Assembly: GCA_017469925.1 (NCBI GenBank)
Contig: JAFUFK010000023.1
Location: forward strand, 62,001-126,000
Direction: 5' to 3'
DNA length: 64,000 nt
DNA from: Bacteroidaceae bacterium
GTDB taxonomy: Bacteria > Bacteroidota > Bacteroidia > Bacteroidales > Bacteroidaceae
The notes under the pieces are model-generated. The model worked only from the letters and a program-made list of their open reading frames with translations. It was not told the DNA's origin and searched no databases. Positions 1-64,000 of the stretch are shown in pieces. Made by a program: the position numbers and the translations under genes. The stretch's first letter is position 1. Every line of letters starts with the position of its first letter.

Positions 1-2
1 GA

Positions 3-938
3 ATGGGCGACGGAACACTGCTTTTCGGTACGGAGCACGGACTCTACACCCTGCAGCCCGACAGCCTGCGGCTGCCCGATGCCTCACTCGTGCCTCAACT
101 AATGGGGCTGCGCATCGCGGGCCGCGAGGGATTCGTAACGGGCACCCAGCGCATCGTCCTGCCGCACGACCAGAACTTCCTCTCGTTCACCCTTTCGACA
201 CTCAACTACGCCTATGCCAGCCATACGCGATATCGCTATCAATTGCAGGGCATCGACCCCGAGCCGACCCTCGTAACAGGCCAGGGCGACCGGTTGGAGT
301 TGGCTTATACGGCCCTTCCGCCCGGGCGTTATGTGCTTGAGGTACAGGCATCTATGCAGGGCGGCGAGTGGGGGCAGCCGATGCGCTTCGAGATTGTCAT
401 CCGACCGCCGTTGTGGCGCACGTGGTGGGCTTACCTGATTTATGTGCTCTTGGCCTTGGGCACCGGCTACTACATCCGCCGGTCGTACCTCGAACGGCGT
501 CAAATGCACCAGCGCATCAACGAACTTTTGCGCGAGAAGGACCTCTTCCTCCAGAACCAACATGCAGAAGAGGAAAGTGAGGAGACGGAGGAAGCACCGA
601 AGGAACAACAGGAGATTTCGCCCGCCGACCGCCGCTTTCTGGAGAAAGCACTGGGCTGTATCGACCGCAACATGGACAATGCCGAGTACACCATCGACGA
701 CTTTGCCAGCGACATGGCCATGGAGCGCTCGACGCTCTATCGCAAGTTGCAGGCCGTCATGGGACAGGGGCCGCTGGAGTTCGTGCGCACGATTCGTCTG
801 AAACGGGCTGCGGAACTCCTGCGCTCGGGTAAGTACAACGTGACGGAGGTGTCGGAACTCGTGGGATTCAACACACCGCGCTATTTCACGAAACATTTCC
901 GCGAAATGTATGGTGTGCGCCCGAGTGAATATCGTTAA
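3..938 (+). CDS. Membrane-anchored AraC-family regulator, C-terminal part (5' end outside window)
   Basis: The reading frame is open to the left edge, so the first ATG is probably internal and the gene partial. What is visible is the end of a periplasmic sensor: a last propeller-like strand (residues 1-30), a Y_Y_Y beta-sandwich (about 45-133), one transmembrane helix (about 138-158), a charged probable coiled coil (160-205), and an AraC-type double helix-turn-helix ending in a PRYFTKHFREMYGVRPSEYR-like signature. Classical hybrid two-component systems place histidine kinase, ATPase and receiver domains between the membrane helix and the AraC domain; here about 60 residues separate them and no kinase motif is present. 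It is therefore probably a one-component transmembrane regulator. It is convergent with the GH31 gene and the two stop codons overlap. Its ligand and targets cannot be read from the sequence. Confidence 0.85.
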   Translation: MGDGTLLFGTEHGLYTLQPDSLRLPDASLVPQLMGLRIAGREGFVTGTQRIVLPHDQNFLSFTLSTLNYAYASHTRYRYQLQGIDPEPTLVTGQGDRLELAYTALPPGRYVLEVQASMQGGEWGQPMRFEIVIRPPLWRTWWAYLIYVLLALGTGYYIRRSYLERRQMHQRINELLREKDLFLQNQHAEEESEETEEAPKEQQEISPADRRFLEKALGCIDRNMDNAEYTIDDFASDMAMERSTLYRKLQAVMGQGPLEFVRTIRLKRAAELLRSGKYNVTEVSELVGFNTPRYFTKHFREMYGVRPSEYR

Positions 939-3469
939 AACCTGATGCTTTGTGCCTTGCCGCTATACGTGACGGTGCGACGTGTGCCGTCGGGCAGTGT
1001 GGCGGTGAACTGGCGCGTGGCGGACATTCCCGGGAAACTGCCTTGGCGACGGCCGATACGGAGCGTGCGTCGGGCATCGTCCCACTGTAGGGGGATGTGG
1101 CTCGACTGGCCCTGCTCGTAGTCGTAGCTTACACCGTCGTCTTCGTAGAGCGAGAACTGGGCGTCGCGGCCCGGCGTGATGGCCAGCGTGTCGCCGGCCA
1201 GGGGCAGGATGCTGCCAGAACGGGCGAAGACGGGGATGAACGTCTTATCGACAGCCATCTGGATGTATTGCCCGCCGTCGTACCGCTTGCCGGTACGGCA
1301 GTCGGTCCAACCTCCCCCGGTCTGAGGCAGATAGACCTGCCACGAACTGACCCCACCCTCGGTGACAGGGCACACGAGCAGCGCCGGACCGAGCATGAAC
1401 TCGGTCGGTTGGCGCAAGGCCTCGCGGTCGGTGGGGAAGTCGAAGACGAGCGGGCGCATGAGTATCGAGCCGCTCTCATGGAGACGGGCTGCCAACGAAT
1501 AGATGTAGGGTAGCAGACGGTAGCGCTCGTGCAGGCTTTGGGCGATGATGCGCTGTGCCTCCTCGCCGTAGCGCCAAGGCTCGGTGTCGCTCATGTAGCC
1601 GTGGACACGCATCAGGGGCAGGTAGGTGCTCGTCTGGATCCAACGCAGCATGCGCTCGATGTAGGCAGGGTCGGTATATTGATTCGAGGGACGGAAGAAG
1701 CCACCGGCATCGTAGGTCCACCAGGGTTGGCCCGCGGCCATCATGCCCAGGCCGGCCGTGATTTGCCGACGGAGGGTCGTCCAGTCGTTACCCACGTCGC
1801 CACTCCACATGGCAGCACCATAGCGTTGTATGCCCGTAAAGCCGCAGCGGGTGAGTATCATCGTACGCTGGCCAGGGCGGTCGGCCCGGTTGCCTTCATA
1901 GACCGTGCGGTTGACCATCAGGGGATAGACGTTGCGGACGCGCTCGCCTACTAATTTCCGGCCCTGACCCACGCGGCGCCCTGCGAGGTCGTCGTTCTCG
2001 GGCTCCGTGGCATCTTGCCACCAGGCATCGATGCCCAGAGGGAGCAGGCGCTGGCGGAATTGTTGCCAGTAGGCCGAGGCTGCCGAGGGATTGAAGAAGT
2101 CGATCCATTCGGTGCCGGGGATGTAGTAGTCGTGCTGCCCCATGTATCGACCGACCTCGCATTTGGCATCAATCTTTGACCATACGGAGAGCATCAGGCG
2201 CATGCCCATGGCATGGAGCGAATCGGTCAGTTGGCGGGGATTGGGGTAGAACTGTTCGTCGAACTGCATGGCGTTCCACCCATAACGACCCCAGTATTGC
2301 CAGTCCTGAACCAGCAGATCGACGGGCAACTGCTCCTTGCGGAAACGATGGGCCACGTCGAGTATTTCCTGCTGGGAGTGGAAACGTTCGCGGCAGTGGA
2401 TGTAGCCAAGCGCCCAGCGAGGCATCAGCGGACTGTGGCCGGTCAGGTCGTGAAGCGATGCCATCACTTCGTCGGCATTGCCTACAAATACGGTGTAATC
2501 GACGGCTTCTGACACTGGAGAGCGTAGAGTCGTCGTCTCGTCGATGAGTCGCCACGAGAGGGTGGGGTGGTCGCCACGTTCCAACTCGGCGCTGACGGTG
2601 TGTTCGCCGGCCTTGAGGGTAACAATCGTGGATGCCGTGGGGGGCAGCCAGAGGTTGCGGGCATCGAGCACTTGCTCCCCGTCGATGCTCAGCTGATGAC
2701 GGCGAGCCATCTGCTGACCTACGTCGAGCAACAGGGCGTAGCGCCCGTCGCAAGGTACACGGAACCGGGCCGTGAAGGCACCTTGCACGCGCTCTTCGCG
2801 CCGGCCTCCTTCGGTGGTGGTGATATCGACATACTCCTTTTTGCCTTCGCCCTCGCCACGCAGCAGGCGAACTTGCTCGGAACAGGGGTTGAACTCCGTC
2901 AGCCCGTAGTTGTTCCAGAGCAGGCCGTAGCCTCGGCTCGACAGGAACATGGGGATGGAGATTTGTGTGTTGACCTGCGTTAGTCGGCGACTTAAACCGC
3001 GGATGTCGGTATATCCGTCCTGGAACTGACCGAGTCCGTAGAGGCATTCGGCGGCGGGCGACGCAATGGAGAGGGATGCGATGGCTGTGGGCTCGTCCTG
3101 AATGGTCGAAGCCTGCAACTGGTGACTTAGGGCAGAGAATACCGTGCGCCCCTCAGCATTGGTGATGTCGATGCGTCCCGTCGCCGGGTTGGCAATGAGT
3201 CGCATGCGACTGGTTTCCAGCATCAGACTTCCGTCGCTCAGACGTTTCTGCTTGTACTTGAACTTCTGCGTTTGTCCCAGATAGGCAGGGTCGCCCAGAA
3301 GGTCGGCCAGAGGGGCCGAGGCGGGCAGACCGGTTTCGGAATAACGGATGCGAACGGCATTGGGGGCAAGCGGATTGACCCACAACTGACCACGGCCGAA
3401 GGCGTAGCGCTCGGCATGCAGCGGAAGTATGACCGCCAGCAGGAGGATGAAGAGGGAGATGCGTTTCAT
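935..3469 (-). CDS. GH31 alpha-glycosidase (alpha-xylosidase/alpha-glucosidase type) with PA14-like insert
   Basis: An 844-residue secreted family GH31 enzyme that removes alpha-linked xylose or glucose from the non-reducing end of oligosaccharides. A signal peptide covers residues 1-19 (ends LPLHA). The N-terminal beta-sandwich is interrupted at about 210-320 by a PA14-like domain. The (beta/alpha)8 barrel carries the nucleophile Asp486 in WWQDATEP and the acid/base Asp558 in WSGDV, and C-terminal beta domains follow. A PA14 insert is known from Bacteroides alpha-xylosidases acting on xyloglucan, but substrate cannot be fixed here. Its ATG shares one base with the stop of the GH27 gene upstream (TAATG), so the two are translationally coupled. 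It is the last gene of the GH43-GH27-GH31 operon. No T9SS tail is evident. Confidence 0.93.
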   Translation of the reverse strand: MKRISLFILLLAVILPLHAERYAFGRGQLWVNPLAPNAVRIRYSETGLPASAPLADLLGDPAYLGQTQKFKYKQKRLSDGSLMLETSRMRLIANPATGRIDITNAEGRTVFSALSHQLQASTIQDEPTAIASLSIASPAAECLYGLGQFQDGYTDIRGLSRRLTQVNTQISIPMFLSSRGYGLLWNNYGLTEFNPCSEQVRLLRGEGEGKKEYVDITTTEGGRREERVQGAFTARFRVPCDGRYALLLDVGQQMARRHQLSIDGEQVLDARNLWLPPTASTIVTLKAGEHTVSAELERGDHPTLSWRLIDETTTLRSPVSEAVDYTVFVGNADEVMASLHDLTGHSPLMPRWALGYIHCRERFHSQQEILDVAHRFRKEQLPVDLLVQDWQYWGRYGWNAMQFDEQFYPNPRQLTDSLHAMGMRLMLSVWSKIDAKCEVGRYMGQHDYYIPGTEWIDFFNPSAASAYWQQFRQRLLPLGIDAWWQDATEPENDDLAGRRVGQGRKLVGERVRNVYPLMVNRTVYEGNRADRPGQRTMILTRCGFTGIQRYGAAMWSGDVGNDWTTLRRQITAGLGMMAAGQPWWTYDAGGFFRPSNQYTDPAYIERMLRWIQTSTYLPLMRVHGYMSDTEPWRYGEEAQRIIAQSLHERYRLLPYIYSLAARLHESGSILMRPLVFDFPTDREALRQPTEFMLGPALLVCPVTEGGVSSWQVYLPQTGGGWTDCRTGKRYDGGQYIQMAVDKTFIPVFARSGSILPLAGDTLAITPGRDAQFSLYEDDGVSYDYEQGQSSHIPLQWDDARRTLRIGRRQGSFPGMSATRQFTATLPDGTRRTVTYSGKAQSIRF

Positions 3470-5223
3470 TATTGGAAGCTGATTTTCTTGTTGTTGATGA
3501 TGTGGATGCCTTTCTTCTTAGGCGATACGCGACGTCCCGAGAGGTCATAGGCGACGTTGTTGTCGCTGATGTTGACGTCATTGATTCCGTTGGACTCGAG
3601 CAGTTCGAGGCGGATGTAGTCCATGTCGGGCATCCAGGCCGAAGCATTGCTCAGGGCGATGGTGTTCATGCCAGCCTTCAGGCGGATGTTGACCGACCGT
3701 GTGCCAACCGTACTCCAACCACCAGAGTTCAGGCCTGTGAGGTTCTGCACCCGTTCGCCATTTACCGTGAGTAGGGCAGTACGGCTTTCTCCGGAAATGA
3801 AACCAATGGTCAGCCTGTACAACCCACCGTATTGACTATAGACATTGCGCCACTGCAGGTTGTTGTCGGCACTCTTGCCCAGCCATCCCACCTTGCAACC
3901 GCCCGAGGCATAGTCCACCTCGTCGTAACTGCCACTGGGGAGCGTCTGGTTGTTCGACAACTCCTGATAGGTGCCATTGAAGCCCGTCTCGGCCTCATAA
4001 AGTGTGCGCTCGAGTCGTTGCTCGGCCTCGGCGGTGTAGATGGCTGTGCCGTGGGCGGGGACGGTGACTTCCAGTTTGTCCTCAGCCGTGCCGGCACTGC
4101 GGCGCAGGAAGAGGTTGCGCAACTGAATGGTACCGCCAAGGTCCATGAGCGAGAAATCGACATTGACGGTCTGCTCCTCGTCGGTGGGGTTATAGACGGC
4201 AAAAGCGCGCTTTGGACCGTTCAGCACCTCGACGTCCTTCACCAGTACGTAGCAGCCATTCTCGCGCTGTACGACATAGGCCTGGAGGTGCAGGGGGTCC
4301 TGGTTGAGACTGATGAGGTCGAGGTTCTTCAGCAGATTGAGCGAGGTGGTCTTGATGCTGGTCATGTCGCAACCGATGAGCAGGGGCGACGACATGATAC
4401 ACCACATGCCGAAGTGCGTCTTGTCCTCCTCGGCAGTCATCGAGCGGCCAACCTCCAGCATGTCCATGTCGTTGTAATGTCCGTCGTGGCAATAGGCACT
4501 CAGGTAGAGATTTTCCTGGATAATGCCTTTGACGCTGTTCCATCCGTCGTAGATGTCGCCCGTCGTGCGCCACGAGAAGGCCACATCACTAATCCACGGC
4601 CCAGGGTAGGCCCAGCGGCAGGCATTCATGCGTACGTCGGTACGGCCTGTGTTCTTGATGGCCTGCGCGATGGCGGTATAACGCTCGCGCTCGTCGAGTA
4701 CCAGATGGTCTTCATTGTGATACCACGAGCCACCGCAGAAATCGACCTTGATGAAGTCGAATCCCAGTTCTTTGAAAAAGAAGTCGGCATCCTGCTGGTC
4801 GTGTTCGTAGAGGCCCACGCCCTTTCCGATGGCGTCGCCATTGAACATGCTTCCGCACGTATTACGGCCTGCGTCGCTATAGATTCCCGCTTTTAGGCCT
4901 TTGGCGTGGATGTTATCCACGACGTCCTTTAACCCATTGGGAAAGCGGGTGGGATGGATGAGTAACTGACCCGTCTCGGGGTCGCGGCCTCCGAAGTAGC
5001 CGTCGTCGATGTTGATGTATTGGTAACCCACAGCCTTCAGGCCTTTGGTCACCATGGCCGCAGTCTGCTTGCGGATGAGAGTTTCGTTGATGTTGACGCC
5101 ATAGGTGTTCCACGAACTCCAACCCATCGTCGGGCCCTCGCTGACCTGTGTGTCAGTGTCCTGTGCCGAAGTCGTTGTCAGGCAGTTCAGGAAGCAAAGA
5201 AGTGCAAAAATCTGTTTGCGCAT
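3469..5223 (-). CDS. GH27 alpha-galactosidase with C-terminal carbohydrate-binding and T9SS-like tail
   Basis: A 584-residue secreted GH27 enzyme that releases alpha-1,6-galactose, for example from galactomannan side chains or raffinose-type sugars. The signal peptide is residues 1-20. The barrel begins PTMGWSSWNTYG, the nucleophile is Asp161 in KVDFCGG and the acid/base is probably Asp223 in SWRTTGDI. An antiparallel beta domain (about 310-390) is followed by a CBM35/CBM6-like module (about 400-545). The last 40 residues contain YDLSGRRVSPKKKGIHI, the pattern of type A T9SS sorting tails in Prevotella, which suggests surface export through the machinery encoded at 18.5 kb. It starts 23 bp after the tandem GH43 gene, so it is in the same operon, and it overlaps GH31 by one base. 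Confidence 0.93.
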   Translation of the reverse strand: MRKQIFALLCFLNCLTTTSAQDTDTQVSEGPTMGWSSWNTYGVNINETLIRKQTAAMVTKGLKAVGYQYINIDDGYFGGRDPETGQLLIHPTRFPNGLKDVVDNIHAKGLKAGIYSDAGRNTCGSMFNGDAIGKGVGLYEHDQQDADFFFKELGFDFIKVDFCGGSWYHNEDHLVLDERERYTAIAQAIKNTGRTDVRMNACRWAYPGPWISDVAFSWRTTGDIYDGWNSVKGIIQENLYLSAYCHDGHYNDMDMLEVGRSMTAEEDKTHFGMWCIMSSPLLIGCDMTSIKTTSLNLLKNLDLISLNQDPLHLQAYVVQRENGCYVLVKDVEVLNGPKRAFAVYNPTDEEQTVNVDFSLMDLGGTIQLRNLFLRRSAGTAEDKLEVTVPAHGTAIYTAEAEQRLERTLYEAETGFNGTYQELSNNQTLPSGSYDEVDYASGGCKVGWLGKSADNNLQWRNVYSQYGGLYRLTIGFISGESRTALLTVNGERVQNLTGLNSGGWSTVGTRSVNIRLKAGMNTIALSNASAWMPDMDYIRLELLESNGINDVNISDNNVAYDLSGRRVSPKKKGIHIINNKKISFQ

Positions 5224-5246
5224 GTCGGTATGTGTTTGGTTTTACG

Positions 5247-8024
5247 TTATCGGGAGAATTGCCACCAGTCGAGCCGTACGTCGCCCTTGGCCTGATTGAT
5301 GTTGATGTAGAGGTCGTGCGTACCTGTAGCCAAGCCTTTCGGCAAGTTGAGACGAAATGTCTCGTAGGTCTCGTTGCTGCCTGTCGGAGTCAGGTTGACG
5401 ACGCCCAGCAGGGGACCATTAGGATTATCGAGGTGCAGGCTCACCTGAGCGCAGGCTTCGGTTCCGACGGCTGCCATGAGCGAGAACTGGCGTGCCGCCT
5501 TACGGCCGAAATCAACGCTGCGCAAGCGGATGTATTCGCCGGCATCCAGGTCATAGACGTAGAGATTCTTCCGCCCCGTGCTCTTGGCCATCTGCTCCAC
5601 GACGCTCTGTCCGTGGGCCTGTGCCACCAGCTCGCGCGTGCCCGCTATACCTATTTTCTCTGTGCGCAGCCCATAGCCCCATGCCATGGTCTCGGCCTCT
5701 TGGCGCTGGTAGGGATTCAACGTGCCGACGGGCGCAGGTTCCTGTTGGTCGAGCCAGTAGGGAATCTCTTGGATGGTGCCGTCGGCATTATACTGGATTT
5801 CCGACAGACTCACCGAACGGCGCTCGAAGTGTTCACGTGTCTCGAAGTGCAGCAGGTCGTAGTTCTGCCCAAAAACATAGCTGCGCCCCTTGAAGTCGAT
5901 GATACCGGGATGGTTGCCACGAGTGCGGGGAGTGGGGCGCATGATGTAGCCCTTGCTCTGCCAAGGACCCGTGGGGGCGTCGGCCATGGCATAACCGATG
6001 GCCTCGGGGCAGCAAGTGGATGCGTAGGCCAGATACCAGTGGCCACTGCGCTCGTAGAGCCAAGGTCCTTCCTGATAGTTGTCAATGTGATAGTCGAGGC
6101 GGACGATGTCGCCCTCCGTCGAAATCATGTCTTCGCCCAAGCGCACATAGTAGGTGTGGGGATTACCCCAATACATCCATGCCTGTCCGTCTTTGTCGAT
6201 GAAGACGGTTGGGTCGATGTCGTCCCAGTGTTCACGCTGCCATACCAGCGGATGACCCAACGGATCGTGGAAAGGACCATAAGGCGAGTCTGCTACCAGT
6301 ACACCGATGCCGTGGCCGTGCAAGGGGCAGTAAAGATAGTACTTCCCACTCCGCTCAATGCACTGTACGGCCCAGGCTCCATTGTCGCGGCTGCGCCAGC
6401 TGAAATCGTGAAGCGAGGCCACGGGACCATGGTCGGTCCAGTTGACCATATCGGTTGAGGTGTAGAGCAACCAGTCGTACATGAAGAAGCCTGCCGAACT
6501 CTTCTCACGCGGGTCCATGATTTCGTCGGGATGCGAGTCGTGGCTCACATAGAGGAACACCGTGTCGCCCACCACTATCGGGGCTGGGTCGGCCGTATAA
6601 TGGGTTTGCAGGATGGGTATGTTACGGTCGCCCTTGTCGCTCATCTCCCACCAGTCGAGGTTGAAGAGCCGCGGTCCTTTTCGTCCTTGGAACGAGAGGT
6701 AGAGGTCGTGCTGTCCGGTGGCGATGCGCGGGATCTGCATGCTGAACGTCTTCCACTGTTCCCAACCTTCGGTGCCCGTGATGTCGATTGCGCCCAGGCA
6801 AAGGCCGTGTAGGCTATCGACGTGCAACTCGATGCGCCCACCACGCAGGCCCGATGCGGCACGGACGGTAAATTCTCTGGCGCCACGGTCGCCAAAATCA
6901 ACGTTCTGCAACTTCAGCCAGTCGCCGTTGTGGATATCGCACAGGTAAACGCCAGCCTCGCGGTTCTGGGCTGTGTGCAGTCCTTGTGAGTAGGCCATCG
7001 TCTCAGCCTCCACGCGCCGGTAGGGGTTGAACGTGGCGATGGGGCTCACGCCTTCGCGTGTGGGGCGGATGATGGGCAGCCGGCCGTCGGCTTCGTATTG
7101 GAATTCCTCTACCGCCATGCTGCGACCAAAACCTCCACCGCCGGGCAGATGGCCTGTATGGTAGAAGAAATAACTGTGACCGCGGAAGTCAGCTACTCCG
7201 CAGTGGTTGGTAAACGAGTCGGTGCCGCCCAGTGGCATGACCTCGCCCTCATAGTGCCAGGGCCCCAACGGATTCTCTGCCGATGAGTAGGCAATGTGTT
7301 CGGGCACACCGCCTGCGGCATAAAGTAAGAGCCAGCGGCCTCCGCGCTGCATCAGCCATGGGCCTTCGACGTACGCGTCGCGATACTTCTTGCCTCGTTC
7401 GCGTTCGCGCATTGGGGGCGAACCGAATCCCTCCTCCGTCATATCGAGGAGATGTACCTCGCCCTTAGCATGAATCATATCGTTTTCCAGTTCCAGTGCA
7501 TAAACGCGCGGATTGCCCCACATGAGCCAAGCATGGCCCGACGTCTCGTCAATCCATACGGTCGGGTCGATGTGGTCCCACGAACCATTCTCGAACAATG
7601 GTCGGCCTAGGGCGTCGTGGTAGGGACCCTCGGGCTTGTCGGCTACAGCCACACCGATAGCCATGCCGCCCGAGAGCTTCGAGTGAGCACAAATGTACCA
7701 ATAGAAACGGCCATTCCGTTCGATGCACTGGCTGGCCCATGCGCGGTCGTCGGCCCAAGAGAAACTCTCGAGTGCCAAGGGCGAACCCATGTCCTGCCAG
7801 TTTACCATGTCCTGTGTCCGATAGATGCGCCACTCCTGCATCCAGAAAAAATCAGCCCCGTCCTCGTCATGCCCCGTAAAGACATACATCACCGAGTCGC
7901 CTACCGCGAGTGGGGCAGGGTCGGTGGTGAAGCACGTCTGCACGATGGGGTTCTGCCCCCTTGTCTCTGTCAGGGCCGCCAGCATCAGCGTCAGCCCCAG
8001 TAGTAGTCTCTTCTTCATAGTCAT
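5247..8024 (-). CDS. Tandem GH43-CBM6 / GH43-CBM6 glycosidase
   Basis: A secreted protein of about 925 residues made of two complete GH43 units. I start it at the ATG at 8024 or the one six bases on at 8018 (MKKRLLLGL signal peptide), because a promoter lies at 8045-8075 and the open frame upstream is non-coding. Numbered from 8018, unit 1 has its five-bladed propeller at about 25-325 (general base Asp33 in TTDPAP, DHIDPTVW, acid Glu in VEGPW) and a CBM6-like module at about 333-459. Unit 2 repeats the plan (TADPAP, DDIDPTVF, QEGPW) with its CBM6-like module at about 770-923. All catalytic carboxylates are present in both units. GH43 enzymes act on arabinofuranosyl or xylosyl linkages, so the protein may cut two bonds of one polymer. 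It is first gene of the operon with GH27 and GH31. Confidence 0.92.
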   Translation of the reverse strand: MTMKKRLLLGLTLMLAALTETRGQNPIVQTCFTTDPAPLAVGDSVMYVFTGHDEDGADFFWMQEWRIYRTQDMVNWQDMGSPLALESFSWADDRAWASQCIERNGRFYWYICAHSKLSGGMAIGVAVADKPEGPYHDALGRPLFENGSWDHIDPTVWIDETSGHAWLMWGNPRVYALELENDMIHAKGEVHLLDMTEEGFGSPPMRERERGKKYRDAYVEGPWLMQRGGRWLLLYAAGGVPEHIAYSSAENPLGPWHYEGEVMPLGGTDSFTNHCGVADFRGHSYFFYHTGHLPGGGGFGRSMAVEEFQYEADGRLPIIRPTREGVSPIATFNPYRRVEAETMAYSQGLHTAQNREAGVYLCDIHNGDWLKLQNVDFGDRGAREFTVRAASGLRGGRIELHVDSLHGLCLGAIDITGTEGWEQWKTFSMQIPRIATGQHDLYLSFQGRKGPRLFNLDWWEMSDKGDRNIPILQTHYTADPAPIVVGDTVFLYVSHDSHPDEIMDPREKSSAGFFMYDWLLYTSTDMVNWTDHGPVASLHDFSWRSRDNGAWAVQCIERSGKYYLYCPLHGHGIGVLVADSPYGPFHDPLGHPLVWQREHWDDIDPTVFIDKDGQAWMYWGNPHTYYVRLGEDMISTEGDIVRLDYHIDNYQEGPWLYERSGHWYLAYASTCCPEAIGYAMADAPTGPWQSKGYIMRPTPRTRGNHPGIIDFKGRSYVFGQNYDLLHFETREHFERRSVSLSEIQYNADGTIQEIPYWLDQQEPAPVGTLNPYQRQEAETMAWGYGLRTEKIGIAGTRELVAQAHGQSVVEQMAKSTGRKNLYVYDLDAGEYIRLRSVDFGRKAARQFSLMAAVGTEACAQVSLHLDNPNGPLLGVVNLTPTGSNETYETFRLNLPKGLATGTHDLYININQAKGDVRLDWWQFSR

Positions 8025-8044
8025 AGTTAGTTTGTACTTTGGTG

Positions 8045-8075
8045 CAAAAGTACGAAAAAACCTAGGTATTCCCAA
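8045..8075 (-). promoter_or_regulatory. Bacteroidetes promoter of the GH43-GH27-GH31 operon
   Basis: Read on the minus strand, TACTTTTG (8052-8045) matches the -7 consensus TAnnTTTG, and TTG (8075-8073) lies 20 bp upstream as a -33 element. Transcription should start near 8040, leaving a leader of about 20 nt before the ATG at 8024 or 8018. Confidence 0.75.
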
Positions 8076-8083
8076 CCTTATAG

Positions 8084-8112
8084 GTCCCAAAGACTTACAT
8101 TCTCGTCTCATT
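8084..8112 (-). promoter_or_regulatory. Putative operator, copy 1 (two GTYYCA half-sites 21 bp apart)
   Basis: On the plus strand GTCCCAAAGACTT, 8 bp, GTCTCATT. The half-sites GTCCCA (8084) and GTCTCA (8105) are direct repeats 21 bp apart, about two helical turns, as expected for an AraC-type dimer. The box begins 32 bp beyond the edge of the -7 element and abuts the -33 region. The same box at the same distance occurs at 15488-15516 and 18146-18174. Confidence 0.7.
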
Positions 8113-8184
8113 AAAGTGTAAGCGATTGGCGTGGGACATTTAAGGGTGGCAAAATGTATCGCAAGTGATACAAATCGGGAAGCC

Positions 8185-11100
8185 CTAATCGTCCCCGTTT
8201 TCTTGTGCGGCGAAGTCGCGCGGAGCCACGCCAAAGTGTTTGCGGAAGACGGTGGAGAAGTAACCGAGATTCGAGAATCCGACGGTGTAGGCCACCTGAG
8301 TGATGTTGAGTTTCTGCTCGCGCAGCAGACGGGCGGCCTGCTCAAGTCGGATGTTGCGCACGAACTCGGTGACGGGCAAGCCGGTCATTTCCTTCATCTT
8401 GCGGTGGAGATGGGCACGGCTGATGCCAGCCTCGGAGCAGAGTTGCTCAACGCCAAAGTCGCTGTCAGCCAAATGGCGGTTGATGCTTTGCATGATGCGA
8501 TCCATCAAGGCCTCGTCGTTGCCACGCTGCTCGGGTACTTCGACACGTCCTACGGCCTCTTGCTGTACGCCGGAGTATCGGCCACGTAGTCGCTGGCGCT
8601 GGGCTATGAGGTTGCGCAGGGTGGCCAGCAGTTCAGTGGTGGTGAAAGGCTTTGCCAGATAGGCATCCGCTCCACGCTCCAGACCCTCGAGGCGGCTGCC
8701 GACGTCGGTCTTCGAGGTGAGCATGACGACGGGCAGATGGGCTATGCGCGGGTTGGTCTTGATGAGGCGCAGGAGGGTGAATCCGTCCATTTGTGGCATC
8801 ATGACGTCGGAAACGACAGCAGCGTAGGTACCCTCTTCGGCCGTAAGTAGTTGTTGCAGCGCTTGTCGTCCGTCGGGGGCGGTGCGGCAGCGGTAATGGG
8901 GGGCAAGTTGCGAAGCCACGTAGGCCGACAATTCAGTGTCGTCATCAACGAGCAGGATGACCCCCTTGCTTGTCGTAGCAGGTCGCGTCTCACTTTGACT
9001 CGGGCCCCCGGGTAATGGCTCGGCGACGAGGGAGGAAAGACCTGTCGAAAGCGGCAGTTCAACGATGAACTGACTACCGCTGACGCCGTCGTTGCGGTTC
9101 TGGGCGGTAATGGTGCCCTGGTGCATATCGACAATCATGCGGCAGAGATGCAGTCCGATGCCAGTGCCTGCGGATGTAGTGCCCTGATAGAAGCGGTCGA
9201 AGATGTGACCAATGGCCGTAGGCGAGATACCTGTTCCACTATCGGTGACGCTGAACTTGACGTGTTGTTCGTCGGTCGAGAGCTGAAGGGTGATTTCGCC
9301 TCCGTCTGGGGTGAACTTGAATGCGTTCGAAAGTAGGTTGGCTACCACCTTCTCTATCTGCTGCGGATCTACTTCGGCGTGGATGGGGCCGTCGGGATGG
9401 AGGAAACGGAAGTGTATGTTGTGTTCCTGTGCTGCAAAATCGTGCATGTGGCAGATGGCGACAATGAGGGCCGTCAGGTCGGTATCGACGGGATGAATCT
9501 GCATCTGTTGGCGGTCAATCTTACGCACGTCGAGTATCTGGTTGACGAGGGTCAGAATGCGCTGGGCATTGCGGTGGATGATATCGAGGTCGTTCTTGTC
9601 GGTGACATCTGTGGCGCGTTCTTTCAACTTCTCGAGGGGCGAGAGAATGAGGGTGAGTGGCGAACGGATGTCGTGGGTGGCATTGATGAGGAACTGCATC
9701 TTGTCTTCCTCGAACTGGCGACGCATGCGACGGCGGTAGGCTACGGATACAAGAGCCAACAGCGCGAGCACTGCAAGGGCGTAGAGCCAGTAGGCAAAGG
9801 TGGAACGCCACCAGGGCGGGCGCACCGTAATGACAAAGGTACGTACCGGAGTGTAGTTGCCTGCCTGTAAGGCGCGTACCCTAAGGCGGTAGTGGCCAGG
9901 GGCAAGGTGATTGAAGTCGATGGTGTTTTGTCCTCGTGGCGTCGATTGCCAGCGCGGTTCGTCAATGAGTTTATATTCGAAGACCACATCGGCAGCATCG
10001 GCAAAGTCTAGGAGTGAGAACTGGAGCTGGAAACTGGCATCGACGTAACTGAGCGATATTTCGTCACACTGGTCGAGGGGGTGCTTCATTACCAGTTGCC
10101 CATTACTCATAGTAAGTGTATTAGCCTGTTGCCCGGCAATGATGAGGCCGGTCAGGTGAACTGTGGCGCTAAGTGGGTGTGACTGGCGCAGGCTGTCAGG
10201 ATTGAAGAGGGCGATGCCGTCGGCTGTGCCAAGGAGTACGTATCCGTCGGTTGTATGAAGTCCTGCACCGACTACGAACTCGCGGGCCTTCAGCCCATTT
10301 GTGCCTACGTAGGCCGTGATGGTCTTTCGGTCGGGTATCCAGTGCCAGATACCTTCGTTAGTGCTTATCCAGAGGTCGCCATGGTTGTCTTCCGTAATAT
10401 AGCTGAAGGAATGGCCACGCAAAGGCTCTGTGCCTTCTTCGGGGTGAAGTCCCTCCTTGGCTGACCATCGTTGCAGTCCGCGTTCGGAACCCAACAGCAC
10501 ATCGCCGTTGCGCAGGGCACACAGGGCGGTGCAGGATTCGCGGTCGGCCAGTATGCGCCATCCGTTAGAGGCAAAGGAGTTTGTGCGTGGGTCATAGCAA
10601 CTGACGCCCGATGAAGTGGCAATCCACAGGCGACCACTGCGGTCGGCATCCAGAGCATAAATCCAGTCGTTGGCCAATCGGCCCCTATGCAAGGTGTCGG
10701 TATCGTACATGGTGAATCGCCGGAGTACGTTTCCAGTCTGTTTATCGATGATACTAAGACCTGCGCCATAGGTGGAGACGGCCAATTGTCCATTGGGCAT
10801 GTCGGCAAACGCATTGATGCGGTCGCCGACAAGTTGGGCCGCAAGGGTGGCTTGCCCATTGCTCGGATTATAACGCCAGACGGCATCGGTGGTGCCCAAC
10901 CAAAAGCGGCCCTCACCATCGCGGAAGAGAGTCTCGACGCCATGCGGGGCATTGGGGTGGGAGACGATGCGCCCCTCGGCATTGAATCCATACACCCCGT
11001 CTCCAGGAATCGTACACCATATCAGCGAGTCGTTGCCTTGGGCAATAGAGGATACGAAGGTGCCCGTCTCCTGTCCCTGGGCGGCGAAGCTCCAACTCTG

Positions 11101-12057
11101 GAACATCGGGTTCCGATGGAGGGGAATCAGGAGTACACCCTTTTGCTGACAGCCCACCCATAGGTTGCCTTGGGGGTCGAAGTAAACGAATGCTATACGG
11201 GCCCGGTTGAGATCGACACCGCTTACGAGTGCCGTGAAGCGCTGCATCTTCTGTTCACCCTTTGGCATCCAGTAGAGACCATCTCCGCGCGTACCTATAT
11301 AGACATTCCCTTCGGAGTCAGTGGCTGAACAAGTGAAATACGAGACCGGTGTCATCTGTAACTGGAAGGGAGATTGATGTCCCAGTTGGATGAACCCGTG
11401 CGGACAGAGGGCATAGACGTTACCTTCGTGTTCGAAAAAGTCGGTGGCCGCTCCGTATGGCGAATGATAGGTACTAATGGTGCCGTCGGCATGCCGACAG
11501 GTCAGTTGGCTATTGGCCCCGCTCTTCCAGATACAACCATCGGACGCTTGGAAAAGATGGTTGAAGTAAGAGTTGTCGTCCTCGGGGGCATAGCCGTCGA
11601 GGAGGGTAGCCTGAAGGTGATCCGCGTCGATTTCGTATAGGCCATAACCAGCCGTTCCAGCTAAAAGCCGGCCGTCGGTCAGCTGTAAGAGGCTGCTGAT
11701 GCGTGGTTCCCAATTGTTTGGGAACACCACGGGGTGGTAGGCTCCAGTGGCTTTGTCGTGGAGGAATAGCCCGCGTGATGTGCCTACCCATAGGCGGCCA
11801 TCCTTGGTCGAAAGCAGGGAAGACACATCGATGGCACGGAAATCGTCGGTCAGCGTGGTGCGCGAGGTGAAGTGGTAACCGTCGAAGCGGTTGAGGCCAT
11901 GTTCCGTACCAACCCAAAGCAGGCCGTCGGCATCCTGCTCGATGGTGGTTACCATGGAACTGGACAGACGGTCTGCTGCGAAGAACTGGCAGTTTTGGGC
12001 AGCGAGTGTTGTGCTTGCCAGTAAGGTTACGAATAGTACAAACTTCCGAAACATCAC
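8185..12057 (-). CDS. Hybrid two-component system sensor kinase/AraC response regulator (HTCS)
   Basis: A 1290-residue one-protein signalling system. A signal peptide (1-20) is followed by a periplasmic sensor of two seven-bladed propellers (about 25-650) and a Y_Y_Y domain (about 665-735). One membrane helix (about 742-762) leads to HisKA with phospho-acceptor His795 in NATHDIRSP, a HATPase domain (to about 1000), a receiver with Asp1083 in VVSDVMMPQMDG, and an AraC DNA-binding domain (about 1185-1290). Family knowledge: HTCSs bind oligosaccharides in the periplasm and activate neighbouring polysaccharide-degradation genes. It lies between the GH43 and GH5-GH43 genes and has its own promoter, which lacks the box found at the enzyme promoters. 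It is the best candidate to bind that box. Either ATG at 12057 or 12054 could be the start. Confidence 0.95.
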   Translation of the reverse strand: MMFRKFVLFVTLLASTTLAAQNCQFFAADRLSSSMVTTIEQDADGLLWVGTEHGLNRFDGYHFTSRTTLTDDFRAIDVSSLLSTKDGRLWVGTSRGLFLHDKATGAYHPVVFPNNWEPRISSLLQLTDGRLLAGTAGYGLYEIDADHLQATLLDGYAPEDDNSYFNHLFQASDGCIWKSGANSQLTCRHADGTISTYHSPYGAATDFFEHEGNVYALCPHGFIQLGHQSPFQLQMTPVSYFTCSATDSEGNVYIGTRGDGLYWMPKGEQKMQRFTALVSGVDLNRARIAFVYFDPQGNLWVGCQQKGVLLIPLHRNPMFQSWSFAAQGQETGTFVSSIAQGNDSLIWCTIPGDGVYGFNAEGRIVSHPNAPHGVETLFRDGEGRFWLGTTDAVWRYNPSNGQATLAAQLVGDRINAFADMPNGQLAVSTYGAGLSIIDKQTGNVLRRFTMYDTDTLHRGRLANDWIYALDADRSGRLWIATSSGVSCYDPRTNSFASNGWRILADRESCTALCALRNGDVLLGSERGLQRWSAKEGLHPEEGTEPLRGHSFSYITEDNHGDLWISTNEGIWHWIPDRKTITAYVGTNGLKAREFVVGAGLHTTDGYVLLGTADGIALFNPDSLRQSHPLSATVHLTGLIIAGQQANTLTMSNGQLVMKHPLDQCDEISLSYVDASFQLQFSLLDFADAADVVFEYKLIDEPRWQSTPRGQNTIDFNHLAPGHYRLRVRALQAGNYTPVRTFVITVRPPWWRSTFAYWLYALAVLALLALVSVAYRRRMRRQFEEDKMQFLINATHDIRSPLTLILSPLEKLKERATDVTDKNDLDIIHRNAQRILTLVNQILDVRKIDRQQMQIHPVDTDLTALIVAICHMHDFAAQEHNIHFRFLHPDGPIHAEVDPQQIEKVVANLLSNAFKFTPDGGEITLQLSTDEQHVKFSVTDSGTGISPTAIGHIFDRFYQGTTSAGTGIGLHLCRMIVDMHQGTITAQNRNDGVSGSQFIVELPLSTGLSSLVAEPLPGGPSQSETRPATTSKGVILLVDDDTELSAYVASQLAPHYRCRTAPDGRQALQQLLTAEEGTYAAVVSDVMMPQMDGFTLLRLIKTNPRIAHLPVVMLTSKTDVGSRLEGLERGADAYLAKPFTTTELLATLRNLIAQRQRLRGRYSGVQQEAVGRVEVPEQRGNDEALMDRIMQSINRHLADSDFGVEQLCSEAGISRAHLHRKMKEMTGLPVTEFVRNIRLEQAARLLREQKLNITQVAYTVGFSNLGYFSTVFRKHFGVAPRDFAAQENGDD

Positions 12058-12073
12058 AAGGATATTAGTATAG

Positions 12074-12103
12074 CAAAGTTAATACTTTTCGTTGGAAAAA
12101 CAA
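12074..12103 (-). promoter_or_regulatory. Promoter of the HTCS gene
   Basis: The minus strand reads TTG (12103-12101), exactly 19 bp, then TAACTTTG (12081-12074), a full match to the Bacteroidetes consensus. The leader is about 10-15 nt. No GTYYCA direct repeat sits upstream, so expression is probably independent of the neighbouring enzyme regulon. Confidence 0.75.
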
Positions 12104-12120
12104 ACATTTCTCTCGTTAAA

Positions 12121-15100
12121 TTAGCGAACGAGCACTTTTCGTGTGCGGTTATTGCCGTTGCTCAGGTACTCGCGGACGAGGATGATGCGACCACGTTGCG
12201 GAGTTTCTACCTTGCGTCCGTCGGGCGTGAAGTACTCGGTGCGCAGTATGGTGGCACGGTCGGCGTCGGCCGACTGGATGGCGTCCTCGCTCGTCACGGT
12301 TACGGCCAATTTGGCCACGCGAGTCGTCCCCTTGTCGTCGGTGAAGGTGGCCGTGAGGGTGGCCTTACCGATGGCCTTGCCCACGACCTCACCGTCCTCG
12401 AAGGTGGCTACGGCGGGCTTATTGCTCTTCACGGTCACGAGTTCGGTCACGTCTCGATGATAACCAGTCTTGCCGATGGCGAAGAAGTTGACGGGCTTGC
12501 GTACGCCAGGCTGTGTTGTTATGCTGGCAGGATCAGAAACGAGGTCGGTCATCTCCAGGTCCTCGGGTGACAGCATGTCGAGGGTGCCGGGAGCGTAGTA
12601 GAGTTCCTCGGAGAACTCGCCGGGTTCGGTAGAGAACCAGTCGATATCAACGTAGCCACCGTTCTGTTTCGTGGCATAGTTGAAGAGGTAGAAGCGTTGA
12701 CCGACAAAAATCTTCAGCGTATAGCGCATGTTCAGGTCGGTGCCGAAGTGTGTCCAAGTCTTGTTGTCCAGACTATAGTAGAAGCGGGCAATCTTGGTGC
12801 CATAGTTCACGATGGTACGCAGGTAGATGGTATCGGCATCGATAACGTCGCCCAGTGTCTCCTCCGTTTGATACACATCGTCCTGGTTCGTGGACCAGTT
12901 GTGCTCGGAATATTCGCTGCGACGGGAGTAGAGACGACGCTCGCCGTCCTCCATCTTCACACCAATCAAGGCATAGGGATCTTGGAATACGGCCAAGCCA
13001 GCCACGTCGCCGTCTATCATGCCGCCGATGGCCATCTTCACGGTCCCGTAGCTATCAACCACTTTATTGGATGCTACGTTGGCTGCCGAGTATCCCAGGA
13101 TGCGCTGTGTCAGAGAGTTGCGGGCCTGCATCAGGTCTTCGGCAATGCCTGTGGTCTTCAGTCGGAGCCAACCATGATACATACTCCATGCCTCGTCGTC
13201 GGGATTGTGGTTCCAAGCCCACTGCATGCCGAAGCGCTGACCTGCGAAAGGTTCGTTGGTGGGCAAGTAGGTCTTGGGCCATGTGGTGCCTACGTTGGGC
13301 TTGCGATAGCCACGGCTGTTTGCCGAAACGTCCTTGCCGTTGTTGCCGATGATGGGCCAGTCTTCCTGCCAGGTGACGGGCTCCAGATAAGGAATGCGGC
13401 CGATGGCTCCGGCATCGCGGAAGAGTATGGTCCACCACTCGCCGGTCTGTGTCTCCACGAGTCCGCCCTGATGGATGCTCTGTTTCTCGAATACGCGTCC
13501 GTCGTGCTCCTCATAGGGCCCGAAGGGCGATGTAGCGCGGAAGATGGTCTGCGAACCTTCGGTGCCGCCGTAGGTGGCGTAGATGTAGTAATAGTTGCCG
13601 ATATGGTACATGTGCGAGCCTTCGAGACCATTGCCATTCTCGCTGACAACGACGTCCTTCAGCGACTTGAAGTCCTTGTTCGGGTCAACCTGTGATACCG
13701 TGATACGGTCGATGCCATGAGCCACATAGACATTCCCGTCGTCGTCGAACAGGAAACCTGAGTCGTAATAGAATCCATCAATCTTTTTTATGCTCCACGT
13801 CCCTTCCGGGTCGGAAGTGGTCAGCATGAAGTCGCCTCCGTCGTCACCAAAAGAGATGAAGTTGAGGTAGAACTTTCCCTTGTAGTACTTCAGACTGGGC
13901 GCCCACTGACCGCCGGCATAGTGGTTCTTTCCGTTCTTCAGGTTGAAGGCGTCGCTGTCGGCAATCTTCTCAAGCGGGTTGCAGCAGTATTCCCAGTTCA
14001 CGAGGTCGCGGCTCTTGAAGATGGTCACGCCGGGGAAGTGGAACATCGTCGTTGTGGCCAGGTAGTACCAGTCTTCGACGCGGATGATGTCGGGGTCGGG
14101 ACCGTCACCGTTGATGATGGGGTTGATAAACTGCCCGTTGCCTTGGTCGGCCGTCCACTGACGGGTAAACTCGGGTCGGGGCTGTTTCTCCTTGGCCCAT
14201 TCGGCGTACCAGTCGAAGCAGGCTTTGGCACAAGCTTCCGGTTCGCCACCGTAGGAGGGAACCACCGTCTTGTAGTTCGAATTGGCATAGGTGTCCCAGT
14301 CGAAGTAGCAGTGCGAGCCGGAGAGGGTCATGGAGATGTTGCCAAAGTAGTCGTGCAGTTTCTTGTAGCAGATGCCCCACTTCGATGTTGACCCCGTTGA
14401 CCACGTACCCATGTTGGGCTGTACCCACTGGCCGTGTTCGTTATAGTGGCCTTCCTTGGTGGGGTCTTCGGGGCTCCAGTCAATCTCGGTGATGACGATG
14501 GGGTTGGTATCAACTACGGGTACGGCCTCGTGGAACTGGCGGATAAGGTCGTCGGGGTCGGCATGCGAGTCGCTGCAACCATACCATCCCGTGTAGTCGT
14601 GGACGGCGTAGCCGATGTTGTAGCCTGTGATGGGGTACTTGGCATAACTGCGGTAGTTGCTCTGCCAGCCGGTGCCGGGAATCCAGATGATGCCGGTGAA
14701 GCCGTTCTCGCGAATCTTATCGACGATGGGCTGGAAGTAGTCATGCAGGGCCTTGTCGCTGCTATTGCCATTCTCGTCCTTCAGGTTCACAGGCTCGTTG
14801 GCCAGTTCGAGGCTGAGCCAGCCTGCGGCGGCACGGACATTGGCATTGCGCGAGACAATGTCCCAGACCTCCATCAGATACTGCTGATAGTAGTCGCCCA
14901 CCTTCAGGTTGCCAGGGCAGACGCCTGGCGGGCGCATGATGACGTACATGCCGTGGTTCATGGCGCGGCGTGCGATGGGGTAGTAGAGCGAGTTGAGGTA
15001 CTTGCTCAGGCGTGTGGGGTTGAAGTGTTTGATGTCGGCCTCGCCACTTGCATCTGATGGCTGGGCCGTAGCCGGTTCATAGGTGTAGTTGTTGTCGTTG

Positions 15101-15414
15101 GTCCAGCAGCAATCCAGATGCAGGCGGAACAGGTTGCAGTAGGCACCCTGTGCGGTGTCGGTGGCAGCCTTGAAGATGCGGTCGAAGTAGGTGATACAGC
15201 TGCTTACCGTGTTGTCGTTGCAGGCGTTGCCCCAGCGGTTTTGGTTGAAGTAGGGGCTGGGGGTGTCCATGAAACCGTGCAGGACGACGGGATTGTTGTG
15301 CGTATCGACCAGTTGGTTACCCTGTACGCGGATGGGGGTAATGGTGCCGAACTGAGCCTTCGCCGCAAAGGGCAGGCAGCAGATGGCGGCCAGAAGTAAT
15401 AGTTGTCTTTTCAT
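12121..15414 (-). CDS. GH5-GH43 fusion glycosidase with Ig-like domain and T9SS-like tail
   Basis: A 1097-residue secreted two-enzyme protein. The signal peptide is 1-20. A GH5 barrel spans about 25-415, with acid/base Glu207 in ELANEPVN and nucleophile Glu310 in IVITEIDW. A GH43 propeller follows at about 430-720 (base Asp440 in GDGPDPDI), with the beta-sandwich seen after the propeller in GH43 beta-xylosidases (about 725-940). A Big_2-like Ig domain lies at about 955-1040. The last 50 residues (EYFTPDGRKVETPQRG and a basic end) resemble a type A T9SS sorting tail. An endo-acting GH5 joined to an exo-acting GH43 suggests attack on backbone and side groups of one substrate, perhaps arabinoxylan; the GH5 subfamily and substrate are not determined. 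It has its own promoter with the shared operator at 15488-15516. Confidence 0.92.
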   Translation of the reverse strand: MKRQLLLLAAICCLPFAAKAQFGTITPIRVQGNQLVDTHNNPVVLHGFMDTPSPYFNQNRWGNACNDNTVSSCITYFDRIFKAATDTAQGAYCNLFRLHLDCCWTNDNNYTYEPATAQPSDASGEADIKHFNPTRLSKYLNSLYYPIARRAMNHGMYVIMRPPGVCPGNLKVGDYYQQYLMEVWDIVSRNANVRAAAGWLSLELANEPVNLKDENGNSSDKALHDYFQPIVDKIRENGFTGIIWIPGTGWQSNYRSYAKYPITGYNIGYAVHDYTGWYGCSDSHADPDDLIRQFHEAVPVVDTNPIVITEIDWSPEDPTKEGHYNEHGQWVQPNMGTWSTGSTSKWGICYKKLHDYFGNISMTLSGSHCYFDWDTYANSNYKTVVPSYGGEPEACAKACFDWYAEWAKEKQPRPEFTRQWTADQGNGQFINPIINGDGPDPDIIRVEDWYYLATTTMFHFPGVTIFKSRDLVNWEYCCNPLEKIADSDAFNLKNGKNHYAGGQWAPSLKYYKGKFYLNFISFGDDGGDFMLTTSDPEGTWSIKKIDGFYYDSGFLFDDDGNVYVAHGIDRITVSQVDPNKDFKSLKDVVVSENGNGLEGSHMYHIGNYYYIYATYGGTEGSQTIFRATSPFGPYEEHDGRVFEKQSIHQGGLVETQTGEWWTILFRDAGAIGRIPYLEPVTWQEDWPIIGNNGKDVSANSRGYRKPNVGTTWPKTYLPTNEPFAGQRFGMQWAWNHNPDDEAWSMYHGWLRLKTTGIAEDLMQARNSLTQRILGYSAANVASNKVVDSYGTVKMAIGGMIDGDVAGLAVFQDPYALIGVKMEDGERRLYSRRSEYSEHNWSTNQDDVYQTEETLGDVIDADTIYLRTIVNYGTKIARFYYSLDNKTWTHFGTDLNMRYTLKIFVGQRFYLFNYATKQNGGYVDIDWFSTEPGEFSEELYYAPGTLDMLSPEDLEMTDLVSDPASITTQPGVRKPVNFFAIGKTGYHRDVTELVTVKSNKPAVATFEDGEVVGKAIGKATLTATFTDDKGTTRVAKLAVTVTSEDAIQSADADRATILRTEYFTPDGRKVETPQRGRIILVREYLSNGNNRTRKVLVR

Positions 15415-15448
15415 CTCGTTTGGTTAGTTTTGATTCGTTTCGACGAGG

Positions 15449-15456
15449 CAAAGTTA
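15449..15456 (-). promoter_or_regulatory. -7 element of the GH5-GH43 gene
   Basis: The minus strand reads TAACTTTG, 35 bp before the start codon. No TTG is found at the -33 position, which fits an activator-dependent promoter using the box at 15488-15516. Confidence 0.6.
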
Positions 15457-15487
15457 CTCACACATGCGCGAACGCCTGTACATACAT

Positions 15488-15516
15488 GTTTCAAATATTT
15501 ACACGATTGTCTCACA
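15488..15516 (-). promoter_or_regulatory. Putative operator, copy 3
   Basis: On the plus strand GTTTCAAATATTT, 8 bp, GTCTCACA. It matches 15 of the 21 fixed positions of copy 1, keeps the 21-bp half-site spacing (15488 and 15509), and starts exactly 32 bp beyond the edge of the -7 element. Confidence 0.6.
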
Positions 15517-15593
15517 AAGAAAAAGAACCGCCGAAACTCACGTTCAGGCGATTCCCCAAAAACCAACTAATATTAACTTAACTAACAAATATG

Positions 15594-16559
15594 TCATTTC
15601 AGGTGTAGGCTGCCGTCGGCCTCATAGACCAGTTCGGCAACCTTGATGCTTCGCAGCCACGTGCGTCCGCCGGAGGGCACGCTGTCGTGGTGGAAGAGGA
15701 ACCATCGTCCGCGCCACTCCACGATGCTGTGGTGGGTGGTCCAGCCGACGACCGGTTGCAGCAGTTCGCCGCGGAAGCGGAAGGGCCCATAGGGCGACGT
15801 GCTGGTGGCATAGCAGAGCAGATGGCTGTCGCCCGTGGAGTAGGAGAAGTAGTAGATGCCGTTGCGCTTGTGCATCCACGATGCTTCGAAGAAGCGATGC
15901 GGGTCGTCGGCACGCAGGGGGTTGCCCTCGTCGTCGGTAATTACGACGGGCCGGGGCTCTTCGGCAAACTGCAGTGTGGCCATGTCCATCTTGGCCACGC
16001 GGGCAGGCAGGGCGGGCTCGCTGCCTTCGGGCAGGTGGGCCTTTTCCAGTGCGCGATTGTCGTGGTAGCGCTGCAACTGGCCGCCCCACAGGCCACCGAA
16101 GTAGATGTAAACCTCGTGGTCGTCGTCCTTGAAGGCACAGGGGTCGATGCTATAGCTGCCGCGGATGGGGTCGGGCAGGGGCAGGAACGGTCCTTCGGGG
16201 CGCTCGGCTACGGCCACGCCCAGGTGGAAGGTGTCGTTCTTGTCCTTCAGACTATAGATGAGGTAGTACTGTCCGTCGTACTCTACCACGTCGTTGTCCC
16301 ATAGTTGCCGGCCGGCCCAGGGGATGTCTTCGACGTCCAGTATCTTGCCCAGGTCGGTGGCCTCTGGCTGGTCGGGGGCGTCGAGTCGTAGCACGTGATA
16401 GTCGCGCATGTCGAAGTGGTCGCCGTTGTCGTTCTCGGGAATGCCACTCTCGCGGTCGTGCGAGGGATAGATATAGAGGTGGTCGCCAAAGACGTGGGCC
16501 GAGGGGTCGGCCATGTAGCCACTGGGGAAGAGGTAGCGTGCTTTGTTCTGTTCTGTCAT
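15594..16559 (-). CDS. Cytoplasmic GH43 glycosidase (beta-xylosidase/arabinofuranosidase type)
   Basis: A 321-residue single-domain GH43 enzyme without a signal peptide (starts MTEQNKARYLFPSGYMADPS), so it should act in the cytoplasm. The propeller carries the base Asp in MADPSAHV, the pKa-modulating Asp in SIDPCAF and the acid Glu in FFEASWMH. It begins 40 bp after the GPH symporter gene and is almost certainly co-transcribed with it. The pair makes sense as import followed by hydrolysis of short xylo- or arabino-oligosaccharides to monosaccharides. Length and lack of accessory modules fit the compact intracellular GH43 group. Exact specificity is not determined. Confidence 0.92.
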   Translation of the reverse strand: MTEQNKARYLFPSGYMADPSAHVFGDHLYIYPSHDRESGIPENDNGDHFDMRDYHVLRLDAPDQPEATDLGKILDVEDIPWAGRQLWDNDVVEYDGQYYLIYSLKDKNDTFHLGVAVAERPEGPFLPLPDPIRGSYSIDPCAFKDDDHEVYIYFGGLWGGQLQRYHDNRALEKAHLPEGSEPALPARVAKMDMATLQFAEEPRPVVITDDEGNPLRADDPHRFFEASWMHKRNGIYYFSYSTGDSHLLCYATSTSPYGPFRFRGELLQPVVGWTTHHSIVEWRGRWFLFHHDSVPSGGRTWLRSIKVAELVYEADGSLHLK

Positions 16560-16599
16560 GGTTCAAAAAGTTTCAATTTTGCGCGGTTTCATCGAAGAT

Positions 16600-18078
16600 T
16601 TATGCTTGTTGCAGGGTGCGGCGGTGGGCCAGTTCGGCCTGCATGCGCTCGTTATACGATTTGCTGATGGGGTAGAAGAGCAGTGCCACGACGCCGATGG
16701 CGAAGAGCAGTGCCGGTACGAGGCTCGAGACGAGCCGGATGCCCTCTATTGCCGATGTGCTCTGTACGAGACCTGCGCCCGATGCGTAGCCAAAGGCCGA
16801 GAGGATAAGTCCGGCAAACGCGCCGCCCAGGCCAAGGCCAGCCTTCAGGGCGAAGACGACGCCCGAGAAGCAGAAGCCCGTGGCGCGGCGGTAGTTGACG
16901 TACTCGATGTGGTCGGCCACGTCGCCAATCATGGCCCAGAGCAAGGGCACCGTGGGGGCGTAGGCCAGCGACTTGAGGATGCACAGGACGAACATCGAGG
17001 ACACGTCGGCGGGCTCGGGCAGCCAGAACATGGCCGTGAAGATGGCCGTCAGCGAGAGGCATACGATGAACGTAGCCTTCTTTCCGAAGCGGTTGGCCAG
17101 GAAGTTGGAGAGCAGCACTACGCCGGCAAACTGTACCAGGGCCCCTACCATGTTGAATAGCGAGAATCCGATGGCATAGGCGTCGGCCTCGCTCTGGGCG
17201 ATGAGGTTGAAGGTGCGCAGTACGGCCGAGCCGCCTCCGTCGGGGCGTACGAGGCCCCATTCGTTGAGGAACTCGTAGAGTGCGCGCTGATCGACGTAGT
17301 TCTGGAAGTAGAAGCTCATGGCCGAGCCCCACATGGCCAGGGTGATGAAGACGAAGAGCGTCAGTACGAACATCGAGCGCCAGGGCACGTTGCTCAGGAG
17401 TTCCTGTACGTCCTTGCGTATGTTCATCTCCTGCTGTGGCGGGGGCGCGATGCGCTCGCGGGCCGACAGGAAGGTGATGATGAAGCAGACCATGCAGATG
17501 GCGGCGTAGAGGCCGATGGTGCAGAGCCATCCGTGGCCTTCGTCGCCGTGTCCGAACTTCGACACGAGGGGCAGTGTCAGGCCCTGTACTACGAACTGGG
17601 CGATGGTGCTGCCGACGAAGCGGATGCTGGTGATGCTGGTGCGCTCGCGGATGTCGCCCGTCATGACACCGCCCAGGGCGGAGTAGGGGGTATTGTTGAA
17701 GCTGTACATCGTCATCAGCAACACGTACGACAGGGTGGCGTAGAGGGCTACGAGGCTCTTGTTCTCGATGCCGGGATTCCAGAAGGCCAGCACGTAGAAG
17801 ACGCAGAAGGGCAGTGCGGTCCACAACACCCAGGGACGATACTTGCCCCAGCGGGTCTGTGTGCGGTCGGTCAGGATGCCGACGGCGGGGTCAACAAAGG
17901 CATCGACGATGCGGGCAATGAGCAGCACCGAACCGGCCACGGCTCCGTCCAGCCCGAAGATGTCGGTATAGAACTTCAGCTGGAAAATCATCATCATCTG
18001 GAACACCAGATTGGCGGCCACGTCGCCCATCGAGTAGCCCACCTTTTCGCTAAATCTCACTTTTCCGCTCTGTGTCAT
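16600..18078 (-). CDS. GPH-family sugar:cation symporter (MFS superfamily)
   Basis: A 492-residue integral membrane protein with about 12 hydrophobic helices. The N-terminus KVGYSMGDVAANLVFQMMM and the segment VDAFVDPAVGILTDRTQTRWGKYRPW are typical of the glycoside-pentoside-hexuronide family (MelB, XylP, YicJ types), which couple sugar uptake to H+ or Na+. It is first gene of a two-gene operon with the cytoplasmic GH43, so the likely cargo is a short xyloside or arabinoside. The start is the ATG at 18076-18078, 29 bp after the -7 element. Its promoter carries the box shared with the two secreted-enzyme promoters, which ties uptake to extracellular degradation. Substrate is inferred from context only. 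Confidence 0.92.
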   Translation of the reverse strand: MTQSGKVRFSEKVGYSMGDVAANLVFQMMMIFQLKFYTDIFGLDGAVAGSVLLIARIVDAFVDPAVGILTDRTQTRWGKYRPWVLWTALPFCVFYVLAFWNPGIENKSLVALYATLSYVLLMTMYSFNNTPYSALGGVMTGDIRERTSITSIRFVGSTIAQFVVQGLTLPLVSKFGHGDEGHGWLCTIGLYAAICMVCFIITFLSARERIAPPPQQEMNIRKDVQELLSNVPWRSMFVLTLFVFITLAMWGSAMSFYFQNYVDQRALYEFLNEWGLVRPDGGGSAVLRTFNLIAQSEADAYAIGFSLFNMVGALVQFAGVVLLSNFLANRFGKKATFIVCLSLTAIFTAMFWLPEPADVSSMFVLCILKSLAYAPTVPLLWAMIGDVADHIEYVNYRRATGFCFSGVVFALKAGLGLGGAFAGLILSAFGYASGAGLVQSTSAIEGIRLVSSLVPALLFAIGVVALLFYPISKSYNERMQAELAHRRTLQQA

Positions 18079-18106
18079 TTTGGCGTCGTTTTTACGTTTT
18101 CTGCTG

Positions 18107-18114
18107 CAAAGATA
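18107..18114 (-). promoter_or_regulatory. -7 element of the symporter-GH43 operon
   Basis: The minus strand reads TATCTTTG, 28 bp before the start codon. There is no TTG at the expected -33 position, as at the GH5-GH43 promoter, and the shared box lies just upstream. Confidence 0.6.
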
Positions 18115-18145
18115 CCCCTTTTCTTCGAAACCTCCTTACCCACTT

Positions 18146-18174
18146 GTCCCAAAGACTTGTTTTTTTGTCTCATT
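18146..18174 (-). promoter_or_regulatory. Putative operator, copy 2
   Basis: On the plus strand GTCCCAAAGACTT, 8 bp, GTCTCATT: all 21 fixed positions are identical to copy 1 although the 8-bp spacer and flanks differ. It starts exactly 32 bp beyond the edge of the -7 element, as in the other two copies. Confidence 0.7.
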
Positions 18175-18230
18175 GCCGGGAGAAGCACAAAAAAGCAGTA
18201 TCGGAGTGTAAGGATATTTCAAATTCCGGA

Positions 18231-18368
18231 CTCCGTGTCCGACATCTGCGGCTGGAAGTAATATTAACCGATGGCCATCGGTTGACATAACTTATGGCCA
18301 TCGGTTAATATTACTTGAGGAGGTAGGTTAACTTAACTTCCAGACGTAACTTTCCGGCCCTTCTTGAA
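18231..18368. repeat. 23-bp-period array with near-palindromic AT-rich core
   Basis: Four clear units start at 18254, 18277, 18300 and 18323, each 23 bp on from the last, with weaker flanking units at 18231 and 18346. The core is RGTTRAYWTWAC-like (palindromic ideal GGTTAATATTAACC), followed by a spacer ending ATGGCC in the first two units. GTAATATTAACCGATGGCC and its complement also form long inverted repeats between units 1 and 3. It lies in the 498-bp divergent gap between the symporter and porP genes (18079-18576); beyond the promoter, operator and this array I see only an alternating CG tract at 18498-18508 there. Confidence 0.7.
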
Positions 18369-18576
18369 TCTGTTCAGAAAGTGTTGTAAATCAGTGTGTT
18401 ACCACCCCTTTGGGAGACGAGCAACCATGCCTCGCCGGCAAGGCCTGGCCGGACGGCAGCCGATGGGCCGATGTAATGAAAAAGGATAGATAGATGAACG
18501 CGCGCGTGAGGGCCTGCACAAGTTTTTTCGTCGCGACATACAATAATCCGTGCCCCCAGTGCGTTATAGATTGTGG

Positions 18577-19518
18577 ATGAAAAGACTGTTGCCAGTGGTT
18601 GTATGCGTGCTGATAGCTACACGAGTATGCGCACAGTACGATGCAGCGTTCACAAACTACTGGGCGCTGCAAAGCTACTTCAACCCTGCAGCAAGCGGAC
18701 TGGAAGGACAACTGAACATCCAAGGCGCCTACAGCATGCAGCTGGCCGGATTCGAAGACGCTCCCTCCACGATGTTGGCCACCGCCGACCTGCCGCTCTT
18801 CTTCCTGAGTCCCCGACATGGCGTTGGCGTGGGGTTCATGAACGACGAAATCGGCCTTTTCTCCAATAAAAAGTTGTACCTGCAATATGCCTACCACCAG
18901 CCGCTATGGGGCGGAAACCTGAGCATCGGAGCCCGGGTGGGATTCCTCAACGAGACGTTCGACGGTTCGGAACTCGACGTCGAGGACAGCGGCGACCCGG
19001 CATTCGCCTCCAGCGAGGTTGACGGAACGGGAGTGGACGTGGACGCCGGTCTGCGCTACACCTACAAGAAACGGTGGTACGTGGGGTTGAGTTCGATGCA
19101 CCTGACAGCGCCCACCATCAAACTGGGCGACGACAAGACGCACGAGACCAGCGTAAGCCGGCTCTACTACCTGACGGGCGGCTACACACTGCACTTCCGG
19201 CAACCCGCCTACGTGCTCTACACCTCGGCCATCGTGCGCACCGACCTGCAAGCCTGGCGAGGCGACGTTACGGCACGCCTGGCCTACAATGGCGAGAAGA
19301 TACACCTCTACGGAGGTCTCTCGTACAGCCCCACGATAAGTGTGGCGGTGCTGCTCGGAACCACATTCCACGGCATACAGATAGGCTACTCGTACGAGGT
19401 CTATACGGGAGGCATTGGCGCCCTCCACGGCACCCACGAACTGGTGGTGGGATACCAAACCGACCTGAACCTCTTCAAGAAAGGCAAAAACCTGCACAAG
19501 AGCGTGCGCATACTGTGA
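18577..19518 (+). CDS. porP: PorP/SprF family T9SS outer-membrane protein
   Basis: A 313-residue outer-membrane beta-barrel of the PorP/SprF family. I choose the ATG at 18577 (MKRLLPVVVCVLIATRVCAQ, a good signal peptide) rather than an in-frame ATG 27 bp upstream. The mature N-terminus YDAAFTNYWALQSYFNPAASG is the family hallmark, and alternating aromatic strands run to the end. Family knowledge: PorP-like proteins pair with the PorK/PorN ring and the PorLM motor, or anchor surface adhesins. It is first gene of the porP-gldK-gldL-gldM-gldN order found across Bacteroidetes. No convincing TAnnTTTG promoter is visible close upstream; the 23-bp array lies 210-350 bp upstream. Confidence 0.93.
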   Translation: MKRLLPVVVCVLIATRVCAQYDAAFTNYWALQSYFNPAASGLEGQLNIQGAYSMQLAGFEDAPSTMLATADLPLFFLSPRHGVGVGFMNDEIGLFSNKKLYLQYAYHQPLWGGNLSIGARVGFLNETFDGSELDVEDSGDPAFASSEVDGTGVDVDAGLRYTYKKRWYVGLSSMHLTAPTIKLGDDKTHETSVSRLYYLTGGYTLHFRQPAYVLYTSAIVRTDLQAWRGDVTARLAYNGEKIHLYGGLSYSPTISVAVLLGTTFHGIQIGYSYEVYTGGIGALHGTHELVVGYQTDLNLFKKGKNLHKSVRIL

Positions 19519-19525
19519 GAAGGCA

Positions 19526-19555
19526 AGTAAATGAGAAACTGAGAAACTGAGAAAT
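19526..19555 (+). repeat. Short tandem repeat in the gldK leader
   Basis: The 37-bp gap before gldK contains three consecutive copies of an 8-9 base unit TGAGAAAC (the last ends TGAGAAAT). The purine-rich run ends two bases before the ATG, so it may serve as the ribosome-binding region. Confidence 0.5.
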
Positions 19556-21034
19556 ATGAAGACAAAGACGATATTAATGTTGATGGCAGTCGTGGCCCTG
19601 AGCTGGGCGATGACGGCCTGCATGGGTTCCAGCAGTTCTGCCAACGCCATGGGCGGCGAGGTGACTGGAGTCAAGGGCTCGGCCTTTGCCGAATCTACCC
19701 CGTTTGGCATGGTGCCCGTGCGCAAGGGCTCACTGAAGGTGGGTCTGGAGGAGAATGATACCCTGTGGGGCGCCGAGTTCCCCGCCCGTGAAATCTCTGT
19801 GGATGGTTTCTGGATGGACGAGACTGAGGTCTCGAATGCCAAGTACCGCCAGTTTGTCAACTGGGTGCGCGACAGCATCATCCGTGAGCGCCTGGCCGAC
19901 CCCGCATACGGCGGCGACGAGACCTACAAGATCGAGGAGGACAAGGAGGGCAACCCCATCACGCCCTACCTCAACTGGAACAAGAGCATCCCCTGGAAGA
20001 AAGCCAACGAGGACGAGGCTCGCGCCATCGAGAGCGTCTATGTGATTCACCCCATCGATGGCACAAAGATGCTGGATGCCAGCCAGATGAACTATCGCTA
20101 CGAAATCTACGACTATGCAGCCGCTGCACAGCGTAAGTACCGCCTGAACCCCGAAGAGCGCGACCTGAACACCGACGCCAGCCACGATGCCGTGCGCAAT
20201 CGCGAGGTCCTGATCAGTAAGGACACGGCGTGGATCGACGACGACGGCAAGATTGTGCGCCAGACCATCACCCGTCCGCTCACCGGTCCGTGGGACTTCC
20301 TCAACACCTACATCGTGAACATCTTCCCCGACACCACCTGTTGGGTCAACGACTTCCAGAACGCCGACAACGAGCGCTACATGAAACTCTATTTCAACAA
20401 TCCCGCCTTCGACGAATACCCCGTAGTGGGCGTGACGTGGGAGCAGGCCAACGCCTTCTGCGCATGGCGCACCAACTTCCTGCTGAAGGGCATCGGCGGC
20501 CAGGCCAAGTATATCCAGCGCTACCGCCTGCCCTCCGAAATCGAGTGGGAGTATGCTGCCCGCGGTAAGTCCGGCAGTGCCTTCCCCTGGGAGAGTGGCG
20601 AGGTGAAGAGCGACAAGAATTGCTTCTATGCCAACTTCAAGCCCGACCGTGGTAACTACACCGAAGACGGCAGCCTGATAACCTCGAAGTGCGGCATCTA
20701 TAGCGCCAACTCCAATGGCCTCTACGACATGGCCGGAAACGTGGCAGAGTGGACCAGCACCGTCTATACCGAGGCCGGCGTCGAGAGCATGAGCGACATG
20801 AATCCCGAACTGAAGTACAACGCTGCCAAGGAAGACCCCTACCGGCTGAAGAAGAAAAGCGTGCGCGGCGGTTCGTGGAAGGACCCCGAGAGCATGATTC
20901 GTTCGGCTTGGCGTACCTATGAGTACCAGAACCAGCCCCGTTCGTACATAGGCTTCCGCTGCGTGCGCTCGATGGTAAGCGACAGCTCGAAGCAACCCAA
21001 ACAATCGAAACAACAGAACAACAAGAAGAAATAA
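19556..21034 (+). CDS. gldK: T9SS ring lipoprotein GldK/PorK
   Basis: A 492-residue outer-membrane lipoprotein: the signal peptide ends in the lipobox MTAC with Cys22 as the lipidated residue. The mature protein is a formylglycine-generating-enzyme-like (SUMF1) fold, shown by PVVGVTWEQANAFCAWR, YRLPSEIEWEYAARG, NGLYDMAGNVAEWTS and a final RSYIGFRCVRS. In T9SS this fold is structural rather than catalytic: PorK and PorN form large periplasmic rings beneath the outer membrane. The tail is basic and Gln/Asn-rich (KQPKQSKQQNNKKK). It lies 37 bp after porP and 12 bp before gldL, in one operon. Confidence 0.95.
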   Translation: MKTKTILMLMAVVALSWAMTACMGSSSSANAMGGEVTGVKGSAFAESTPFGMVPVRKGSLKVGLEENDTLWGAEFPAREISVDGFWMDETEVSNAKYRQFVNWVRDSIIRERLADPAYGGDETYKIEEDKEGNPITPYLNWNKSIPWKKANEDEARAIESVYVIHPIDGTKMLDASQMNYRYEIYDYAAAAQRKYRLNPEERDLNTDASHDAVRNREVLISKDTAWIDDDGKIVRQTITRPLTGPWDFLNTYIVNIFPDTTCWVNDFQNADNERYMKLYFNNPAFDEYPVVGVTWEQANAFCAWRTNFLLKGIGGQAKYIQRYRLPSEIEWEYAARGKSGSAFPWESGEVKSDKNCFYANFKPDRGNYTEDGSLITSKCGIYSANSNGLYDMAGNVAEWTSTVYTEAGVESMSDMNPELKYNAAKEDPYRLKKKSVRGGSWKDPESMIRSAWRTYEYQNQPRSYIGFRCVRSMVSDSSKQPKQSKQQNNKKK

Positions 21035-21046
21035 GACACACACAAT

Positions 21047-21949
21047 ATGGCTAAGAAACTTAATCTGATAGAGGCCATCCAAAAGTGGATGGATACCATG
21101 GCCGGCCAGACCTTCATGAACTACGCGTACTCGTGGGGTGCCGCAATCGTTATCCTGGGTACGCTCTTCAAACTGACCCACTTGCCGGGAGCCAACCTCA
21201 TGCTGTTCATCGGTATGGGCACGGAGGTCTTCGTCTTCATCGTGGCTGGTTTCGAGCGCGTGACTGAGAAGGTGCCCGAAGTGGCTGGCGCAGCCCTTTC
21301 GAGCGAGACTGTAGAAGAACTGGCCAACGTGGCCGCAGCTGCTGCCCAGAACGGCGGCGGTGGCGGCGTAGCTGGTGGCGGTACGGTAGTCATCGGTGGC
21401 GGTGCTCCCGCAGGTGGTGGCACGGTAGTTATTGGCGGTGGCGGCGGTGTTGCGGCAGCGGTTGGCGAAGTCCCTGCTCAGCAGGATGGCGAACAGCCTG
21501 TCATCGTCGGTGGCGGCGGTGTCGTCGGTGGTGGTCAGCCCATCGTCCTGGGTGGCGGTCCTGCCGTCATTGGTGGCGGAGCAGGCTCTTTGGAGGCTGC
21601 TCAGATTCAGGCTACCGACCCGGCAACCGTAGAGGAGGCCGTGAAGAACTATGCCGAACAACTGACCGAACTGACCGAGGTACTGGGCCGTGTGAAAGAC
21701 CAGGCCGCCCGCATGAGCACCGACAGCGAAGAGATGGAGAACCTGAACCGCACGCTCACCGGTATTGCCACCGTTTACGAACTGCAGTTGCGTAACATCA
21801 GCAAGCAGGTATCGACCATCGAGCAAATCGACGAACAGACACGTCGCATGGCCCAGCAAATCGAGGAACTGAACAACGTCTATGCCCGTATGATTAAGGC
21901 CCTGACCGTCAACGTCGTCGGCCCTATCAATCCTCAGTCGGAGGCTTAA
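21047..21949 (+). CDS. gldL: T9SS motor protein GldL/PorL with long Gly/Val-rich linker
   Basis: A 300-residue inner-membrane protein. Two helices (about 29-43 and 50-68) separated by KLTHLPGAN, which includes the conserved polar face, are the GldL stator-like membrane unit. With GldM it forms the proton-driven rotary motor that powers T9SS. Residues about 102-190 are a low-complexity segment with repeated VVIGGG and GGGG blocks; a coiled coil follows (about 195-290). The Gly/Val-rich stretch is longer than I expect for the family. It sits 12 bp after gldK. The start is the ATG giving MAKKLNLIEAIQKWMDTMAG. Confidence 0.93.
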   Translation: MAKKLNLIEAIQKWMDTMAGQTFMNYAYSWGAAIVILGTLFKLTHLPGANLMLFIGMGTEVFVFIVAGFERVTEKVPEVAGAALSSETVEELANVAAAAAQNGGGGGVAGGGTVVIGGGAPAGGGTVVIGGGGGVAAAVGEVPAQQDGEQPVIVGGGGVVGGGQPIVLGGGPAVIGGGAGSLEAAQIQATDPATVEEAVKNYAEQLTELTEVLGRVKDQAARMSTDSEEMENLNRTLTGIATVYELQLRNISKQVSTIEQIDEQTRRMAQQIEELNNVYARMIKALTVNVVGPINPQSEA

Positions 21950-21984
21950 ATTGTAAATAGTAAATTGTCAAATTGTAAATTACA
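21947..21984 (+). repeat. AT-rich microrepeat between gldL and gldM
   Basis: A run of overlapping TAAATTG/TAAATAG/CAAATTG/TAAATT heptamer-like copies begins at the gldL stop codon and ends three bases before the gldM start codon. It leaves no purine-rich ribosome-binding site, as is common in Bacteroidetes. Confidence 0.45.
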
Positions 21985-21987
21985 ATC

Positions 21988-23541
21988 GTGGCTCAGATAA
22001 AGAAGAAAAAGATAACCCCGCGTCAGAAGATGATCAATCTGATGTACGTCGTGCTGATGGCCATGCTGGCCCTCAACGTCAGCAGCGACGTGCTGAAGGG
22101 CTTTACGCTGGTCTCTGACAAACTCGACCTCTCTACCCAGAACGCCATGCACATCAACGAAGGCATCTATAAGAACTTCGACGAGCAGATGAAGGCTAAC
22201 CCCACGAAGGTGAAGGAGTGGTACGAGAAGTCGCAGTACGTGAAGCAGATGAGCGACTCGCTCTACAACCTGGCCGAGGAACTGAAGGAAGCCATCGTTC
22301 GCAAGAGCGACGGCAAGGAAGCCGACATTCACAACATCCGCAATCAGGAGGACCTGGAGGCTGCCACCAGCGTCATGCTGGCACCCGGTAAGGGGCGTGG
22401 CAAGGAACTCTACGAGGCCATCAACAGCTATCGGAAGCGCATCACCAAGATGATTGCCGACAAGGAGAAGCGCCAGATTATCGAAAGCAACCTGAGTACC
22501 GAAGTGCCCGCGAAGGGTAAGGCCGAGGGCAAGAACTGGCAGGAGTATATGTTCGAGAGTATGCCTACGGCGGCTGCCGTCACGTCGCTGACCCAGTTAC
22601 AGAACGACGTGCGTACGGCCGAGGGCGAGGTGCTGCACACGCTGGTAAGCAACATCGACGTGAAGGACATCCGCGTCAACGAGGTCAATGCCTACGTCGT
22701 ACCCAACGCACAGACCATCGTGCAGGGCGGACGCTTCCAGGCCCAGATATTCATGGCTGCCGTCGATACTACCAACCGCCCGACCATCTTCGTCGGCGGG
22801 CGCGAAATCAAGAGCGACCACGGAGTCTATGAGACTATCTGTAACTCGACGGGCGACTTCACGCTGACCGGCTGGATTGAGACCCTCAACGGCAGTGGCG
22901 AAAAGGTGAAACGTGAGTTCCAGCAGAAATATACCGTCATCCCGCCCAGCGCAACGGTGAGTGCCGACATAATGAACGTGCTCTATGCCGGTTACGACAA
23001 CCCCATGAGTGTCAGCGTACCAGGCATTCCCAGCAGCCGCTTGCGCGTAAGCATGTCGGGTGGCTCGTTCACACAGAAGGGCGACGGCAAGTATATAGCC
23101 CGTCCTACCAATGTAGGTGGCGAGGCCGTCGTGACCGTAGCTGCCGAGACCGAAGGCCGTGTGCAGGAGATGGGTAAGTTTACCTTCCGCGTCCGCAAGT
23201 TGCCCGACCCGACGGCTTACATCCCCGTTGGCGACGACCATTTCCTTGGCGGCAAGTTGGCCAAGCAGTCGCTCATGGCGATGACCAACCTGGGTGCTGC
23301 CATCGACGACGGTCTGCTCAACATCCCCTTCTCTGTCAAGGGCTTCGAGATGGTCTTCTACGACAATATGGGTAATGCCGTTCCCGAGATTGCCCAATCC
23401 TCGGAGTTCACCCTCCGCCAGAAGAACATGATTCGCCAGCTCTCCCGTGGCAAGCGTTTCTACATCACGCGTGTCCGCGCGGTGGGCCCAGATGGCATCG
23501 AACGCACACTTAATGGCGCAATGGAAGTAATCGTTAATTAG
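21988..23541 (+). CDS. gldM: T9SS motor protein GldM/PorM (GTG start)
   Basis: A 517-residue protein with one N-terminal inner-membrane helix (about 15-32, KMINLMYVVLMAMLALNVSS) and a long periplasmic part of four domains. This matches GldM, whose helix sits inside the GldL pentamer and whose periplasmic shaft reaches the PorK/PorN ring to carry motor torque. The translation must begin at GTG 21988: the conserved MAQIKKKKITPRQKM start is encoded there and no in-frame ATG precedes it. The C-terminal domains (about 225-515) contain the YAGYDNPMSVSVPG segment typical of the family. It lies 38 bp after gldL and 22 bp before gldN. Confidence 0.95.
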   Translation: MAQIKKKKITPRQKMINLMYVVLMAMLALNVSSDVLKGFTLVSDKLDLSTQNAMHINEGIYKNFDEQMKANPTKVKEWYEKSQYVKQMSDSLYNLAEELKEAIVRKSDGKEADIHNIRNQEDLEAATSVMLAPGKGRGKELYEAINSYRKRITKMIADKEKRQIIESNLSTEVPAKGKAEGKNWQEYMFESMPTAAAVTSLTQLQNDVRTAEGEVLHTLVSNIDVKDIRVNEVNAYVVPNAQTIVQGGRFQAQIFMAAVDTTNRPTIFVGGREIKSDHGVYETICNSTGDFTLTGWIETLNGSGEKVKREFQQKYTVIPPSATVSADIMNVLYAGYDNPMSVSVPGIPSSRLRVSMSGGSFTQKGDGKYIARPTNVGGEAVVTVAAETEGRVQEMGKFTFRVRKLPDPTAYIPVGDDHFLGGKLAKQSLMAMTNLGAAIDDGLLNIPFSVKGFEMVFYDNMGNAVPEIAQSSEFTLRQKNMIRQLSRGKRFYITRVRAVGPDGIERTLNGAMEVIVN

Positions 23542-23563
23542 AGTCTAATAAGAGATACATACT

Positions 23564-24604
23564 ATGAAAAAGGTGATTTTCTTCATATTGTTCGCGGTAG
23601 CCGCTTCGGCCATGCAGGCCCAGCCGGCACGCCGCCGCACCACCACCAGCAATGCCGCTGCCCAGCAAGGTCAGGCACAGCAGCAGGTTACGGACCGTGC
23701 CTCGCTGATGTTCCCTACGGCCGACGAAATGCCTGAGGACGTGGTTTGGCGTCGCGACATCTATCGTCAGCTCGACCTTATGGCCGACAAGAATGCTCCC
23801 CTCTACTATCCCGTGGAGCCCAACGACCGTCAGGTGAACCTCTTTACCTATCTCTTCCGCCTGTTCCTGACCAAGCGCGTGCCCGTCTATAAATACAATC
23901 TGGACGGTAACGAGTCGTTTGCCGAGAAGGATCGCGTGACCGACGTCAAAGAGGTACTTGAGCGTAACTACATCTACTATGAGGAGGAGAACGGCAAGAT
24001 TACGGTGGCAGATAACGACGTGCCCTCGGCTAATGTGACGCGCTACTACATTAAGGAGAGCAGCTACTTCGACCAGCGCACGGGTACCTATAATGCCAAG
24101 GTGACGGCCATTTGCCCCATACTCGTAGAGGAAGGCGAACCAGCCAAGCCCCTCTTCTGGATAAAGTACGACGATGCCGCTCCCTACCTGAGCCGACTGC
24201 CCATCATGTCCAGCAACCTGAACAACGTCACCAACATGACGGCCGACGACTACTTCACCATGAACCGCTACGACGGCAAAATCTACAAGACCGCTAACAT
24301 GCAGGGCAAGGTGTTGGCCAACGAACCCGATACCGTGAAGGTGAAGAAGGAGCAGGAGAAGATAGAAAAGCAACTCGTCGAGTTCGAGGAGAACATCTGG
24401 CATCAGCGCGAAAAAGTGGATAGCCTCGACAGCGTGGCCGTGGCCGACCAGCCCAAGGTGAGCAAGCGCACGAAGGTGCCCACCAAGAGCGAAAAGGCCG
24501 TAAAGAGCGGTTCGACCAACCGTCGCTCCAGTGGTGGCAATACCGAGAAGCGCCAGAAGACCAGTTCGGCACCCGCAGCCAGTGCACGACGCACGAGAAG
24601 GTGA
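23564..24604 (+). CDS. gldN: T9SS ring protein GldN/PorN
   Basis: A 346-residue periplasmic protein that with GldK builds the T9SS ring. The signal peptide is about 1-19 (ends SAMQAQ). A short basic, Gln/Ala-rich segment precedes the conserved domain (about 45-235), which includes PEDVVWRRDIYRQLDLMADKN, PLYYPVEPN and VKEVLERNYIYYEEENGK. The C-terminal third (about 250-346) is low complexity, rich in Lys, Ser and Arg, ending in SARRTRR; such basic tails vary widely between orthologues. It is the last of the five core genes. Confidence 0.94.
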   Translation: MKKVIFFILFAVAASAMQAQPARRRTTTSNAAAQQGQAQQQVTDRASLMFPTADEMPEDVVWRRDIYRQLDLMADKNAPLYYPVEPNDRQVNLFTYLFRLFLTKRVPVYKYNLDGNESFAEKDRVTDVKEVLERNYIYYEEENGKITVADNDVPSANVTRYYIKESSYFDQRTGTYNAKVTAICPILVEEGEPAKPLFWIKYDDAAPYLSRLPIMSSNLNNVTNMTADDYFTMNRYDGKIYKTANMQGKVLANEPDTVKVKKEQEKIEKQLVEFEENIWHQREKVDSLDSVAVADQPKVSKRTKVPTKSEKAVKSGSTNRRSSGGNTEKRQKTSSAPAASARRTRR

Positions 24605-24613
24605 GGGGGAAGT

Positions 24614-24645
24614 GAAGGAGTGAAGAAGCGAAGGAGTGAAGAAGT
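24614..24645 (+). repeat. Perfectly adjacent 16-bp duplication in a ribosome-binding region
   Basis: GAAGGAGTGAAGAAGC (24614-24629) is followed at once by GAAGGAGTGAAGAAGT (24630-24645), differing only in the last base. Each copy contains a Shine-Dalgarno-like AAGGAG. The second copy ends one base before the ATG at 24647. Confidence 0.7.
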
Positions 24646-24646
24646 G

Positions 24647-25270
24647 ATGAAGATGCTGCGATATAGCTTGTTGCTTTGTCTGCTGCTGGCGGTAGGCCCG
24701 CTGGCAGCACAGCCCGTGCCCGTTCCGGCGCCCGTCAAGCTGCCGTTAGAGAAGAGCGTGAAGCCTCGGAGTTGGGGCATCGAGGGCGGACTCGACCTCA
24801 GTCACTTCTCAGCCTCGCGCGAACTCATCTCGGCCGAGAACCGCACAGGTTGGTTCATCGGTCTGAAGATAAAGACCAAGATACCCCTACCCAACCTGGG
24901 TCTCGATGCAGCTCTGCTCTACGACCAGAACGACTTTTCCTATGAGCAGGAGACCGACCTGCGCGAGAAAAAGCTGCACATGTTCCAGGCCCCCGTCAAC
25001 CTGCGCTACAACTGGACCATCGTTCCCAGCTTTGTGCTTTATCTGGCTACTGGCCCCCAGTGGAATTGGATTGTTGACCGCGAAAGGATAGGGCAGGTTG
25101 GCCACCTTGAGCACACCTTTTTCGACTGGAACATCGGCATGGGCCTCGAGTTGCTCCGCCATGTCCAGTTCGGCTTTAACTACAACATCCCGATGGGCAA
25201 GATGGGCGAAATCAATAACGTCAACTTGGAGGGCCACACATGGAACGTTCGCCTCGCCTACTACTTTTAG
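24647..25270 (+). CDS. Small outer-membrane beta-barrel protein
   Basis: A protein of about 207 residues with a signal peptide (MKMLRYSLLLCLLLAVGPLAAQ) and alternating aromatic/polar strands ending in NVRLAYYF, the C-terminal aromatic pattern of outer-membrane barrels (OMP_b-brl type). I choose the ATG at 24647, with a second in-frame ATG at 24653; an upstream GTG at 24620 would add nine charged residues before the signal peptide. It follows gldN by 42 bp and overlaps priA by 31 bp, so it probably belongs to the T9SS operon. A specific role in secretion is not shown by the sequence. Confidence 0.85.
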   Translation: MKMLRYSLLLCLLLAVGPLAAQPVPVPAPVKLPLEKSVKPRSWGIEGGLDLSHFSASRELISAENRTGWFIGLKIKTKIPLPNLGLDAALLYDQNDFSYEQETDLREKKLHMFQAPVNLRYNWTIVPSFVLYLATGPQWNWIVDRERIGQVGHLEHTFFDWNIGMGLELLRHVQFGFNYNIPMGKMGEINNVNLEGHTWNVRLAYYF

Positions 25271-27738
25271 CCGATGTCGTCCTGCCCCTGCCTCTGGCCG
25301 ATACCTATACCTACCGCCTGCCCGAACGTTTTCGCGACCAGGTCCGCGTAGGCAGTCGGCTTGTAGTCCCTTTTGGTGCCAAGAAGATTTATTCGGCCAT
25401 CGTCGTTGCCGTGCGTGAAGAAGCACCCAACGGCGATTTCACGTTGAAGGAAGCCCTTGACCTGCTCGACCCTCAGCCCCTGCTCCTTCCCGAGCAGCTT
25501 TGGTTGTGGCGATGGATGGCCGACTATTACCTCTGCACCCTCGGCGAGGTGTGCAAGGCCGCATTGCCCAGCGGACTGAAGCTGGAGAGCGAGAGCGTCG
25601 TCACCTACAATCCCGACTACGCTGCCGATGTCCCCCTGACACGCACCGAGCAACACCTGCTCGACCTGCTCGAGCACCTTCAGCATCAGTCGATTGCCGA
25701 CCTCCAGAAGGCGGCTCAGGTCCGCAATGTCCTGCCCGTCGTCAAGTCGTTGCTCGACAAGGGCGCCCTGCTGATGCACGAGGAACTGCGCCGCAACTAC
25801 CGTCCGCGCACGGTGAACTGCGTCCGTCTTGCGGAAGCCTATTTCAGCGACGACCGTCTGCGTCAGCTTGATACCGAACTCGCCCGTGCCCCGAAGCAGC
25901 GGCAGTTGCTCCAGCACTATCTCACGCTCTCCAGTGCACGTGCGGCCCTGACCCTCCGGAATCCTGCGTTGCTCGTGGAGATTGAGAAGGCTGTCCTGCT
26001 CGGGGAGGACCATTCTGAAGCCACCTTCCGCAGTCTGCGCCAGCGTGGCGTTCTCGAGGTCTATGAGCGCGAGGTTTCACGTGCGCCCCTTTCACCCACC
26101 CATCCTCTCAATATCTCCCCCGTGCTTAGCGACGCTCAGCAACGGGCTTACGACCAGATACAGCAGGCGTTCCGCAGTCAGGACACCTGTCTCCTGCACG
26201 GCGTGACCTCGAGTGGCAAGACCGAAATCTACATCCATCTTATTCAGGAACAGTTGGCTCGGGGTCGGCAGGTGTTGTATCTCCTGCCCGAAATCGTCTT
26301 GACCGCCCAGTTGGTCGAGCGCCTGCGTCGCGTCTTTGGCGAGCGCCTCGGTGTCTATCATTCGAAGTACCCCGACCGCGAGCGTGTGGAACTTTGGCAA
26401 CGGCAACTATCCTCTGAGCCCTACGACATTGTGGTTGGCGTCCGGTCCAGTGTCTTCCTGCCCTTCCAGCGCTTGGGCCTTGTCATCATCGACGAGGAGC
26501 ACGAGACCTCCTTTAAGCAGCAAGACCCTGCTCCCCGCTATCATGCCCGCAACGTCGCCCTTATGCTGGCCCGTCGTTTCGGAGCCAAGGCCCTCTTGGG
26601 CACGGCCACGCCATCGGTCGAGTCGTACTACAATGCCCAGACGGGCAAGTACGCCCTTGTCCAACTGACCGAGCGATACGGACGGGTACAGTTGCCTCGC
26701 ATCGAGGTCGTTGACCTATGCCGTCAGCGCCATCGCAAGGAACTGAAGGGGGCCTTCTCCCTGCCCCTGCTCACGGCCATGCGCGAGGCCCTCGACCATC
26801 GTCAGCAGGTTATCCTTTTCCAGAACCGACGCGGCTATGCCCCTCAACTCGAGTGCCACACCTGTGGCTGGACGCCCCGCTGCCAGCACTGCGACGTGGC
26901 CCTTACCCTTCATAAGAGCGAGCGACGCCTCGTCTGCCACTACTGCGGTTCGTCCTATCCCATCCCCGAGCGCTGTCCCCAGTGCGAGGGCCACGAACTC
27001 CATTCTGTCGGCTACGGCACCGAGCGTATCGAGGCCGACCTGCAGGCCCTCTTCCCCACGGCACGCATAGCCCGCATGGACCTCGACACTACGCGCAGCC
27101 GAACGGCCTACGAGCACATCATTAGCGATTTTGAGCACGGGCGCACCGACATCCTGATAGGCACCCAGATGGTCAGCAAGGGACTCGATTTCGAACGTGT
27201 GGCCCTCGTGGGCATCCTCAATGCCGACCAGATGCTCAACCAGCCTGACTTCCGCAGTTACGAACGTGCGTTCCAGCTCATGTCGCAGGTGGCCGGTCGT
27301 GCCGGTCGCCGTTCGGCCCAGGGGCTGGTTATTTTACAGACCAAGAGCCCCGAACTCTCCGTCGTCCGTCAGGTCGTGGGCAACGACTATCCCGCCCTCT
27401 ATGCCGACCAACTGGCCGAGCGCGAGGCCTTCCGCTATCCCCCCTTCACCCGCCTTATATACATCCATCTTCGCCATCGCGACCAGACCGTGGTTGACCG
27501 CCTTGCCCGCGACATGGCCGTCCTCTTACGACGTGTCTTCGGTCAGCGCGTGTTGGGGCCCGACACACCCTCTGTAGCCCGTGTATCCCTGCTTTGGCGT
27601 CGTCAACTCATTCTTAAGGTGGAATCTACCGCTAACCTTTCTGAGGCCCGTCGCCGTCTGCGCCAGATACAGCAATACATCCTCTCCCAAGCCCCCTATA
27701 AGTCGGCTCAGGTAGTCTATGACGTTGACCCCGTCTGA
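25240..27738 (+). CDS. priA: Primosomal replication-restart helicase PriA
   Basis: An 832-residue superfamily 2 DNA helicase that reloads the replisome at stalled forks. The N-terminal 3'-DNA-binding domain (1-100) is followed by a winged helix, then the helicase core with Walker A GVTSSGKTEIYI, Walker B DEEH, and GTATPS. The two zinc-binding clusters inserted in the second lobe are intact (CHTCGWTPRCQHC and CHYCGSS-n-CPQC). Motifs V/VI read LIGTQMVSKGLDF and QVAGRAGR. The ATG at 25240 lies inside the end of the preceding barrel gene (31-bp overlap), giving the expected MERSPRLLLLADVVLPLPL start. It ends 20 bp from the stop of the convergent 7TM-HD gene. Confidence 0.96.
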   Translation: MERSPRLLLLADVVLPLPLADTYTYRLPERFRDQVRVGSRLVVPFGAKKIYSAIVVAVREEAPNGDFTLKEALDLLDPQPLLLPEQLWLWRWMADYYLCTLGEVCKAALPSGLKLESESVVTYNPDYAADVPLTRTEQHLLDLLEHLQHQSIADLQKAAQVRNVLPVVKSLLDKGALLMHEELRRNYRPRTVNCVRLAEAYFSDDRLRQLDTELARAPKQRQLLQHYLTLSSARAALTLRNPALLVEIEKAVLLGEDHSEATFRSLRQRGVLEVYEREVSRAPLSPTHPLNISPVLSDAQQRAYDQIQQAFRSQDTCLLHGVTSSGKTEIYIHLIQEQLARGRQVLYLLPEIVLTAQLVERLRRVFGERLGVYHSKYPDRERVELWQRQLSSEPYDIVVGVRSSVFLPFQRLGLVIIDEEHETSFKQQDPAPRYHARNVALMLARRFGAKALLGTATPSVESYYNAQTGKYALVQLTERYGRVQLPRIEVVDLCRQRHRKELKGAFSLPLLTAMREALDHRQQVILFQNRRGYAPQLECHTCGWTPRCQHCDVALTLHKSERRLVCHYCGSSYPIPERCPQCEGHELHSVGYGTERIEADLQALFPTARIARMDLDTTRSRTAYEHIISDFEHGRTDILIGTQMVSKGLDFERVALVGILNADQMLNQPDFRSYERAFQLMSQVAGRAGRRSAQGLVILQTKSPELSVVRQVVGNDYPALYADQLAEREAFRYPPFTRLIYIHLRHRDQTVVDRLARDMAVLLRRVFGQRVLGPDTPSVARVSLLWRRQLILKVESTANLSEARRRLRQIQQYILSQAPYKSAQVVYDVDPV

Positions 27739-27758
27739 CGGTGTTACTTCGCCTGGGG

Positions 27759-29819
27759 TTACTTCATCTCAGGGTATTGGATGCGGGTGTGGTAGATGGT
27801 GGTGAGTTTGTCCTTCAGCACTTGTTTGGCCTGAGCAATGTCCTGGAACGTGATGGGGCAGTGCTCGAAGTAGCCCTCCTCAACCTGTGCGTCGATGATG
27901 CGGCCGACGAGTTGGGCAATGCTCTCTTCGGTGTATTCTGGCAGACTGCGGCTGGCGGCTTCCACGCTGTCGGCCATCATCAGTATGGCCTGCTCGATGG
28001 TGTTAGGATTGGGCCCGGGGTAGGTGAAGAAGCTATCATCGACCTGCAGCAGCGGGTTCTCCTGCTTATACTTGATGTAGAAGTACTTGGTCTTGCTCTT
28101 GCCGTGGTGGGTGGCAATGAACTGGCGGATGACGTCGGGCAACTGATACTTCTCGGCCAGGGCCAGGCCGTCGCGCACGTGGTTGATGATAATCTGGGCA
28201 CTCTTCGTATAAGACAGGTTGTCGTGCGGGTTCACCCCGTTTTGGTTCTCCGTGAAGAAGACGGGAGCCGACAGTTTACCTATATCATGATATAACGCGC
28301 CCGTGCGCACGAGTTGACTCTTGGCACCGAGTGTGTTGGCGACCTCTGCAGCCAGGTTGGCCACCTGCATCGAGTGCTGGAAGGTACCCGGAGCCTCTTC
28401 GGAAAGACGGCGCAGAACGGGATTGTTAGTGTTCGAGAGTTCAACCAAGGTAACGTTCGACGTAAACTTGAACAGCCGCTCGAAGGGGATGAGCAGCAGG
28501 TAGGCAACGAGCAGCAGTATGCCGTTGACGAAGATGTAGAAGTAGGTGGCGCCGTCGAAGTGTTCGGCAGTGAGCAGGCTCATGTGGACGAGGTCGAAGC
28601 AGAAGTAGCATAGCAGGGATGCTGCGGTGACCAGGATGACGGCGCGGAAGAGTTCGCTACGCTGCGAGAGTTGCTTCAGGCTGTAGATGGCCACAAGGCC
28701 TGCCACCAGTTGTACGACGATAAACTCGAAGGGCGACGACAAGCAAATGGCGCTCAGCAAGACCGAGGTAAGGTGAGTGATGAAGGCCGTGCGCGAGTCG
28801 AGGAACACGCGGATGAATATGGGCAAGAGGCAGTAGGGGATAAGATAGACGCTCAGCAGGCTATGTCCTACGAGGGCGTAGGTGACGAGCGGGAATAGCA
28901 AGGTCAGCAGCACGATGAGCATGACGGTGCGCCCGCGTTGCAGGTAGTCGTTGCGGAACTGGTTGAAGAAGACCAGTAGGCAGCACAACAGGATGGTGAC
29001 GTAGATCACCTGCCCGCCAAGTTGGCTGAACCGTTCGCTGGGCGAGCGCTTGCGCCCTTCCTGATGGACCTGCATCGAGCGTAGGATATTGTAGGTCTTG
29101 TCGTCCACGATGTCGCCGTGGTCGATAATCTTCTGCCCCGCCAGTACCTGTCCCGAGTAGCGCACCAGTTGCTTCTCGATGTTCTCGAGTTGCGACTCAG
29201 AGCGTTCGGCGTCGTAGGAGAGGTTGGGTTCGAGGAAACGGCTGAGGTTGCAGCGCTGGAGCACGCTGCGCTCGTAGCGGGCCGAGTCGGCCGATTGCAT
29301 GAGTTGGCCATAGGCCGTCTTAGGCGTGAGCACTTCGCGCAGGGGTAGGGTGCTGCCCATGTTCTGGACGGAGACAACGATGCCCGAGGTGTGCTCGCTC
29401 TTCAGTCGTTCGTAGTCAGTGGCCGACACGATGCCCTGCTGGTAGATGTGGCGCAGGCGTTGGGTGATGTACGCACGGTAGGAGGTGGGCACGCTCTGCC
29501 GGAGTTCCCCGTCGAACGTCTGCTGGAAGGCCTCCACCTGTCGGGTCTCCATCTCGGTGTCCATCTCGTAGATGGGCTTGTAGAGGCTGAGCAGGCTGTC
29601 GCGCTCGTGCTGGAGCACGTCGTCGGCCTTCAGTATGGGGAAGTTCTCACGCGCAATGACGGTGCCGTAGTTCCAGGGTTTGTCCTTCTTGAAGTCAATC
29701 TTGATTTGGTTGCCTCTCGGCATGCAGAAGACGAGGAGAACTATGCTCAGCAGGACGACCACGGTACGGTGGAAGTAACCCCGCGGGGTTATCTGGTTGT
29801 AGTGGTTGAAACGACTCAT
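27759..29819 (-). CDS. 7TM-HD membrane phosphodiesterase (PgpH/YqfF type)
   Basis: A 686-residue inner-membrane protein. One N-terminal helix (about 15-33) is followed by a large extracytoplasmic 7TMR-HDED domain, a bundle of seven helices (about 270-460) and a cytoplasmic HD domain. The HD motifs are complete: TFQHSMQVANLAAEVAN, LYHDIGK, and later INHVRDG and ATHHGKSKTKYFY. In Firmicutes this architecture degrades cyclic di-AMP; the same activity is likely but unproven in Bacteroidetes. I start at ATG 29819 (MSRFNHYNQITPRGYFHRTV) instead of the longer open frame, because the promoter at 29836-29865 lies inside that extension. Divergent from gltX and convergent with priA. Confidence 0.92.
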   Translation of the reverse strand: MSRFNHYNQITPRGYFHRTVVVLLSIVLLVFCMPRGNQIKIDFKKDKPWNYGTVIARENFPILKADDVLQHERDSLLSLYKPIYEMDTEMETRQVEAFQQTFDGELRQSVPTSYRAYITQRLRHIYQQGIVSATDYERLKSEHTSGIVVSVQNMGSTLPLREVLTPKTAYGQLMQSADSARYERSVLQRCNLSRFLEPNLSYDAERSESQLENIEKQLVRYSGQVLAGQKIIDHGDIVDDKTYNILRSMQVHQEGRKRSPSERFSQLGGQVIYVTILLCCLLVFFNQFRNDYLQRGRTVMLIVLLTLLFPLVTYALVGHSLLSVYLIPYCLLPIFIRVFLDSRTAFITHLTSVLLSAICLSSPFEFIVVQLVAGLVAIYSLKQLSQRSELFRAVILVTAASLLCYFCFDLVHMSLLTAEHFDGATYFYIFVNGILLLVAYLLLIPFERLFKFTSNVTLVELSNTNNPVLRRLSEEAPGTFQHSMQVANLAAEVANTLGAKSQLVRTGALYHDIGKLSAPVFFTENQNGVNPHDNLSYTKSAQIIINHVRDGLALAEKYQLPDVIRQFIATHHGKSKTKYFYIKYKQENPLLQVDDSFFTYPGPNPNTIEQAILMMADSVEAASRSLPEYTEESIAQLVGRIIDAQVEEGYFEHCPITFQDIAQAKQVLKDKLTTIYHTRIQYPEMK

Positions 29820-29835
29820 ATCGGATACTTTTGCA

Positions 29836-29865
29836 CAAAAGTACAAAACAATTGACAATTGACAA
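29836..29865 (-). promoter_or_regulatory. Promoter of the 7TM-HD gene
   Basis: The minus strand reads TTG (29865-29863), 19 bp, TACTTTTG (29843-29836). The -33 triplet falls in the CAATTGACAATTGACAATTG repeat that also supplies the -33 of the divergent gltX promoter. The predicted leader is only about 10 nt. Confidence 0.65.
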
Positions 29866-29895
29866 TTGATTATTCGTAATTATTTTGTATTTTTG
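29866..29895 (+). promoter_or_regulatory. Promoter of gltX-waaA-GH127
   Basis: TTG (29866-29868), exactly 19 bp, TATTTTTG (29888-29895). It is divergent from, and adjacent to, the 7TM-HD promoter. The start codon at 29923 leaves a leader of about 20 nt. Confidence 0.7.
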
Positions 29896-29922
29896 CGCGT
29901 AATTACGCACAAAAGCAACCGA

Positions 29923-31482
29923 ATGGAACAAAGAAAAGTTAGGGTGCGCTTCGCTCCCAGCCCCACGGGTCCCCTCCACATCGGAGGCGTCAGGACCGCT
30001 CTCTACAATTACCTTTTTGCCCGCCAGCACGGCGGTGACATGATTTTCCGTATCGAAGATACCGACTCCACTCGTTTCGTCCCCGGAGCCGAAGAGTATA
30101 TCATCGAAGCCTTCCGCTGGCTTGGCATCCAATTCGACGAGGGTGTCTCGTTCGGAGGCCAGCATGGTCCCTATCGCCAGAGCGAGCGGCGCGACATCTA
30201 CAAGCAGTACGTCCGCCAGCTACTCGATACCGGCAAAGCCTACATCGCCTTCGACACCCCCGAGGAACTTGAAGCGAAGCGCAAGGAAATCGAAAACTTC
30301 CAGTACGATGCCCGTACGCGAGGCATGATGCGCAACTCTCTGACCCTCTCCCCGGACGAGGTGGAGAGCCTTATCGCTTCGGGCCATCAGTACGTCGTGC
30401 GCTTCCGCATCGAACCCGGTGAGGACGTACACGTCGATGACCTCATCCGAGGCGACGTCGTCATCAACTCCAGCATCCTCGACGACAAGGTGCTCTACAA
30501 GAGCGCCGACCAACTGCCGACCTATCACCTGGCCAATATTGTCGATGACCATCTGATGGAGGTGACCCACGTCATTCGTGGCGAGGAGTGGCTGCCCTCG
30601 GCTCCGCTCCACGTCCTGCTCTACCGCGCGTTCGGCTGGCAGGACACGATGCCCCGCTTTGCCCATCTTCCGCTCCTCTTGAAGCCAGTGGGCAACGGCA
30701 AGCTCTCGAAGCGCGACGGAGACAAACTGGGCTTCCCAGTCTTCCCCCTCGAGTGGCACGACCCGAAGACGGGCGAGGTAAGCAGCGGCTACCGCGAGCG
30801 CGGCTATCTGCCCCAGGCCGTCTGCAACTTCCTGGCCCTGCTCGGCTGGAATCCCGGAAACGACCAGGAACTGATGACGATGGACGACATGATTCGCCTC
30901 TTCGACCTCTCGAAGTGTTCGAAGAATGGCGCTAAGTTCGACTACGTCAAGGCTGCCTGGTTCAACCACCAGTACCTGCTCATGCAGCCCGACGAGGCCT
31001 GGACACCCGAGTTCGACAAGATACTTAGGGCCGAGGGCATCGTCTCGACACCCGAGCGCGAGGCCGAGGTGGTTAGGATGATGAAACTCAAGGTCATCGA
31101 ATACACCGACGGCGAGGGCAACCGCAAGAAGCGCAACGTCAGCTTCGTCAGCGACCTGTGGCCGCTTTGCAAGTTCTTCTTCGTCGCTCCGACGGCGTTC
31201 GACCGCGACGACAAGTTCATCCGCAAGAACTGGCGAGAGGGCACCCGCGACGAGATGCAACAATTTATGCAACTAATCTCGACCATCGACGACTTCTCCG
31301 TCGAAGGCCAGAAGGCCGTCATCGACCCCTGGACCGAGCAGACGGGCATCCGTCCCTGGAATGCCTGGCGCATCTGTCTGGTGGGCGCTGGACAAGGCCC
31401 CGACATGTACGAACTGGCTGCATTCCTCGGACGCGAGGAAACCCTGCGCCGCATGCAATTCGCTATCGAAACCCTCGCCTGA
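29923..31482 (+). CDS. gltX: Glutamyl-tRNA synthetase
   Basis: A 519-residue class I aminoacyl-tRNA synthetase that charges tRNA-Glu. The HIGH-type motif is in [21 protein letters not shown] (residues about 8-28) and the KMSKS-type loop is KLSKRDGDK (about 260). I start at ATG 29923 ([16 protein letters not shown]); the open frame continues upstream but covers the promoter. The C-terminal anticodon-binding helical domain is complete. Its stop codon shares one base with the waaA start (TGATG), so the genes are co-translated. It could be discriminating or non-discriminating; the sequence alone does not settle that. Confidence 0.96.
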
Positions 31483-32714
31483 TGCTCTACACTTTCGCGA
31501 TTTACTGCTACCAGCTGATGGTCATGTTGGTAGCCCCCTTCCACAAGAAGGCCCGTACCCTCTTGCGCGGTCAGCGCGAGACGTTCCGCATCCTCAAGCG
31601 CGAGGTTGATAAGGAGGCCCGTTACGCCTGGTTCCACGCCGCCTCGCTCGGCGAGTTCGAACAGGGGCGCCCGCTGATGGAGCGCCTACGCCGCGAGCAT
31701 CCCGAGTACAAGATTCTGCTCACCTTCTTCTCGCCCTCGGGCTACGAGGTCAGGAAGAACTACGAGGGCGCCGACATCGTCTGCTACCTGCCCTTCGACA
31801 CCCCGAGCAACGTCTATCGGTTCCTCCACCTCATCCGGCCCGAGATGGCCTTCTTCATCAAGTATGAGTTCTGGCTCGACTATATGTGGGCCTGCCACCA
31901 CTACCACATTCCCATCTACAGCGTCAGCAGCATCTTCCGCCCCAACAAGATATTCTTCCGTTGGTACGGCCGCCCGTATGCCCATGTGCTCAAGTACGTG
32001 ACCCACTTCTTCGTCCAGGACGAACAGAGTCGCGAGCTTTTGGCCCACCGTGGCATCGTGAATAACGTCACCATCGTCGGCGACACGCGTTTCGACCGCG
32101 TCATCGATATCGCCTGCCAGGCAAAAGAACTGCCCCTGGTCGAGAGCCTTTGTGGCGGCGTCCCCTTCGTCTTGGTGGCCGGCAGCAGTTGGCCTGCCGA
32201 CGAGGACCTCATCATCCCGTACTTCAACAAACACCCCGAGATGAAACTGATTCTGGCCCCCCACGTCATCGATGAGAGCCACCTCACGCAGATTGAGCAC
32301 AAACTGCGCCGGCCCTTCGTTCGCTACACGGAGGCTACGCCGGAACGTATCGCTCAGGCCGACTGTTTGATAATCAACTGCTTCGGTCTGCTCTCGAGCA
32401 TCTATCGCTATGGCCACGTCGCCTACGTTGGCGGCGGGTTCGGCGCGGGCATCCACAATGTGCCCGAAGCCGCGGTCTATGGCATTCCCGTGCTCTTCGG
32501 CCCGAACAACAAGGGCTTCCGTGAGGCGCAGGACCTGCTTCGCCTGGGCGGTTGCTTCGAGATTACGGGGCAGACGCTCTTCAATGCCGTCATGGACCGC
32601 GTGCTTGCCGATAGAAAGATGGTCGCCGTCCGTGGCGATGTATGCAAGAACTACATTACCAGCAACGCGGGAGCCTCCGACGTCATCTTCCGCACGCTGG
32701 GCCTTAATAACTAA
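31482..32714 (+). CDS. waaA: 3-deoxy-D-manno-octulosonic acid transferase (Kdo transferase)
   Basis: A 410-residue GT30 enzyme that transfers Kdo from CMP-Kdo to lipid IVA in lipopolysaccharide synthesis on the inner membrane. An N-terminal membrane anchor ([20 protein letters not shown]) is followed by the GT-B core with WFHAASLGEFEQGRP, LLTFFSPSGYEVRKNY and YLPFDTPSNVYRFLHLIRPE. The C-terminal lobe has VAGSSWPADEDLIIPYF and the Kdo-binding YVGGGFGAGIHNVPEAAVYG. Its ATG overlaps the gltX stop by one base. It ends two bases before the GH127 gene. Coupling of waaA to gltX is an operon of convenience, with no shared pathway. Confidence 0.95.
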   Translation: MLYTFAIYCYQLMVMLVAPFHKKARTLLRGQRETFRILKREVDKEARYAWFHAASLGEFEQGRPLMERLRREHPEYKILLTFFSPSGYEVRKNYEGADIVCYLPFDTPSNVYRFLHLIRPEMAFFIKYEFWLDYMWACHHYHIPIYSVSSIFRPNKIFFRWYGRPYAHVLKYVTHFFVQDEQSRELLAHRGIVNNVTIVGDTRFDRVIDIACQAKELPLVESLCGGVPFVLVAGSSWPADEDLIIPYFNKHPEMKLILAPHVIDESHLTQIEHKLRRPFVRYTEATPERIAQADCLIINCFGLLSSIYRYGHVAYVGGGFGAGIHNVPEAAVYGIPVLFGPNNKGFREAQDLLRLGGCFEITGQTLFNAVMDRVLADRKMVAVRGDVCKNYITSNAGASDVIFRTLGLNN

Positions 32715-32716
32715 CT

Positions 32717-35494
32717 ATGAATCATCCTATTCGCCTCCTCCTCCTGGGTTGCCTACTCTCGCTGGCAACCGTGGCCGGTGCAGCAAGCATGCGCACCATC
32801 CGTCGTGTCGAACCCATCAACGTCGAAGCCGCAGTCGGCACCGTGCCCAGCCTGCCCTGGCAGGTGTGGGTGACCTATAGCGACGGCACCCACGAGTGGC
32901 GGCAGACCCGCTGGAGCAACTCCCTGCGTTCGGTCGAGGAAGAGCAGGCCGACGTCGAGAAGCATCCCGCCGGTTCCTCCTACACCATCGAGGGCTTTGT
33001 TATTGGCGATAACACCATCGACGAAGGCTTCCCCATCACCGCCCGCATCCGCGTGGTGAACACCCCTGCCTCCGTCCCGGCTCCCCAGCCCGTGGCCCGC
33101 CCTTTGCCGTTGGGCGACGTGGAACTGACGGGCCAGAACCGCCTGACCTCGAACCGCGACCTGCTCATCCGCGAACTCCTCTCCTGGAACATCGACCAGC
33201 AGGTATATAACTACCGCGACACCTACGGCCTCTCGACCTACGGCTATGCCAAGGCCGACGGCTGGGACTCGCCCACGACCAAACTGAAGGGCCACGGCTC
33301 GGGCCACTACATGTCGTCGCTGGCCTTTGCCTTTGCCTCTACCCGCGACGAGGCCATCCGCTCCGAGTTGCGCAACCGCATCCAGCGTATGGTCGATGAA
33401 CTGCGCATGTGCCAGGAGCGCACCTTCCTCTGGGTCGATTCGCTTGGCCGTTACTGGGAGGCCCGCGACCTTGCGCCCGAGTCGGAACTCCAGTACATGA
33501 AGGGCACGTGGGAAGCCTTCGACGAGTACAAGAAGGACTGGCAACACTACGGCTACGGCTACATCAATGCCATCCCGGCCCAGCACGCCTGCCTTATCGA
33601 GATGTATCGCGCCTACAACAACGAGGAATGGGTCTGGGCCCCCTACTACAGCATCCACAAGCAGTTGGCAGGACTCATCGACATCGCCAATAATATCGAC
33701 GACGCGGCCATCGCCCAGAAGGCCCTGCTCATTGCCAAGGACATGGGCCTGTGGGTCTGGAACCGCCTCCACTATCGCACCTTTGTCCAGACCGAAGGCA
33801 CCCGCGACGAGCGCCGCTCGCGCCCCGGCAACCGCTACGAGATGTGGAACATGTACATCGCCGGCGAGGTGGGCGGTATGGCCGAGAGCCTGAGCCGCCT
33901 GTCGGAGATGGTTGCGGACGCCGGCGAGAAGGCCCGCCTCCTGGAGGCCGCAAGCTACTTCGATGCGCCCGCCTTCTTCCAGCCCCTGAGCCGCAACATC
34001 GACGACATCCGCACTCGACATGCCAACCAGCACATCCCCATGATTACGGGCGCCCTACGCTCCTACCGTGGCAACGAGAATCCCTTCTACTACCGTCTCG
34101 CCCTCAACTTCTGGAACCTTGTCCAGGGCCGCTATGCCTATGCCATGGGAGGCGTGGGCAACGGCGAGATGTTCCGCCAGCCGTACAGCCAGATACTCAG
34201 CATGAACACCAACGTCATGTCCGACTATCGTCGCCGCATACACCCTAACCCCGACATCAACGAGACCTGCTGCGCCTACAACCTGGCCAAACTGACCAAG
34301 GACCTCAACTGCTATACGCCCGACGACGCACGCCTCATGGACTATTACGAGCGCGTACTCTACAACCAGATTGTCGGTTCGGTCCATCCCACCCACTACG
34401 GCGTGACCTACCAGTATGCCGTCGGGCTGAATGCCCAGAAGCCCTTTGGCAACGAGACCCCGCAATCGACCTGCTGCGGCGGCACCGGGGCCGAGAACCA
34501 CGTGAAGTATCAGGAGGCTGCCTACTTCGTCGGCGGCCAGACCCTCTGGGTGGCCCTCTACATGCCCTCCCGTGCCACGTGGCGCGAGCGCGGCGTCGTG
34601 CTCTGTCAGGACTGTGAGTGGCCCGCCGAGCGCAGCCGTATCACGATAGAGCAGGGGGGCGAGTTCGCCATGCGCTTGCGTGTGCCCTATTGGGCCACTG
34701 AGGGCTTCGAGGTACGTCTCAACGGCAAGCCCGTCGCGAAGCGCTGCCAGCCCTCGTCCTACGTCGAAATACCGCTTCGGCAGTGGCGCCAGGGCGACTA
34801 CGTCGATGTCGTCATGCCCTTCCGGAAGCACGTCAACTTCGGTCCGGACAAGATGGACCTCGCCGCCACCTCTCAGGGGCAGACCCATTTCACTCCCCAG
34901 TGGGTCGGCACGTTCATGCTCGGTCCCCTCGTGATGGCCAGCCCCGACATCCACGAGTGGTCGCAGGCCGAACTTGCCGTCTCGCCCGACCTCAAGGAGG
35001 TGAAACGCGTCGAGGGCTCGCAACAACTGCTTCTCGGCAACCTGGCCTTCCAGCCCGACTACTCGATTACCGATGTCCCGGCCACCCACTACCTGCGCCT
35101 CGACCTCGGGCAGCCCAAGGGCAAGCAGAAGGCGTCGAAGTCGAACGAACTCGACCAGCTCATGCAACTCGCCCGTGAGCGCGAGGCCGACCCCAAGGCC
35201 TGGGCTCCCCATGGCTTGCAGCGCATGAAGGAGGCCATGCAGGCCCGCGACACCGCCGCCCTGAAGACCGCCCTCGCCACCATGCGTCCCAGCAACCTGG
35301 CCGAACCGGAGGACCTTGCCGGCTTGCTCACGTTGCTCACCGAGGCCAAGAACGTCCGCGACAAATCGACTCGTCTGCGCGAGGCCATCGACTACGCCGA
35401 CATGGTCGTGCAGTACGTCAACGACGGTTCGGGCACCCGCGACCTCATCGAGAAGGCCGAGCACCAACTGCGCGCGGCCCAGGGCGCGAGGTAG
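32717..35494 (+). CDS. GH127/GH146-like beta-L-arabinofuranosidase with N-terminal Ig-like domain
   Basis: A 925-residue secreted protein with signal peptide 1-22. An Ig-like domain of the Big_4 type (about 30-115, WQVWVTYSDGTHEWRQTRW) precedes an (alpha/alpha)6 barrel of the DUF1680 superfamily (about 125-620) and beta-sandwich domains. The zinc-thiolate active site of these enzymes is represented by the paired cysteines in ETCCAYN and STCCGGTGAENH and by upstream Glu/His residues. Known members remove beta-L-arabinofuranose from arabinans or hydroxyproline-linked chains. The last 130 residues are helical and charged, without a known match. It starts two bases after waaA, so a glycosidase sits in a housekeeping operon; a strong terminator follows at 35527. 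Confidence 0.88.
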   Translation: MNHPIRLLLLGCLLSLATVAGAASMRTIRRVEPINVEAAVGTVPSLPWQVWVTYSDGTHEWRQTRWSNSLRSVEEEQADVEKHPAGSSYTIEGFVIGDNTIDEGFPITARIRVVNTPASVPAPQPVARPLPLGDVELTGQNRLTSNRDLLIRELLSWNIDQQVYNYRDTYGLSTYGYAKADGWDSPTTKLKGHGSGHYMSSLAFAFASTRDEAIRSELRNRIQRMVDELRMCQERTFLWVDSLGRYWEARDLAPESELQYMKGTWEAFDEYKKDWQHYGYGYINAIPAQHACLIEMYRAYNNEEWVWAPYYSIHKQLAGLIDIANNIDDAAIAQKALLIAKDMGLWVWNRLHYRTFVQTEGTRDERRSRPGNRYEMWNMYIAGEVGGMAESLSRLSEMVADAGEKARLLEAASYFDAPAFFQPLSRNIDDIRTRHANQHIPMITGALRSYRGNENPFYYRLALNFWNLVQGRYAYAMGGVGNGEMFRQPYSQILSMNTNVMSDYRRRIHPNPDINETCCAYNLAKLTKDLNCYTPDDARLMDYYERVLYNQIVGSVHPTHYGVTYQYAVGLNAQKPFGNETPQSTCCGGTGAENHVKYQEAAYFVGGQTLWVALYMPSRATWRERGVVLCQDCEWPAERSRITIEQGGEFAMRLRVPYWATEGFEVRLNGKPVAKRCQPSSYVEIPLRQWRQGDYVDVVMPFRKHVNFGPDKMDLAATSQGQTHFTPQWVGTFMLGPLVMASPDIHEWSQAELAVSPDLKEVKRVEGSQQLLLGNLAFQPDYSITDVPATHYLRLDLGQPKGKQKASKSNELDQLMQLAREREADPKAWAPHGLQRMKEAMQARDTAALKTALATMRPSNLAEPEDLAGLLTLLTEAKNVRDKSTRLREAIDYADMVVQYVNDGSGTRDLIEKAEHQLRAAQGAR

Positions 35495-35526
35495 CCCCCC
35501 GTCGACATCCCATCTGTCCCTCCCAT

Positions 35527-35558
35527 ACGCCCTGGCCCTCTGGCCGGGGCGTTTTCGT
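35527..35558 (+). terminator. Rho-independent terminator of gltX-waaA-GH127
   Basis: Eleven-base stem ACGCCCTGGCC / GGCCGGGGCGT with one G-U pair, loop CTCT, then TTTCGTTG. It lies 33 bp after the GH127 stop codon. Confidence 0.8.
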
Positions 35559-35565
35559 TGTATCG

Positions 35566-35807
35566 CCTCCGTGTCGTCGCAGCCTCTCCGGCAGGCCTTC
35601 GTCTGGTCGCCTAATGCCTTTCGCCAGGCCCCCTCCGTGTCGTCGCCCGGTTGCCTCCTGCCTCTTTGCCAGTCGCCTAATCACTATTTGCATTGAACCA
35701 TGGTTCAAACGCCATCGAACCATGGTTCACCACTAATCGAACCATGGTTCAACAAGAAACGAACCATGGTTCAACACAAAGCAAACTATGGTGTGATGAC
35801 TCCGATG
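35566..35807. repeat. 22-bp-period array, eleven units in two subfamilies
   Basis: Units start every 22 bp from 35566 to 35786 and nearly all begin with CC. Units 7-10 carry the palindrome GAACCATGGTTC (35695, 35717, 35739, 35761) with different 10-bp spacers; unit 11 is a decayed copy. Units 1-6 are GC-rich and form a 66-bp (3 x 22) imperfect duplication: CCTCCGTGTCGTCGC at 35566 and 35632, and GTCGCCTAAT at 35606 and 35672. It fills most of the 409-bp convergent gap between the GH127 and gamma-carbonic-anhydrase genes (35495-35903), which otherwise holds only two terminator hairpins. Confidence 0.8.
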
Positions 35808-35824
35808 TCTTGACGACTACGAAG

Positions 35825-35862
35825 AAGCCCCTTGACGTCCGGCGGGGGAGGCCAAGGGGCTT
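35825..35862 (-). terminator. Probable terminator of the msrC-pepP-hexapeptide operon
   Basis: A perfect ten-base stem AAGCCCCTTG / CAAGGGGCTT with an 18-base loop. Read on the minus strand it is followed by the pyrimidine-rich CTTCG. It lies 42 bp after the last gene of the minus-strand operon. Confidence 0.55.
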
Positions 35863-35903
35863 TGGGTGGGGTGTGCGAGGATGTGCCGTGCGGGGCGGAG
35901 GGA

Positions 35904-36479
35904 CTACTCGCGGTAGTCCTCGCTGCGGGTCACCTGCTGCGTATTCTCGGGGTCGGCATCGGCCTGGCGGAACCAGTCGCTGTACTCGATGTAGTGGCGG
36001 GCGTACGTCTTGTTCAGGGCTTGTGCCTGTTCGGGATCGACCCGCTTGATGAACTTGGCCGGTACGCCGCCCCACAGTTCGCCGTCGCCAATCTGGGTGC
36101 CCGAGAGCACCAGTGCGCCGGCGGCCACGATGGCTCCCCGGCCCACTACGGCATGGTCGAGCACAGTGGCCCCCATGCCCACCAGGGCACCGTCGCGCAC
36201 CTCGCAGCCGTGGAGGGTGACGGAGTGGCCGATGGTGACGTCGTCGCCCAGTATGCAGGGCGCCTTGCCATTGAGGGTGTGGATGCAGGAGTTGTCCTGG
36301 ATGTTGGTGCGGTTGCCGATGCGTATGAAGTGGACGTCGCCGCGCACGACGGCATTGAACCAGACGGTGCAGTCGTCGCCCATCTGGACGTCGCCCACGA
36401 TGACTGCGCCTTCGGAGAAGTAGCAGTGGCGGCCGAAGCGCGGGGCGGGCATGCCTTGGAGTCTTTTGATTATTGCCAT
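35904..36479 (-). CDS. Gamma-carbonic-anhydrase-like left-handed beta-helix protein (YrdA/PaaY type)
   Basis: A 191-residue protein made mainly of hexapeptide-repeat coils (about 10-160) forming a trimeric left-handed beta-helix, closed by a C-terminal helix. The metal-binding histidine positions of the family are visible in SCIHTLNGK (about 80) and TIGHSVTLHGCEV (about 100), giving three possible zinc ligands. Relatives include gamma carbonic anhydrases and putative acyl-carrier or acetyltransferase-like proteins, so activity is uncertain. It has no signal peptide and should be cytoplasmic. It follows pepP by 15 bp, as the last gene of the msrC-pepP operon. Confidence 0.88.
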   Translation of the reverse strand: MAIIKRLQGMPAPRFGRHCYFSEGAVIVGDVQMGDDCTVWFNAVVRGDVHFIRIGNRTNIQDNSCIHTLNGKAPCILGDDVTIGHSVTLHGCEVRDGALVGMGATVLDHAVVGRGAIVAAGALVLSGTQIGDGELWGGVPAKFIKRVDPEQAQALNKTYARHYIEYSDWFRQADADPENTQQVTRSEDYRE

Positions 36480-36494
36480 GGGAATGATTTTGGG

Positions 36495-38300
36495 TTAGAG
36501 GGTTGAATGGGGTGGGAGGGGTTTTGTCGCTTCGCGGAGCCACTCGAGGTCGTCGCCCTCGAGCAGGGGGGAGAGTTCCTCCAGGACGTGCTGGTGGTAC
36601 TGGTTGAGCCACTGGATTTCGTCGGGGAGCATCATCTCGAGGCGGATGGGGCGCGTGTCGATGGGACAGAGCGTCAGGGGCTCGAACTGCAGGAACTCGC
36701 CCAGTTCGCCGTCCATGTAGTGGGTGATGAGCTGGGTATTCTCCGTGCGGCAGCCGTGGCGTCCGGCCTTGTAGATGCCGGGCTCGTTGGTCACCGTCAT
36801 GCCGGCCACGAGGGGGGCGGGCATGTAGTTCATGCGAATCTGGTGGGGGCCTTCGTGGACGCTGAGGTAGGAGCCTACGCCGTGTCCGGTGCCGTGGAGG
36901 AAGTTGAGCCCTTGCTGCCACATGGCATAGCGGGCCAGTACGTCGAGCTGGGTGCCGCTGCTCCCCGAGGGGAACTTAGCCATGGCCAGCCGGATGTGGC
37001 CTTTCAGGACCAGCGTGTAGTCGGTGCGTTCCTCGTCGGTCAGGGGGCCCAGGGCGATGGTGCGGGTGATGTCCGTCGTGCCGTCCTGGTACTGGGCACC
37101 GCTGTCGAGCAGGAGCAGTCCGCGTGGCTCCAGGGGGACGTCGGTCTCGGGCGTAGCCTCGTAGTGGACGATGGCTCCGTGGGGGCCGTAGCCTGCGATG
37201 GTGTCGAACGAAATGTCGCGGAAGAGCGGTTGCTCGGCGCGCAGGGCGGTCAGTTTCTGGTCGATGGAGACCTCGGTCTGTCCCCCGGCCTCCACGGCCG
37301 GCAAGAGCCAGCGCAAGAAACGTACCATCGCCACGCCATCCTTGCGCATGGCACTGCGGTAGCCCCGTATCTCGGCCTCGTTCTTGATGGTCTTCATGCG
37401 AGCCACGGGACATTCACCCAGGACGATGGGCCGGGTCGTGGGAACGTTGTCGAAGATGGCATTATTGGTCGTGTCGGGGTCGATGAGGAAGCGCAGGTCG
37501 CTGCGTTCGTGACTTTGGCGGAGGGTCTTGACGATGTCGAGGTAGGGCGCCGTGCGGACGCCGATGTCGGCCAGGTAGCGTGCCACCTCGGGCGTCAGTT
37601 TGCCGGGGTCGGTATAAAGTATCGTTGCTTCGGGCAGTAGCATGAGATAGGCCACGAAGACCGGGGTGCAGTGCACGTCGCGCCCTCGGAGGTTGAGCGT
37701 CCAGGCGATGTCGTCGAGCTGGGTGATGATGGTGGCGTTGGCCCCCTGGGCACACATCGCCTCGCGGATGCGCTGGAGTTTGCTCTGGGCCGTCTCGCCG
37801 GCGAAGTCCAACGGCTGAATCTCGACGGGCGAGGCCGGGAGCGCCGGGCGGTCGGTCCATAGGGCCGAGGCCGGTTCCGCATCGGTGCGCAAGGTCAGGC
37901 CCACTGCGGCTGCGGCCGCTTGCAGGCTCTCGACGTAGCTCTGGGGCACGCACCATCCGTCGATGCCAACCTGGAGGCTACCCTCCGGCGACGCCTCCTG
38001 GCGTATCCACTCCATAAGCTCCTCGGCTGTGGCCACGTTGCGCCGGCAGCGAACGACCTCGAAGGGGGTACCCTGGACCTGCTCTTCGGCGGCCAGCCAG
38101 TATCGGCTGTCGGTCCAGAGGGCCGCGCGGCTGAGGGTGACTACGGCTATGCCTGCCGACCCGTTGAAGCCCGAAATCCACTCGCGGGTCTTCCAGTGGT
38201 CGGGTACGTACTCGCCCGAGTGGGGGTCGGTGCTGGGGAAGATGAATGCGCTGAGCCCCCGCTCCGAGAGCCATGCGCGCAGGTTATCCACTCTTTTCAT
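36495..38300 (-). CDS. pepP: Xaa-Pro aminopeptidase (aminopeptidase P, M24B)
   Basis: A cytoplasmic metallopeptidase of 601 residues that removes N-terminal residues preceding proline. It has the three-domain long form: two creatinase-like N-terminal domains (about 1-130 and 140-300) and the pita-bread catalytic domain (about 310-530). The metal ligands are in LLLDSGAQYQDGTTDITRT (two Asp), GTGHGVGSYLSVHEGP (His), TVTNEPGIY (Glu) and RTENTQLI (Glu). I choose ATG 38298-38300 (MKRVDNLRAWLSERGLSAFI); the open frame upstream is the msrC gene in another frame. Its start overlaps the msrC stop (ATGA), so the two are translationally coupled. Confidence 0.94.
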   Translation of the reverse strand: MKRVDNLRAWLSERGLSAFIFPSTDPHSGEYVPDHWKTREWISGFNGSAGIAVVTLSRAALWTDSRYWLAAEEQVQGTPFEVVRCRRNVATAEELMEWIRQEASPEGSLQVGIDGWCVPQSYVESLQAAAAAVGLTLRTDAEPASALWTDRPALPASPVEIQPLDFAGETAQSKLQRIREAMCAQGANATIITQLDDIAWTLNLRGRDVHCTPVFVAYLMLLPEATILYTDPGKLTPEVARYLADIGVRTAPYLDIVKTLRQSHERSDLRFLIDPDTTNNAIFDNVPTTRPIVLGECPVARMKTIKNEAEIRGYRSAMRKDGVAMVRFLRWLLPAVEAGGQTEVSIDQKLTALRAEQPLFRDISFDTIAGYGPHGAIVHYEATPETDVPLEPRGLLLLDSGAQYQDGTTDITRTIALGPLTDEERTDYTLVLKGHIRLAMAKFPSGSSGTQLDVLARYAMWQQGLNFLHGTGHGVGSYLSVHEGPHQIRMNYMPAPLVAGMTVTNEPGIYKAGRHGCRTENTQLITHYMDGELGEFLQFEPLTLCPIDTRPIRLEMMLPDEIQWLNQYHQHVLEELSPLLEGDDLEWLREATKPLPPHSTL

Positions 38301-38776
38301 AAGGGTAATAGGGTTACGATTTGTTCGAGCCACCTTTGGTCCACCTCGTCGAAGGTGGCCAGTTCCGCACTGTCGATGTCGAGGACGGCTACGATGCGGC
38401 CCCCGCGGTCGCGAACGGGGACGACAATCTCGCTCCTGGAGGCCGACGAGCAGGCGATGTGTCCGGGAAACTGCTCGACGTCGGGCACCACCTGTGTGCG
38501 GCCTTCCGCCCATGCCGTCCCGCAGACACCACGTCCGCGACGGATGCGCGTGCAGGCCAGCGGCCCCTGGAACGGGCCCAGGACCAACCAGTCGTCGCCG
38601 ACGGTCCGGTAGAAGCCCGTCCACCAGAAGCGGAATGTCTCGTGAAGCATTGCCGCCATGTTGGCCATGCAGGCAATCAGGTCGGGCTCGTCTTGAATGA
38701 CACTCTTTATTTGTGAGAATAAGGCGGTATAGCGCTCCGACTTATTGCCTTCAATAATATCCAAATATTCTGCCAT
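38297..38776 (-). CDS. msrC: Free methionine-(R)-sulfoxide reductase (GAF domain)
   Basis: A 159-residue single GAF-domain enzyme that reduces free methionine-R-sulfoxide, an oxidative-stress repair function in the cytoplasm. The catalytic and resolving cysteines are in ACTRIRRGRGVCGTAW and GHIACSSASRSEIVVPV, the diagnostic arrangement of fRMsr. The start is ATG 38776 (MAEYLDIIEGNKSERY); the open frame upstream covers the promoter and the end of the neighbouring gene, so the longer version is rejected. It begins the msrC-pepP-hexapeptide operon and overlaps pepP by four bases (ATGA). Confidence 0.93.
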   Translation of the reverse strand: MAEYLDIIEGNKSERYTALFSQIKSVIQDEPDLIACMANMAAMLHETFRFWWTGFYRTVGDDWLVLGPFQGPLACTRIRRGRGVCGTAWAEGRTQVVPDVEQFPGHIACSSASRSEIVVPVRDRGGRIVAVLDIDSAELATFDEVDQRWLEQIVTLLPL

Positions 38777-38804
38777 GGGGATTCTTTTGCAATGATTCTG
38801 CCCA

Positions 38805-38834
38805 CAAAGATACGAAATATTTCTTACTTCACAA
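38805..38834 (-). promoter_or_regulatory. Promoter of msrC-pepP-hexapeptide operon
   Basis: The minus strand reads TTG (38834-38832), 19 bp, TATCTTTG (38812-38805). The -33 part lies within the last codons of the upstream DUF4625 gene. The leader is about 24 nt. Confidence 0.75.
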
Positions 38835-39324
38835 TCTTTATGGATACAGACTTCAGTTGTTCCCACTTTGCCTTGTCGCGTACGCGCACCATGAAATGGT
38901 AGTCGCCCGGGTATATGTCCTCGGGGATGGTGATGTCCACACTGGTCGCATAAGTCTGATGACCCTCGGGGATGACATAGTCTTGGGTAAATATCCACAC
39001 AGCCTTGGCCTTCTCTAACTCTCGGATTTCCTCGTCGCTCATCTTGGGATTCAGCGGACACTCTACGGCTGTGGTGCCGTGTGTGTGGTGATTGAAGTTG
39101 TTATGGATGTCGATGACAAAACTTGCCAACTCCACGTTATCCGTGAATACCATACGGACAGGAATGACGTCGCCACGGTGGAATACGTCGCAACTCGTCG
39201 GGCAATCCGTGTCGGGATAGTCGCAGATGGCGGGCGGCTCCATGTCTTTCCCCTCATCGTCGGAGCAACTGCTGAGCGTGCAAAGCGCGCCCAGCAGTAT
39301 CAGTGATAAAATGTACTTCTTCAT
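38824..39324 (-). CDS. DUF4625 lipoprotein, copy 1
   Basis: A 166-residue predicted lipoprotein: MKKYILSLILLGALCTLSSC with Cys20 as the lipidated residue. I start at 39324, as an ATG 18 bp upstream would only add MTLTIS before the signal peptide. The mature domain is an Ig-like fold of the DUF4625 type, with two more cysteines near the N-terminus (CDYPDTDCPTSC) and a His cluster (NNFNHHTHG). It follows the related gene at 39349 by 24 bp and is the last gene of the TonB-receptor operon. Function is unknown; the His residues and context suggest a role in binding a metal at the cell surface. Confidence 0.85.
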   Translation of the reverse strand: MKKYILSLILLGALCTLSSCSDDEGKDMEPPAICDYPDTDCPTSCDVFHRGDVIPVRMVFTDNVELASFVIDIHNNFNHHTHGTTAVECPLNPKMSDEEIRELEKAKAVWIFTQDYVIPEGHQTYATSVDITIPEDIYPGDYHFMVRVRDKAKWEQLKSVSIKIVK

Positions 39325-39348
39325 ACTTATTGTTAATGTCATTACTAT

Positions 39349-39804
39349 TTAGTCGTTGTGGTGATGTTCGTCATTTTCGTCATCGTCCTCCGAGATTTCG
39401 AGCGGACTTTCCACCGTTGTTTGTTGGCCGAATTTGTCGGTCACAGTGAAGTGTAGGTGATATTCGCCAAGCGGAGCCCCTTCGGGGATGTCAATATGCT
39501 CATGGAACTCCGTATTACGCACTCCGATGTACTTGCCTTCGGTAAACGACTGCTTGATTTCGAACGTGCCACCGTCTTCCTGATGGATTCTGATGTCAAT
39601 GCGCTGTATGAGCCCCATGGCCACGATGTCGGCCTCCAAGTGCATGTCGTGGCCGGGATGGGCGTGTCGGGAATTGTCGTGCCCAACCTCCGTCAATGTT
39701 ATTTGGGGCTTGTCGGGCGTTTCGTCGTCGTCGCAGGCAGTCAGGAACAGGGTAGATACACTCACGAGAGCCAGCATGAGGCTCATATACATATACTTTT
39801 TCAT
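39349..39804 (-). CDS. DUF4625 lipoprotein, copy 2, His-rich
   Basis: A 151-residue predicted lipoprotein with lipobox LTAC (Cys24). One DUF4625 Ig-like domain follows. Two histidine-rich places stand out: GHDNSRHAHPGHDMHLEAD (about residues 42-60) and the acidic/His tail DDDENDEHHHND at the end. It is a diverged neighbour of the preceding DUF4625 gene, so a duplication is likely. It lies 39 bp after the TonB-dependent receptor gene. The pattern suits a surface lipoprotein that captures Zn2+, Cu2+, Ni2+ or haem for the receptor; this is inference. Confidence 0.85.
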   Translation of the reverse strand: MKKYMYMSLMLALVSVSTLFLTACDDDETPDKPQITLTEVGHDNSRHAHPGHDMHLEADIVAMGLIQRIDIRIHQEDGGTFEIKQSFTEGKYIGVRNTEFHEHIDIPEGAPLGEYHLHFTVTDKFGQQTTVESPLEISEDDDENDEHHHND

Positions 39805-39843
39805 AGTCTTAATTATAAATTCTAATGATTATTAATTGATTAT

Positions 39844-41937
39844 CTAAAACTCCAGCGCTATGATGCCTGAGACGTTGATGCCCGGTTCGGGCACCTCGAT
39901 GAGGCGGTAGAAGCTGGTGTGGTCGTAGTAACGACGATTAAGCAGGTTTTGGGCCTGCAGCGTCGCTTTCAAGGTCTTCGACTTAGCGAGGCGGAACTCC
40001 TTGCCAGTCGCGAAATTCAGTGTCCAATGGGCGTCAGTGGGCTTTTCGGGAGGGACGATTTCGCTCTGCCGACCCACGATGTGGGCGTTTAGGCCTATAT
40101 AGCCCTTACCCTTGCGGTCGTAGCGATAGCGTAGGGCCACGGTTGTTGACCATGGGGTAGAGAAAGGCAGGGTGTAACCCTTCATCTCGCCCGAGCGCTG
40201 TCTGGCATAGAGATATTCGCCCTGAGCCTCGGTCTCCCAATGTGGGGTAATGGTAAACGTGGCCTGTGCCTCTACACCCCAGCGCAGTACGCGTGCCTGG
40301 GTGTACTCGTAGAGTTGCAACCCTTCTGCATAACCGGCAGTCGGGGTTAGGTAGATATAGTTCGGAAAGTAGTTCACGAACGGATCCACTTGCACACTCA
40401 CGTGTTTGTTGGCCCAGAAGATGCCACCGTCCAATTGGTACGATTCCTCGGCATCCAGATTAGGGTTTCCGTGCTCGTAGCGGAAAATGTGATAGTTCAC
40501 ACCGTCCGTACCCAGTTCTTTGGCGATGGGGGTTCGGAAACTCTTGCCCATGTTCGCCTTCAGGACCCACAGCCCCAAGCTGTAGTTTATTCCAGCCGAC
40601 CATGTGAAACTATCGAATCGCCTCCGTACCTCGGTAGCTCGTTGTTTGTACACCGAGTCACCAATCGTGATAGGGGTTTTGAACCAGTCTGTGTAACTAT
40701 GGATGTCTGTAGCGACATGGTCGTAGCGTGCTCCGGCGTTCAGAATAAGCCGTTCATTCACTTCGTAGCGTTCCAGAACGTACAATCCCACACTGGTAAC
40801 GTCGAAAGCGGGAATGATGAACCCCCAGCCCTTACGTTGGTTGTGCTGGTGTTCGGCGGTAATTCCGGCGCGCAGGGTATGGCCCTTGGTAGGCATGTAG
40901 CGCAGATTCACTTGTCCCGTGTAGGTGCTTTTGCCAAACTGACGTTCCAGTGTGCCTTCAGGCGTGGGCATATAGCCATGCGGTAGCGGTTCCGAACGTT
41001 CCTGGCGCAGGTTGTACTGGTAGGCCCAATTAGCCTCCATCAACCATTTCTCGCCATACCACGTAGAGTGACTTTGTACCCGCAAATGGTTTACCCACTG
41101 ATTGGGCAAGTCGATGTCACGGTGCGAACGGTCATAGTTGATGTCTGATAGACGTACCTCTAGTCCGTGGGCGTCGGCGAAAAAACCACTTTTTGAGTAG
41201 GCGTCCGACACGCGCAGGTCAGTGTGGAATCGTCGTCCCAGATACCCTAGCATTAGGCTCCCGTCTCTTTCCCTGCCTGCTGTATTGCGCAGGCGGTGGT
41301 CCTTCAGTCGGATGTAGTAGGAATAATACTGTATGCTATCTGTCGGAACACGATAGTCGGCGTAGTCCGTTAGCGTCATGTTGGCGCGGTAGAAGAATCT
41401 CCTGTTTCGTCCGCTCAATTTGGCTGACAATCCCACTTGCCCATTGTTCGATTGACCGAACAATTGCACACTGCCCTCCAAAGGTCCTGTGGGTAGGTAG
41501 TTACTGTAGAGGTTTAGTACACCGCCGATGGCGTCGGAACCATGCATGAGCGATGCAGGCCCTTTCACCACCTCGGCACGGTCCACGGCAAACTGGTCGA
41601 TCTCCAGTCCATGGTCGTCGCCCCACTGCTGTCCCTCATGTTTGATACCGTCCTCTGTCACCACAACGCGGTTAAAGCCCAGTCCACGGATGATGGGCTT
41701 GGATTGTGCGCTGCCGATGCTCATGGCCTTCACACCAGGCACGTGCTCCAGTGTTTGCATCAGACTACCAGCAAAGTTTTCTTGTATGTAGTTGCGATTG
41801 ACCTGAATGCTCGTCAACGACGACTTCATCTGTGCGTCGTGTTGTGAATGCCCCGTAACGGTCACGGCTTTCATGTTCACCGTGCTATCAGGGTCAGCAC
41901 ACGTCATCAGTGCGGCAACCAAAAGATTGATTATCAT
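39844..41937 (-). CDS. TonB-dependent outer-membrane receptor, probably for metal or metal complex
   Basis: A 697-residue TonB-dependent receptor. The plug domain (about 25-140) contains IQENFAGSLMQTLEHVPGV, IRGLGFNRVVVTEDG and VVKGPASLMHGSDAIGG; the 22-strand barrel ends in GINVSGIIALEF. It is much shorter than SusC proteins, lacks their N-terminal carboxypeptidase-like domain and has no SusD partner, so it is not a glycan importer. Several loops are His-rich (KHEGQQWGDDHG, EHQHNQRKG). The N-terminus MIINLLVAALMTCADPD is a short signal peptide. It is flanked by a Cys/His-rich small protein and two DUF4625 lipoproteins in one operon. ZnuD-like or copper/haem receptors are the nearest functional models. 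Confidence 0.9.
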   Translation of the reverse strand: MIINLLVAALMTCADPDSTVNMKAVTVTGHSQHDAQMKSSLTSIQVNRNYIQENFAGSLMQTLEHVPGVKAMSIGSAQSKPIIRGLGFNRVVVTEDGIKHEGQQWGDDHGLEIDQFAVDRAEVVKGPASLMHGSDAIGGVLNLYSNYLPTGPLEGSVQLFGQSNNGQVGLSAKLSGRNRRFFYRANMTLTDYADYRVPTDSIQYYSYYIRLKDHRLRNTAGRERDGSLMLGYLGRRFHTDLRVSDAYSKSGFFADAHGLEVRLSDINYDRSHRDIDLPNQWVNHLRVQSHSTWYGEKWLMEANWAYQYNLRQERSEPLPHGYMPTPEGTLERQFGKSTYTGQVNLRYMPTKGHTLRAGITAEHQHNQRKGWGFIIPAFDVTSVGLYVLERYEVNERLILNAGARYDHVATDIHSYTDWFKTPITIGDSVYKQRATEVRRRFDSFTWSAGINYSLGLWVLKANMGKSFRTPIAKELGTDGVNYHIFRYEHGNPNLDAEESYQLDGGIFWANKHVSVQVDPFVNYFPNYIYLTPTAGYAEGLQLYEYTQARVLRWGVEAQATFTITPHWETEAQGEYLYARQRSGEMKGYTLPFSTPWSTTVALRYRYDRKGKGYIGLNAHIVGRQSEIVPPEKPTDAHWTLNFATGKEFRLAKSKTLKATLQAQNLLNRRYYDHTSFYRLIEVPEPGINVSGIIALEF

Positions 41938-41991
41938 AGTCCACGTTTATTTGAAAAACACAAAAGGCGGACGATACCGCGTGTGTAACTT

Positions 41992-42327
41992 TCATACAAA
42001 CGGGGGGGCACGTGATGCATTAATGAGGAGGACGCCCGTCACCGCCTGTTGCCCTTGGTCGTCGGGAAGTGCATAAAGTAGGGGACAGGGGATGGTGGCA
42101 GCGAGGGGCGTGGCGGAGAGGAACGTCAGATGTTGTATCTGACAGAGTAGGCAGTCACAGATTTTTGCCTGTGCCTGACTCAGGTGGCTGCTGTGTACTT
42201 TGTGATGTACACATTGCTTGCACTCCTCTTCCGCTGCATTCCCTCTATTATGGATATGAGTGGAGGATAGAATCAGCATGGGCAGGAAAACTGCCAACAG
42301 CAGCCATGCGGAAATATGTCTCCTCAT
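41992..42327 (-). CDS. Small exported Cys/His-rich protein
   Basis: A protein of about 111 residues. I choose the ATG at 42327 (MRRHISAWLLLAVFLPMLILSS, one hydrophobic segment) over an ATG 69 bp upstream that lies before the -7 element. The central region EECKQCVHHKVHSSHLSQAQAKICDCLLCQIQH has two CxxC-type pairs and four nearby histidines, in the manner of DUF2946-like proteins that accompany metal receptors. No enzyme signature is present. It is first gene of the TonB-receptor/DUF4625 operon (54-bp gap). A periplasmic metal-binding or sensing role is inferred from composition and context. Confidence 0.75.
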   Translation of the reverse strand: MRRHISAWLLLAVFLPMLILSSTHIHNRGNAAEEECKQCVHHKVHSSHLSQAQAKICDCLLCQIQHLTFLSATPLAATIPCPLLYALPDDQGQQAVTGVLLINASRAPPFV

Positions 42328-42344
42328 GTTTGCTTCCACGAGGG

Positions 42345-42352
42345 CAAAGGTA
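42345..42352 (-). promoter_or_regulatory. -7 element of the metal-receptor operon
   Basis: The minus strand reads TACCTTTG, 18 bp before the start codon of the Cys/His-rich gene. The nearest TTG (42378-42376) is 23 bp upstream, longer than the usual 19-20 bp, so the promoter may be weak or activated. No Fur or Zur box is recognised. Confidence 0.5.
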
Positions 42353-42406
42353 GTAAAAAAACAACAAAAAAACAGCAAGTTCCTCCCATATTTCATAATA
42401 AATCAC

Positions 42407-42414
42407 TATATTTG
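42407..42414 (+). promoter_or_regulatory. -7 element of mdh
   Basis: TATATTTG matches TAnnTTTG, 41 bp before the mdh start codon. No TTG is found at the standard -33 distance. Confidence 0.55.
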
Positions 42415-42454
42415 CACAGAATAATTGACAAAACCCCAAAAAATAACTAAAACT

Positions 42455-43444
42455 ATGAAATTTTTAACAGACGAGAAACTCGTGATTGTTGGTGCTGGTG
42501 GCATGATTGGTTCCAACATGGTGCAAAGCGTATTGATGCTGGGCCTGACCCCCAACATCTGTTTGTATGACATCTATGAGCCCGGCGTGCACGGCGTCTA
42601 TGACGAGATGTGCCACTGCGCATTCCCCGGTGCAAACCTCAGCTACACGGTGGATGCCGAAGAAGCCTTCACGGGTGCCAAGTACATCATCTCCTCTGGC
42701 GGTGCTCCCCGTAAGGAAGGCATGACCCGTGAGGACCTGCTGAAGGGCAACTGCCAGATTGCTGCCGATTTCGGTGAAAACATCAAGAAGTACTGCCCCG
42801 ATGTGAAGCACGTGGTTGTTATCTTCAACCCCGCCGACGTGACGGCTCTTACGGCCCTGATTCACTCCGGCCTGAAGCCCAACCAGCTGACCTCGCTGGC
42901 TGCCCTGGACAGCACCCGCTTGCAGCAGCAGTTGGCACAGGAGTTCGGCGTACAGCAGGACAAGGTGACCCAGGCTTACACCTATGGTGGTCACGGCGAG
43001 CAGATGGCAGTCTTTGCCAGCAAGGCACTCATCGACGGCAAGCCTCTTTGCGAACTACCCCTCAGCGCCGAGCGTTGGGCCGAAATCAAGCACATGACCA
43101 CCCAGGGAGGCAGCAATATCATCAAGTTGCGCGGCCGCTCCAGCTTCCAGAGCCCTGCCTACCAGGCTGTGAAGATGATTGAGGGCGCCATGGGCGGCGA
43201 ACCCTTCACCTGGCCTGCCGGTTGCTACGTGAGTGCATTCGGCTTCAAGAACGTGATGATGGCCATGCCTACCGTAATCGACAAGGACGGCGTACACTTC
43301 ACCGCTCCCGAAGGCACGGAGGAAGAGATGGCTGCCCTGCAGGCCTCGTACGAGCACTTGCAGAAGATGCGTGACGAGATTATCGGTCTGGGCATCATTC
43401 CTCCCGTGGAGAAGTGGTGCGAGGATAATCCCAATCTGGCATAA
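42455..43444 (+). CDS. mdh: Malate dehydrogenase
   Basis: A 329-residue NAD-dependent dehydrogenase that interconverts malate and oxaloacetate, part of the reductive branch leading to succinate in Bacteroidales. The Rossmann motif is VIVGAGGMIGSNMVQS (about 11-26). The substrate loop and catalytic His are in the region YTYGGHGEQMAVFAS (about 177-190). I choose ATG 42455 (MKFLTDEKLVIVGAGG); an in-frame TTG upstream is less likely. It is monocistronic: its own -7 element lies upstream and a strong terminator at 43470. Lactate dehydrogenases share the fold, but the length and overall pattern match Bacteroidetes malate dehydrogenases. Confidence 0.92.
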   Translation: MKFLTDEKLVIVGAGGMIGSNMVQSVLMLGLTPNICLYDIYEPGVHGVYDEMCHCAFPGANLSYTVDAEEAFTGAKYIISSGGAPRKEGMTREDLLKGNCQIAADFGENIKKYCPDVKHVVVIFNPADVTALTALIHSGLKPNQLTSLAALDSTRLQQQLAQEFGVQQDKVTQAYTYGGHGEQMAVFASKALIDGKPLCELPLSAERWAEIKHMTTQGGSNIIKLRGRSSFQSPAYQAVKMIEGAMGGEPFTWPAGCYVSAFGFKNVMMAMPTVIDKDGVHFTAPEGTEEEMAALQASYEHLQKMRDEIIGLGIIPPVEKWCEDNPNLA

Positions 43445-43469
43445 CCAACAGACTGACAGATTGACTCAT

Positions 43470-43508
43470 GGGAGCCGCGGCGGAAACGCTTGCGGCTCCC
43501 TTTCTTTA
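43470..43508 (+). terminator. Terminator of mdh
   Basis: Perfect nine-base stem GGGAGCCGC / GCGGCTCCC, 13-base loop, then TTTCTTTA. It lies 25 bp after the stop codon. Confidence 0.85.
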
Positions 43509-43569
43509 TCCCTAAGTACCATAAATTAGGCAATATGGCGTTTCGCGTGAAGAAAAACGAGAAAAAACT

Positions 43570-43599
43570 TTGCATTTTTAAGAGAAAATTGTAATTTTG
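43570..43599 (+). promoter_or_regulatory. Promoter of the subtilase gene
   Basis: TTG (43570-43572), 19 bp, TAATTTTG (43592-43599): a full consensus match. The start codon at 43734 implies a leader of about 128 nt, which is long for this window. It holds two small hairpins: GTGCT/AGCAC (43654-43668) and TTGACG/CGTCAA (43678-43698). Confidence 0.75.
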
Positions 43600-43733
43600 C
43601 CCCGTTTTGTCATAAAAAGGTATAGGAAAATAATAAATTGAAACCATAAGACGGTGCTGCGATAGCACATTGTAACCTTGACGGGTATTAGACGTCAACG
43701 AAAAGGTAAAAAGAAAGAAACAACAATACATTT

Positions 43734-46700
43734 ATGAAGAAAAGCTACGCATTAAAGAGTATGCTGCTTGCCCTCTTTGTGGGCATGGGTTCCATGCTTG
43801 GATGGGCACAGGACAGCAACAAGTTGTCGGTGACGACACAAATGTTCCTCAGTGAGTTGAATGGCGATTTGTCGCTTGACCGTGATACCAAGGCAGAGCG
43901 CCAGTTCAGCCTGATACCCGTCGATGAATCGTGGCAGCGCCGCCACCATGGCAAGAACGACGGCCGACTGTATGCAGCCCCCGACACCATCGACGGCAAG
44001 GCGTACATCGCAGCTTACCTGCGACTGAACGATGCCGCCAGCGTGAGCGAGGTGGAGGCACTGGGCGTCGTCATCCAGGAGGAGTTTGCCAACGGACTCT
44101 ACACCTCCCTGATTCCCGTGGATAAGATTAACGACGTGGCCGGCGTGAGCAACGTAAAGCGCATCAACGTCTCGCCCCTGAAGAAGACCTTCACCAAGAC
44201 GGCCCGCGAGAAGACCAATACGGACGACGTCCTTACGCTCTCGACCGATGCCATCTCGGCCGGTCTGAAGCAGAAGTACGACGGCACGGGCGTGGTGCTC
44301 GGCATCATCGACACCGGTATCGACTTCAACCACATTGCCTTTAAGGACGCCAGCGGCAACAGCCGTATCAAGCAGGCCTACGTCTATAATGGTAGTTCGG
44401 CCAAGACCTATACCGGCAGCACGATTACCAGCACCCTGACCGATGACAACACGGGAGACCACGGTACGCATACCTCGACGACGGCTGGTGGCTCGAGCGT
44501 CAAGGTCAGTGGCACCACGGTGACCGTGACCGACGACCATGCCAACGCCACCTATGGCGGTATGGCCCCGGGTGCAGACCTCTATCTGGCTGGCATCAAG
44601 AATCTGTCTTCGACCTATCTGGACAATGCCGTAAAGAATATGTGTACTTATGCCGACGGTCAGGGAAAACCCCTGGTGGTCAGCAACAGCTGGGGCTCGC
44701 AGTTTGGTCCGCACGACGGAACGGGCGACGAGGCCGACGTCTATAACTCCCTGTTCGGCGACAGCCATCCTAACCGTGTGGCCTTGTTCGCAGCCTCTAA
44801 CGACGGTGGTAAGTCGAAGGACGGTGAGGGTGGAGGCTACCACCTCACAGGTTCGGCATCGAGCAGCAGCCCGCTGCGTTCTATCTTGCGCAGTGCCAGC
44901 TACACCAATACCGATGCCGGTTACTACTATTATGGCATAATGGCCAATGCCTGGTGCCGCTCGACGAGCGTTAGCAGCATGACCTGCAAGATATACGTGC
45001 TCGATAGCAGCACCGGCGCCGTGAAGACCACGGTGACGGTGAGCCCCTCGACGAGCGGCTCCTCGGTGTCGGGCCTGAGCAGTTACTATAGTGGTACGCT
45101 CTATGCCTATAAGGACTATGTCACCTCCAACAAGACGCAGGTTCTGTTCTACACCTCAGGTTTGACGTCGAAGAGTACCTCCACGACCACCAAGAACGGG
45201 GCAACCTACTACAAGAGCAACTACACCCTGGCCGTGGAGTTCGCGCCCAGCAGCGGCACGGCGGTCATTGACGCATGGGGAGGCTCGTACGGCTACTTCA
45301 CCAACCATCTGACCACCAGCGGCTACACGTGGACGGCGGGCACCGATGACGGTTGCTACAGCGATGAGGCCACAATCTCCAACGCCATCTCCATTGGCGC
45401 CTACGTATCGGCTAATACTTGGAAGGACTACAACGGCACGTCGCATAGCATGGCCGACGAGTACACCATGGGCGACATTGCCTACTTCAGCAGTTGGGGT
45501 ACGGCAGCGAAGAACCCTGCCGGCGTGATGATTCCCTGGATCTCGGCACCGGGCGCCCGTCTGGCTGCTGGTGTCAACCACAACCACACGGCATCGGTCG
45601 ATGACTACAGCTACTACGATGCATACAAGGAAGACCTGGTTGTCAACAGCACGACCAATCCCTATGCCATGATGGAGGGAACCTCGATGGCAACGCCTAC
45701 GGCTGCGGGTATCGTGGCCCTTTGGATGCAGGCCTCGCTCGACGCGAATGCACAGCACAAGAACCTGACCGTCAACGACGTGAAGACCATCATGAAGGAG
45801 ACGGCCATCACCGACTCCTACACCACCACAGGGGCTAATAAGGACCACTTCGGTAATGGTAAGATTGACGCCCTGGCCGGTATCAAGTACATCCTCGGCG
45901 CTACCAGCGACCCAAGCATTTCGGTGGACCAGAACGAGGTGGCCTTCGAGGAATGTTACGCTACGAAGCAGTACACCAAGACCGTCACGGTGTCGGGCTC
46001 GAACCTGGAGGGGAACATCACGGTTAGCAAGTCGGGAAGCAACGTATTCTCCGTTGATAAGACCAGCATCACGCAGTCGAACGGTACGGCTTCGGCCACG
46101 CTGACCATTACCTATGCCCCCACCTCGGCCGGCACGCAGACGGGTACCATAACCCTGAAGAGCACGAATGCCGAGACGGTGACCATCAGCCTTACGGGTA
46201 CCGCAGAGGCTGCCACGCCGACCATCGTGGCCGACAAGGAGAGCCTGGAGTTCACGGCTCTGCTCAGCAAGGACGCCACGCAGACGGTTCAGGTCAGCGG
46301 TCGCTTCCTCTCGGGTAATGTGACGGCTACGCTGACCGACCCGAGCGGTGTGTTCGCCGTGGATAAGTCCAGCCTCGAGGTTACGGAGGATGGTGTCGAA
46401 CTTACGGTGACCTTCAATGCCTCGGAGGAAGGCTCCTACACGGGCACCCTCCTGCTTGCCAGCGCCGGTGCTGCGAGTGTGTCCATTGCCCTCTCTGCTA
46501 CCGCAAAGGATGGCGGCACGGCCAGTGACAACTACCTCAACATCGCTAAGTACCAGACTATCGACGAGGCAGGGTGGAACACTACGTACGTCAATACACT
46601 CTATAAATACACCAGAGACGAAGATAACGAGGTGGCTTGGCTCACGATGCCACTCTATGGTGCATGGAGCTCGGTTTATTATTCTCCATACGCTCAGAAG

Positions 46701-48896
46701 TGGATAGCCAGTAGCATGGGTACGTCAAACTCTTATGCAGGAGTTGACTGGGCGTCGAACGACGTGTTCCCAGGCAGTGCGACATACTTCACGGGAACGT
46801 CGGGCAACGGACGCGCTCGTGCTATCGGATACAATAATAGTACGACTACAGATATCAAGGCAGTCTCCTTCTTTGTCGCTAATACGACGGGTGTTAAGGC
46901 TTCCGGGCTTGGCCGGAGTGGTGTAAGCAGCTCTTATCCTGCCGCCCTGAAGGTGTACGAGTGTACGGTCAATGCCGACGGTTCGCTCACTGCTGCTACT
47001 ACGGAGGCAAAGAGTGCGACAAGCACTTCGACGAGTACAACAACCCCGTTCGTCATTTCTATCGACGGCCTTGATGCCTCGAAGGTGTATAAGGTTGAGG
47101 CCAGCATCTATCGCGGCTACATGTATGAAATCGCCTTCCAGACTCCCATTGAGGTGGACAAGACGTCGCAGCTGACGGTAGAGCCTACCGAACTGGCGTT
47201 CGAGACCCCGCTGGGCGTGGAGCAGGTGAAGCAGTTCACCGTGAAGGGTAAGTACCTGACGAGCCCCGTCACCATCGAATGTGACAACGAAGCCTTCCAG
47301 CTCGACGCAGAAGAAATAACGGCCGCCGATGCCAACGCCGGAGCCACCATTAGCGTCTCCTTTAATCCTGAAGAGATGGGCGAACAGACAGGCACCCTCA
47401 CGCTCTCCTCCGAGGGCGCAGAGCCTATCACCGTCAGCCTGACGGCCACTCCCCTGCAGCCCACGCTGAGCGCCGAGCCTACGTCGGTTGCCTTCAATAC
47501 CATCGAAGCTGGCCAGACGACAACAGCCACCTTCACAGTGATGGGTACGAACCTCTCCAGTGCCGTGCAGGCCTCGTTGACAGACGACAATGGCGTATTC
47601 CTCCTTAGCGAGGACGATGCAACGCTGTCTCTCGACGAAGTAGCGCAGGGCAAGACCGTAACGCTGACCTTTGCGCCCTCTGCCGCAGGCACCTATACGG
47701 GCAGCATCGAACTTACCAGCACCTATGCAGGGCCCGTGACCATCACCCTGTCGGGCACCGCAACGGCCCCCGTGCCGACCATCACGGCCAGCGAGACCAG
47801 CCTTGCCTTCTCGGGCAGCACCGACACCGACATCACGAAGACCTTCACCGTCAGCGGTCGTGCCCTGTCGGAAGACATCGCCGTAAGCCTGACCGACCCG
47901 AAGCACGTCTTCGCCGTCAGCACACAGAGCGTTGCCGCAACGTCTGAGGGCACGACGGTCACCGTCACCTTCAACTCCGACGAGGAGGGCGACTTTACGG
48001 GTTACATCACGCTCTCGAGCGAGGGCGCAGCCGACGTCGTCGTTGCCCTCACCGCCTCTGCCATGAACGGTGGCACGGCCAGCGACAACTACCTCAACAT
48101 CGCCAAGTACCAGACAATCGATGAGGCTGGTTGGAATACCAGTTATGTTGATAACCTCTACAAGTACACCGAGTATGAGGATGAAGAGGTTGCATGGCTT
48201 ACAATGCCGATTTATGGTGCATGGGTGGGCACCTATTACAACTCACACCCGCAAAAGTGGATTTCGAGTAATGTGACTTCGACCCAAAATAAGTATGCAG
48301 GTACGACTTGGAGCAGCAGTGCGGAGCTACTCGGAAATACTCCCTATTTCACAAGCGCCACCTCCCGCGCCATGGGCTACAACTCCAGAATGAACTCTAC
48401 TCAAGAGACTGTAACCTTCTACGTTACCAACACGACTGCCGTGAAGATGCTGGGTACCGGACAGAGTAGGGCAAGCAGCAGCTATCCTGCAACCTTGAAG
48501 GTGTATGAGTGCACGGTCAGTGACGCTGGTGTGCCTACGGCCTCTTCAACCGCCGTGAAGAGCGAAAGCAACTCGGCAACCTCCGGTACTTTCGTACTGA
48601 CTGCGACCGACCTCGATGCCTCGAAGGTCTATAAGGTGGAAGCCGCTACCTATCGCAGCTACATCTGTGAGATAGGTTTCCAGACCCCGCTGAAGAAGAA
48701 GGTCGTGGGCGACATCAACCGCGACGGCGTCGTGACGATAGCCGACGTGACGGCCCTGACCAACATCATCCTGGGCAAGCTGACGCGCGAGAGCAACGGC
48801 AGTGAGTACGACTTCGATGCCGCCGACGTGAATGGCGACGGCCAGACGACGATAGCCGACGTGACGGCGCTCGTAAACATCATCCTGGGCAAGTAA
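43734..48896 (+). CDS. Large secreted subtilisin-family protease with repeated modules and C-terminal dockerin
   Basis: A 1720-residue secreted S8 protease. The signal peptide is 1-25. A propeptide (about 85-150) precedes the catalytic domain (about 180-710) with triad Asp193 (GIIDTGID), His243 (GDHGTHTS) and Ser651 (EGTSMATP). Ig-like repeats of the choice-of-anchor D type follow (about 720-920). A module of about 210 residues beginning GGTASDNYLNIAKYQTIDEA occurs twice, at about 927-1140 and 1446-1653, separated by three more Ig-like repeats. The last 64 residues (1657-1720) are a type I dockerin-like pair of calcium loops, DINRDGVVTIADVT and DVNGDGQTTIADVT. No T9SS-type tail is present beyond the dockerin. 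It is monocistronic with its own promoter and terminator. Substrate unknown. Confidence 0.93.
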   Translation: MKKSYALKSMLLALFVGMGSMLGWAQDSNKLSVTTQMFLSELNGDLSLDRDTKAERQFSLIPVDESWQRRHHGKNDGRLYAAPDTIDGKAYIAAYLRLNDAASVSEVEALGVVIQEEFANGLYTSLIPVDKINDVAGVSNVKRINVSPLKKTFTKTAREKTNTDDVLTLSTDAISAGLKQKYDGTGVVLGIIDTGIDFNHIAFKDASGNSRIKQAYVYNGSSAKTYTGSTITSTLTDDNTGDHGTHTSTTAGGSSVKVSGTTVTVTDDHANATYGGMAPGADLYLAGIKNLSSTYLDNAVKNMCTYADGQGKPLVVSNSWGSQFGPHDGTGDEADVYNSLFGDSHPNRVALFAASNDGGKSKDGEGGGYHLTGSASSSSPLRSILRSASYTNTDAGYYYYGIMANAWCRSTSVSSMTCKIYVLDSSTGAVKTTVTVSPSTSGSSVSGLSSYYSGTLYAYKDYVTSNKTQVLFYTSGLTSKSTSTTTKNGATYYKSNYTLAVEFAPSSGTAVIDAWGGSYGYFTNHLTTSGYTWTAGTDDGCYSDEATISNAISIGAYVSANTWKDYNGTSHSMADEYTMGDIAYFSSWGTAAKNPAGVMIPWISAPGARLAAGVNHNHTASVDDYSYYDAYKEDLVVNSTTNPYAMMEGTSMATPTAAGIVALWMQASLDANAQHKNLTVNDVKTIMKETAITDSYTTTGANKDHFGNGKIDALAGIKYILGATSDPSISVDQNEVAFEECYATKQYTKTVTVSGSNLEGNITVSKSGSNVFSVDKTSITQSNGTASATLTITYAPTSAGTQTGTITLKSTNAETVTISLTGTAEAATPTIVADKESLEFTALLSKDATQTVQVSGRFLSGNVTATLTDPSGVFAVDKSSLEVTEDGVELTVTFNASEEGSYTGTLLLASAGAASVSIALSATAKDGGTASDNYLNIAKYQTIDEAGWNTTYVNTLYKYTRDEDNEVAWLTMPLYGAWSSVYYSPYAQKWIASSMGTSNSYAGVDWASNDVFPGSATYFTGTSGNGRARAIGYNNSTTTDIKAVSFFVANTTGVKASGLGRSGVSSSYPAALKVYECTVNADGSLTAATTEAKSATSTSTSTTTPFVISIDGLDASKVYKVEASIYRGYMYEIAFQTPIEVDKTSQLTVEPTELAFETPLGVEQVKQFTVKGKYLTSPVTIECDNEAFQLDAEEITAADANAGATISVSFNPEEMGEQTGTLTLSSEGAEPITVSLTATPLQPTLSAEPTSVAFNTIEAGQTTTATFTVMGTNLSSAVQASLTDDNGVFLLSEDDATLSLDEVAQGKTVTLTFAPSAAGTYTGSIELTSTYAGPVTITLSGTATAPVPTITASETSLAFSGSTDTDITKTFTVSGRALSEDIAVSLTDPKHVFAVSTQSVAATSEGTTVTVTFNSDEEGDFTGYITLSSEGAADVVVALTASAMNGGTASDNYLNIAKYQTIDEAGWNTSYVDNLYKYTEYEDEEVAWLTMPIYGAWVGTYYNSHPQKWISSNVTSTQNKYAGTTWSSSAELLGNTPYFTSATSRAMGYNSRMNSTQETVTFYVTNTTAVKMLGTGQSRASSSYPATLKVYECTVSDAGVPTASSTAVKSESNSATSGTFVLTATDLDASKVYKVEAATYRSYICEIGFQTPLKKKVVGDINRDGVVTIADVTALTNIILGKLTRESNGSEYDFDAADVNGDGQTTIADVTALVNIILGK

Positions 48897-48919
48897 CCCT
48901 GAACGGGACTCCGACGCGT

Positions 48920-48957
48920 AACGCCCTGTTTCTCAAGCGAGAAGCAGGGCGTTTTCG
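48920..48957 (+). terminator. Terminator of the subtilase gene
   Basis: A 15-base stem AACGCCCTGTTTCTC / GAGAAGCAGGGCGTT with a single G-U pair, loop AAGC, followed by TTCGTTA. It starts 23 bp after the stop codon. Confidence 0.9.
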
Positions 48958-48965
48958 TTATGCCT

Positions 48966-49080
48966 CCGAAGTTAATATAACCTACGCCCCCAAGTTAATA
49001 TAACCTACGCCCCTAAGTTAACATAACCTATGGCCGTAGGTTAACTTAACCTGTGGCGGCAGGCTCCGGACCACCTCCGA
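48966..49080. repeat. 23-bp-period array, four to five units
   Basis: Units start at 48966, 48989, 49012 and 49035, strictly 23 bp apart, with a decayed fifth at 49058. Units 1 and 2 are nearly identical; the core is AAGTTAAYATAACCTAYG, turning to AGGTTAACTTAACCTGTG in unit 4. It lies in the 372-bp gap (48897-49268) between the subtilase and rpsU genes, after the terminator and before the rpsU promoter. The rest of that gap contains an alternating purine-pyrimidine tract at 49094-49114. Confidence 0.8.
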
Positions 49081-49170
49081 GAGGTTGTATTTCTACGTGC
49101 GTGCGCACGCGCGTTTCCTTTATATATAGTCGGTTTTTGGGGGCGTACGACAAAAAGAGGGCCCGAAAGT

Positions 49171-49201
49171 TTGCACAATCGGAAAAAAGGCAGTAACTTT
49201 G
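49171..49201 (+). promoter_or_regulatory. Promoter of rpsU-xerC-hpf
   Basis: TTG (49171-49173), 20 bp, TAACTTTG (49194-49201). The leader to rpsU is about 62 nt and AT-rich, without a clear hairpin. Confidence 0.75.
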
Positions 49202-49268
49202 CACCCGCTAATAATGGACACTACGTTAGAACGAAGATTAATAACACATAAAAACTAAGAAGAAAAAA

Positions 49269-49460
49269 ATGATTGTAGTACCTGTAAAAGAAGGCGAGAA
49301 CATTGAACGCGCCCTGAAGAAGTTCAAGAGAAAGTTTGAGAAGACTGGTGTAATGAAGGAGCTCCGCGCTCGTCAGCAGTTTGACAAGCCCTCTGTACTG
49401 AAGCGCCTTGCCAAGGAGCGTGCCATCTACGTTCAGCAGCTGAACCGCGTAGAGGACTAA
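49269..49460 (+). CDS. rpsU: Small ribosomal subunit protein bS21
   Basis: A 63-residue basic protein beginning MIVVPVKEGENIERALKKFKRKFEKTG, the standard bS21 pattern. In Bacteroidetes bS21 is held near the 3' end of 16S rRNA where the anti-Shine-Dalgarno sequence is hidden, and its genes are often autoregulated. It is first gene of the rpsU-xerC-hpf operon; xerC starts four bases after its stop codon. An AGAAGAAAAAA stretch precedes the ATG. Confidence 0.96.
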   Translation: MIVVPVKEGENIERALKKFKRKFEKTGVMKELRARQQFDKPSVLKRLAKERAIYVQQLNRVED

Positions 49461-49464
49461 CGGC

Positions 49465-50355
49465 GTGATCGGCGCATTCCTCGCGTACCTGGAGAGCGAG
49501 CGGAACCGCTCGCACCTGACCGTAGAGACCTATCGGACGTGTCTGGAGGAGTTCAGGCAATATCTGCGGGAGCGGGACGAGGCCCTCGGCTGGGCCGAAG
49601 TCGATCAGGACCTGGTGCGCGACTGGATGGTGGAACTGATGGAGCGGGGCAACGAGCCTCGCACGGTGCGCAAGAAACTGAGTGCACTGAAGACGTTCTA
49701 CAAGTTCCTGCTGAGACGTGGCGAGGTAGCGACCGACCCCGTCAATGCATTGCAAGGTCCGAAGCTCGACCGCCCACTGCCCTCCTTCGTCCGTGAAACG
49801 GAAATGGACCGACTGCTGGACGGCGACTTCTTCCCCGAAGGACTGGAAGGCCTGCGCGACAAGACCATCGTACTGACGCTCTACTCGACAGGCATCCGAC
49901 GTGCGGAACTGCACGGACTCGACTGGGCCGACGTGGACCTGAGGCAAAACCAACTGAAGGTGACGGGAAAGCGCAACAAACAGCGCATCATCCCCTTCGG
50001 GCCGGAACTGAACCGGATGCTGAGCGAGTACAGAAGAGAACTGGAACGGCACTTGGCCGGCAGAGCGGAACCGCAGGCGGTGATAGTGAACCTGAAGTCG
50101 GGACGACGATTGTCCGAACAGACGATATACACCCGGGTAAGACGCTACCTGACCTACGTGACGACACTGAAGAAACGCTCCCCGCACGTCCTGCGCCACT
50201 CGTTCGCCACGGCGATGCTCAACAACGAGGCCAACCTGCAGTCCGTAAAGGAACTGCTGGGGCACGAAGACCTCTCGACGACGGAAATATACACACATAC
50301 GACCTTCGAGGAGTTGAAACGAATGTACAACCAGGCTCACCCAAGAGCCAAATAA
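49465..50355 (+). CDS. xerC: Tyrosine recombinase XerC/XerD type (GTG start)
   Basis: A 296-residue site-specific recombinase. The N-terminal SAM-like core-binding domain (1-85) and the catalytic domain (about 100-290) are complete. The catalytic residues are in STGIRRAELHGLDW (Arg), the Lys of LKVTGKRNKQR, HVLRHSFATAM (His-x-x-Arg), LGHEDLSTTEIYTH (His and Tyr nucleophile). Only GTG 49465 gives the full N-terminus MIGAFLAYLESERNRS; no ATG is available before residue 53. Its place between rpsU and hpf is conserved in Bacteroidetes, which argues for a chromosome-dimer-resolution role and against an integrase of a mobile element. Confidence 0.92.
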   Translation: MIGAFLAYLESERNRSHLTVETYRTCLEEFRQYLRERDEALGWAEVDQDLVRDWMVELMERGNEPRTVRKKLSALKTFYKFLLRRGEVATDPVNALQGPKLDRPLPSFVRETEMDRLLDGDFFPEGLEGLRDKTIVLTLYSTGIRRAELHGLDWADVDLRQNQLKVTGKRNKQRIIPFGPELNRMLSEYRRELERHLAGRAEPQAVIVNLKSGRRLSEQTIYTRVRRYLTYVTTLKKRSPHVLRHSFATAMLNNEANLQSVKELLGHEDLSTTEIYTHTTFEELKRMYNQAHPRAK

Positions 50356-50368
50356 AAACCTGAAGACT

Positions 50369-50668
50369 ATGGAAATCAAGATTCAGACCATTCATTTCGA
50401 GGCTGGAGAGAAGTTGCAAGACTACATCCAGAAGCGCGTATCGAAACTGACTCGTTTCTGTGACGAGATCAAGAAGGCTGAGGTATCACTGAAGGTAGTG
50501 AAGCCCGAGACGGCCATGAACAAGGAAGTTGCCCTGCGCCTGTCGGTGCCCGGTAGCGAACTCTACGCCCAGAAGGTGGCCGACACGTTCGAAGAAGGTG
50601 TTGACCAATGCGCCGACACACTGACCCGTCAGTTGGAGAAATACAAGGAAAAACTGAAGAATCGCTAA
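50369..50668 (+). CDS. hpf: Ribosome hibernation-promoting factor / RaiA-type protein
   Basis: A 99-residue short-form HPF/YfiA protein that binds the decoding centre of the ribosome and stops translation in stationary phase. The single domain runs MEIKIQTIHFEAGEKLQDYIQ through the basic helix ADTLTRQLEKYKEKLKNR. It follows xerC by 13 bp and ends the rpsU-xerC-hpf operon; the next transcript starts at the promoter at 50685-50715. Confidence 0.92.
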   Translation: MEIKIQTIHFEAGEKLQDYIQKRVSKLTRFCDEIKKAEVSLKVVKPETAMNKEVALRLSVPGSELYAQKVADTFEEGVDQCADTLTRQLEKYKEKLKNR

Positions 50669-50684
50669 AAAAGGAATAAAACTT

Positions 50685-50715
50685 TTGGCGGTTTCGTAAA
50701 TAATTCCTAATTTTG
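50685..50715 (+). promoter_or_regulatory. Promoter of the tRNA cluster
   Basis: TTG (50685-50687), 20 bp, TAATTTTG (50708-50715). It lies 43 bp before tRNA-Thr. Transcription may continue through four tRNAs into tuf, since no terminator or second promoter is evident before tuf. Confidence 0.7.
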
Positions 50716-50757
50716 CAGCCGATTAGTGGACGTAGGCCCTGCGTCGGCGTGCAATTT

Positions 50758-50831
50758 GCCTCTTTAGCTCAGTTGGCCAGAGCACGTGATTTGTAATCTC
50801 GGGGTCGTTGGTTCGAATCCGACAAGAGGCT
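50758..50831 (+). tRNA. tRNA-Thr (anticodon TGT)
   Basis: Cloverleaf with acceptor stem GCCTCTT / AAGAGGC, D-loop TAGCTCAGTTGG, anticodon loop TTTGTAA and T-loop GGTTCGAATCC. CCA is not encoded. Confidence 0.96.
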
Positions 50832-50867
50832 CAAGCGGACACTAAGTTCTTTGACAGGAAACAAGTA

Positions 50868-50950
50868 GGGTGGTTACCAGAGTGGCCAAATGGGGCAGAC
50901 TGTAAATCTGCTGGCTTACGCCTTCGGTGGTTCGAATCCATCACCACCCA
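50868..50950 (+). tRNA. tRNA-Tyr (anticodon GTA)
   Basis: Acceptor stem GGGTGGT / ACCACCC, anticodon loop CTGTAAA, long class II variable arm (GCTGGCTTACGCCTTC) and T-loop GGTTCGAATCC. CCA is not encoded. Confidence 0.96.
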
Positions 50951-50966
50951 CGCGATGACGCGGGAT

Positions 50967-51029
50967 GTTTGTGCAAACCGAGTGCAGAGGCAAGCATGCT
51001 TGACCATGCCGAGGTGCAGCCAGACAAAC
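50967..51029. repeat. Structured inter-tRNA element with terminal inverted repeat
   Basis: A 63-bp segment bounded by GTTTG and CAAAC, with an inner TGCA...TGCA pair and a central GGCAAGCATGCTTG whose AAGCATGCTT is a perfect palindrome. It occupies most of the 98-bp gap between tRNA-Tyr and tRNA-Gly. It could be a dispersed repeat or a processing signal. Confidence 0.5.
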
Positions 51030-51048
51030 CGGATTTCTCGAAGAGAAT

Positions 51049-51121
51049 GCGGAAGTAGCTCAGTCGATAGAGCACTAGCCTTCCAAGCTGGGGGTCGCGG
51101 GTTTGAGCCCCGTCTTCCGCT
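51049..51121 (+). tRNA. tRNA-Gly (anticodon TCC)
   Basis: Acceptor stem GCGGAAG / CTTCCGC, anticodon loop CTTCCAA and T-arm GCGGGTTTGAGCCCCGT. CCA is not encoded. Confidence 0.96.
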
Positions 51122-51141
51122 CTCAAGGGAAAACGAGCGAC

Positions 51142-51213
<72 letters not shown>

Positions 51214-51288
51214 CACAAGAGAGAGAAAAAATAGTAATAACACGTAAGTTGAACACATTTTTCACTTATAATATTATAAAGTACTGCT

Positions 51289-52470
51289 ATGGCAAAAGAA
51301 AAATTCGAACGTACCAAACCCCATGTGAACATCGGTACGATTGGTCATGTTGACCACGGTAAGACTACTCTGACTGCAGCCATCACCACCGTGCTGGCAA
51401 AGCAGGGTCTTTCTGAGGTTAAGAGCTTCGACCAGATTGACAATGCTCCCGAAGAGAAGGAGCGTGGTATCACCATCAACACCGCTCACGTTGAGTACGA
51501 GACCGCTAAGCGTCACTACGCTCACGTTGACTGCCCGGGTCACGCCGACTATGTGAAGAACATGGTAACGGGTGCCGCTCAGATGGACGGTGCTATCATC
51601 GTAGTAGCCGCTACTGACGGTCCTATGCCTCAGACCCGTGAGCACATCCTGCTCGCCCGTCAGGTGAACGTTCCCCGTCTGGTTGTCTTCCTGAACAAGT
51701 GCGACATGGTTGACGACGAAGAGATGCTCGAGCTCGTTGAGATGGAAATGCAGGAGCTGCTGGCTCAGTATGACTTCGAGGACGAGACCCCCATCATCCG
51801 CGGTTCTGCCCTTGGTGCCCTGAACGGTGTACCCGAGTGGGAGGCTAAGGTTATGGAGCTGATGGACGCTGTTGACACCTGGATTCAGGAGCCCGTTCGC
51901 GCCATCGACAAGCCCTTCTTGATGCCTGTTGAGGACGTCTTCTCTATCACTGGTCGTGGTACCGTTGCTACCGGTCGTATCGAGACTGGTGTCGTTAAGG
52001 TCGGCGACGAAGTCCAGATCCTGGGTCTGGGTGAGGACAAGAAGTCCGTTATCACCGGTGTTGAGATGTTCCGCAAGCTGCTCGATCAGGGTGAGGCTGG
52101 CGACAACGTAGGTCTGCTTCTCCGCGGTATCGACAAGAACGAAGTTCGTCGTGGTATGGTTATCACCCACCCGGGTGCCATCACTCCTCACAAGGGCTTC
52201 AAGGCTTCCATCTACGTACTGAAGAAGGAAGAAGGTGGCCGTCACACTCCGTTCGGTAACAAGTATCGTCCCCAGTTCTATCTCCGTACCATGGACTGCA
52301 CCGGTGAAATCCGCCTGCCCGAGGGTATCGAGATGGTAATGCCCGGCGATAACGTAGAGATCACCGTTGAGCTGATTTATGCAGTGGCTCTGAACGTCGG
52401 TCTGCGCTTCGCTATCCGTGAGGGTGGCCGCACCGTAGGTTCGGGTCAGATTACCGAGGTATTCGACTAA
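51289..52470 (+). CDS. tuf: Elongation factor Tu
   Basis: A 393-residue GTPase that brings aminoacyl-tRNA to the ribosome. G1 is [10 protein letters not shown]3 DCPGH and G4 NKCD; domains 2 and 3 follow, ending EVFD. Codon use shifts to GGT, CGT and GTT here compared with the GC-rich accessory genes, as expected for very high expression. It follows four tRNAs and is followed by a terminator that abuts tRNA-Trp, so this is the usual Bacteroidetes tRNA-tuf-trnW-secE arrangement. Confidence 0.98.
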
Positions 52471-52499
52471 TCCTCATAGGATTAACAACCCAAAACCAA

Positions 52500-52538
52500 G
52501 TTGAGAGCTTGGGATTCCGTCCCGCTCTCAACTTTTCT
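52500..52538 (+). terminator. Terminator between tuf and tRNA-Trp
   Basis: Perfect nine-base stem GTTGAGAGC / GCTCTCAAC with an inner GGGA/TCCC extension, followed by TTTTCT. The T run touches the first base of tRNA-Trp, so read-through transcripts would carry the hairpin as the tRNA 5' flank. Confidence 0.8.
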
Positions 52539-52611
52539 ACGGGAATAGCTCAGTCGGTAGAGCACTGGTCTCCAAAACCAGGTGTCGGGAGTTCGAGCCT
52601 CTCTTCCCGTG
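52539..52611 (+). tRNA. tRNA-Trp (anticodon CCA)
   Basis: Acceptor stem ACGGGAA / TTCCCGT with G discriminator, anticodon loop TCTCCAAAA and T-arm CGGGAGTTCGAGCCTCTC. It lies 16 bp before secE. Confidence 0.96.
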
Positions 52612-52627
52612 CTAAAATAATAAGAGT

Positions 52628-52825
52628 ATGTTCAAGAAGATTTTCAATTACTGTAAAGTATCATACGAAGAACTCGTGCATAAGACCACTTGGCCAACGC
52701 GCTCAGAACTTATGAACAGTGCGATGCTCGTACTCATAGCTTCCCTATGCATCGCAGTGGTAGTTTTCGTTATTGATTTTGTGTTCCAGCACGCAATGGA
52801 GTTCGTCTATAGCCTGCTGCGATAA
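52628..52825 (+). CDS. secE: Protein translocase subunit SecE
   Basis: A 65-residue single-span inner-membrane protein that clamps SecY in the Sec translocon. The amphipathic part ([20 protein letters not shown]) carries the conserved TWPT motif; the membrane helix is about 34-54. This is the short form with only one helix. It is followed 13 bp on by nusG, as in most bacteria. Confidence 0.95.
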
Positions 52826-52838
52826 TTCGGATTGGGAA

Positions 52839-53393
52839 ATGGCTGAAACTGGAATGAACTGGTACGTCATGCGTGCCATTAGTGGAAAGGAAGGCAAAGT
52901 AAAAGAGTACATCGAGGCGATGCTCCACCAAGGTGGAGAGTTCGCCAAACATGTGTCTCAGGTACTTATCCCAACCGAGAAGATTGTGTCGGTCCGGAAC
53001 GGCAAGCGTGTCGTGAAGGAGAAGAACCGCTTCGCCGGTTACGTCTTCGTAGAAGCCGAACTGGTGGGAGAGGTTCAGCCACGTCTCAGAGCCGTCCCTA
53101 ACGTGCTCGGATTCTTGAGCGACACCAAGACTAACACCAAGCCCATGCCCCTGCGCCCCACCGAGGTCAGCCAAATGCTGGGAACCGTCGATGAGTTGCA
53201 GGAAATCCCCGAGGATATCATCATCCCATTCGAGGTAGGCGAGAGCGTAAAGGTAGTCGATGGACCGTTCACCGGATTCGATGCCGTTATCGAAGAAATC
53301 AACAACGAGAAGAAGAAACTGAAAGTGTCTGTCAAGATCTTCGGACGTAAGACTCCGTTAGAGCTGGGCTTCATGCAAGTAGAAAAGCAGTAG
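52839..53393 (+). CDS. nusG: Transcription antitermination factor NusG
   Basis: A 184-residue factor that binds RNA polymerase and links it to the leading ribosome. The NGN domain starts at [20 protein letters not shown] and includes FAGYVFVEA and PNVLGFLS; the KOW domain includes [22 protein letters not shown] start at ATG 52839 ([11 protein letters not shown]); the ATG six residues on is possible, and the longer open frame upstream overlaps secE in another frame. Confidence 0.96.
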
Positions 53394-53450
53394 TGTAGTT
53401 GTTACCTGCCTACGGCTTTTATATAACAATAGATTAAAAAAGTATTTAAA

Positions 53451-53894
53451 ATGGCTAAAGAAGTTGCTGGATTAATCAAATTACAGATTAAAGGAGGCGC
53501 TGCAAATCCATCACCCCCAGTAGGTCCTGCATTGGGCTCAAAGGGTATCAACATCATGGATTTCTGTAAGGCATTCAACGCCAGAACTCAGGACAAGGCC
53601 GGTAAGGTACTGCCTGTAGTTATCACGTATTACACGGACAAGTCGTACGACTTCATCGTCAAGACCCCTCCCGTGGCAATACAGTTGATGGAAGCTGCAA
53701 AGCTGAAGGGCGGTTCTGCTGAGCCTAATCGTCGCAAGGTTGCCGAGATTACTTGGGACCAGGTGCGCACGATTGCCCAAGACAAGATGCCTGACCTGAA
53801 CTGCTTCACCGTTGAAGCTGCAATGACTTTGGTAGCCGGAACAGCAAGAAGTATGGGTATCACCGTCAAGGGTGACTTCCCTGGTAATAACTAA
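53451..53894 (+). CDS. rplK: Large ribosomal subunit protein uL11
   Basis: A 147-residue L11 protein that, with the L10-L12 stalk base, forms the GTPase-associated centre. It begins [29 protein letters not shown] and ends in the RNA-binding domain (about 75-147). It follows nusG by 57 bp and precedes rplA by 16 bp. Confidence 0.97.
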
Positions 53895-53910
53895 AAAACT
53901 TCAATTCATC

Positions 53911-54609
53911 ATGAGTAAACTGACAAAAAACCAGAAGTTGGTCGCTGATAAGATTGAAGCAGGGAAAGCATACACCTTGAAAGAGGCTTCTCAACTGGTC
54001 AAGGACATCACCACGACCAAGTTCGATGCTTCTGTTGATATCGATGTACGTCTGGGCGTTGACCCTCGTAAGGCCAACCAAATGGTACGTGGCGTGGTTT
54101 CACTGCCCAACGGTACCGGTAAGGTTACGCGAGTGCTCTGCCTCTGTACACCCGATGCTGAAACTGCTGCCAAAGAAGCAGGCGCTGACTATGTAGGTCT
54201 CGATGAATATATCGAGAAGATCAAAGGTGGTTGGACCGACGTTGACGTCATCATCACCATGCCCGCCATCATGGGTAAGATTGGTGCTCTGGGTCGTATC
54301 CTGGGTCCCCGTGGTTTGATGCCTAACCCCAAGAGTGGTACCGTGACGATGGACGTCGCCAAGGCCATCCGCGAGGTAAAGCAAGGTAAGATTGACTTCA
54401 AGGTCGATAAGACCGGTATCGTACATGCATCCATCGGTAAGGTATCCTTCGATGCCGAGAAGATTATGCAGAATGCCAAGGAGTTCATCAGCACCATCAT
54501 CAAGCTCAAGCCCGCCGCCGCAAAGGGAACTTATATCAAGAGTATTTATCTTTCGAGTACTATGAGCCGCGGTGTCAAGGTTGACCCCAAGGCCGTTGAC
54601 GAGATTTAA
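53911..54609 (+). CDS. rplA: Large ribosomal subunit protein uL1
   Basis: A 232-residue L1 protein of the ribosomal stalk that releases deacylated tRNA; in many bacteria it represses its own operon. It begins [21 protein letters not shown] and has [19 protein letters not shown] choose ATG 53911, 16 bp after the rplK stop, over the upstream in-frame GTG at 53872, which lies in the rplK gene. Confidence 0.97.
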
Positions 54610-54623
54610 AATAGTAGATTATC

Positions 54624-55148
54624 ATGAGAAAGGAAGATAAAGTTGCAGTAATTGCAAAGCTGGGCGAGACCCTGCAGCAGTATCCCCACTTCTACCTCGT
54701 AGATGTAGAGGGTATGAACGCATCGTCCACGAGCGCTCTTCGTCGTAAGTGCTTCCAGAACGACATCAAGATGGTGCTCGTCAAGAACACCCTCCTGCAC
54801 AAGGCTCTGGAGGCTTCGGAGATTGATTTCTCTGCTCTCTATGGCTCACTGAAAGGCACTACGGCCGTAATGTTTACGAACGTAGCCAATGCCCCCGCCA
54901 AGATGATTAAGGACCTGAAGGCTAAGAAGGCTACCAAGCCCGAACTGAAGGCCGCTTACGCTGAGGAAGGCATCTACGTCGGTGCAGAACAGCTCGACGC
55001 CCTGTGCTCCATCAAGAGCAAGAACGAGGTTATCGCAGAGATTGTTGCCCTGCTGCAGTCTCCTGCCAAGAACGTACTGTCGGCTCTGCAGAGTGGACAG
55101 AACACTATCCACGGAGTTCTCAAGACTCTGGGCGAGAAGGGCGAGTAA
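54624..55148 (+). CDS. rplJ: Large ribosomal subunit protein uL10
   Basis: A 174-residue L10 protein, the base to which L7/L12 dimers attach. It begins MRKEDKVAVIAKLGETLQQYP; the C-terminal helix (about 135-170) carries the L12-binding sites. It follows rplA by 14 bp and precedes rplL by 63 bp. Confidence 0.96.
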   Translation: MRKEDKVAVIAKLGETLQQYPHFYLVDVEGMNASSTSALRRKCFQNDIKMVLVKNTLLHKALEASEIDFSALYGSLKGTTAVMFTNVANAPAKMIKDLKAKKATKPELKAAYAEEGIYVGAEQLDALCSIKSKNEVIAEIVALLQSPAKNVLSALQSGQNTIHGVLKTLGEKGE

Positions 55149-55211
55149 TCGTACCGGCCGCCGCTTAAGTATTAACAAAAGTAAGTACAAACAAAACAAA
55201 TTTTAATAGAA

Positions 55212-55589
55212 ATGGCAGATTTGAAAGCTATTGCTGAAGAGTTGGTTAACTTGACAGTGAAAGAAGTTAATGAGTTGGCAACCATCCTGAAGGATGAGTA
55301 TGGAATTGAGCCCGCTGCTGCAGCTGTTGCTGTTGCTGGCCCCGCTGCTGGTGCCGCTGCTCCCGCTGCTGAGGAGAAGACTGATTTCGACGTAGTTCTG
55401 AAGTCAGCTGGTGCTAACAAGCTCCAGGTCGTTAAGGCCGTTAAGGAGGCTTGTGGCCTGAACCTGAAGGACGCTAAGGACCTCGTTGATGGTGCTCCCA
55501 GCACGCTGAAGGAGGCTATGCCTAAGGCTGATGCCGAAGCTCTGAAGAAGACCCTCGAAGAGGTTGGCGCAGAGATTGAGCTGAAGTAA
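55212..55589 (+). CDS. rplL: Large ribosomal subunit protein bL12
   Basis: A 125-residue L7/L12 protein, the multi-copy stalk component that recruits translation GTPases. The N-terminal dimer domain, the Ala/Pro-rich hinge (about 36-55) and the C-terminal domain with [19 protein letters not shown] are all intact. A hairpin at 55618-55655 separates it from rpoB. Confidence 0.97.
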
Positions 55590-55617
55590 ACATTAACTCC
55601 TGTAAATCAGGACTTAC

Positions 55618-55655
55618 GGTAAGGAATCCTCTGGTAGGGGGTTCTTTACCTTTTT
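55618..55655 (+). terminator. Attenuator-like hairpin between rplL and rpoB
   Basis: GGTAAGGAATCC pairs with GGGTTCTTTACC (two imperfect positions) across a short loop, followed by TTTTT. It probably ends part of the ribosomal-protein transcripts and lowers rpoBC output relative to rplL, as the rplL-rpoB attenuator does in other bacteria. Confidence 0.7.
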
Positions 55656-55694
55656 GTGTCTATAAATTACCCAAGCAGACAAAACAAATTATAG

Positions 55695-58600
55695 ATGGCT
55701 TCTAATTTAATTAACAACAGAGTAAATTTCGCTTCTGTAAAGAATCCGATGCCCTATCCGGATTTCTTGGAAGTTCAGCTGAAGTCGTTCAACGACTTCT
55801 TGCAGTTGGACACTCCGCCAGAATTGAGAAAGAACGATGGTCTGTATAAGGTGTTCTCTGAGAACTTCCCTATTACGGACACGCGTAACAACTTCCAGTT
55901 GGAGTTCCTGGATTACTACATCGACCCGCCTCGCTATAGCATCGAGGAGTGTCTCGAGAGAGGTCTTACCTATGCTGTGCCTTTGAAGGCAAAGTTGAAG
56001 TTGTATTGCACCGACCCCGAGCACGAGGACTTCGATACCGTTATCCAGGATGTCTTCTTGGGCCCCATTCCCTACATGACAGAGAACGGTACCTTCATCA
56101 TCAACGGTGCCGAGCGTGTAGTGGTATCGCAGTTGCACCGTTCGCCCGGTGTATTCTTCGGCAGCAGTATCCACTCCAATGGTACGCAGCTCTATTCGGC
56201 ACGTATCATCCCCTTCAAGGGCTCTTGGATTGAGTTTGCTACCGATATCAACAATGTGATGTATGCTTACATTGACCGTAAGAAGAAGTTGCCTGTAACC
56301 ACCCTGTTGCGTGCCATCGGCTTCGAGAAGGATAAGGATATCCTGGAGATATTCGTCCAGACCGAAGAGATTGAGGCTACGCGCAAGAACCTTGAGCAGT
56401 ACAAAGGCCAGAAGTTGGCTGCACGTGTGTTGAAGAGTAGGGTAGAGGACTTCGTCGATGAGGATACGGGTGAGGTTATCTCCGTAGAGCGCAACGAAGT
56501 AGTTCTGGAGCGTGAATCCGAACTGAATGACGAGAACATCGAACTGATTCTGGATAGCGGTGTAGAAACCGTCCTGATTCTGAAGGAGGATGCCAGCACG
56601 AGCGGCTATTCCATCATCTTCAACACCCTGCAGAAGGATACCTCCAATAGCGAAAAGGAGGCCATCCTGCACATCTATCGCCAGTTGCGCAATGCCGACC
56701 CTGCCGATGACGCCAGTGCCCGTGAGGTCATCTATAACCTCTTCTTCTCGGAGAAGCGCTATGACCTGGGCGATGTAGGCCGTTATCGCATCAACCGTAA
56801 GTTGGGTCTCGATACCGATCCCAGCGTGCGCGTACTGACAAAGGAAGATATTATTGAGATTATCAAGTACCTCATCGAGCTGATTAACTCGAAGGCCGCA
56901 GTCGATGATATCGACCACCTGAGCAATCGCCACGTACGTACCGTCGGTGAGCAACTGAGCAACCAGTTTGCCATCGGTCTGGCCCGTATGAGCCGTACCA
57001 TCCGTGAACGTATGAACGTCCGCGACAACGAAGTGTTCACTCCGACCGACCTGATTAACGCCAAGACCATATCGAGCGTAATCAACAGTTTCTTCGGCAC
57101 GAACGCCCTGTCGCAGTTTATGGACCAGACGAACCCCTTGGCAGAGGTTACGCACAAGCGTCGTCTCTCGGCCTTAGGTCCTGGCGGCCTGTCACGTGAG
57201 CGTGCTGGCTTCGAGGTGCGCGACGTACACTATACCCACTACGGCCGTCTTTGCCCCATTGAGTCGCCTGAAGGTCCGAATATCGGTCTGATCAGTTCGC
57301 TCTGTGTGTTTGCAAAGATTAATGACCTTGGCTTCATCGAGACACCTTATCGTCAGGTGAAGGACGGAGTTGTTGACCTGAGCGATGAGGGCATTAAGTA
57401 CATGACCGCAGAGGAGGAGGAAGGCCAGATTATCGGTCAGGGTAATGCTCCACTGAACGATGATGGTTCCTTCATTCGTTCCAGGGTTAAGTGCCGTCGT
57501 GACGACGACTATCCTGTTGTTCCTCCCTCGGAGGTTAATCTGATGGACGTTGCTCCTCAGCAGATTGCCTCTATTGCTGCTTCCTTGATTCCCTTCTTGG
57601 AGCACGACGATGCCCACCGCGCATTGATGGGTTCGAACATGATGCGTCAGGCAGTCCCCCTGCTCCGTACCGAGGCTCCTATCGTGGGTACTGGTATTGA
57701 GAAGCAAGTTTGCGAGGACAGCCGTACGATGATTACCGCAGAGGGCGATGGTACGGTGGAGTATGTAGATGCCACCACCATCCGCATCCTCTACGACCGC
57801 ACCGAGGACGAAGAGTTCGTAAGCTTCGAGCCCGCGCTGAAGGAGTATCGTATTCCCAAGTTCCGCCGTACCAACCAGAACATGACCATCGACCTGCGTC
57901 CTATCTGTAACAAGGGCGACCGCGTGAAGACTGGCGACATCCTGACCGAAGGTTACTCTACGGAGAACGGTGAATTGGCCCTGGGTAAGAACCTGTTGGT
58001 GGCCTACATGCCTTGGAAGGGTTACAACTATGAGGATGCCATTGTACTGAACGAGCGCATAGTTCGTGAGGACATCATGACGAGCGTTCACGTAGAAGAG
58101 TTTGCCCTCGAGGTCCGTGAGACCAAGCGTGGTTACGAGGAGTTGACCAGCGACATTCCCAATGTCAGCGAGGAGGCTACTAAAGACCTGGATGAGAATG
58201 GTATCATTCGCATCGGTGCCCGTGTTGCTCCGGGCGACATCATGATTGGTAAGATTACGCCTAAGGGTGAGAGTGATCCCAGTCCTGAAGAGAAACTGCT
58301 TCGTGCCATCTTCGGCGACAAGGCCGGTGATGTGAAGGACGCTTCGCTGAAGGCTAATCCCTCACTCAATGGTGTGGTTATCGACAAGAAACTCTTCTCG
58401 CGTGCCATCAAGACCCGCTCTGCCAAGATGCAGGATAAGCCCCGTCTGGCCGCTATCGACGAAGAGTTCCAGAACAAGGTGGCCGACCTTAAGGCTATCC
58501 TTATCGACAAGCTGCTTGAACTGACCAAGGGTACGAGTTCTCAGGGTGTGAAGGACTATCTGGGCGCCGAGGTTATTCCTTCGGGCAAGAAGTTCACCGC

Positions 58601-59507
58601 ATCTGCTCTCGAGAATCTCGACTACACGGCAATTCAGTTGTCTGGCTGGACAAAGAAGGAGCGTGTCAACGAACTCATCTCGAAGTTGGTAATCAACTAT
58701 CTGAAGAAGTATAAGTTGCTGGATGCTGAAGCTAAGCGCAAGAAGTTCGCTATCACCATTGGTGACGAACTGCCCGCAGGCATCATCCAGATGGCCAAAG
58801 TCTATATCGCCAAGAAGCGTAAGATTGGCGTTGGTGACAAGATGGCCGGTCGCCACGGAAACAAGGGTATCGTGTCGAAGGTAGTACGTCAGGAGGATAT
58901 GCCCTTCTTGGCCGATGGAACTCCCGTTGACATCGTACTCAACCCGCTGGGCGTGCCCTCTCGTATGAACATTGGTCAGATTTTCGAGACCATCCTCGGC
59001 GCCGCCGGACAGAAGTTGGGCGTGAAGTTCGCTTCTCCCATCTTCGACGGTGCAACGCTGGACGACCTTGACGAGTGGACCGAGAAGGCTGGCTTGCCTC
59101 GTTACTGCTCGACGCAGCTTTACGATGGTGCTACCGGTGAGCCTTTCGACCAGTTGGCAACCGTGGGCGTGGCTTACATGCTGAAACTCGGCCACATGGT
59201 TGAGGACAAGATGCATGCTCGCTCCATTGGTCCGTACTCTCTCATCACGCAACAGCCCCTTGGCGGTAAGGCCCAGTTCGGTGGTCAGCGTTTCGGTGAG
59301 ATGGAGGTTTGGGCTATCGAGGCCTTCGGTGCATCACACGTACTGCAAGAGATCCTGACCATCAAGTCCGACGATGTCGTAGGCCGCAGCAAGGCATACG
59401 AAGCAATCGTCAAGGGCGAGCCCATGCCTACTCCTGGTATTCCCGAGTCCCTGAACGTGCTGCTGCACGAGCTGAAGGGTCTGGGCCTGAGTGTAACCTT
59501 GGATTAA
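55695..59507 (+). CDS. rpoB: RNA polymerase beta subunit
   Basis: A 1270-residue catalytic subunit of RNA polymerase. Familiar blocks include [33 protein letters not shown] in the rifampicin-binding region (about 475-510), [17 protein letters not shown], the [15 protein letters not shown] motif, and the C-terminal end that packs on beta'. Rifampicin-site residues read as wild type (DQTNPL, HKRR). It follows rplL by 105 bp, with the attenuator hairpin between, and precedes rpoC by 24 bp. Confidence 0.98.
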
Positions 59508-59531
59508 CGGATACATTAATGAATTACAACT

Positions 59532-62500
59532 ATGGCTTTTAAGAAAGAAAGTAAGATAAAGACTAATTTTACGAAGATTACCATCGGATTGGCCTCTCCT
59601 GAGGAAATCCTGGAGAATTCGTATGGTGAGGTTCTGAAGCCCGAGACCATCAACTATCGTACCTACAAGCCCGAGCGCGATGGTCTGTTCTGCGAACGCA
59701 TCTTTGGCCCCACCAAGGATTACGAGTGCCATTGCGGTAAATATAAGCGTATCCGTTATAAGGGTATTGTCTGCGACCGTTGTGGTGTCGAGGTTACGGA
59801 GAAGAAGGTACGTCGTGAGCGCAGTGGACACATTGCGCTGGTCGTACCCGTTGCCCACATCTGGTATTTCCGTTCCTTGCCCAACAAGATTGGTTACCTG
59901 CTTGGCTTACCTACCAAGAAACTGGACCAGATTATCTACTACGAGCGCTATGTCGTCATCCAGTTAGGTGCAATGGCAGGCGTGAAGATAGAGTCTCTGG
60001 GCCGTCCTTTGGAGGAGAACAACCTGCTCTCCGAAGAAGAGTACATGGAGGTAATGGAACACGTGTCGAAGGACAACGCCTATCTGGAGGACAGCGACCC
60101 CAATAAGTTCATCGCCAAGATGGGAGCCGAGGCTGTTTACGACCTGCTTTGCCGTGTCGATCTCGACAAACTCTCCTATGACCTGCGCGACCAGGCCAAC
60201 CAGGAAGGTGCCCAGCAGCGTAAGAACGATGCCCTGAAGCGTCTGCAGGTAGTGGAATCGTTCCGTGCCAGCCGCGAGCGCAACCGTCCCGAGTGGATGA
60301 TTATGAAGATTCTTCCTGTCATTCCGCCCGAACTGCGTCCGTTGGTACCTCTGGATGGTGGCCGCTTTGCAACGAGCGACCTCAACGACCTCTATCGTCG
60401 TGTAATCATTCGTAACAATCGTCTGAAGCGCCTGATTGAGATTAAGGCTCCCGAAGTCATCCTGCGCAACGAGAAGCGTATGCTTCAGGAGGCAGTTGAC
60501 AGCCTCTTCGACAATAGTCGTAAGAGCAGTGCCGTGAAGACGGAGAACAACCGTCCTCTGAAGTCTCTCTCCGACTCTTTGAAGGGTAAGCAGGGGCGCT
60601 TCCGTCAGAACTTGCTCGGTAAGCGTGTCGATTATTCGGCCCGTTCGGTTATCGTCGTAGGTCCTGAACTGAAGATGGGCGAGTGCGGTCTGCCTAAGTT
60701 GATGGCAGCCGAGCTCTACAAGCCGTTCATTATCCGTAAACTCATCGAGCGTGGCATCGTCAAGACCGTGAAGTCGGCCAAGAAGATTGTCGATCGCAAG
60801 GAACCCATCATTTGGGACATCCTCGAGTTTGTGATGAAGGGTCATCCCGTATTGCTCAACCGTGCACCGACGCTTCACCGCCTGGGTATTCAGGCCTTCC
60901 AGCCTATCATGATTGAGGGTAAGGCCATCCAGCTTCATCCGCTGGCATGTACGGCCTTCAATGCCGACTTCGACGGCGACCAGATGGCAGTCCATCTCCC
61001 CTTGAGCAACGAAGCTATCCTGGAGGCACAGATACTGATGCTCCAGAGCCACAACATCCTGAACCCGGCCAACGGTGCTCCTATCACCGTGCCTTCACAG
61101 GATATGGTGCTGGGCCTCTACTATATCACCAAACTGCGTCCCGGAGCCAAGGGCGAGGGCCTGACCTTCTACGGTCCCGAAGAGGCTATCATTGCCTATA
61201 ACGAGAAGAAGGTAGATATCCACGCGCCCATCAAGGTCATCGTGGAGGATAAGTTGGAAGACGGCACCATCGGCCAGCACATGGTCGAGACGTCCGTAGG
61301 TCGTGTCATTGTCAACGAAGTTGTGCCCACCGAGGTCGGTTTCTTTAACGAGACCATTTCGAAGAAGAACCTGCGCGGCATCATCACCGACGTCATCAAG
61401 ACCGTAGGTGTGGCCCGTGCCTGCGCCTTCCTCGACGGCATCAAGAATCTGGGTTACAAGATGGCCTATGAAGGCGGTCTGTCGTTCAACCTCGGTGACA
61501 TCATCATCCCCGATAAGAAGAAGGAACTCATCCACCGCGGTAATGCCGAGGTTGAGGCCATTGCTGCCGACTACGGAATGGGTTTCATCACGGACAAGGA
61601 ACGTTACAACAAGGTAATCGACGCCTGGACCCACATCAACAACGACCTCTCCGAAATCCTGATGAAGGAGATGAAGGAGGCCGACCAGGGCTTCAACGCC
61701 GTTTACATGATGCTCGACTCCGGAGCCCGTGGTAGTAAGGGACAGATTAGCCAGCTCTCGGGTATGCGTGGTCTGATGGCCAAGCCCCAGAAGGCCGGTG
61801 CTGAGCCTCTTATCATCGAGGACCCCATCATCTCGAACTTTAAGGAAGGTATGTCAGTGCTGGAGTACTTCATCTCCACCCACGGTGCCCGTAAGGGTCT
61901 GGCCGACACCGCCCTGAAGACGGCCGACGCTGGTTACCTGACCCGTCGTCTGGTCGATGTGAGCCACGACGTTATTATCAACGAGGAAGACTGCGGTACG
62001 CTTCGCGGTCTTGAGTGCCGTGCGCTGAAGAATGGCGACGAAGTCATCAGCAGCCTCTACGAGCGCATCCTCGGTCGCGTGTCGGTTCACGACGTTGTCC
62101 ACCCCATCACGGGCAAGCTCATCTGTGCTGCCGGTGAGGAAATCACCGAGGCCAAGGCCCAGGAGATTGAGGACAGCCCCATCGAGATGGTTGAGATCCG
62201 TTCCGTGCTGACTTGCGAGTCGAAGCATGGTGTCTGCATGAAGTGCTACGGTCGCAACCTGGCTACTGCCCGCATGGTGCAGAAGGGCGAGGCCGTGGGC
62301 GTCATCGCAGCCCAGTCCATCGGTGAGCCTGGTACACAGTTGACTCTGCGTACCTTCCACGCTGGTGGTGTGGCCGGTAACGCTGTGGCCAACGCCATGA
62401 TTGTCTCGAAGTACGACTCGAAGCTTAACTTCGACGAGTTGCGCACCGTTGACATCGTGGACGACGAAGGCAAGGCTGCCAAGATGGTAGTTTCCCGTCT

Positions 62501-63833
62501 GGCCGAAGTCCGCTTCATGGAGCCCACGACGGGCATTGCCCTGCTGACGCAGACGCTGCCTTACGGTTCTACCCTCTATAACAAGGAAGGCGACGTGGTG
62601 AAGAAGGGCGACTTGGTTGCCAAGTGGGACCCCTTCAATGCCGTTATCGTGACGGAGACTCCCGGCCGCGTTCAGTTCGAGAACGTCATCGAGGGCGTTA
62701 CCTATCGTGTCGAGACCGACGAGATTTCGGGTCAGCGCGAGCTGATTGTAACGGAGTCGAAGGACCGCACCATTGCTCCCTCGGCCCACATTCTCGACGA
62801 AAATGGCGAACTTGTTCGCACCTACAACTTCCCCATCAATGGTCACATTGCCGTGCAGGACGGCCAGACGGTGAAGTCGGGTGATGTCCTCGTGAAGATT
62901 CCTCGTGCACTGGGCGGCGGTGGTGGTGACATCACTGGTGGTCTGCCTCGTGTAACCGAGCTCTTCGAGGCTCGCAACCCGTCGAATCCCGCTATCGTAG
63001 CCGAAATCGACGGTGAGGTAACCATGGGTAAGCTGAAGCGTGGTAATCGCGAAATCATCATTACCTCTAAGGTGGGCGACGTGCGCAAGTACCTCGTGCC
63101 CCTGTCGAAGCAGGTGCTCGTACAGGAGAACGACTACGTACGTGCCGGAACGCCCCTCAGCGACGGTGCCATCACGCCTGCCGACATCCTTGCCATCAAG
63201 GGCCCCACGGCAGTTCAGGAATACATCGTCAACGAGATTCAGGACGTTTACCGCTTGCAGGGTGTGAAGATCAACGACAAGCACTTCGAAGTCATCGTTC
63301 GTCAGATGATGCGCAAGGTTCAGATTGATGAACCCGGCGACACCCGCTTCCTGGAGCAGCAGGTTGTCGATAAACTCGACTTTGCCGAGGAGAACGACCG
63401 CATCTGGGGCAAGAAGGTAGTCACCGACGCCGGCGACTCCGAGACCATGCAGAAGGGTATGATTGTGACTGCCCGCAAGTTGCGCGACGAGAACTCGATG
63501 CTCAAGCGTAAGGATATGAAACTCGTCCAGGTGCGCGACGCCGTGCCCGCCACGAGTACTCAGATTCTTCAGGGTATCACCCGCGCCGCTTTGCAGACCA
63601 GCAGTTTCATGTCGGCTGCATCGTTCCAGGAAACCACGAAGGTCCTCAACGAGGCTGCCATCAACGGCAAGACCGACCGTCTGGAGGGTATGAAGGAGAA
63701 CGTAATTTCCGGTCACCTGATTCCTGCCGGTACGGGTCTGCGCGAGTTCGACAAGATTATCGTAGGTTCGAAGGAGGACTTCGACCGCGCAATGTCCACT
63801 CGCAAGTCAATCCTCGACCTGGACGACATGTAA
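59532..63833 (+). CDS. rpoC: RNA polymerase beta' subunit
   Basis: A 1433-residue subunit that holds the catalytic magnesium. The N-terminal zinc ribbon is [20 protein letters not shown] (about 66-86), the active-site loop [12 protein letters not shown] lies near residue 480, and the second zinc site is [12 protein letters not shown] with [13 protein letters not shown] (about 820-910). It is the last gene of the operon here and is followed by a strong terminator at 63869. Confidence 0.98.
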
Positions 63834-63868
63834 TCCCCCTCCGTTCGTAACGGATAAAACCTGACTCC

Positions 63869-63904
63869 GACGGGCAGCTCTCAGTGAGTTGCCCGTCTTT
63901 TTTT
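63869..63904 (+). terminator. Terminator of the rpoBC operon
   Basis: GACGGGCAGCTC pairs with GAGTTGCCCGTC (one imperfect position) around TCAGT, followed by seven T residues. It lies 35 bp after the rpoC stop. Confidence 0.9.
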
Positions 63905-63958
63905 CTCCGTTTTTGTTCCTTTTCGAGCCCAAGGCTTCGGTGAGTGCAGAATATTTTG

Positions 63959-63966
63959 TACCTTTG
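63959..63966 (+). promoter_or_regulatory. -7 element of the gene at the window edge
   Basis: TACCTTTG matches TAnnTTTG, 24 bp before the ATG at 63991. No TTG is found at the usual -33 spacing. Confidence 0.5.
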
Positions 63967-63990
63967 CGCCCGTAAATAGGACAGAAGCCA

Positions 63991-64000
63991 ATGAAATTCG
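63991..64000 (+). CDS. Possible start of the next gene (only MKF visible)
   Basis: ATGAAATTCG follows a good -7 element and a 5' leader of about 20 nt. Only three codons are inside the window, so the product cannot be named. Confidence 0.4.

Follow-up and report, generated by a model that had tools for sequence, protein, structure and literature searches.

At the araBAD promoter, Escherichia coli AraC, a soluble ligand-binding regulator acting on a sigma-70 promoter, uses a pair of direct half-sites with a 21-bp spacing, beside the upstream element of the promoter. In the accessible text of the papers cited here and below, the operators of Bacteroides hybrid two-component systems (HTCS) are likewise described as direct repeats, whose tandem sites are separated by 21 bp on average (Ravcheev et al., 2013; PMC3878776). 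Within these proteins the receiver and the DNA-binding domain (DBD) make contact through the S/CHIP-DK motif, which Bacteroides HTCS have at 84–98% per position (Gao, Wu and Stock, 2024; PMC11253607), and at least one HTCS, BT4236, with Gln at the H-box, possibly works without phosphorylation (PMC11253607). Transmembrane transcription regulators have been considered as possible descendants of two-component systems in PMC10269533, where Neisseria Rsp is cited as a chimera of the PilS sensor and the PilR DBD. For SusR-like regulators, the accessible descriptions contain no phosphorelay (PMC3878776, PMC6874557). Here we analyse a 64,000-nucleotide stretch of DNA (the window) and relatives of the genome containing it (G000). 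We conclude that three repeat boxes in the window are probably the operator of its HTCS, and that related species have a second, kinase-less form of the regulator, which most likely reads the same operator.

Results

The pattern GTYYCAAAKAYTT-N8-GTCTCA occurs at three sites in the window, each in front of genes for glycan breakdown or transport (Table 1). Three boxes at these promoters had been predicted and all are there, while the predicted end coordinates were 2 too large: the box spans 27 bp with 19 fixed positions, not 29 bp with 21, and it is copies 1 and 3 that are identical (19/19 fixed positions), not copies 1 and 2, with copy 2 agreeing at 15/19. The geometry of the original prediction holds in all three copies. 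The half-sites are 21 bp apart, which is the direct-repeat spacing of HTCS operators, and the distance to a TAnnTTTG element (read on the - strand), which we take to be the -7 element of Bacteroidota-type promoters, is fixed, with 31 nt in between. Two of the three copies lack the -33 TTG, as had been noticed; only copy 1 has a TTG in the spacer, 20 nt upstream of its -7 element. The pattern search in the window also bore out the claim that the region upstream of the HTCS gene itself has no box; a -7-like TAACTTTG is present there. Allowing up to three mismatches, the window contains 3 matches, where 100 shuffles gave 0.11 on average, a statistic that is post hoc because the pattern was derived from these same copies.

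Table 1. Coordinates of the regulator, its putative operators, -7 elements and neighbouring genes in the window.
Feature	Position	Strand	Remarks
GH31 gene	935..3469	-	third in row behind operator 1
Melibiase_2 (GH27-type) with CBM35-like domain	3469..5223	-	behind GH43 gene
Two GH43 stretches + CBM6 protein	5247..8021	-	first gene behind operator 1
-7 element TACTTTTG	8045..8052	-	31 nt from operator 1
Putative operator 1	8084..8110	-	before GH43-CBM6, GH27 and GH31 genes; TGAGAC-N15-TGGGAC on - strand
HTCS, 1290 aa	8185..12057	-	Reg_prop, hydrophobic segment, HisKA, HATPase_c, receiver, AraC (HTH_18)
GH5 (Cellulase) + GH43 + GH43_C2 fusion	12121..15414	-	behind operator 2
-7 element TAACTTTG	15449..15456	-	31 nt from operator 2
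Putative operator 2	15488..15514	-	before GH5-GH43 fusion gene
GH43 gene	15594..16559	-	second gene behind operator 3
Glycoside-pentoside-hexuronide symporter	16600..18078	-	first gene behind operator 3
-7 element TATCTTTG	18107..18114	-	31 nt from operator 3
Putative operator 3	18146..18172	-	before GPH-type symporter + GH43 genes

The regulator is an HTCS by its domain matches, with Reg_prop, HisKA, HATPase_c, Response_reg and HTH_18 in one chain. Its H-box within HisKA is FLINATHDIRSPLTL, and both phospho-acceptors are in place, His in the H-box (ATHDIRSPLT) and Asp in VSDVMMP of the receiver, where KPF can also be read. The S/CHIP-DK contact motif is not matched, as the loop reads AHLP in G000, G001, G025 and G037; in G182 it reads SHLP. 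The D and K places of this contact, assigned by their 39-residue distance and not by alignment to BT4124, are filled in the window HTCS. The structure model of the protein (pLDDT 91.7) has a pTM of 0.55, so that the placement of the receiver against the AraC domain is not fixed; a loose contact between the two would fit this, which does not prove it.

A whole-genome scan, as proposed with the original prediction, gave 12 matches in G000 at up to three mismatches, compared with 3 for the reversed pattern. At four of the nine matches outside the window copies an exact TAnnTTTG follows after 31 nt (two) or 32 nt (two), and these four lie before a SASA esterase + GH10/BD-FAE pair, a GH95 + GH98 pair and two unannotated genes; the other five, one of them with 2 mismatches, have no TAnnTTTG at 20–44 nt. 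In total, seven G000 sites carry the exact element (6/6 fixed bases), five at 31 nt and two at 32 nt, and the regulon in this genome would comprise at least seven sites, of xylan type. A candidate eighth site, C6:121739 (L007/L016), with 2 mismatches and upstream of a GH2 gene, was rejected for the lack of TAnnTTTG within 20–44 nt. The possibility that the box is a chance match was dropped after the shuffle, reversed-pattern and free-spacing comparisons.

The DNA-binding domain is found at ≥68% identity in 31 of 139 genomes of the genus, one copy each; G180 and a second copy in G001, at 50–52% identity, were not counted as carriers. Five of these 31 genomes have the HTCS form with a receiver. 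In the remaining 26 both kinase and receiver are missing, and these proteins are therefore not HTCS: they run from the sensor through one hydrophobic segment and a short linker to the AraC domain, the predicted make-up of a transmembrane regulator that has a sensor, a membrane segment and a DNA-binding domain but no two-component core. No receiver was found in any of the 25 kinase-less proteins read, nor in G076. On one side of the junction the best match is the H-box in 8/8 HTCS, on the other it is receiver helix alpha5 in 6/8, and the modelled structure of the window protein shows a helix beginning at the junction residue. From sequence comparison, the junction looks like the scar of an in-frame deletion, with part of the H-box joined to alpha5.

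In a free-spacing search over the 139 genomes, with any gap of 16–46 nt allowed between box and -7 element, 41 of 46 hits had 31 or 32 nt (14/14 in HTCS genomes, 19/21 in kinase-less genomes and 8/11 in the rest). Such a hit is found in 4/5 HTCS genomes and 17/26 kinase-less genomes as against 8/108 without the domain (kinase-less vs rest, Fisher p 1.3e-9 with genomes treated as independent). Model R1, built from 13 sites of four HTCS genomes, gave a median best E of 6.9e-5 in the 26 kinase-less genomes vs 0.014 in the 108 others (p 2.9e-10, again treating genomes as independent). Of the 19 kinase-less hits at 31/32 nt, 17 have a locus that was read, the two without one both being in G179; 13 of the 17 are followed directly by a gene homologous to a target in G000. 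Among the HTCS genomes, sites with a -7 element at 31 nt are kept before the orthologous symporter (G001, G025, G037), the GH5-GH43 ortholog (G025) and 1212-aa genes (G025, G037), in genomes whose HTCS is 64–65% identical to that of the window. The choice of the HTCS as regulator in the original prediction thus gains support from three sides, namely the extra G000 sites before xylan-type genes, the conservation of sites before orthologs, and the co-occurrence of box plus spacing with the DNA-binding domain over the 139 genomes.

Outside G000 the signal stands out only when the -7 element is included. A stricter box without this element gave 13 exact hits in 149 relatives of G000 and 13 for the reversed pattern, hence no enrichment; six of the 13 hits have a -7 element at 31/32 nt, and all six are in domain-bearing genomes. 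Nine kinase-less genomes gave no 31/32-nt hit in the free-spacing search. Among these nine, the symporter gene of G028 is preceded by a site at 31 nt that deviates in one base, and the regulator gene of G002 by one at 30 nt; as the genus genomes are 57–100% complete (tool figures), absences are soft. HTCS relatives in named genomes (best 80 of 585, the best at 43%) showed few recognisable boxes at the threshold used, and L018 has a half-like box in the promoter of the HTCS itself.

Discussion

We propose that the window HTCS is a regulator for xylan/arabinoxylan, its presumed ligand. Two AraC-type domains would each occupy one of two TGRGAC half-sites separated by two turns of the helix, and the promoter-proximal half-site would end 31 nt, in some cases 32 nt, before the -7 element; at this position the bound domains would touch RNA polymerase and substitute for the missing -33 contact, as AraC does at araBAD. 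What the data show directly are the sequences, the spacing, the co-occurrence, the identities of the genes and the make-up of the junction; binding and activation by the HTCS, and the dependence of these promoters on an activator, are predictions. In the kinase-less relatives an in-frame deletion would have taken out everything between the H-box and receiver helix alpha5, leaving a product that keeps the sensor, membrane segment, short linker and AraC domain. Such a one-component form would most probably recognise this operator too, with the spacing unchanged and an overlapping set of target genes, and the sugar signal would then cross the membrane to the DNA-binding domain with no phosphorelay; the ligand, the membrane topology and signalling without phosphorylation are predicted here. 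On balance we think it fairly probable that, within one genus, the H-box-to-alpha5 deletion turned an HTCS into a one-component regulator using the same operator and the same 31-nt step. Since both forms would share operator and step, kinase and receiver would be dispensable for glycan-controlled transcription in this lineage.

Several HTCS paralogs might instead read the box as a general feature of HTCS promoters in the genus, which we consider unlikely. The 8 of 108 domain-free genomes that have box and -7 element at 31/32 nt agree with such a reading, as do the common promoter of G016, G180 and G193 (with a GH2-like gene behind it in G016 and G180, where loci were read) and the sites adjoining distant HTCS that resemble the box weakly and have a complete or nearly complete -7 element at 31 nt (L018, L070, L075, L090; an uncontrolled comparison). 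The hits are nevertheless concentrated in genomes with the domain, the targets resemble one substrate type, and among the G000 matches listed there is no eighth between E 2.8e-10 and 0.0075, the seven being training sites. It is more improbable still that the kinase-less genes have decayed or lost their function and that the operators of these species are read by some other regulator. Kinase and receiver are lost, the G156 frame includes an in-frame TGA and the phospho-acceptor His is replaced in 21/26 (Asn in 19, Gln in 2), all of which decay would explain; yet frames of 820–993 aa persist in 24/26 (among them that of G156 with its TGA; two shorter ones, in G041 and G066, are near contig ends) although the sensors are only 44–54% identical to the window's (15 listed). 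In addition, the AraC domains remain 68–91% identical, D and K of the receiver-DBD contact known from HTCS are retained in 26/26, box and spacing are kept in 17 genomes, and no second copy of the DNA-binding domain was found in the kinase-less genomes.

The direction of the change is less clear-cut, and we see some chance, though not a large one, that the common ancestor in the genus lacked the kinase and a kinase-receiver cassette from a paralog was regained in the HTCS clade of five species, or that the deletion was repeated at the same place. In the free regulator tree the HTCS clade branches from within the kinase-less forms (98/91 and 93/89), a placement not expected from a single deletion, and on this tree one clade may have regained the kinase-receiver cassette. 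The stretch PEQRGNDE before the AraC domain, common to the five HTCS and 4/6 members of the G166 group, and the one junction common to the kinase-less forms point the same way. A single kinase-less clade is, however, not rejected (p-AU 0.094, in a test that left out six rows, three short and three outgroups), and no donor of the cassette was found in a kinase-receiver tree of 26 HTCS, from which 7/33 rows failing the motif filter were left out. Furthermore, the H-box FLINATHDIRSPLT recurs, identical or almost so, in HTCS of other genera and families. The UvrB tree, from a single gene (28/32 genomes with a match), interleaves the two regulator types.

If the loss by deletion is real, the kinase-less orthologs are a natural experiment on the purpose of the HTCS kinase-receiver relay, with the same sensor, DNA-binding domain and operator working with and without it, and they offer a simple design for short glycan-responsive regulators. 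They would also provide a concrete candidate, with its scar still visible, for the transition between two-component and one-component signalling raised as a possibility in the accessible text of PMC10269533. A literature search, with few subscription journals covered and papers partly accessible, found no description of an HTCS derivative that lacks the kinase but shares an operator.

As a site, the operator is of the ordinary HTCS type. Direct half-sites 21 bp apart by the promoter are also what AraC of E. coli uses at araBAD; this protein differs from the window regulator in being soluble and in serving a sigma-70 promoter. As far as the accessible accounts go, the window regulon shares with those of Bacteroides (PMC3878776) an AraC-type HTCS and polysaccharide genes adjoining the regulator, and adds to them the constant distance of 31 nt from box to -7 element, as well as the kinase-less orthologs. 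The Bacteroides HTCS with REC-DBD inhibition (PMC11253607) have the same domain order and residues at the D and K places, whereas the window HTCS has AHLP for S/CHIP, and relatives without receiver and kinase. SusR-like regulators also join a membrane sensor to a DNA-binding domain, but they have 67 or 77 bp between tandem sites and are described as unrelated in structure to HTCS (PMC3878776, PMC6874557). The transmembrane transcription regulators (PMC10269533) are, like the kinase-less form as predicted here, one-component, membrane-bound DNA-binding proteins; what would set the present case apart is the putative deletion scar, together with intact HTCS sisters and a shared operator within one genus.

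The operator box and its targets in the source genome

The original prediction placed one operator at three hemicellulase promoters and assigned it to the hybrid two-component system regulator (HTCS) of the window. The three boxes and the 21-bp distance between their half-sites are indeed present, but the box is 27 bp long and has 19 fixed positions, differing from the original figures on both counts, and it is copies 1 and 3, rather than 1 and 2, that form the identical pair. In promoter sense (- strand) the box reads TGAGAC-N8-AARTMTTTGRRAC, and in 3/3 copies the half-sites, 21 bp apart, are followed after a step of 31 nt by the -7 element TAnnTTTG. Shuffled sequence gives an expectation of 0.11 boxes at ≤3 mismatches, a post hoc figure because the pattern was derived from the very copies being counted, so that a scan of the genome is the fairer test.

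The whole-genome scan returned 12 matches at ≤3 mismatches and three for the reversed pattern. An exact TAnnTTTG accompanies seven of the 12, with a step of 31 nt in five and 32 nt in two, and is absent from the entire 20-44 nt range in the other five, C6:121739 among them despite only 2 mismatches. The seven sites consist of the window copies and four extra ones (Table), and the further CAZyme promoters among them are those of the esterase-GH10 and GH95-GH98 genes. GH95 and GH98 are linked to glucuronoarabinoxylan, and the presence of GH10, GH43, GH95 and GH98 among the targets points to decorated xylan as the substrate. By Pfam/NCBIfam annotation SusC/SusD are absent among the first genes behind all seven sites; the genome holds 11 SusD_RagB matches.

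Table. Boxes, sites and regulator features in the source genome; positions without prefix refer to the window (G000:C1:62001-126000)
Feature	Position	Strand	Context or basis
Box copy 1, GTYYCAAAKAYTT-N8-GTCTCA	8084-8110	promoter reads -	pattern match
Box copy 2, GTYYCAAAKAYTT-N8-GTCTCA	15488-15514	promoter reads -	pattern match
Box copy 3, GTYYCAAAKAYTT-N8-GTCTCA	18146-18172	promoter reads -	pattern match
Complete HTCS gene	8185-12057	-	situated between box copies 1 and 2; domain matches
Receiver loop AHLP in place of S/CHIP motif	within 8185-8967	-	sequence
Site	C20:44927		before SASA-type esterase gene, then GH10/BD-FAE/esterase gene
Site	C20:338702		before GH95 and GH98
Site	C1:54433		before gene for 1212-aa protein, no Pfam or NCBIfam match
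Site	C6:293440		before gene for 684-aa protein, no Pfam or NCBIfam match

The 1212-aa protein (L013:6685-10323, -) is found beside the regulator of both types described below in several genomes, and a gene 74% identical to the 684-aa one (L017:4313-6367, -) adjoins the kinase-less regulator of G087. The region some 12-15 kb ahead of the window encodes a protein of 965 aa (L013:2642-5539, -) that has FG-GAP repeats and matches a type I dockerin. A repeat of 23-bp period, GTTAAYWTAACYT, occurs at 18256-18339 and 48971-49052, apparently intergenic there; genome-wide, 86 paired matches turn up at ≤2 mismatches, compared with 0 for the reversed pattern.

Two regulator architectures share one AraC domain

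Searching 139 same-genus genomes with the AraC domain identified 32 at E 1e-38 or better; once two 50-52% paralogs (the match in G180 and an additional copy in G001) are left out, 31/139 carry one copy each, at ≥68% identity. A receiver lies upstream of it in five (G000, G001, G025, G037 and G182, the last with an interrupted reading frame) and is absent in 26/31, G076 included. These kinase-less proteins consist of a sensor (44-54% identical to the window sensor in 15 compared), one hydrophobic segment, a linker of ~60 residues and the AraC domain. Co-existence of both forms was not seen in any of the 31 genomes, mostly incomplete drafts. Among 393 sampled genomes of the order, with at most 8 candidates per genome scored, there were at least 29 matches at E 1e-30 or better outside the source genome, 26 of them in frames of 1285-1411 aa and three in shorter frames (G216, G431, G420), of which G216 and G431 carry a receiver. 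The window also holds the C-terminus (3-938, +) of another AraC-type regulator that lacks a kinase, continuing from L013:16162-18001 (925 aa; Reg_prop, Y_Y_Y, HTH_18); since it has no H-box remnant, it apparently represents a separate one-component lineage.

The kinase-less linker begins with EKLHFLMSAINTQDTPLT or similar, which aligns without gaps to the HTCS H-box stretch DKMQFLINATHDIRSPLT, the top match being at the H-box in 8/8 HTCS. The phospho-acceptor His place is occupied by Asn in 19 of the 26 proteins, Gln in 2 and His in 5 (G045, G057, G068, G076, G186). The linker then reads LDDMKRAINSFVQSRKRQRG or similar, whose top ungapped match is the last receiver helix in 6/8 HTCS, beginning after KPF and a single further residue (TTELLATLRNLIAQRQRLRG in G000, MDELHTVINNLINKNLRLRG in L018); G001 and G145 score higher at another place. 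In a structure model of the window receiver-AraC part, a helix starts at residue 110, the first residue of this match, and the alignment sets both breakpoints at P-L-T / P-F-x codons. Judged by sequence, the junction matches the scar expected from an in-frame deletion in an HTCS.

The box and its step are retained in most kinase-less genomes

Three HTCS of the same genus (G001, G025, G037; 64-65% identical to the window HTCS) come with a box, and a -7 element at 31 nt, ahead of the orthologous symporter. The same arrangement precedes the orthologous GH5-GH43 gene of G025 and the orthologous 1212-aa gene of G025 and G037, where the final codons of the HTCS gene overlap the box.

Across 149 relatives, a stricter box without the -7 element gave 13 matches vs 13 reversed, with no enrichment outside the source genome; six of the 13 have a -7 element at 31/32 nt, all in genomes with the AraC domain. 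The looser search, for box plus -7 element at a free step of 16-46 nt, gave 46 matches in 33/139 genomes and four for the reversed pattern. The step is 31 or 32 nt in 14/14 matches in HTCS genomes, 19/21 in kinase-less genomes and 8/11 in the rest, and in 30/35 without G000, G025 and G037, the genomes with matches that also supplied sites for the sequence model. Such a match is found in 4/5 HTCS genomes, 17/26 kinase-less and 8/108 of the rest (kinase-less vs rest, Fisher p 1.3e-9, genomes treated as independent). Since eight genomes lacking the domain have it, three of them with one promoter in common, this step is probably used by further HTCS as well. Weak box-like sites near distant HTCS genes (L070:2420, L075:11574, L018:9913, L090:14572), whose TAnnTTTG at 31 nt is complete or nearly so, hint that the step may be older than the genus.

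The sequence model, built on 13 sites from four intact HTCS genomes, gave a median best E of 6.9e-5 in the 26 kinase-less genomes vs 0.014 in the 108 others (p 2.9e-10, genomes treated as independent), reaching 1e-3 or better in 20/26 vs 11/108; G003 and G180, both within the 108, reach 1e-5. In the near half-site of 19 kinase-less sites, GAGAC is still preferred where the search pattern left positions free. The next gene is homologous to a source-genome target in 13/17 kinase-less loci read: GH10 in five, GH43-CBM6 in five, symporter in two and GH27 in one, with its ATG 339 nt downstream. Among the other four, no ORF was found behind the G066 site, and the next genes of G015, G076 and G152 are presumably carbohydrate-kinase-like, GH127-like and oxidoreductase-like, respectively.

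Evolutionary history

The junction scar and the outgroups are the grounds for taking the HTCS as the older state. In a careful regulator tree of sensor and AraC domain, with kinase and receiver columns taken out, the HTCS clade sits next to the G166 group, nested among kinase-less forms (98/91); a single kinase-less clade is not rejected against the free tree (lnL difference 12.7, p-AU 0.094). Plausible histories are a single deletion, repeated deletions, or a single deletion followed by a regain. The HTCS clade stands on a long stem in the kinase-receiver tree, where no donor for it is seen. Since the UvrB tree places the HTCS genomes together with G045, G057, G068 and G186, interleaved, transfer or differential loss is likely.

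Signalling and comparison with known systems

In Bacteroides HTCS, the receiver is reported to keep the DNA-binding domains inactive via S/CHIP-DK contacts until phosphorylation (PMC11253607); the window HTCS deviates from this, with AHLP in the receiver loop. The residues in the D and K positions, located by their 39-residue distance, persist in 26/26 kinase-less proteins though the receiver is gone, and so may serve some other purpose, or too little time may have passed for them to change. A direct, ligand-driven mode of action is likely for these proteins: ligand would close the periplasmic dimer, membrane and linker helices would then shift, and the two AraC domains would be brought to a spacing fitting the 21-bp repeat.

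In the literature surveyed, covered in part, no account was found of an HTCS derivative that lacks the kinase and retains the operator. A link from two-component to transmembrane one-component regulators was suggested earlier, with Neisseria Rsp as an example (PMC10269533), and HTCS operators were already known to be direct repeats whose sites lie about 21 bp apart (PMC3878776).
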